Positions 1-64,000 of a stretch of 64,000 nucleotides of DNA are shown here, piece after piece. The stretch spans positions 62,001 through 126,000 of the forward strand of contig NZ_BOQP01000051.1 in assembly GCF_018332715.1 (NCBI RefSeq), read 5' to 3'. The notes under the pieces are model-generated. The model was given only the letters and a program-made list of their open reading frames with translations. It was not told where the DNA came from and did not search any database. Position numbers and translations under genes: made by a program. The DNA comes from Winogradskya consettensis. Lineage in GTDB: Bacteria; Actinomycetota; Actinomycetes; Mycobacteriales; Micromonosporaceae. The number at the start of each line of letters is the position of its first letter. The first letter of the stretch is position 1.

Positions 1-2842
1 CGGTGAGGAACGCGTGGGTGTGCACCGAGAGCCGCGCGGTGAACAGCAGCTCGTCGCCGGTGGCCAGCGTGACGCCGGCGCCGAGCAGCGCGTGGCCGGT
101 GGACCCGAGGCCGGCGGCGGTGATGTCCCCCGCGGCGCCCGTGATCGTGGGCCAGTAGCGGTCCCGCTCGAACGGGTACAGCGGCAGGGCCACCACCCGC
201 CCGCCGCCGCCGTGCGGGGCCGTGAGGTCGGCGACGGCGCCGGCCACGTGCAGCGCGGCGAGCGCGTGCCGGGGCATGGTCCGCTCGTCGCGGCCGCGGC
301 GCAGAACCGGGATCACGGCGGGACCGGCGTCGGACGCCTCGGCGGCCAGCGCGGCGAGCACGCCGTCCGGCCCGATCTCCGCCGCGACGGTAACGCCGTG
401 CTCGCGCAGCCAGCTCAGGCCGTCGGCGAAGCGGACCGCCTCGCGGGCGTGCCGCACCCAGTAGTCCGCGTCGAACGCGTCGACCGGCTCCCCGGTCAGG
501 TTGGACACCACCGGGATCCGCGGCGGTGCGTAGGTCAGGGACGCCGCGAATCGGCGGAACTCCGCGAGCATCGGCTCCATGAGCACCGAATGGAACGCGT
601 GCGAGACGCGCAGCCGGCGGGTCTTGACGCCTCGCTGCTCCCAGGCGGCGGCGAGCTCGGTCACGGCCTCGCCGGCCCCGGAGACCACGACGGCCTCGGG
701 GCCGTTGACCGCGGCGATGCCGGCGCGGCCCGCGTACGGCTCCAGGGCCGCCCGGACGTCGGCCTCGCCGGCCCGGACGGCGAGCATCGCGCCGCCTGCC
801 GGGAGGGAGCCCATGAGCCGGCCCCGCGCGGCGACCAGCGCGCACGCGTCCGCGAGGCTCAGCACGCCCGCGAGGTGCGCGGCGGCGATCTCGCCGATGG
901 AGTGGCCGAGCAGGTAGTCGGGGGTGACACCCCAGTGGCCGAGCAGCCGCGCGAGCGCGACCTCCAGCGCGAACAAACCGGCCTGGGTCCACGCGGTCTC
1001 GTCCAGCTCGCCGTCGGCGCCCTCGAACACCACGTCGCGCAGCGGGCGGTCCAGGTGCGGGTCGAGCAGCGCCGTGACCTCGTCGAACGCGGCGGCGAAG
1101 ACGGGCTCGGCGGCGTACAGCTCGCGTCCCATCCCGGTGCGCTGAGCGCCCTGGCCGGAGAAGAGGAACGCAAGCTTCCCGGGCCGCGCGAGAACGGGCT
1201 CCTCGGTGCCGGCGGTCAGCGTGGCGAAGCCGGCGAGCAGCTCATCGCGGTCGCCCGCCACCAGGGCGGCGCGGTACTCCAGCGCGGTGCGGGTCCCGGC
1301 GAGCGAGCGGCCGAGGTCGGCGGGGGTGAGCGCGGGGTCGGCCAGGAGAGCCGCGTGCAGCCGGTCGGCCTGACGGATCAGGGCTTCGGGCGTACGCGCG
1401 GAGAACGCCACCACGACCGGCCCGCTCACCGGCGCCCCGGCCGCCGCGGGCGGTTCCTCGTCGGGGGCCTGCTCCAGGATCACGTGCGCGTTGGTGCCGC
1501 TGACCCCGAACGCCGACACGGCGCCCCGGCGGGCCCGGCCGGTCTCCGGCCAGTCGCGTTGCTCGGTGAGCAGCCGCACGTCGCCGGCGGTCCAGTCCAC
1601 GTGCGGGGTGGGTTCGTCGACGTGCAGGGTGCGGGGCAGCACCCCGTGCCGCAGCGCCTGGACCATCTTGATGACACCGGCGACACCCGCGGCGGACTGC
1701 GCGTGGCCGATGTTCGACTTGACCGAGCCGACCCAGAGCGGCTCGGCCTGCTCCCGGTTGCTGCCGTACGTCGCCAGCAGCGCCTGCGCCTCGATCGGGT
1801 CGCCGAGCACGGTGCCGGTGCCGTGCGCGTCGACGGCGTCCACGTCCGCGGGTGACAGCCGGGCCTGCGCGAGCGCGTCGAGGATGACGCGCTGCTGCGA
1901 CGGGCCGTTCGGGGCGGTCAGGCCGTTGGAGGCGCCGTCGGAGTTGACCGCGGAGCCGCGGACCACGGCGAGCACCCGGTGACCGTTGCGGCGGGCGTCG
2001 GAGAGCCGCTCGACGACGAGCACGCCGGCGCCCTCGGCCCAGCCGGTGCCGTCGGCGGCCGCCGCGAACGACTTGCAGCGCCCGTCGGAGGCGAGCCCGC
2101 GCTGCCGGCTGAACTCGGTGAACACGCCGGGGGTGGACATCACGGTGACACCCCCGGCCAGCGCCAGGTCGCATTCGCCGGTGCGCAGCGACTGGGCGGC
2201 CAGGTGCAGGGCGACCAGGGATGACGAGCAGGCCGTGTCGACGGTGACGGCGGGGCCCTCGAGACCGAGGACATACGCGATCCGGCCCGAGGTGACCGCG
2301 GTGGCGCCGCCGGTCAGCACGTGCCCGCCGGTGTCCTCGGTGGAGAGCGCGAGCAGCGCCGGATAGCCCTGGTCGTTGGTGCCGGCGAAGACGCCGGTGC
2401 GGCTGCCGCGCAGCGTGTCCGCGGCGATGCCGGCCTGTTCGAGGGCCTCCCACGAGGTCTCCAGGAGCAGCCGCTGCTGCGGGTCCATGGCCAGCGCCTC
2501 GCGCGGCGAGATGCCGAAGAAGGCCGGGTCGAACTCGCCGGCGCCGGCGACGAACCCGCCCTGGCGCACATAGCTCGTCCCGGCGTCCGGGTCGTCGCCG
2601 AACAACCGGGTCAGGTCCCAGCCACGGTCGTCCGGGAAGTCACCGATGCCGTCGCCGCCCGCCGCGACCAGGTCCCAGAGCTCGTCCGGGCCGGTGATCC
2701 CGCCCGGGTAACGGCACGCCATGCCCACGACGGCGATCGGCTCGCGCGCGGCGTCCTCGACCTCGCGCAGCCGGGACCGGGTCCGGTGCAGGTCGGCCGA
2801 GACCAGCTTCAGATAGTCCCGGAGCGTGTCGTTGTCTGCCAT
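1..2842 (-). CDS. PKS-E: type I polyketide synthase, extension subunit starting KS-AT(malonyl)-DH (3' end outside window)
   Basis: Modular type I PKS subunit; the first 947 codons are visible and the frame is open at the window edge. Domains: N-terminal coiled-coil docking segment (about residues 1-33), ketosynthase from E34 with catalytic Cys205 in a TACSSS motif plus HGTGT and KSNIGH histidines, then acyltransferase with Ser648 in GHSIGE and an HAFH signature, which in this family means malonyl-CoA. A dehydratase starts near residue 914, but its catalytic His lies just beyond the edge. A Cys in the KS, rather than Gln, makes this an extension module and not a loading module. The ATG at 2842 is preceded by an AGAGG box and gives a complete docking helix ([11 protein letters not shown]...). 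It is on the same strand as the main operon but is separated from it by the divergent P450, so it has its own promoter. Because PKS-D already carries the thioesterase, PKS-E probably acts earlier in the chain than its map position suggests. Confidence 0.96.
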
Positions 2843-2850
2843 CTGTGGGA

Positions 2851-2855
2851 CCTCT
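2851..2855 (-). promoter_or_regulatory. Ribosome binding site of PKS-E
   Basis: AGAGG on the minus strand, 8 nt before the ATG at 2842. It supports this start, which also gives a full-length N-terminal docking helix. Confidence 0.6.
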
Positions 2856-2918
2856 GCCTGATCGGGGATGCGTTGCCGCACCACGGAACGTCACCACCTG
2901 GCCCAGCACGCTAGCGAC

Positions 2919-2996
2919 CCGCCCCGCCCGAGCAACACCCCAGCGAGGGGCCCCGAGACCCTTAGCCGGGGCCCCGGCGCTCACTTGCCGGGGCGG
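2919..2996. repeat. Nested inverted repeat in the divergent promoter region
   Basis: Inner hairpin: 2942-2954 against 2968-2981, with GGGGCCCC pairing GGGGCCCC and AGCG pairing CGCT around a 13-nt loop. Outer arms: CCGCCCCG at 2919-2926 against CGGGGCGG at 2989-2996. The two dyads are almost concentric. The structure lies midway between the two divergent starts, so it could be an operator or a transcription insulator. Very high GC makes chance palindromes more likely, which limits confidence. Confidence 0.4.
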
Positions 2997-3073
2997 TTAG
3001 GGGTTGACCGTGATCGGCGTGGATGAGGACGGTAGGTCCGGTCCCATTTACGGTCCTGACCAGATTGGCTGCG

Positions 3074-4294
3074 ATGATGCTCTCGCCCACGCGGCACTCG
3101 TTCGATCTGCGCGACCCCAGGCTGCAGAACGACCGCTACAACTACTATCGCGAGTTCCGCGAGAACGACCCGATCCACTACTCGTCGCACGGCTACTGGG
3201 TGCTGACCCGTTACGACGACTGCGACACGTTCCTGCGTGCGCCCGGGGTCACCGCGAACTTCACCCACGAGGAGGACTGGGTCCGTGCCCGCGGCGGCCC
3301 GAACAGTCCCGTCGTCCGCAGCAACCGGCGGTGGAGCTTCTCCCGCGACGGCGCCGAGCACCGCCAGATCCGCCGGCTGCTGTCGCGTGGCCTGAGCCCG
3401 AGCGCGATCGACCGCATGCGGCCCCGGATCGTCCAGATGGTCAACGACATGATCGACGCGATGGGTGAGGGCGAGGCGGACCTGATCTCCGGGCTCGCGC
3501 TGCCCCTGCCGGTAGCCGTCGTCGGTGAGTTGCTCGGCATCCCGCCGGAGGACGCCGTCCGCTGCCGGCAGTGGACCAACACCATCGCCGACGTCGTCGA
3601 CCCGGTGGTCACCCCGCAGATGCGGGTCCGGATGAACCGCGCCGCGACCGAGTTCGAGGCGTACGTCATGGAACAGCTCGCGGAGCGGCGGAAGAACCCC
3701 CGCGACGACATGCTGAGCATGCTCGCCGAGCCCGACGCCAACGGCGAGCAGATGAGCGACGAGGACATCGTCGCGCAGGTGCTGGTCATGTACAACGCCG
3801 GGCACGAGACGTCGGTGAACGTCATCGGCAACGGCATGCTGGCGCTGCTGCGCAACCCCGAGCAGATGGAGCTGGTCCGCCGCGAACCGGAGCGGCTCGA
3901 CTCCGGCTTCGAGGAGCTCGCGCGTTACGACACCGCACTGCAGATCCAGGCGCGCCGGACCACTCTGGACGTACCGCTCGGCGACAAGGTCATCCCGGCC
4001 GGGCAGATCGTCATGGTGGTGATGGGCGCGGCACACCGCGATCCGGCGCACTACCCGGACCCGGACCGGTTCGACCTGACGCGGACGACCAAGTCGCTGG
4101 CGTTCGGCTCCGGCCCGCACTACTGCATCGCCGCGACGCTCGGCCGGCTGGAGGTGGTGCTGACGTTCCGCGAGATGATGCGCCGCTACTCCACCATCGA
4201 GCTGGCCTCGGACGACCTGGAGTGGTACTCGCACTTCCGGTTCCTGCTGGGGCTGCGCCAGCTGCCGCTGCGGCTCGGCTACGCCAAGGACTGA
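3074..4294 (+). CDS. Cytochrome P450 monooxygenase (polyketide tailoring)
   Basis: Soluble bacterial class I P450, about 406 residues from the tandem ATGs at 3074/3077. It probably hydroxylates or epoxidises the polyketide, with electrons from ferredoxin partners encoded elsewhere. Seen: C-helix HRxxR (H96-R100), I-helix AGHET (A242-T246, with the acid/Thr pair for O2 activation), K-helix ExxR (E281-R284), and heme loop FGSGPHYC with the thiolate ligand Cys351. Oddities: Ala replaces the usual Gly two residues after Cys351, and the segment after ExxR reads DTALQ where many relatives have a Pro. An ATG at 3023 would add 17 residues of untypical sequence. No start has a clear Shine-Dalgarno box, and the 3074/3077 choice rests on normal family length and N-terminus. 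It is the only plus-strand gene, divergent from PKS-E and convergent with PKS-D. Its substrate cannot be told from the sequence. Confidence 0.95.
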   Translation: MMLSPTRHSFDLRDPRLQNDRYNYYREFRENDPIHYSSHGYWVLTRYDDCDTFLRAPGVTANFTHEEDWVRARGGPNSPVVRSNRRWSFSRDGAEHRQIRRLLSRGLSPSAIDRMRPRIVQMVNDMIDAMGEGEADLISGLALPLPVAVVGELLGIPPEDAVRCRQWTNTIADVVDPVVTPQMRVRMNRAATEFEAYVMEQLAERRKNPRDDMLSMLAEPDANGEQMSDEDIVAQVLVMYNAGHETSVNVIGNGMLALLRNPEQMELVRREPERLDSGFEELARYDTALQIQARRTTLDVPLGDKVIPAGQIVMVVMGAAHRDPAHYPDPDRFDLTRTTKSLAFGSGPHYCIAATLGRLEVVLTFREMMRRYSTIELASDDLEWYSHFRFLLGLRQLPLRLGYAKD

Positions 4295-4310
4295 CAACAC
4301 GCGTCTCCTG

Positions 4311-4355
4311 CGAAAAGGTCCCGTACCAGCCTCCCGGCCGGTACGGGACCTTTCG
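4311..4355. terminator. Bidirectional hairpin terminator between the P450 and PKS-D
   Basis: Perfect 14-bp inverted repeat, AAAGGTCCCGTACC (4314-4327) against GGTACGGGACCTTT (4340-4353), around a 12-nt loop; it extends to CGA/TCG if one A is bulged. It sits 19 nt after the P450 stop (4294) and just past the PKS-D stop (4360). With A-tracts on one arm and T-tracts on the other, it can end transcription from both convergent genes. Confidence 0.85.
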
Positions 4356-4359
4356 TAAT

Positions 4360-7300
4360 TCAGCCCAGCGTCGCTATCCACTCCGAGATCGCCTGCGCCG
4401 TGGTGTCGGCGTGCTCCACCATCATCGAGAAGTGGGTGCCCGGCACCTCCACCAGCGTGTGCGGCAGTTCCCAGTCACACCGCCAGTCCTCCTCGAGATC
4501 CCACGGGCCGAGCGGCTCCGTGGCGCGCAGGAACAGCGTCGGTGTGCGGATCTCCCGGGGGGCGAACGCGACCACCACCTTGCCGTACGCGGCCTGCGCC
4601 GTGAGGCGGATGTCGTCCATCGGGACGTACTGCTCCTTGCGTACCAGCGCGCCCATGGACAGCTCGTTCTTCCACACGTCGTAGATGGGCCGGTACATCG
4701 GATAGACGTCGATGAGCACCAGCCCCGCGGGCTCGATGCCCCGCTCCTCCAGGTGGCTGACGAGCGCGTGGGCGACCAGGCCGCCGCCGGAGTGCGCGAC
4801 GATCACGAACGGCTCGCCCGCGGCCGTCTCCAGCAGCTCCTCGGCCAGGAAGTCGAACGCCACTCCCATGTCGGCCGGCAGCAGCTCGCCCCGGCCGAAG
4901 CCGGGCAGGGGCAGCACCGATACCGACCGCTCACCGCGGAAGCTGCCCGCCAGCCTGGCGAACTCGTGCGGGCCGCCCGCCGCCGTGGTGCCGGCCTGGC
5001 AGATCAGCTGGGGCTGCCGTTTCCCCCGCGCCAGGTACACCGAGCGCGGCGGGTCGCTCATCTCGGAACGGCTGTGGAACACCGGCCGGAACGCGGCGGC
5101 GTCGACGACCATCCGCAGGAACTCCTGGACCTGGTCGGTGCGGATCGCCTCGAGGAACAGCGAGTTGAACACGCCGACCGGGTTCACGTCGTCCGGGGAG
5201 ATTCCCAGCACCGGCGCCACGGCCCGCACCGTACCCGCGAGCTGCTGGTCCAGGTGCCCGGCCAGCAACTCGACCGACGGGTGGTCGAACATGACCGTGC
5301 TCTCCAGCGTGAACCCGCCGGCGGTCTCCAGCCGGTTGCGCAGCTCCACCGCCATCATCGAGTCGAAGCCGAGCTCCAGGAAGACGTCGGCGGGGGCGAT
5401 CGACGCGCTCGACGCGATCCCCAGCACGGCCGCGGCGTTGTCCCGGACCAGGTCCAGCACGGCGGCCGACCGCTCCGGGCCGGTCAGCGCGAGCAGCGTC
5501 CCGCTGATGTCCACGACCTCGGGCACCTCCGGCAGCGCGGCGTCACCCTGGTCCGGCACGACCCGCTCGACGCTTGCGGCAACCGCAGCGGCGGCCCCAT
5601 TGACCGCGGCTCCGGTGACTGCGGCCTGGGTGAGCCAGTACCACTCCTGCTGGAACGCGTACGTAGGCACGGCTGCCCGGCGGGCGCCCCACGGCGCGAG
5701 CACGGCAGCCCAGTCGACGGCGGCCCCGTCCTCGTGCAGCCGGGCCACCGCGTCGAGCACCACGCGGACCGGGTCGCCGCCGTCGTCCGTGATCGCGACC
5801 CTCAGCAGGGTGTCGCTCGCCGCCGCGGCGGTGGCGGGGCCGCCGAGTGCCAGGATCCGGGTGACGCCGTCCTCGGCGAGCCGGTGCAGGGCCGTCCCGG
5901 TGAGGTCGCCGGGCGAGGACAACGGCGCCGTGTCCAGGGGCGCACCGGTCACCGCCGATACCAGGGTGACGGTCGGCTTGTCCGGGGTCACCGCGGTGCG
6001 GGAACCGGCGACCAGTGCGCACGCGTCGTCCAGCGACAGAGCGCCGGACAGGTGCACGGCGGCGATCGTCCCGGCCTCCTCCCCCACGATCACGTCGGGG
6101 TGCAGGCCCCAGGACCCGAGCAGCCGGTAGAGCGCGACCTGGGTCGCGAACCAGGCCGCGGCCTCGTGGAGCGGCTCGCCGGGGCCCGTGTCCTCCCGCA
6201 GCACCATGGCCCGCAGCGAGGAGTCGAGCAGGTTGTCGAAGCGGGCACAGACCGCGTCGAAAGCCTCGGCGTAGGCCGGGAACGCGTCGAGCAGGGCCCG
6301 GGCGGTCCGGGCGGGTCCGGCCACGCCCTGTGCGGCGCAGACGAACGCGAGCCGGCCGGCCCGGATCCGCTGCGCGGGGACGCTGCCGGACGCCAGCGCG
6401 GACAGTCCGGCGATCATCGCGGGGCGATCGGCGGCACCGACCACCGCCCGGTACTCCAGTGCGGCGCGCCCGGTCGCCAGTGACCAGCCGATGTCGGCCG
6501 GACCGGCGTCGGAGCCCGTCGCGTACCCGGACAGCCGCGCGGCCTGGGCGCGCAGTCCCTCGGCGCTCTTCGCGGAGATCAGCCACGGCACCGGGTGGGT
6601 GACGCCGGACCCGGGCCGGGTCGCCGGGACGGCCGGCGCCTCCTCGATGATCGCGTGCACGTTGGTGCCGCTCATGCCGAACGCGGACACCCCGGCCCGG
6701 CGCGGCCGGGCTCCGCGGGGCCACGCGACCTGCTCGGTCAGCAGCGCGACCGCCCCCGACGACCAGTCCACGTGCGGAGTGGGCTTGTCGACGTGCAGCG
6801 TGCGGGGCAGCTGGCCGTGACCGAGCGCGAGCACCGTCTTGATCACGGCCGCGATACCGGCGGCGGCCTGCGGGTGGCCGATGTTCGACTTCACCGAGCC
6901 GAGCCACAGGGGCCGGTCCGCCGGGCGGTCCGCTCCGTACGTGGCCAGCAGCGCCTGCGCCTCGATCGGGTCGCCGAGCGTGGTGCCTGTGCCGTGCGCC
7001 TCGACGACGTCCACCTCGGACGGGCCGATACCGGCGTTGAGCAGTGCCCGCCGGATCACCCGCTGCTGCGAGGGACCGTTCGGCGCGGTGAGCCCGTTGC
7101 TGGCGCCGTCCTGGTTGACGGCGGAGCCCCGGATCACCGCGAGCACCTCGTGGCCGAGCCGCTGGGCGTCGGAGAGCCGCTCCAGCAGCACCCAGCCGGC
7201 CCCCTCGGCCCAGCTCGTGCCGTCGGCCGCGGCGGCGAACGGCTTGCACCGGCCGTCGCCCGCGAGCGCGCCCTGACGGCCGAACTCGGCGAACACCCCG

Positions 7301-10300
7301 GGCGTCGACATCACGGCGACGCCGCCGGCCAGTGCCATGCCGCACTCGTCCTGGCGCAGCGACTGCATGGCCAGGTGGACGGCGACCAGGGACGACGAGC
7401 AGGCCGTGTCGACCGTGACGGCGGGCCCTTCCAGACCGTACGTGTACGCGATCCGCCCCGACATCACACTGGTCGCGTTGCCGGTCATCAGGTATCCCTC
7501 GGTACCGGCCGGAAGTTCAGCGCCGGCGCCGTACCCCATCGTGCTGCCGCCGACGAACACGCCGGTGGCGGTGCCCCGCAGCGAGCGCGGATCGATGCCG
7601 GCCCGCTCGAAAGCCTCCCAGGACGTCTCCAGCAGCAGCCGGTGCTGCGGGTCCATGGCCAGCGCCTCGCGCGGCGAGATCCCGAACAGCGCCGCGTCGA
7701 ACATCCCCGCGCCGTCCAGGAATCCGCCGAACGGCGCGAAGCCGTTCAGCGCCACCTCCGGCCAGCCCCGGTCCGGCGGGAACGCCGTGACGCCGTCGGC
7801 GCCGTCCACGAGCATCCGCCAGAGCCCCTCGGGCGAGTCGACGCCGCCGGGGAACCGGCAGCTCATCGACACGATGGCGATGGGCTCGCCGGTGTCACCG
7901 GCGACCGGCGCGGCCGGGCCGGTGGTGGTGCCGGCGCCCAGCCCCATCTCCACCAGCAGGTGCTCGACCAGCTGGGCCGGGGTCGGATAGTCGAAGACGA
8001 GGGTGGCCTGCAACGACACCCCGAGGATGGTGGACAGGCGGTTACGGAGCTCCAGTGCGGTCAGCGAGTCGAAGCCGAGGTCACGGAAGGGGCGCAGCCC
8101 GTCCACGGCGTCGGCGGTGTCGTACCCGAGGACCAGGCCGGCCTCCGTGCGGATCACCTCCAGCAGCATCGCGGGGCGGTCGCCGGCGGGCCGCGCGGCC
8201 AGCCGGTCCCGCACCTCGGCGCCCGCGTCGGTGCCCGCCTCGGCCGGCCCGGCGGCGGTCAGCGCCTGCCGCACCTCGCTCAGGTCACCGAGCAGCGGGC
8301 TGGTCCGGGCCACCGCGAACACCGCGATGAACCGGGCCCAGTCGATCGACGCGACGGTCAGGTCCTCGGTGCCGCCGTCGACGGCCGAGGCGAACGCCGT
8401 CATCGCGAGTTCCGGGTCCATCGGGGACATGCCGCGACGGGTCAGGTATTCCTCGCCGCCCTCGGCGTCGACCATCCCGCCGCCGCCCCACGGGCCCCAG
8501 GCGATCGCGGTGGCCGGCTTCCCCTGGCCCCGGCGGAACTCGGCGAGGGCGTCCAGGTACGCGTTGCCGGCGCCGTACGCGCTCTGCCCGCCCGCGCCCC
8601 ACACACCGGCGCCGGAGGAGAACAGCACGAACCGCTCCAGCGGCAGGTCCCCGGTCAGCTCGTGGAGATGGGCGGCGCCGGCGACCTTGCCGGCGACGGT
8701 CGCGGTGAACGATGCGGGATCCGTGTCGGCCAGGGCGGCGATGGTCTCCACCCCGGCCGCGTGCACCACGCCGCACAGCGGCAGGTCCGCGGGGATCGCG
8801 GCGAGCACCCCGGCCAGCGCGGCCCGGTCGCCGACGTCGCAGGCCGCCACGGTGACCCGTGATCCGGCCGCGGTCAGCTCGACGGCCAGCTCGGCGGCGC
8901 CGGGTGCGGCGTCACCACGCCGGCTGACGAGCACGATGTGCGGGGTGCCCCGGGCGGCGAGCAAGCGGGCGGACCGGGCACCGAGCGCACCCGTGCCACC
9001 GGTGATCAGCACCGTCCCGGCCGGGCGCCAGGGCTCGGCCGGCTCCGGCACCGCGGCGCGCTGCAACCGGCGGCCGAAGACCCCGGACGGGCGGACAGCG
9101 ACCTGGTCCTCGGCCCCGTTGAGCACGGCTGCCAGGCGGGCACCGGACCGCTCGTCCAGCTCCTCCGGCAGGTCGATCAGGCCGCCCCAGCGGTGCGGCG
9201 CCTCCAGGGCGGCGACCCGGCCCAGGCCCCAGACCTGGGCGAGGGCGGGGTCACGCAGTCGCTCGGACCGGCCGACGGAGATCGCTCCGCTGGTCAGGCA
9301 CCACAGCGGCGCGGCGAACTCGACGTCGCCGAGCGCCTGCAGCAGCGTCAGGGTGGCCGTCGGGGCGTCGCCGGCGGCGGACGCCGGCAGGGCGAGCAGG
9401 GACAGCACCCCGGCGTACGACGGCTCCGGGCCTGCCATGGTGAGCAGGTCCTCGGCGAGTGTCCAGCGGTCGGGTACGCCCGTGACGACCAGCTCGGCCA
9501 CCTCCGCACCGGCCTCGCGGACCGCGCCGGAGACGGCGCCGGCGTCGTACCCGGTGGGGACGACGAGCAGCCAGGTGCCGGTCAACCGGCTGTCCGCCAG
9601 GTCCGTCAGCGGCTTCCAGCGCACGCGGTAGCGCCACGAGTCGACCGTCCACTCGGCGCGGCGTTGCCTGCGCCACCGGGACAGCGCGGGCAGGACGTCG
9701 GGCAGTCCCTCGCCGGCCGGCAGGCCCAGCGTCGCGGCGACCCGGTCGGTGTCGTCACGCTCGACGGCATCCCAGAACAGGGCCTCGACCGGATCGGCGA
9801 CCGCGGCCACGGGGGCCGGCTCGGGAAGGAGCGGGGCGTCGGGCCAGTACCGCTGCCGCTGGAACGCCGTGGTGGGCAGTTCGACGGGTGCGGCGCCGTA
9901 CCCGGAGAGGGTCGCGGGCCAGTCCACCTCGGCGCCGTCGACCGACAGCTCGGCGAGCGCGCGCAGGGCGGCCTCGGGCTCAGGACGGCCGGCACGGACC
10001 GCGGCGGCCAGCACGGGCGGGCGGCTACCGGTCCGGGTGTCGAGTGTGGAGCGCGCCATCCCGGTCAGTACCCCGTCCGGCCCCAGCTCCAGGAAGCGGG
10101 TCACGCCCTCGCGGTGGAGCCGGTCGATGGCGTCGGCGTAGCGGACGGTGGCCCTGGTGTGCCGGACCCAGTGGTCGCCGTCGAGCTGACCGTCGGTGAT
10201 CGGCGCGCCGGTCACCGTGGAGATCAGCGGGATGACGGGCTTGCCGTGCGGCAGCTGCCGGGCGATCGACCCGAACTCCGCCAGGATCGGGTCCATCAGC

Positions 10301-12585
10301 GGTGAGTGGAACGCGTGCGACACGTTCAACCGGGACGTACGGCGGCCCTCGGCACGCCAGCGCCGCTCCAGGTCGGCGACCGCGGTCGCGTGCCCGGAGA
10401 CCACCACCGCCGCCGGGCCGTTGACGGCGGCCACGTCGACGAGTGCCTCGCGGCCGGCCAGTGCCGCGCGTACCTCGGCCTCGTCGGCCTGGACGGCCAG
10501 CATCAGCCCGTCGGCGGGCAGCTCGTCCATCAGCCGGCCGCGCGCGGCGACCAGCGCGCAGGCGTCCTCCAGGGAGAGCACGCCGGCGACGTACGCCGCG
10601 GTGATCTCACCGACCGAGTGCCCGACCAGGAAGTCCGGCGTGACGCCCCACGAGGCGAACAGGCGGGACAGCGCCACGCCGATCGCGAACGTGGCCGGCT
10701 GGGTGTAGAGCGTACGGTTGAGCAGCTTCGCCTCGCCCGAGCCGGGAGCGGCGAAGACCAGGTCGCGCAGCGGGCGTTCGAGCGTCGGGGTGAAGCCGCC
10801 GCAGACCATGTCGAACGCCTCCGCGTACACGCTGAAGGCGGCGTGCAGCCCGAGGCCCATGCCGGCGCGCTGGGCGCCCTGGCCCGGGAACAGGAAGGCG
10901 GTCCGGCCGGCGGCGGCGACCCCGGTCAGCACGGACGGGGCGGCGGTGCCGCCGGCGACCGCGGCGAGGCCACCGTTCAGGCCGTCGCGGTCGGAGGCGA
11001 CGATCACCGCCCGGTGCTCGTGCCGGCTGCGCGTGGTCACCAGGGACAGGCCGATGTCGGCCGGGTGCGTCTCGGCCCCGTCGAGGTGCCGCCGCAGCGC
11101 CTCGGCCTGGGCGCGCAGCCCGGCCTCGGAGCGCCCGGAGAGCACCCACGGCACCGCCGCGGGCGGCCGGGCGGGCTCACCGACGGGCGTACGCGCGACC
11201 GGCGGCGCCTCCTCGATCAGCGTGTGCACGTTCGTACCGCTGATCCCGAACGCGGACACCCCGGCCCGGCGCGGCTCGCCGGTGACCGGCCAGGGCAGCG
11301 CCGAGGTGAGCAGCGAGACGTCGCCCGCCGACCAGTCCACGTGGGAGCTGGGCCGTTCCACGTGCAGCGTCCGGGGCAGCAGGCCGTGCCGGATGGCCAG
11401 CACCATCTTGATGACCCCGGCGACGCCGGAGCTCTGCTGGGTGTGGCCGATGTTGGACTTGAGCGCGCCGATGTAGAGCGGCCGGCCGGCGGGACGGGAC
11501 TGGCCGTACGTGGCGATCAGTGCCTGCGCCTCGATCGGGTCGCCCAGCGCCGTGCCGGTGCCGTGCGCCTCGACCACGTCGATCTGCTCCGGGGAGAGCC
11601 GCGCGTCGGCGAGCGCCTGCCGGATGACCCGCTGCTGGGACGGCCCGTTCGGGGCGGTGAGCCCGTTGGAGGCGCCGTCCTGGTTGACCGCCGAGCCGCG
11701 GATCACGGCCAGCACCTTGTGGCCGTTGCGCTGGGCGTCGTCGAGGCGTTCGAGCATCACGACGGCGGCGCCCTCGGCCATGCCCATGCCATCGGCGGCC
11801 TCGGAGAACGCCTTGCACCGGCCGTCCGAGGCCAGCGCGCGCTGGCGGCTGAACTCGACCAGGCCCGCGGGGTTCGGGATGACCGTGACGCCGCCGGCCA
11901 GCGCCATCGTGCACTCCTTCCGGCGCAGCCCCTGCACGGCCAGGTGCAGGGCGACCGACGAGGACGAGCACGCGGTGTCCACGGTGACCGCGGGCCCCTC
12001 GGTGCCGAGCGTGTACGCGACCCGCCCGGACACCACCGAGGTGGCACCGCCGGTGACCATGTACCCCTCGGACCCGGCGAACGCGTGCAGCATCCCTGCG
12101 CCGTACCCCTGCCCGCTGGCACCCATGTAGACGCCGGTACGGGTGCCACGCAGCGCGTTCGGCGCGATCCCGGCGCGTTCCACCGTCTCCCAGCACACCT
12201 CCAGCACCATCCGCTGCTGCGGGTCCATGGCCAGCGCCTCGCGCTGGTTGATGCCGAAGAACGCCGGGTCGAACATGGTCGCGTCGTGCACGAACCCACC
12301 CTCGACGGCGTAGGCGGTCCCCGAGTTCGCGGGATCGGCGTCGTAGAAGTCGGCGATGTCGAAACCCCGGTCGGTGGGGATCGGGCCGACCGCGTCACCG
12401 CCGTCCACCACGAGACGCCAGAGGTCGTCGGGGTTGTTCACCCCGCCGGGCAGGCGGCAGCCCATCGCGACGATCGCGATCGGCGCCTGGTCACCGGCCT
12501 CGGCGCTGCGCAGACGCTGGCGCGTGTCGTGCAGCTCCGCGATCACCCGGGTGAGGTAGTCGCGTAGCTTGTCCTCGTCCGCCAT
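4360..12585 (-). CDS. PKS-D: terminal type I polyketide synthase, two modules with thioesterase
   Basis: 2,741-residue last subunit of the main assembly line. Order: docking helix (1-33), KS (Cys206), AT (Ser657, HAFH, malonyl), KR (Tyr1337, A-type), ACP (Ser1507); then KS (Cys1729), a degenerate AT, ACP (Ser2409) and thioesterase (Ser2599, Asp2626, His2718). The start at 12585 (MADEDKLRDYL...) is chosen because GGAGGG lies 11 nt upstream and the docking helix begins there; an in-frame ATG at 12720 would run into the PKS-C coding region and add an untypical arginine/serine-rich tail. It begins 40 bp after the PKS-C stop and is the last gene of the operon. The N-terminal coiled coil should bind the acidic C-terminal helix of PKS-C. 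The second AT lacks its catalytic Ser and most of its acceptor subdomain, so the terminal module cannot load its own extender unit. Confidence 0.98.
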   Translation of the reverse strand: MADEDKLRDYLTRVIAELHDTRQRLRSAEAGDQAPIAIVAMGCRLPGGVNNPDDLWRLVVDGGDAVGPIPTDRGFDIADFYDADPANSGTAYAVEGGFVHDATMFDPAFFGINQREALAMDPQQRMVLEVCWETVERAGIAPNALRGTRTGVYMGASGQGYGAGMLHAFAGSEGYMVTGGATSVVSGRVAYTLGTEGPAVTVDTACSSSSVALHLAVQGLRRKECTMALAGGVTVIPNPAGLVEFSRQRALASDGRCKAFSEAADGMGMAEGAAVVMLERLDDAQRNGHKVLAVIRGSAVNQDGASNGLTAPNGPSQQRVIRQALADARLSPEQIDVVEAHGTGTALGDPIEAQALIATYGQSRPAGRPLYIGALKSNIGHTQQSSGVAGVIKMVLAIRHGLLPRTLHVERPSSHVDWSAGDVSLLTSALPWPVTGEPRRAGVSAFGISGTNVHTLIEEAPPVARTPVGEPARPPAAVPWVLSGRSEAGLRAQAEALRRHLDGAETHPADIGLSLVTTRSRHEHRAVIVASDRDGLNGGLAAVAGGTAAPSVLTGVAAAGRTAFLFPGQGAQRAGMGLGLHAAFSVYAEAFDMVCGGFTPTLERPLRDLVFAAPGSGEAKLLNRTLYTQPATFAIGVALSRLFASWGVTPDFLVGHSVGEITAAYVAGVLSLEDACALVAARGRLMDELPADGLMLAVQADEAEVRAALAGREALVDVAAVNGPAAVVVSGHATAVADLERRWRAEGRRTSRLNVSHAFHSPLMDPILAEFGSIARQLPHGKPVIPLISTVTGAPITDGQLDGDHWVRHTRATVRYADAIDRLHREGVTRFLELGPDGVLTGMARSTLDTRTGSRPPVLAAAVRAGRPEPEAALRALAELSVDGAEVDWPATLSGYGAAPVELPTTAFQRQRYWPDAPLLPEPAPVAAVADPVEALFWDAVERDDTDRVAATLGLPAGEGLPDVLPALSRWRRQRRAEWTVDSWRYRVRWKPLTDLADSRLTGTWLLVVPTGYDAGAVSGAVREAGAEVAELVVTGVPDRWTLAEDLLTMAGPEPSYAGVLSLLALPASAAGDAPTATLTLLQALGDVEFAAPLWCLTSGAISVGRSERLRDPALAQVWGLGRVAALEAPHRWGGLIDLPEELDERSGARLAAVLNGAEDQVAVRPSGVFGRRLQRAAVPEPAEPWRPAGTVLITGGTGALGARSARLLAARGTPHIVLVSRRGDAAPGAAELAVELTAAGSRVTVAACDVGDRAALAGVLAAIPADLPLCGVVHAAGVETIAALADTDPASFTATVAGKVAGAAHLHELTGDLPLERFVLFSSGAGVWGAGGQSAYGAGNAYLDALAEFRRGQGKPATAIAWGPWGGGGMVDAEGGEEYLTRRGMSPMDPELAMTAFASAVDGGTEDLTVASIDWARFIAVFAVARTSPLLGDLSEVRQALTAAGPAEAGTDAGAEVRDRLAARPAGDRPAMLLEVIRTEAGLVLGYDTADAVDGLRPFRDLGFDSLTALELRNRLSTILGVSLQATLVFDYPTPAQLVEHLLVEMGLGAGTTTGPAAPVAGDTGEPIAIVSMSCRFPGGVDSPEGLWRMLVDGADGVTAFPPDRGWPEVALNGFAPFGGFLDGAGMFDAALFGISPREALAMDPQHRLLLETSWEAFERAGIDPRSLRGTATGVFVGGSTMGYGAGAELPAGTEGYLMTGNATSVMSGRIAYTYGLEGPAVTVDTACSSSLVAVHLAMQSLRQDECGMALAGGVAVMSTPGVFAEFGRQGALAGDGRCKPFAAAADGTSWAEGAGWVLLERLSDAQRLGHEVLAVIRGSAVNQDGASNGLTAPNGPSQQRVIRRALLNAGIGPSEVDVVEAHGTGTTLGDPIEAQALLATYGADRPADRPLWLGSVKSNIGHPQAAAGIAAVIKTVLALGHGQLPRTLHVDKPTPHVDWSSGAVALLTEQVAWPRGARPRRAGVSAFGMSGTNVHAIIEEAPAVPATRPGSGVTHPVPWLISAKSAEGLRAQAARLSGYATGSDAGPADIGWSLATGRAALEYRAVVGAADRPAMIAGLSALASGSVPAQRIRAGRLAFVCAAQGVAGPARTARALLDAFPAYAEAFDAVCARFDNLLDSSLRAMVLREDTGPGEPLHEAAAWFATQVALYRLLGSWGLHPDVIVGEEAGTIAAVHLSGALSLDDACALVAGSRTAVTPDKPTVTLVSAVTGAPLDTAPLSSPGDLTGTALHRLAEDGVTRILALGGPATAAAASDTLLRVAITDDGGDPVRVVLDAVARLHEDGAAVDWAAVLAPWGARRAAVPTYAFQQEWYWLTQAAVTGAAVNGAAAAVAASVERVVPDQGDAALPEVPEVVDISGTLLALTGPERSAAVLDLVRDNAAAVLGIASSASIAPADVFLELGFDSMMAVELRNRLETAGGFTLESTVMFDHPSVELLAGHLDQQLAGTVRAVAPVLGISPDDVNPVGVFNSLFLEAIRTDQVQEFLRMVVDAAAFRPVFHSRSEMSDPPRSVYLARGKRQPQLICQAGTTAAGGPHEFARLAGSFRGERSVSVLPLPGFGRGELLPADMGVAFDFLAEELLETAAGEPFVIVAHSGGGLVAHALVSHLEERGIEPAGLVLIDVYPMYRPIYDVWKNELSMGALVRKEQYVPMDDIRLTAQAAYGKVVVAFAPREIRTPTLFLRATEPLGPWDLEEDWRCDWELPHTLVEVPGTHFSMMVEHADTTAQAISEWIATLG
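4363..5150 (-). other. Thioesterase domain of PKS-D
   Basis: Alpha/beta-hydrolase type I TE with Ser2599 in AHSGGG (codon 4789-4791), Asp2626 in LIDVYP (4708-4710) and His2718 in GTHFSMM (4432-4434). The Ser-Asp and Ser-His spacings of 27 and 119 residues match the triad of macrolide-forming TEs. It should take the finished chain from the last ACP and release it by lactonisation or hydrolysis. Confidence 0.92.
5690..6375 (-). other. Degenerate acyltransferase remnant in PKS-D module 2
   Basis: The segment aligns with AT domains but lacks the parts needed for catalysis. Where active ATs here read GHS(V/I/Q)GE, this one reads GEEAGT: the His is Glu2169 and the nucleophilic Ser is Glu2170 (codon 6076-6078). 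The GQGxQ loop reads AAQGVAG. After DDACALVA the chain jumps to TVTLVSAVTGAP; compared with module 1 about 90 residues are missing, including the GPxxVVVSG stretch and the HAFH/YASH specificity motif. A WVRH-like helix further on is missing too. The frame stays open throughout, so the scaffold was retained while catalysis was lost. Confidence 0.93.
7891..12486 (-). other. PKS-D module 1: KS-AT(malonyl)-KR(A-type)-ACP
   Basis: KS Cys206 (11968-11970); AT Ser657 in GHSVGE with HAFH, so malonyl-CoA; KR with TGGTGALG, a Trp eight residues before catalytic Tyr1337 and no LDD motif, so an A-type (L-hydroxy) reductase, probably A1 since Gln occupies the -3 position; ACP Ser1507. It adds an unbranched two-carbon unit and reduces the beta-keto group inherited from PKS-C. 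Confidence 0.9.
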
Positions 12586-12596
12586 CGAACGTTGAT

Positions 12597-12602
12597 CCCT
12601 CC
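12597..12602 (-). promoter_or_regulatory. Ribosome binding site of PKS-D
   Basis: GGAGGG on the minus strand, 11 nt before the ATG at 12585. It favours this start over the upstream in-frame ATG at 12720, which lies inside PKS-C. Confidence 0.65.
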
Positions 12603-12625
12603 GGAGTTGGTGCCGGACCCGCCGC

Positions 12626-15600
12626 TCAGCCGAGGCCGAGGTCCTCGTCGACGAACGCGAAGATCTCCTCGTTCGAGGCGGAGCCGAGCTTGGCGAGCAA
12701 CTTCTGGTCGTCCGTTCCACCCTGGGCAGGCCCGGCGTGCCGGGAGAGCAGGGCCTCGAGCCGCAACATGATGCGCACTCGTTCGATGTCGTCGTCCGCC
12801 AGCGCGGACAGGGCCGCGTCCAGCCGGTCGAGCTCCTGCGGTGTCGGCAGCGGGTTGTCCGCCTCCGGCGGCACCAGCTCGGCCGCGATGAACTCCGCCA
12901 GCGCCACCGGGGTGGGCCGGTCGAACACCATGGTCGCCGGCAGCGACAGCCCGGTGGCCTCGCCGAGACGGTTCCGCAGCTCCACCGCCATCAGTGAGTC
13001 GAAGCCGAGGTCGCGAAACGGCCGGTCGGGTTCGATCGCCTCGCCGCCGGTGTGGCCCAGCACCACCGCGGCGTGCCGGCGGATCAGGTCGAGCACGGCG
13101 TGGTCGCGCTCGGCGGCGGGCAGGGCGGTCAGCCGGTCCCGCACCTCGTGCCGGGCACCCGCCGCCCCGTCCGCGCCGTCGGCCGCCGCGCCACGGGCCG
13201 CCTCGGTGATCCGGCGCACCTCGGCGAGATCGTCGAGCAGCGGGCTCGGGCGCAGGCTGGTGAACGCGGGCACGAACAGGTCCCAGTCGACCTCGGCGAG
13301 CGCGATGAACGTGTCGTCGCGGTCCAGGGCCCGTTCCAGCGCGGCCAGGGCCGTGGCGGGGTCGAGCAGCGGCACGCCCCGGCGGCGCATGACCTCACCC
13401 GCGGCCTCCGGCAGCATGCCGCCACCGCCCCAGGGCCCCCACGCGATGGACATCATCGGTACGCCCTCGGCGCGGCGGCGGATCGCCAGCGCGTCCAGGT
13501 AGGCGTTCGCGGCGGCGTACCCGCCGTGCATGCCGACACCCCACGTGGCGGCGATCGACGAGAAGTGCACCACCACGTCGAGGCCGGCGGGGTCGAGCAG
13601 CTCGTCGAGGTGCCGGGCGCCGGCCATCTTGCCGGTCGCGATGTGCGCCAGCATGTGCACGTCGGTCTCGTCCAGGTCGGCGAGCTGGCCGATGCCGGCG
13701 GTGTGGAACACGGAGCGGATCGGCGTACCCGCGTCGGCGAGACCGATGACCAGCGCGGCCACCTGGTCCCGGTCCGACAGGTCACAGGTCGCCGCCTCGG
13801 CGGTGGCCCCGGCGGCGCGCAGCTCGTCGAGCAGGGCGGCGACGCCGGGTGCGTCCGGGCCGCTGCGGCTGGCGAGCACCAGGTGCGGGGTACCCCGCCC
13901 GGCGAGCCAGCGCGCCACGTGGCCACCGAGCGCACCGGTGCCACCGGTGACGAGCACCGTGCCCTCCGGGCGCCACGTGCGCGGCGCGGGGGTGGCCCCC
14001 ACGGCGGCGCGGACCAGGCGGCGTACCGAAACCCCGGCGGAGCGGATCGCGAGCTGGTCCTCGCCGCCGGTGACGCTCAGCGCCGCCGCGAGCCGGGACA
14101 CGGCCCGGGCGTCGACCACCGGCGGCAGGTCCACGAGGCCACCCCAGCGGCCGGGGCGCTCCAGCGCGGCCACCCGCCCGAGGCCCCAGATCGCGGCCTG
14201 TTCGGGGTTGCGGACCGTCTCGGTGCCCGCGACGGCGACGGCACCCCGGGTCACGCACCACAGCCGCGCGGTGGTGTCGAGCGCGTTGAGCGTGTGCAGC
14301 AGAGCGAGCGTCGCGGTGAGCCCGCAGGTCAGCGCCGGGTAGTCGGGGTGCGGCGTCTCGTCCTCGGCGAGCAGCGACAGGACCCCGGCCGGGGCGCCGG
14401 GCGCCTCGATCGCCGCCCGCAGCACGGGTTCGAGCGTGTCGGCGTCCGCGTCGGCGGCGTCGACCCCGACGACGGTCAGCTCGGCGCCGACGCCTGCCAG
14501 GCACTTGGTCAGGGTGGTCACGTACTCGTCACCGGCGTGCCGGGCGGGGACGACCACGATCCAGCGCCCGGTCAGCGCAGGGGTGGAGGCCTCGGCCGTG
14601 GCCCGCCATTCGATCCGGTAGCGCCACTGGTCGAGCGCCGCGGACTCGGTGGTGCCGCGGTGCCAGCGGGCCAGGGCCGGCAGCAGCGGGGCCACCTCGT
14701 CGCCGGGCAGGGCGAGCGTGCCCGCCAGCGCGGTCGCGTCCTGGCGGTGGACGGCGTCCCAGAAACTCTGCTCGAACACCGTGCCGGCGGCTCCGGGCCG
14801 GCCGGTGTCCTCGGCCGGGCGCGGGCTGGGCCAGTAACGGCTGTGCTGGAACGCGTACGTGGGCAGGTCAACCCGGCGGGTGCCGCCCAGCACGGCGCTC
14901 CACTCGACGGCCGCGCCGTGCACATGGGCCTCGGCGACGCTGGCGAGCATCCGGCCGGGGCCGCCCTCGCCGCGGCGCAGGGTGCCGATCGCGACACCGT
15001 CGCCGCCGGTGATGTCGGCGAGCGCCGGGGTGAGCACGGGGTGCGGGCTGATCTCGATGAAGATCCGGCGGCTGCCCGGCACGGACCGTACGGCGTCCTC
15101 GAACAGCACGGTCTGGCGCAGGTTGGTGTACCAGTAACCGGCGTCCAGCCCGGTGGTGTCCATCCGGGACCCGGTCACCGAGGAGTAGAACGGCACCCGG
15201 GACTCGCCGGCGGTCACCCCGGCGAGCAGCCGGCCGATCCCGTCCCGCAGCGGCTCGACGTGGTGCGAATGAGAGGCGTAGTCCACCGGGATACGGCGGG
15301 CCCGGATGTCCTCGGCCTCGCACGCGGCGATCAGCTCGTCGAGCGCGGTCACGTCACCGGAGACGACCACGGCGGACGGTCCGTTGACGGCCGCGACGGA
15401 GAGCTGGCCCGGCCAGGACGCGAGGCGTTCCCGGACCGCGTCGACGCCGAGCGCCACCGAGACCATCCCACCTCCTCCTTCGCCGAGTCCGACCAGGGCC
15501 TGGCTGCGCAGCGCCACCACCGCGGCGGCGTCGTCCAGGCTGAGTGCGCCCGCGACGCACGCGGCCGAGATCTCCCCCTGACTGTGCCCGATCACGGCGG

Positions 15601-17425
15601 CGGGGCGTACCCCATAGACCCCCCACAGATCGGCCAGGGAGACCATCACGGCCCACAGCATCGGCTGCACGACGTCGACCCGGTCCAGGCCGGGTGCCCC
15701 GGGTACGCCGGTCAGCACCTCGATCGGCGACCAGTCCAGGTGCGGCGCGAGGGCCCGGGCGCAGGCCTCGAAGCGGTCCTGGAAGGCCGGCGCGGTGCGG
15801 TAGAGCTCGAGCGCCATGCCCTCCCACTGCGAGCCCTGGCCGGGGAAGACGAACACGATCTCGCTGTCGCCCCGGGCGACGCCGGTGACCACGGCGGCCG
15901 ACGGTTCCCCGTCCGCGAGCGCGGCGAGACCGGCGAGCGGGCCGTCGCCGAGCACCACGGCGCTGTGCTCGAACCGGGTCCGGCCCAGCGCGAGGGAGGC
16001 GGCGATGTCCGCCGCGCCGAGCTCGGGGTGGGCGGTCACGTGCGCGCGCAGCCGCTGGGCCTGGGCCCGCAGCGCCGCGGAGCTGCGGGCGGACAGCAGC
16101 CAGGGCGCCTGCTCCGGGACCAGCGGGATGCCGGTGCCCTCCGGTGCGGCCGGCTCCGGCGCGGGCGGGGCCTGCTCGATGATGACGTGGGCGTTCGTGC
16201 CGCTGGCGCCGAACGAGGAGACGCCCGCGCGGCGGGGGCGGCCGGTGTCGGGCCACGACCGCGGCTCGGTGATGAGCTCGACCGCGCCGGCGGACCAGTC
16301 CACATGGGACGTCGGTGCGTCCACGTGCAGGGTCTGCGGGACGACGCCGTGGCCGATCGCCAGCACCATCTTGATCACCCCGGCCATGCCGGCCGCGGCC
16401 TGGGTGTGCCCGATGTTCGACTTGATCGAGCCGAGCCACAGCGGTCGTTCCGCGGGCCGGTCCTGCCCGTACGTCGCGAGCAGCGCCTGCGCCTCGATCG
16501 GGTCGCCGAGCGTCGTCGCGGTGCCGTGCGCCTCGACGACGTCCACGTCCGCGCCGTGCAGGCCCGCGTCGGCGAGCGCCCGGCGGATGACCCGCTGCTG
16601 GGCGGGGCCGTTCGGGGCGGTCAGGCCGTTGCTGGCCCCGTCGGAGTTGAGGGCGCTGCCGCGCAGCACACCGAGCACGGTGTGTCCCGCGCGGTGGGCG
16701 TCGGAGAGCCGCTCGACCAGCAGCACACCGGCGCCCTCACCCCAGCCCGTGCCGTTGGCGGCCTCCGCGAACGGGCGGCAGCGCCCGTCCGGTGCGAGCC
16801 CGTCGAGGCTGCTGAACTCGGCGAACGTGAACGGGGTGGACATCACGGTGACGCCGGCGGCCAGCGCGTAGCGGCACTCCCCGCGCCGGAGCGACTGCGC
16901 GGCCAGGTGCAGGGCGGTCAGGGAGGAGGAACAGGCGGTGTCGAGCGTCAGCGCCTGACCCTCCAGGCCCAGCGTGTACGCGAGCCGCCCGGACAGCATG
17001 CTGGAGTTGACGCCGGTGAGCAGGTGGCCCTCGGTGTTCTCCGCCCCGCCCATCAGCGCGTACGAATAGTCCTGCTCGTTGCCGCCGACGAAGACCCCGG
17101 TGTCGGTGCCGCGCAGCGAGCGCGGGTCGACGCCGGCGCGTTCGATGGCCTCCCAGGCCGTCTCCAGCAGCAACCGCTGCTGCGGGTCCATGGTGATCGC
17201 CTCGCGCGGGCTGATCCCGAAGAACCCGGCGTCGAAGTCACCGGCGTCGTAGAGGAACCCGCCGGCCCTGGCGTACCCGCTGGAGGTGTCCAGGTCCCAG
17301 CCACGGTCGGCGGGGAACTCACCGATCGCGTCGCCGCCGCTCGCGACGAGGTCCCAGAGCTGCTCCGGTGAGCGGACACCGCCCGGGAAGCGGCAGCCGA
17401 TGCCGACGATCGCGATCGGGTCGTC
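12626..17425 (-). other. PKS-C module 2: KS-AT(methylmalonyl)-KR(A2-type)-ACP plus docking
   Basis: KS from residue 1532 reads TLDTACSSS (Cys1696), HGTAT in place of HGTGT, and EFSSLDGLAPDG where others have EFSRQ-like sequence, so it is the most divergent KS here. AT Ser2146, YASH. KR: Trp eight and His three residues before Tyr2834 and no LDD motif, the pattern of A2-type reductases, which set an L-hydroxyl and epimerise the alpha-methyl. ACP Ser3008. Confidence 0.88.
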
Positions 17426-20400
17426 GTACGCGGTCCCGGCCGGGACGGGAGCCGTGTCGGTGACCGGGCGGGCGGCGTCGTCCACGTCGAGGACGGCGAC
17501 CAGGTGCCCGGCGAGGACCGCGGGTGTCGGGTAGTCGAACACCAGCGTGGCGGGCAGCAGCAGCCCGCTCGCGGTGCGCAGCAGGTCGCGCAGCTCGACG
17601 GCGATGAGCGAGTCGATGCCGAGGTCGCGGAACGGGCGCTGGGCGTCGATGCTCTCGGCGCCGTCGTAGCGCAGCACCTCCGCGACCGCGGCGCGGACCG
17701 TGGCCAGGGCGATGCCGGCCCGTTCGGCGGCGGGTGCGGCGGCGAGCGTCGCCCGCAGCGGCGCGTCCTCCGCGGGGGTGTCCTCGACGGACTCCCGCAC
17801 GGCCTCGGGGAGGTCGCCGAGCAGGGGGCTGGGGCGTACGGCGGTGAACCCGGTGGTGAACCGCGCCCAGTCGACGTCGGCGACGACGAGCCCGCTGTCC
17901 CGGGCGTCCACCGCCTCGGCGAACGCGGCCATCGCGAGCGCCGGGTCGAGCGGGCTCATACCGCGGCGGCGCAGGTACTCGTCGCCGCTGCCCCGGGTGG
18001 CCATGCCGGCACCGGCCCAGGTGCCCCAGGCGATGGCGGTGGCGTCGAGCCCGCGGGCCCGGCGGTGCTCGGCGAGCGCGTCGAGGTAGGCGTTGCCGGC
18101 GGCGTACGCCGCCTGACCGCCGCCGCCCCAGATGCCCGCCGCGGAGGAGAACAGGATGAACCGCTCGACCCCGGGCCCGGCCAGCGCGTCGAGGTTGGCC
18201 GCACCGGCGGCCTTGCCCCGGACGACGCCGGCGAACGAGTCGAGCCCGGTGTCGGTGAGGGTCTCGACGGCGTCGAGCCCGGCGGCGTGCACGACGCCGC
18301 ACAGCGGCCACCGGCCGGGCAGCGCGCCGATCAGCGCGGCGAGCCCGTCGCGGTCGGCGACGTCGCACGCGGCGATCGTGACCTCGGTGCCGAGTGCGGT
18401 CAGCTCGTCGCGCAGGGCGGTGGCCTGCGGGGTGTCCGGGCCGCCACGGCTGAGCAGCAGCAGGTGCGGGGCGCCCCGGCCGGCGAGCCAGCGGGCGGTG
18501 TGGGCACCGAGCGCGCCCGTGCCGCCGGTGATGAGCACCGTCCCGGTGGGCTGCCACGGCGCGGCGGTGTCCTGGGAGGTGGTGTCGCGGCGCAGGCGGC
18601 GGGCGAACGCGCCGGAGTCGCGCAGGGCGATCTGGTCCTCCCCCGCCACGCCGGTCAGGAGTGCGGCGAGCCGCTGTCCGGCCCGGCCGTCGAGGGTGCC
18701 GGGCAGGTCGATGAGCCCGCCCCAGGTGCGCGGGTGTTCCAGGGCCGCGACCCGGCCGACGCCCCAGAGCTGGGCCTGGCCGGGGTCACGCACCGGGTCG
18801 GCGCGGCCCGTGGAGACGGCGCCGCGGGTCAGGCACCACAGCGGCGCGGTGAGCCCCGCGTCCACCACGGCCTGGATCAGTGTGACGGTGCCGGCGGTCG
18901 CGCCGGGCAGGCCGGGGTACGCCTCGCCGGCCGGGTCGAGCGGGGTGGCGTCGACGATGCCGGCGAGGTCCCCGGCCTCCCCCACCGCGACGAGCAGCCG
19001 TTCGGCCAGCACGTAGCGGTCCCGGTCGCCGGGCCCGGTCGCCACGGTGACGACGGTGGCCCCGGCCGCGCCGAGCGCGGTGAGCACGTCGTCGCCGCCG
19101 GGTCCGGCCGTGACGACCAGCCAGGTCCCGCTCAGCGTCGCCGTGGCGGCGGGCAGCGGCTTCCAGCCGATCCGGTAGCGCCAGGAGCTGATGGCCGTAC
19201 CGGCCTGCCGGCGGCGGTGCCGGTCGGCGAGCGCGGGCAGCAGCCGGACGAGGGCGTCGTGGTCGGCCTCCGGGTCGAGGCGCAGCGTGGCGGCGAGGCC
19301 GTCGGTGTCCCCGGCCTCGACGGCGCCCCAGAACGCGGCGTCGCCTCCGCCCTCGCCGGGTGCGGCGGGGGTGGCGTTGTCCAGCCAGTAGCGGGTGCGC
19401 TGGAACGGGTAGGTCGGCAGCTCCGCCCGGGGCCCGGCGCCCAGCAGGCCCGGCCAGTCCATCGCCGCGCCCGCGGCCCACGCCGCGCCCAGGGAGCGCC
19501 ACACCCGCGCCCGGTCGCCCTCGCCGCGGCGCAGCGTCCCGGTCGCGACGCCGCCGTGATCCTCCACGCCCGCGGTCAGCACCGGGTGCGGGCTGCACTC
19601 CACGAACAGGTCGTGCCCCGCCGCGACGAGCTCGCCGACCACCTGGTCGAAGCGGACCGGCTCACGAACGTTGGCGAACCAGTAATCGGCGTCCAGCTCG
19701 GCGGTGTCCATCCGGGTGCCGCGCACCGTGGAGTAGAACGGGATCGACCCGGACCGTGGCTGTATCCCGGCCAGTCCCGCGAGGAACTCCGTACGCACAT
19801 CGTCCACGTGCGCCGAGTGCGACGCGTACTCGATCGGCACGCGCCGGTTCCAGAGGCCCTGCGCCTCGCAGCGCTCGCCCACCGCGGCCAGCCCGGCCTC
19901 GTCCCCGGACACCACCGTCATCGACGGGGCGTTGAACGCCGCGACGCCGATCCCGGTGACACCGTCGAGCAGCTCCCCGACCTTGGCCGGGGGCGCCCCG
20001 ATCAGCAGCATCCCGCCCCTGCCTGCGAGTGACCGCAGCACCCGCGAACGGTGCACCACCATCCGCGCGGCGTCGTCGAGGCTCAGGCCGCCGGCGACGA
20101 CGGCCGCGGCGATCTCACCCTGCGAGTGACCCACCACACCGTCGATGCGTACGCCCGCAGCCCGCCACACCTCGGCCAGCGCCACCAGCACCGCCCACCA
20201 CACCGGCTGCAGCACGTCGTCCCGGCCCAGCCACGCGTCGTCGCCGCCGCGCAGCACGTCCGCCACCGACCAGTCCACCAGGCCCGCCAGCGCCGCCTGG
20301 CACTCGTCGATCCGGGCGGCGAAGACCGGGTCCTCGTCGAGCAGCCCGGCCGCCATCCCCGCCCACTGGCCGCCCTGGCCCGGGAAGACCAGCACCACGC

Positions 20401-22018
20401 CCTGGGAGAGCGCGCGCCGTGCCCCGGTCACCGCGGCCAGCCCGTCGCGGAAACCGTCGCCGTCCTGCGCCACGACGACCGCGCGGTGCTCGAACGCCGT
20501 CCGCGAACCCGCCAGCGTGCGGGCCACCGCCCACGGCGAGGCGCCGGCGACCGCCGTCAGCCGCTCGGCCTGGGCCCGCAGCGCCGCCGGGGTGCGAGCC
20601 GAGAGCAGCCACGGCACCGGGCCGCCGACCGGCTCCCCGGTTGCCGCCGGCTCCTCGACCGGTGGTGCCTCCTCGACGATCACGTGCGCGTTCGTGCCGC
20701 TGATCCCGAACGACGAGACCCCGGCCCGGCGGGGCCGCTCGCCCGCCGGCCACGCGCGCGGCCCGGTCAGCAGCTCCACCGCACCGGCCGACCAGTCGAC
20801 CTCGCGCGACGGCTCACCGACGTGCAGCGTCCGCGGCAGTACGCCGTTCCGCAGCGCCATCACCATCTTGATGACGCCGCCGACGCCCGCGGCGGCCTGG
20901 GTGTGGCCGATGTTCGACTTCAGCGAGCCCAGCAGCAGCGGGTCCGTGCGGTCCTGCCCGTACGTCGCCAGCAGTGCCTGCGCCTCGATCGGGTCACCGA
21001 GCCGGGTGCCGGTTCCGTGGCCCTCCACCGCGTCCACGTCGGCGGGCTCCAGGCCCGCCGAGGCGAGCGCCTGCCGGATGACCCGCTGCTGCGACGGCCC
21101 GTTCGGGGTGGTCAGTCCGCTGGACGCGCCGTCGGAGTTCGCGGCGGTGCCGGTCAGCACGGCCAGCACCGGGTGACCGTTGCGGCGGGCGTCCTGGAGC
21201 CGCTCCAGCAGCAGGACACCGGCGCCCTCGCCCCAGCCGGTGCCGTCGGCGTCCGACGAGAACGACTTGCACCGGCCGCTGCTGGACAAGCCGCCCTGGG
21301 TGTCGAAGTCGAGGAAGGTGCCGGGGGTGACCATGACGGTGACGCCACCGGCGACCGCCATCGTGCTCTCCCCGGCACGCAGCGACTGGACGGCCAGGTG
21401 CATCGCGACGAGCGACGAGGAGCACGCGGTATCGACCGTCACGGCGGGGCCTTCGAGGCCGAGGCTGAACGCGATCCGGCCGGAGGCGACGCTGCCGAGG
21501 CTGCCGGTGCCGAGGAACGCCTCGACGCCGGGCGGCACGTCCAGCATCCGGGACGCGTAGTCGTGGTACATCAGGCCGGCGAAGACACCGGTACGGCTGC
21601 CACGCAGCGTGGCGGGGTCGATCCCGGCGCGCTCCATCGCCTCCCAGGTGACCTCGAGCATCAGTCGCTGCTGCGGGTCCATCGCCAGCGCCTCGCGCGG
21701 CGAGATGCCGAAGAACGCGGGGTCGAAGTCGGCGGCGTCGTGCAGGAAGCCACCGACCGGCGCGATCGACTCCTGCACGGGCCAGCTGTCCCAGCCGCGG
21801 TCCGCCGGGAACGGGCTCATCGCGTCGGTGCCGTTCGCGACGAGCTCCCAGAGCCCCTCCGGGGTGTCCACGCCGCCCGGGTAGCGGCAGGCCATGCCGA
21901 TGACGGCGATCGGCTCCCGCTGCGCCGCCTCGACCGAACGCAGCCGGCCACGGACCTGGTGAAGGTCGGCGGTGACGCGCTTCAGGTAGTCCCGGAGCTT
22001 GTCCTCGTTGATGGTCAT
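12626..22018 (-). CDS. PKS-C: type I polyketide synthase with two methylmalonyl modules
   Basis: 3,130-residue subunit: docking helix (1-34), KS (Cys199), AT (Ser632, methylmalonyl), KR (Tyr1305), ACP (Ser1470), KS (Cys1696), AT (Ser2146, methylmalonyl), KR (Tyr2834), ACP (Ser3008), C-terminal docking helices ending NEEIFAFVDEDLGLG. Both ATs carry GHSQGE and YASH, so each module adds a propionate unit; both KRs are A-type. The result is a stretch of alternating methyl and hydroxyl groups near the carboxyl end of the chain. The start at 22018 (MTINEDKLRDYL...) has a perfect AGGAGG six nt upstream; the in-frame ATG at 22102 lies inside PKS-B and has no such site. It follows PKS-B by 25 bp. Its first helix should dock to the acidic tail of PKS-B and its tail to PKS-D. 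Confidence 0.98.
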   Translation of the reverse strand: MTINEDKLRDYLKRVTADLHQVRGRLRSVEAAQREPIAVIGMACRYPGGVDTPEGLWELVANGTDAMSPFPADRGWDSWPVQESIAPVGGFLHDAADFDPAFFGISPREALAMDPQQRLMLEVTWEAMERAGIDPATLRGSRTGVFAGLMYHDYASRMLDVPPGVEAFLGTGSLGSVASGRIAFSLGLEGPAVTVDTACSSSLVAMHLAVQSLRAGESTMAVAGGVTVMVTPGTFLDFDTQGGLSSSGRCKSFSSDADGTGWGEGAGVLLLERLQDARRNGHPVLAVLTGTAANSDGASSGLTTPNGPSQQRVIRQALASAGLEPADVDAVEGHGTGTRLGDPIEAQALLATYGQDRTDPLLLGSLKSNIGHTQAAAGVGGVIKMVMALRNGVLPRTLHVGEPSREVDWSAGAVELLTGPRAWPAGERPRRAGVSSFGISGTNAHVIVEEAPPVEEPAATGEPVGGPVPWLLSARTPAALRAQAERLTAVAGASPWAVARTLAGSRTAFEHRAVVVAQDGDGFRDGLAAVTGARRALSQGVVLVFPGQGGQWAGMAAGLLDEDPVFAARIDECQAALAGLVDWSVADVLRGGDDAWLGRDDVLQPVWWAVLVALAEVWRAAGVRIDGVVGHSQGEIAAAVVAGGLSLDDAARMVVHRSRVLRSLAGRGGMLLIGAPPAKVGELLDGVTGIGVAAFNAPSMTVVSGDEAGLAAVGERCEAQGLWNRRVPIEYASHSAHVDDVRTEFLAGLAGIQPRSGSIPFYSTVRGTRMDTAELDADYWFANVREPVRFDQVVGELVAAGHDLFVECSPHPVLTAGVEDHGGVATGTLRRGEGDRARVWRSLGAAWAAGAAMDWPGLLGAGPRAELPTYPFQRTRYWLDNATPAAPGEGGGDAAFWGAVEAGDTDGLAATLRLDPEADHDALVRLLPALADRHRRRQAGTAISSWRYRIGWKPLPAATATLSGTWLVVTAGPGGDDVLTALGAAGATVVTVATGPGDRDRYVLAERLLVAVGEAGDLAGIVDATPLDPAGEAYPGLPGATAGTVTLIQAVVDAGLTAPLWCLTRGAVSTGRADPVRDPGQAQLWGVGRVAALEHPRTWGGLIDLPGTLDGRAGQRLAALLTGVAGEDQIALRDSGAFARRLRRDTTSQDTAAPWQPTGTVLITGGTGALGAHTARWLAGRGAPHLLLLSRGGPDTPQATALRDELTALGTEVTIAACDVADRDGLAALIGALPGRWPLCGVVHAAGLDAVETLTDTGLDSFAGVVRGKAAGAANLDALAGPGVERFILFSSAAGIWGGGGQAAYAAGNAYLDALAEHRRARGLDATAIAWGTWAGAGMATRGSGDEYLRRRGMSPLDPALAMAAFAEAVDARDSGLVVADVDWARFTTGFTAVRPSPLLGDLPEAVRESVEDTPAEDAPLRATLAAAPAAERAGIALATVRAAVAEVLRYDGAESIDAQRPFRDLGIDSLIAVELRDLLRTASGLLLPATLVFDYPTPAVLAGHLVAVLDVDDAARPVTDTAPVPAGTAYDDPIAIVGIGCRFPGGVRSPEQLWDLVASGGDAIGEFPADRGWDLDTSSGYARAGGFLYDAGDFDAGFFGISPREAITMDPQQRLLLETAWEAIERAGVDPRSLRGTDTGVFVGGNEQDYSYALMGGAENTEGHLLTGVNSSMLSGRLAYTLGLEGQALTLDTACSSSLTALHLAAQSLRRGECRYALAAGVTVMSTPFTFAEFSSLDGLAPDGRCRPFAEAANGTGWGEGAGVLLVERLSDAHRAGHTVLGVLRGSALNSDGASNGLTAPNGPAQQRVIRRALADAGLHGADVDVVEAHGTATTLGDPIEAQALLATYGQDRPAERPLWLGSIKSNIGHTQAAAGMAGVIKMVLAIGHGVVPQTLHVDAPTSHVDWSAGAVELITEPRSWPDTGRPRRAGVSSFGASGTNAHVIIEQAPPAPEPAAPEGTGIPLVPEQAPWLLSARSSAALRAQAQRLRAHVTAHPELGAADIAASLALGRTRFEHSAVVLGDGPLAGLAALADGEPSAAVVTGVARGDSEIVFVFPGQGSQWEGMALELYRTAPAFQDRFEACARALAPHLDWSPIEVLTGVPGAPGLDRVDVVQPMLWAVMVSLADLWGVYGVRPAAVIGHSQGEISAACVAGALSLDDAAAVVALRSQALVGLGEGGGGMVSVALGVDAVRERLASWPGQLSVAAVNGPSAVVVSGDVTALDELIAACEAEDIRARRIPVDYASHSHHVEPLRDGIGRLLAGVTAGESRVPFYSSVTGSRMDTTGLDAGYWYTNLRQTVLFEDAVRSVPGSRRIFIEISPHPVLTPALADITGGDGVAIGTLRRGEGGPGRMLASVAEAHVHGAAVEWSAVLGGTRRVDLPTYAFQHSRYWPSPRPAEDTGRPGAAGTVFEQSFWDAVHRQDATALAGTLALPGDEVAPLLPALARWHRGTTESAALDQWRYRIEWRATAEASTPALTGRWIVVVPARHAGDEYVTTLTKCLAGVGAELTVVGVDAADADADTLEPVLRAAIEAPGAPAGVLSLLAEDETPHPDYPALTCGLTATLALLHTLNALDTTARLWCVTRGAVAVAGTETVRNPEQAAIWGLGRVAALERPGRWGGLVDLPPVVDARAVSRLAAALSVTGGEDQLAIRSAGVSVRRLVRAAVGATPAPRTWRPEGTVLVTGGTGALGGHVARWLAGRGTPHLVLASRSGPDAPGVAALLDELRAAGATAEAATCDLSDRDQVAALVIGLADAGTPIRSVFHTAGIGQLADLDETDVHMLAHIATGKMAGARHLDELLDPAGLDVVVHFSSIAATWGVGMHGGYAAANAYLDALAIRRRAEGVPMMSIAWGPWGGGGMLPEAAGEVMRRRGVPLLDPATALAALERALDRDDTFIALAEVDWDLFVPAFTSLRPSPLLDDLAEVRRITEAARGAAADGADGAAGARHEVRDRLTALPAAERDHAVLDLIRRHAAVVLGHTGGEAIEPDRPFRDLGFDSLMAVELRNRLGEATGLSLPATMVFDRPTPVALAEFIAAELVPPEADNPLPTPQELDRLDAALSALADDDIERVRIMLRLEALLSRHAGPAQGGTDDQKLLAKLGSASNEEIFAFVDEDLGLG
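17426..21916 (-). other. PKS-C module 1: KS-AT(methylmalonyl)-KR(A1-type)-ACP
   Basis: KS Cys199 (21422-21424); AT Ser632 with GHSQGE and YASH; KR with Trp eight residues before Tyr1305 and Gln at -3, the A1 pattern (L-hydroxyl, methyl not epimerised); ACP Ser1470 in LGIDS. It adds a methyl-branched unit and reduces the keto group left by the last module of PKS-B. Confidence 0.9.
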
Positions 22019-22024
22019 CGCTGT

Positions 22025-22030
22025 CCTCCT
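22025..22030 (-). promoter_or_regulatory. Ribosome binding site of PKS-C
   Basis: Perfect AGGAGG on the minus strand, six nt before the ATG at 22018, within the 25-bp gap after PKS-B. It decides the PKS-C start. Confidence 0.85.
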
Positions 22031-22043
22031 GGCTGGGTCCGGC

Positions 22044-61580
<39,537 letters not shown>

Positions 61581-61585
61581 GAGAA

Positions 61586-61590
61586 TCTCC
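61586..61590 (-). promoter_or_regulatory. Ribosome binding site of PKS-B
   Basis: GGAGA on the minus strand, five nt before the ATG at 61580, inside the 39-bp gap after PKS-A. Confidence 0.65.
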
Positions 61591-61619
61591 GAGCACGCGG
61601 GTGCGGGTGGTGTGGTCGG

Positions 61620-64000
61620 TCACTGGGGGCTGCCGAACTCGCGCTGGATCAGCTCGAGCATCTCGTCGGCGGTCGCCTGGTCGAAGTCGCCGTCGAACTC
61701 CTGCGCTTCCGCGGGTTCGCCGTGCGCCTTGTTCCATTTGTCGAGCAGGTCACGCAGGCGGGTGGTGATGGCGTCCCGGACGTCCGCGCCGGGGGTGACG
61801 CCGAACAGCGCCGCCTCCAGCCGGTCGATCTCGTCGGTGACGGCGGGCGGGCCGTCGTCGCCGAACCGGGAGGCGAGATACGCGGCCAGGTCGGCCGGGG
61901 TCGGATGGTCGAAGACGAGGGTGGGCGCCAGGGCCAGCCCGGTGCCCTGGCCGAGCAGGTTGCGCAGCTGCACCGCGGTGAGCGAGTCGAAGCCGAGGTC
62001 GCGAAACGCCCGGTCCTTCCCGATCGCGGCGGCGTCGCGGTGCCCGAGGATCCGGGCGGCACGCGAGCGTACGAGATCCATGAGGGCCCGCTCGCGATCC
62101 TCCGCGGGCAGCGCGGCCAGGCGCTCGTGACTGGTCGCACCGGTCTCGGCGGGGGCCGTGCCGGCGGGGGCCAGGATGTCGAGCAGCGGGCTCGGCCGGG
62201 CCGCGGTGAAGCCGGCGCCGAACTGCTCCCAGTCGACGTCGGCGATGGTGACCGCGGCGTCGGTGCCGTACCGGCTCGCCCGCAGGGCTGCCAGCGCGTC
62301 CGGGGCGGCCAGCGGGCGCAGGCCGGCCCGGCGCATCCCGGCGGCGATGTCCGCGCCACCGGCCATGCCGGCCTCCGCCCAGGGACCCCAGGCGAGCGCG
62401 GTCGCGGGCTGCCCCCGGTGCCGGCGGCGTTCGGCGAGCGCGTCGAGCCAGGCGTTCGCGGCGGCGTAGTTGGCCTGCCCCGGGTTGCCGACGCTGCCGG
62501 CGAGCGACGAGAACAGCACGAACATCGTCAGGCCGAGGCCGGCGGTGAGATCGTCCAGGTGGCCGGCGGCGACGGTCTTGACCCGCAGGACGCTGTCGAG
62601 GCGTTCCGGCGTCAGCGCGGTGAGCACCGCGTCGTCGACGATCCCGGCGGTGTGCACGACCCCGGTGAGCGGCAGGTCCGCCGGGACGGACGCGATCAGC
62701 CCGGCGAGGGCGGCGCGATCGGTGACGTCGGCGGCGACCACGGTGGCACGGGCACCGAGGGCGGCCAGTTCGGCGGTCAGCTCGGCGGCGCCGGGCGCGT
62801 CCGGGCCCCGGCGGCTGACGAGCAGCAGGTGCGGGGTGCCCCCGGCGGCGAGCCAGCGGGCCGTCTCGGCGCCGAGCGCCCCGGTCCCGCCGGTGATCAG
62901 GACCGTGCCCGTCACCGGGTCGTCGTGGTCGGGCGCCGGTGCCGCGGGGGTGGCCCGGATCAGCCGGCGGCCGAGGACGCCGCTGTCGCGCAGGGCGACC
63001 TGATCCTCGGTACGCGTGGCGAGCACCTCGACGAGCCCCCGCCCCGCCCGGTCGTCGAGGACGGCCGGCAGGTCGACGAGGCCGCCCCAGAGCCCGGGTT
63101 GTTCGAGTGCGGCGACCCGGCCGAGTCCCCAGAGGGCGGCCTGCGCAGGATCGCCCGGCACGTCGGCGGGGCCGGTGGACACCGCGCCGCGGGTGAGGCA
63201 CCACAGTGGTGTGTCGCCGCCCAGGTCGGTCAGCGCCCGCACGAGGGCGACGGCGATGGCCAGGCCGGCGGGTACAGCTTCGTGGCCCGGCAGCGGATCG
63301 GTGGCGGGCCCGAGCAGCGCGACGACCCCGGCGGGCCGGGCGTCGGTGGCGTGCAACCGGCCGGCGAGCCGGGCGGGGTCCAGGTCGGTCTCGTCGACGC
63401 TGAGCTCCCGGACGTCCGCGCCGCCGGCCCGCAGCGCGGCGAGCACGTCGTCGGCGACGACACCGGTGGGCACGATGACGAGCCACGTCCCGGACACCCG
63501 GCCGCCGCTGGGCAGATCCGCAGGTGTCCACGTGATGCGGTAGCGCAATGCGTCCGCGGCCGCCGCGGCGCGGTGCCCCCGGTGCCAGGCTGCGAGGGCC
63601 GGCACGATCGTCTCCAGGCCGTCCGTGCCGGGCAGCCGGTCGGCCAGCGCCGCGACGTCACCCCGGTCGATCGCCGCCCAGAACGCGTTCTCCGCCTCGT
63701 CGGCCCGGCTGACGGCCGCCTGCTGCGGCTCCGGCCAGTAGCGGCTGCGCTGGAACGGGTACGTCGGCAGCGCGACCCGCCGCGGAGCAGCCGGGAAGAC
63801 GGCGCCGAGCTCGACCGGCACCCCCGCGACGTGCAGCGTGACGACGGCCCGGAGCAGGCTCTCGACCTCGTCCTCCAGCACGGCCGCGACCACGACCTCG
63901 TCGCCGTCCAGCGTGGTCTGCGCCATCGCGGTGAGCACCCCCGACGGGCCGACCTCCAGGAACCGGGTCACGCCCTGGTCGGCGAGGTGGCGTACCCCGT
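61620..64000 (-). CDS. PKS-A: type I polyketide synthase, C-terminal module AT(tail)-KR-ACP-docking (5' end outside window)
   Basis: Open frame entering from the right edge. Visible, N to C: the end of an AT (RFLEVGPSGVLTAMAQ at about 63900-63970, which matches the tails of the malonyl ATs here and not the ESSPHPVLTG tails of the methylmalonyl ones); a complete KR with TGGTGALG, VDD (B-type, D-hydroxyl) and catalytic Tyr at 62466-62468; an ACP with Ser at 61983-61985 in LGFDS; and a C-terminal docking region ending ADEMLELIQREFGSPQ. There is no DH or ER, so this module leaves a hydroxyl. The acidic last helix should bind the N-terminal coiled coil of PKS-B, encoded 39 bp downstream in the same operon. 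How many modules precede it cannot be seen. Confidence 0.96.
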   Translation of the reverse strand, partial: GVRHLADQGVTRFLEVGPSGVLTAMAQTTLDGDEVVVAAVLEDEVESLLRAVVTLHVAGVPVELGAVFPAAPRRVALPTYPFQRSRYWPEPQQAAVSRADEAENAFWAAIDRGDVAALADRLPGTDGLETIVPALAAWHRGHRAAAAADALRYRITWTPADLPSGGRVSGTWLVIVPTGVVADDVLAALRAGGADVRELSVDETDLDPARLAGRLHATDARPAGVVALLGPATDPLPGHEAVPAGLAIAVALVRALTDLGGDTPLWCLTRGAVSTGPADVPGDPAQAALWGLGRVAALEQPGLWGGLVDLPAVLDDRAGRGLVEVLATRTEDQVALRDSGVLGRRLIRATPAAPAPDHDDPVTGTVLITGGTGALGAETARWLAAGGTPHLLLVSRRGPDAPGAAELTAELAALGARATVVAADVTDRAALAGLIASVPADLPLTGVVHTAGIVDDAVLTALTPERLDSVLRVKTVAAGHLDDLTAGLGLTMFVLFSSLAGSVGNPGQANYAAANAWLDALAERRRHRGQPATALAWGPWAEAGMAGGADIAAGMRRAGLRPLAAPDALAALRASRYGTDAAVTIADVDWEQFGAGFTAARPSPLLDILAPAGTAPAETGATSHERLAALPAEDRERALMDLVRSRAARILGHRDAAAIGKDRAFRDLGFDSLTAVQLRNLLGQGTGLALAPTLVFDHPTPADLAAYLASRFGDDGPPAVTDEIDRLEAALFGVTPGADVRDAITTRLRDLLDKWNKAHGEPAEAQEFDGDFDQATADEMLELIQREFGSPQ

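Follow-up and report, generated by a model that had tools for sequence, protein, structure and literature searches.

When the last module of a PKS has lost its own acyltransferase (AT), does it still extend the chain, or does it only hand it on to the thioesterase (TE)? Depending on the answer, the product to be expected differs by two carbons and a ketone. In Winogradskya consettensis, the question is raised by PKS-D (4360..12720, reverse strand, within the window, i.e., the whole 64,000-nt stretch of DNA that was analyzed), which reads KS-AT-KR-ACP followed by KS-AT0-ACP-TE, where AT0 stands for a dead AT. The PKS-D protein is 2786 aa long when counted from the first GTG, and its probable start, MADEDK, lies 45 codons further in. 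A cytochrome P450-like gene (3023..4294, forward strand) is divergent to PKS-D, and the gene order makes the two-module PKS-C (12626..22102, reverse strand) its upstream partner.

The AT of the terminal module

In module 2 of PKS-D, the KS-AT linker, the AT remnant and the post-AT linker (YAFQQEWYW) together span 5626..6699 (reverse strand). GEEAGT (6067..6084, reverse strand) is found where GHSxGE is expected and, as the initial annotation had it, the AT Ser and the adjoining His are both Glu (codons 6076-6081). The AT also lacks GQGxQ, which is replaced by CAAQGVA, and the HAFH region is missing. HAFH is taken here to denote a malonyl and YASH a methylmalonyl AT, the specificity calls below following mostly from such motif rules. 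The segment carrying the substrate motif had been described as missing, which is correct, but its size, given as about 90 residues, was set slightly too low: 341 residues separate the end of the KS from the YAFQxxxYW linker vs 447 in the ortholog of genome G275, a loss of 106 residues. The Pfam AT model matches the remnant only over positions 2-121 of 319, with 32.7 bits, vs 142-294 bits for the other 31 Pfam AT matches of the cluster. What is left is the cis-AT linker and part of the large subdomain; on the evidence of its sequence, the cis AT of module 2 is dead.

The structure predicted for the linker and remnant has a mean pLDDT of 75.6, and its best Foldseek matches are KS-AT and AT structures, with rmsd values of 5-11 Å. 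Two of the stretches with pLDDT below 50 (residues 235-242 and 252-266) flank the deletion and the others are at the ends. This model is informative only for the resemblance to KS-AT folds.

A sequencing or assembly error that mimics a dead AT would be one explanation, given that the genome is a draft of 112 contigs. However, the contig contains no N, the KS, ACP and TE read clean, and GC3 stays between 0.87 and 0.98 in all 60-codon blocks from the second KS to the end of the gene, the remnant included, so that no frameshift is visible; the reading frame is whole, as expected from the claim that the loss was in frame. Because several AT motifs were lost, through both substitutions and in-frame deletions, next to clean neighbors, such an error is very unlikely indeed.

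KS, ACP and TE of the terminal module and loss of its KR

The description of the KS, ACP and TE of module 2 as intact is borne out, since their catalytic motifs were all found, and the residue numbers given for KS Cys1729 and ACP Ser2409 are right when counted from MADEDK. The KS (6655..7884, reverse strand) keeps the catalytic Cys and both His motifs, EAHGTG and KSNIGH, hence a complete Cys-His-His. Three of its 156 strongly conserved columns are changed; among 65 KS domains, 31 have fewer changes and 12 have as many, itself counted. It is the reciprocal best match of its G275 counterpart (76%), and this identity of 0.76 falls inside the range of 0.71-0.83 seen over 22 module pairs. In the ACP (GFDSM; 5257..5451, reverse strand), none of the 10 conserved columns is broken; its ortholog identity of 0.55 is at the low end of the range (0.55-0.82), a position shared with five other modules. 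In the type I TE (4363..5028, reverse strand), the triad was found by eye in an alignment to the two orthologs as Ser (HSGGG), Asp (L-I/V-D) and His (G-T/N-HFS). Apart from this domain, Pfam identifies just one thioesterase on the contig, encoded by a small type II-like gene of its own (29901-30563). In trans-AT PKSs, a non-elongating (KS0) module is one in which the KS His needed for condensation is lost; module 2, with both His motifs in place, is not of this kind.

Between AT0 and ACP of module 2, no KR domain was found. The orthologs in genomes G189 and G275 retain a KR there in dead form, with Tyr replaced by Thr and Asn by Gly. Because the terminal KR of both relatives is devoid of the catalytic Tyr and Asn, an unreduced end, i.e., a beta-ketone, is probably ancestral, in which case the loss of the KR in module 2 would be no sign of idleness.

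Orthologous assembly lines

At least two other genomes, G189 and G275, among the 354 of the family contain an orthologous assembly line (the best three candidates per genome were scored). Both share the gene order PKS-C, PKS-D, P450, PKS-E with W. consettensis, and the order upstream of PKS-C differs. The KS domains of PKS-D, PKS-C, PKS-E and the genes after PKS-E are reciprocal best matches between W. consettensis and G275 (73-77%). At the position of the P450-like gene, G275 has an ORF with 64% identity to it, and G189 has a 429-aa ORF. The W. consettensis line comprises 33 extension modules vs 30 in G275.

In both relatives, module 2 of PKS-D keeps an AT with intact motifs, whereas module 1 of PKS-C lacks its AT; the latter is intact in W. 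consettensis (19475..20392, reverse strand; GHSQGE and YASH, methylmalonyl type). From the end of the KS to YW, this module of G275 counts 145 aa vs 434 in W. consettensis. ATs were thus lost at different modules of one assembly line, the rest of which is without visible decay. Between G189 and G275, the KS of the AT-less module is 99.0% identical with a dN/dS of 0.07 and its KR 99.4% identical with a dN/dS of 0.03, the minimum over 14 KR comparisons, although these ratios rest on few changes (dS of about 0.07-0.09, with about four residue differences in the KS and one in the KR). At the level of sequence, both domains are conserved like those of intact modules, which, for the KR in particular, makes sense only if the module still extends. 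In G275, changes affect 7 of 158 conserved columns in the KS of this module and 2 of 41 in its KR; fewer are seen in 53 of 65 KS and in 50 of 62 KR domains, respectively. The KS changes need not stem from the loss of the AT, since the AT-bearing counterpart in W. consettensis has 6 of 157 columns changed, partly the same ones.

Other AT-dead modules of the cluster

The W. consettensis cluster contains 34 modules, inferred to form one line, for which the docking ends suggest the order loading gene, 8-module gene, 5-module gene, 7-module gene, 1-module gene, PKS-E set, PKS-C and PKS-D. GHSxG lies between KS and ACP in 31 of the 34, as is typical of a cis-AT modular type I PKS, and PKS-D module 2 itself does not qualify as a cis-AT module. 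GHSxG is also absent from the loading module and from a KS-AT0-DH-ER-KR-ACP module further upstream, both of which lie outside the window. Hence "a single inactivated domain", as module 2 had been described, is inexact: it lacks both AT and KR, and GHSxG is missing from three of the cluster's modules. In the upstream AT0 module, the changed conserved columns amount to 1/155 in the KS, 2/48 in the DH, 1/93 in the ER, 0/40 in the KR and 0/10 in the ACP.

These three losses, together with the strong erosion of the loading AT, could be read as early steps of pseudogene formation in a cluster, or a module 2, that is decaying and gives no product. However, the large PKS reading frames are open, broken conserved columns are not in excess in what remains of the AT0 extension modules, conservation across two species is seen for the AT-less module of the relatives, and a fatty acyl-AMP ligase-like gene of the cluster, called by eye, may stand in for the loading AT. 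Decay is thus an improbable explanation.

When the whole genome was searched with the Pfam AT model, no free-standing AT was found on the cluster contig, so that the cluster is not a trans-AT PKS in the sense of AT-less modules served by AT genes of the cluster. If they extend, the AT0 modules resemble trans-AT PKSs in that the extender comes from an AT outside the module; unlike in these systems, 31 of the 34 modules have their own GHSxG. An AT of the trans-AT type is encoded on another contig (C7) and also in both relatives. Its co-occurrence is weak evidence, because such ATs are found in 48 of the 354 family genomes (E <= 1e-55), the copies of W. consettensis and G275 are only 43% identical, and the gene is outside the cluster.

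An ortholog of the AT0-ACP-TE region was found neither in a scan of contigs (12 loci, best segments 33-54% identical) nor in 67 genomes of the genus, its own included (at most the best 19 candidates per genome scored); in a class sample of 394 genomes (E <= 1e-70), nothing exceeded 44% identity apart from its own genome. An AT0 was seen neither in the terminal module of the two orthologs nor in 28 other TE-bearing terminal modules picked from the top TE matches, GHSxG being kept in 26 of the 26 in which this region was in view. AT-less modules were also sought by their junctions in 354 genomes, with the best nine candidates per genome scored, so that the counts are a lower bound. Beyond the two orthologs, this yielded at least one clear case, a KS-DH-KR-ACP module of G135 adjoining four AT-bearing modules in the stretch examined. 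A case in G324 is doubtful and one in G228 was dropped on inspection.

Loading from elsewhere or passage of the chain

We lean towards the view that the ACP of module 2 receives malonyl from another AT and that the module still extends. Having lost its own AT along with an already dead KR, the module would be supplied with malonate most simply by the malonyl-type AT of PKS-D module 1 (9940..10896, reverse strand; GHSVGE and HAFH), on the same polypeptide, or alternatively by a discrete malonyl AT (FabD, encoded on contig C58, or the trans-AT-type AT elsewhere in the genome). The KS of module 2 would then add the last two carbons, which would escape reduction, and the TE would free a beta-keto (3-oxo or hemiketal) macrolactone. 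Outside loading, donor and product are what we infer; extension is favored because the KS and ACP have only 3/156 and 0/10 columns changed, with a KS identity within the normal range, and because the second AT0 module of the cluster keeps its KS, DH, ER, KR and ACP. Points that weigh against this view are the low ortholog identity of the module 2 ACP, the absence of a discrete AT from the cluster contig and the small number of changes behind the dN/dS values.

The other possibility is that the KS and ACP of module 2 merely relay the chain of module 1 to the TE without any extender, leaving the AT and KR free to decay. The position of the module, last and ahead of the TE, suits this possibility, as does the loss of both AT and KR, expected if the ACP never bears a beta-keto intermediate; skipped or non-extending modules also have precedents in the literature. 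However, the KS retains EAHGTG, KSNIGH and its conserved columns, and the AT-less modules of this family of lines keep conserved KRs. Moreover, the terminal KR of the relatives is dead although their AT motifs are intact, so that loss of the KR is not tied to loss of the AT. Relay without extension is therefore the less likely of the two. The initial annotation had named the right two options, loading in trans or relay, but its preference for selection of a non-extending release module fell on the weaker one, in view of the intact KS, the sound second AT0 module, the conserved AT-less module of the relatives and the reading given to irumamycin module M12.

In M12, the last module of the irumamycin synthase, the AT is described as devoid of the catalytic Ser and weakly conserved in its motifs, and the DH is predicted to be inactive; the authors propose that AT11 charges the M12 ACP and that extension still takes place, and the product contains a hemiketal ring (PMC11672594). 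PKS-D module 2 is likewise last before the TE, with a sound KS and ACP and an AT without its nucleophile. It differs from M12, for which that account gives a Ser-to-Gly change and reports no deletion, in that its AT has lost the small-subdomain region through a deletion and the module has no KR left; unlike the irumamycin line as described, the W. consettensis line has two further AT-dead modules. Loading in trans has been obtained with AT-null DEBS: according to a review (PMC6164871), module 6 functions when S. coelicolor MAT or BryP is supplied, and AT-null DEBS is rescued in vitro by KirCII and by Dsz AT. AT-null module 6 was engineered, whereas the AT loss of PKS-D module 2 is natural.

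Loss of ATs in giant cis-AT lines

More tentatively, this family of giant cis-AT lines could be drifting toward loading in trans, with ATs lost module by module and differently in each lineage. Stripped modules would keep working since a shared AT activity, of neighboring AT domains or of a free-standing AT, would already serve several ACPs. Displacement of ATs in trans has reportedly been described in a paper on an algal PKS (PMC4661987). If the drift is real, a cis-to-trans AT transition can be followed here, while under way, by comparing naturally occurring clusters. In any case, an orthologous set with AT losses at different modules, one of them conserved across two species, amounts to natural knock-outs and provides a direct test. 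Should other ATs serve the AT-less modules, an AT would be less strictly tied to its own module than is assumed in module engineering.

A comparable situation may exist in the quinolidomicin-type clusters of Micromonospora, giant cis-AT lines of 33 modules. Table 3 of PMC8698034, an antiSMASH output that comes with the warning that some modules are doubtful, lists no AT for qnm module 19 (KS/DH/KR/ACP) or for module 21 of the M. okii ortholog (KS/KR/ACP), whereas one is listed in their orthologs. Loading there depends on a CoA ligase, the AT-less modules are other ones, and the terminal modules are listed with ATm (PMC8698034). That the W. consettensis cluster might itself be a quinolidomicin cluster was ruled out by this CoA ligase/ACP loading and by a different domain order, as far as given in that source. 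The AT-less quinolidomicin modules 19 and 21 adjoin malonyl ATs, whereas the ATs of their orthologs are of the methylmalonyl type (PMC8698034). In the line studied here, two of the three losses favor loading from elsewhere, in that the lost AT and the adjacent one are of a single type, malonyl for PKS-D module 2 and methylmalonyl for PKS-C module 1. The third (o174629_m2) breaks this rule and, like the quinolidomicin modules, counts against it: the ortholog is of the methylmalonyl type and both neighbors are of the malonyl type.

Loss of the acyltransferase from the terminal module of PKS-D

PKS-D (4360-12720, minus strand) encodes two modules, KS-AT-KR-ACP followed by KS-AT0-ACP-TE, where AT0 denotes an acyltransferase without the nucleophile motif GHSxG. 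In module 2 this motif reads GEEAGT, the GQGxQ and HAFH (malonyl-type) motifs are absent from the remnant, and 106 residues fewer than in the ortholog lie between the KS and the post-AT linker, with no break in frame or codon bias. The dead AT and its in-frame deletion, both proposed in the initial annotation, are therefore real, and the positions it gave for KS Cys1729 and ACP Ser2409 are correct. Only 3 of 156 strongly conserved columns are changed in the KS and none of 10 in the ACP, whose identity to the ortholog (0.55) is at the low end of the range.

A search of 354 genomes of the family, using the AT0-ACP-TE region as query and scoring three candidates per genome, revealed two relatives, G189 and G275, which are set apart by identities of 59% and 58%; among the candidates scored, the one ranked next by E-value reaches 41% (own genome aside). 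The gene order PKS-C (a two-module gene, presumed upstream partner of PKS-D), PKS-D, a divergent P450-like ORF and PKS-E (a further PKS gene) is common to the three genomes and differs upstream of PKS-C in the relatives. The KS domains of PKS-C, PKS-D and PKS-E are reciprocal best hits between the window's genome and G275. No Pfam match was obtained for an open frame at 2981-4381 (minus strand); this place appears to be occupied by the P450-like gene on the plus strand, at 3023-4294.

In both relatives, PKS-D module 2 is KS-AT-KR-ACP-TE. Because both keep an AT with GHSIGE and HAFH, the simplest history is an AT loss in the lineage leading to the window's genome; the same loss in this module was not found in any close relative. 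The catalytic Tyr and Asn of the relatives' KR are replaced by Thr and Gly, respectively, and this KR looks inactive, suggesting that a terminal beta-ketone is probably ancestral.

AT loss and conservation in the relatives

PKS-C module 1 is AT-less in both relatives (G275 and G189, L073 and L069/L071), with 145 residues from the KS to the YW linker in G275 versus 434 in the window's genome, where the methylmalonyl-type AT of this module is intact. GHSxG is present in 29 of the 31 modules of G275, the exceptions being PKS-C module 1 and the loading AT. Between G189 and G275, which are close (dS about 0.07-0.09 in this module), the KS is 99.0% identical with a dN/dS of 0.07 (about four differences), the KR 99.4% identical with a dN/dS of 0.03, the lowest in 14 KR comparisons (about one difference), and the ACP 98.5% identical, at a dS too low to judge. 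The linker left at the AT site gave 0.53, the top of 14 values, the others holding a whole AT and hence not being like for like. As a point on the other side, in G275 7 of 158 conserved KS columns and 2 of 41 KR columns are changed, with fewer changes in 53 of 65 KS and 50 of 62 KR; the AT-bearing module of the window's genome has 6 of 157 KS columns changed, several shared with G275. The comparison of G189 with G275 shows the AT-less module to be conserved equally to, not more than, AT-bearing ones, and its retained KR argues that it extends the chain.

AT remnants in the surrounding cluster

The window covers positions 62001-126000 of the 264 kb contig C51 (genome, 10.6 Mb). The PKS genes occupy approximately 34-198 kb of this contig, on a single strand throughout, and comprise 34 KS-to-ACP modules, including one loading module; a single 13,178-aa frame (22044-61580, minus strand) holds eight complete modules. 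GHSxG is present in 31 of the 34 and missing from PKS-D module 2, the second module of a 7682-aa PKS and the loading module. All three remnants retain the KS-AT and post-AT linkers and lack the HAFH/YASH stretch (YASH being methylmalonyl-type), with boundaries that are not the same.

The 7682-aa PKS module (KS-AT0-DH-ER-KR-ACP; C51 ORF 174629-197674, minus strand, outside the window) reads GDGDGE for GHSxGE and is 114 residues short relative to its ortholog; the AT of the G275 ortholog is methylmalonyl-type. Its remaining domains are intact by motif, with few strongly conserved columns changed (KS 1/155, DH 2/48, ER 1/93, KR 0/40, ACP 0/10), in contrast to 50 of 155 in the loading KS, in which Gln replaces Cys (DAGQASS). 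The loading module is the first of C51 ORF 123623-135871 (minus strand; the 3′ part of the gene is at window position 61623 onward), and its heavily eroded AT is 241 residues short; in the relative, the loading AT is complete and carries GSSQGE. The cluster also holds, as named by eye from translations, a fatty acyl-AMP ligase (near 28-30 kb of C51), a type II TE, a PPTase, carboxylase subunits and ABC transporter genes. No match to the ligase was found at E 1e-20 among short ORFs from a 240 kb region that includes the relative's cluster. One straightforward interpretation is that starter loading in the window's cluster passed to the ligase, which would account for the loading AT0.

Frequency of AT loss

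The initial annotation had suggested looking for the same deletion in other clusters. None of 28 TE-bearing terminal modules, drawn from the best TE matches at genus, family and class level, had an AT0: the GHSxG region was visible and the motif kept in 26, and two were cut by a contig start. A junction search for AT-less modules yielded at least one more clear case, a one-module KS-DH-KR-ACP protein in another family genome (L102, G135:C16:51237-55520), beside AT-bearing modules, which is an independent AT loss.

Dead-AT modules are already known as a kind; what sets this case apart, and makes it testable, is that a single orthologous giant line has lost ATs repeatedly, at different modules, and has preserved the modules so stripped. 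No report of orthologous bacterial cis-AT lines losing ATs at different modules was found by title and abstract start in the open literature, subscription journals being mostly outside it. The nearest in idea is an algal PKS paper in which ATs are reportedly displaced in trans (PMC4661987).

Proposed extender supply to the AT-less modules

Most likely, PKS-D module 2 works through loading by another AT: its ACP would receive malonate, KS2 would form the beta-keto thioester and the TE would release the product. The alternative preferred in the initial annotation, a non-extending release module that passes the chain through, is less likely, given that KR-retaining AT-less modules are preserved. 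The last-module AT of irumamycin similarly lacks the Ser (compare GEEAGT here), and loading of ACP12 by AT11, with continued chain extension, has been proposed by the authors (PMC11672594). AT-null DEBS module 6 functions with free-standing ATs (PMC6164871).

The nearest candidate donor is the PKS-D module 1 AT, which sits on the polypeptide shared with module 2 and is malonyl-type, as the lost AT was. The AT neighbouring the relatives' AT-less PKS-C module 1 likewise matches the lost AT in being methylmalonyl-type. The AT0 module of the 7682-aa PKS has malonyl neighbours, yet a methylmalonyl ortholog, so that either the product has lost a methyl branch or the module is loaded by a different AT. 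Table 3 of PMC8698034, which gives antiSMASH calls for quinolidomicin-type clusters, also lists malonyl AT neighbours for AT-less modules 19 (qnm) and 21 (M. okii), with methylmalonyl listed in the orthologs. Elsewhere in the genome, the free-standing candidates comprise a FabD-like AT (contig C58) and a trans-AT-type AT (contig C7), both named by eye, and a discrete GHSQGE/YASH AT (L022; C7 144410-145639, plus strand) in another biosynthetic cluster, followed by a type II-like TE and adjoined by a luciferase-like monooxygenase (names by eye).

Separately, the AT in module 2 of C51 ORF 49774-64890 has GHSQGE, and its extender is not guessable by the usual motifs because AGHSP replaces HAFH/YASH; its G275 ortholog (2619609-2635802, module 2) likewise has neither.
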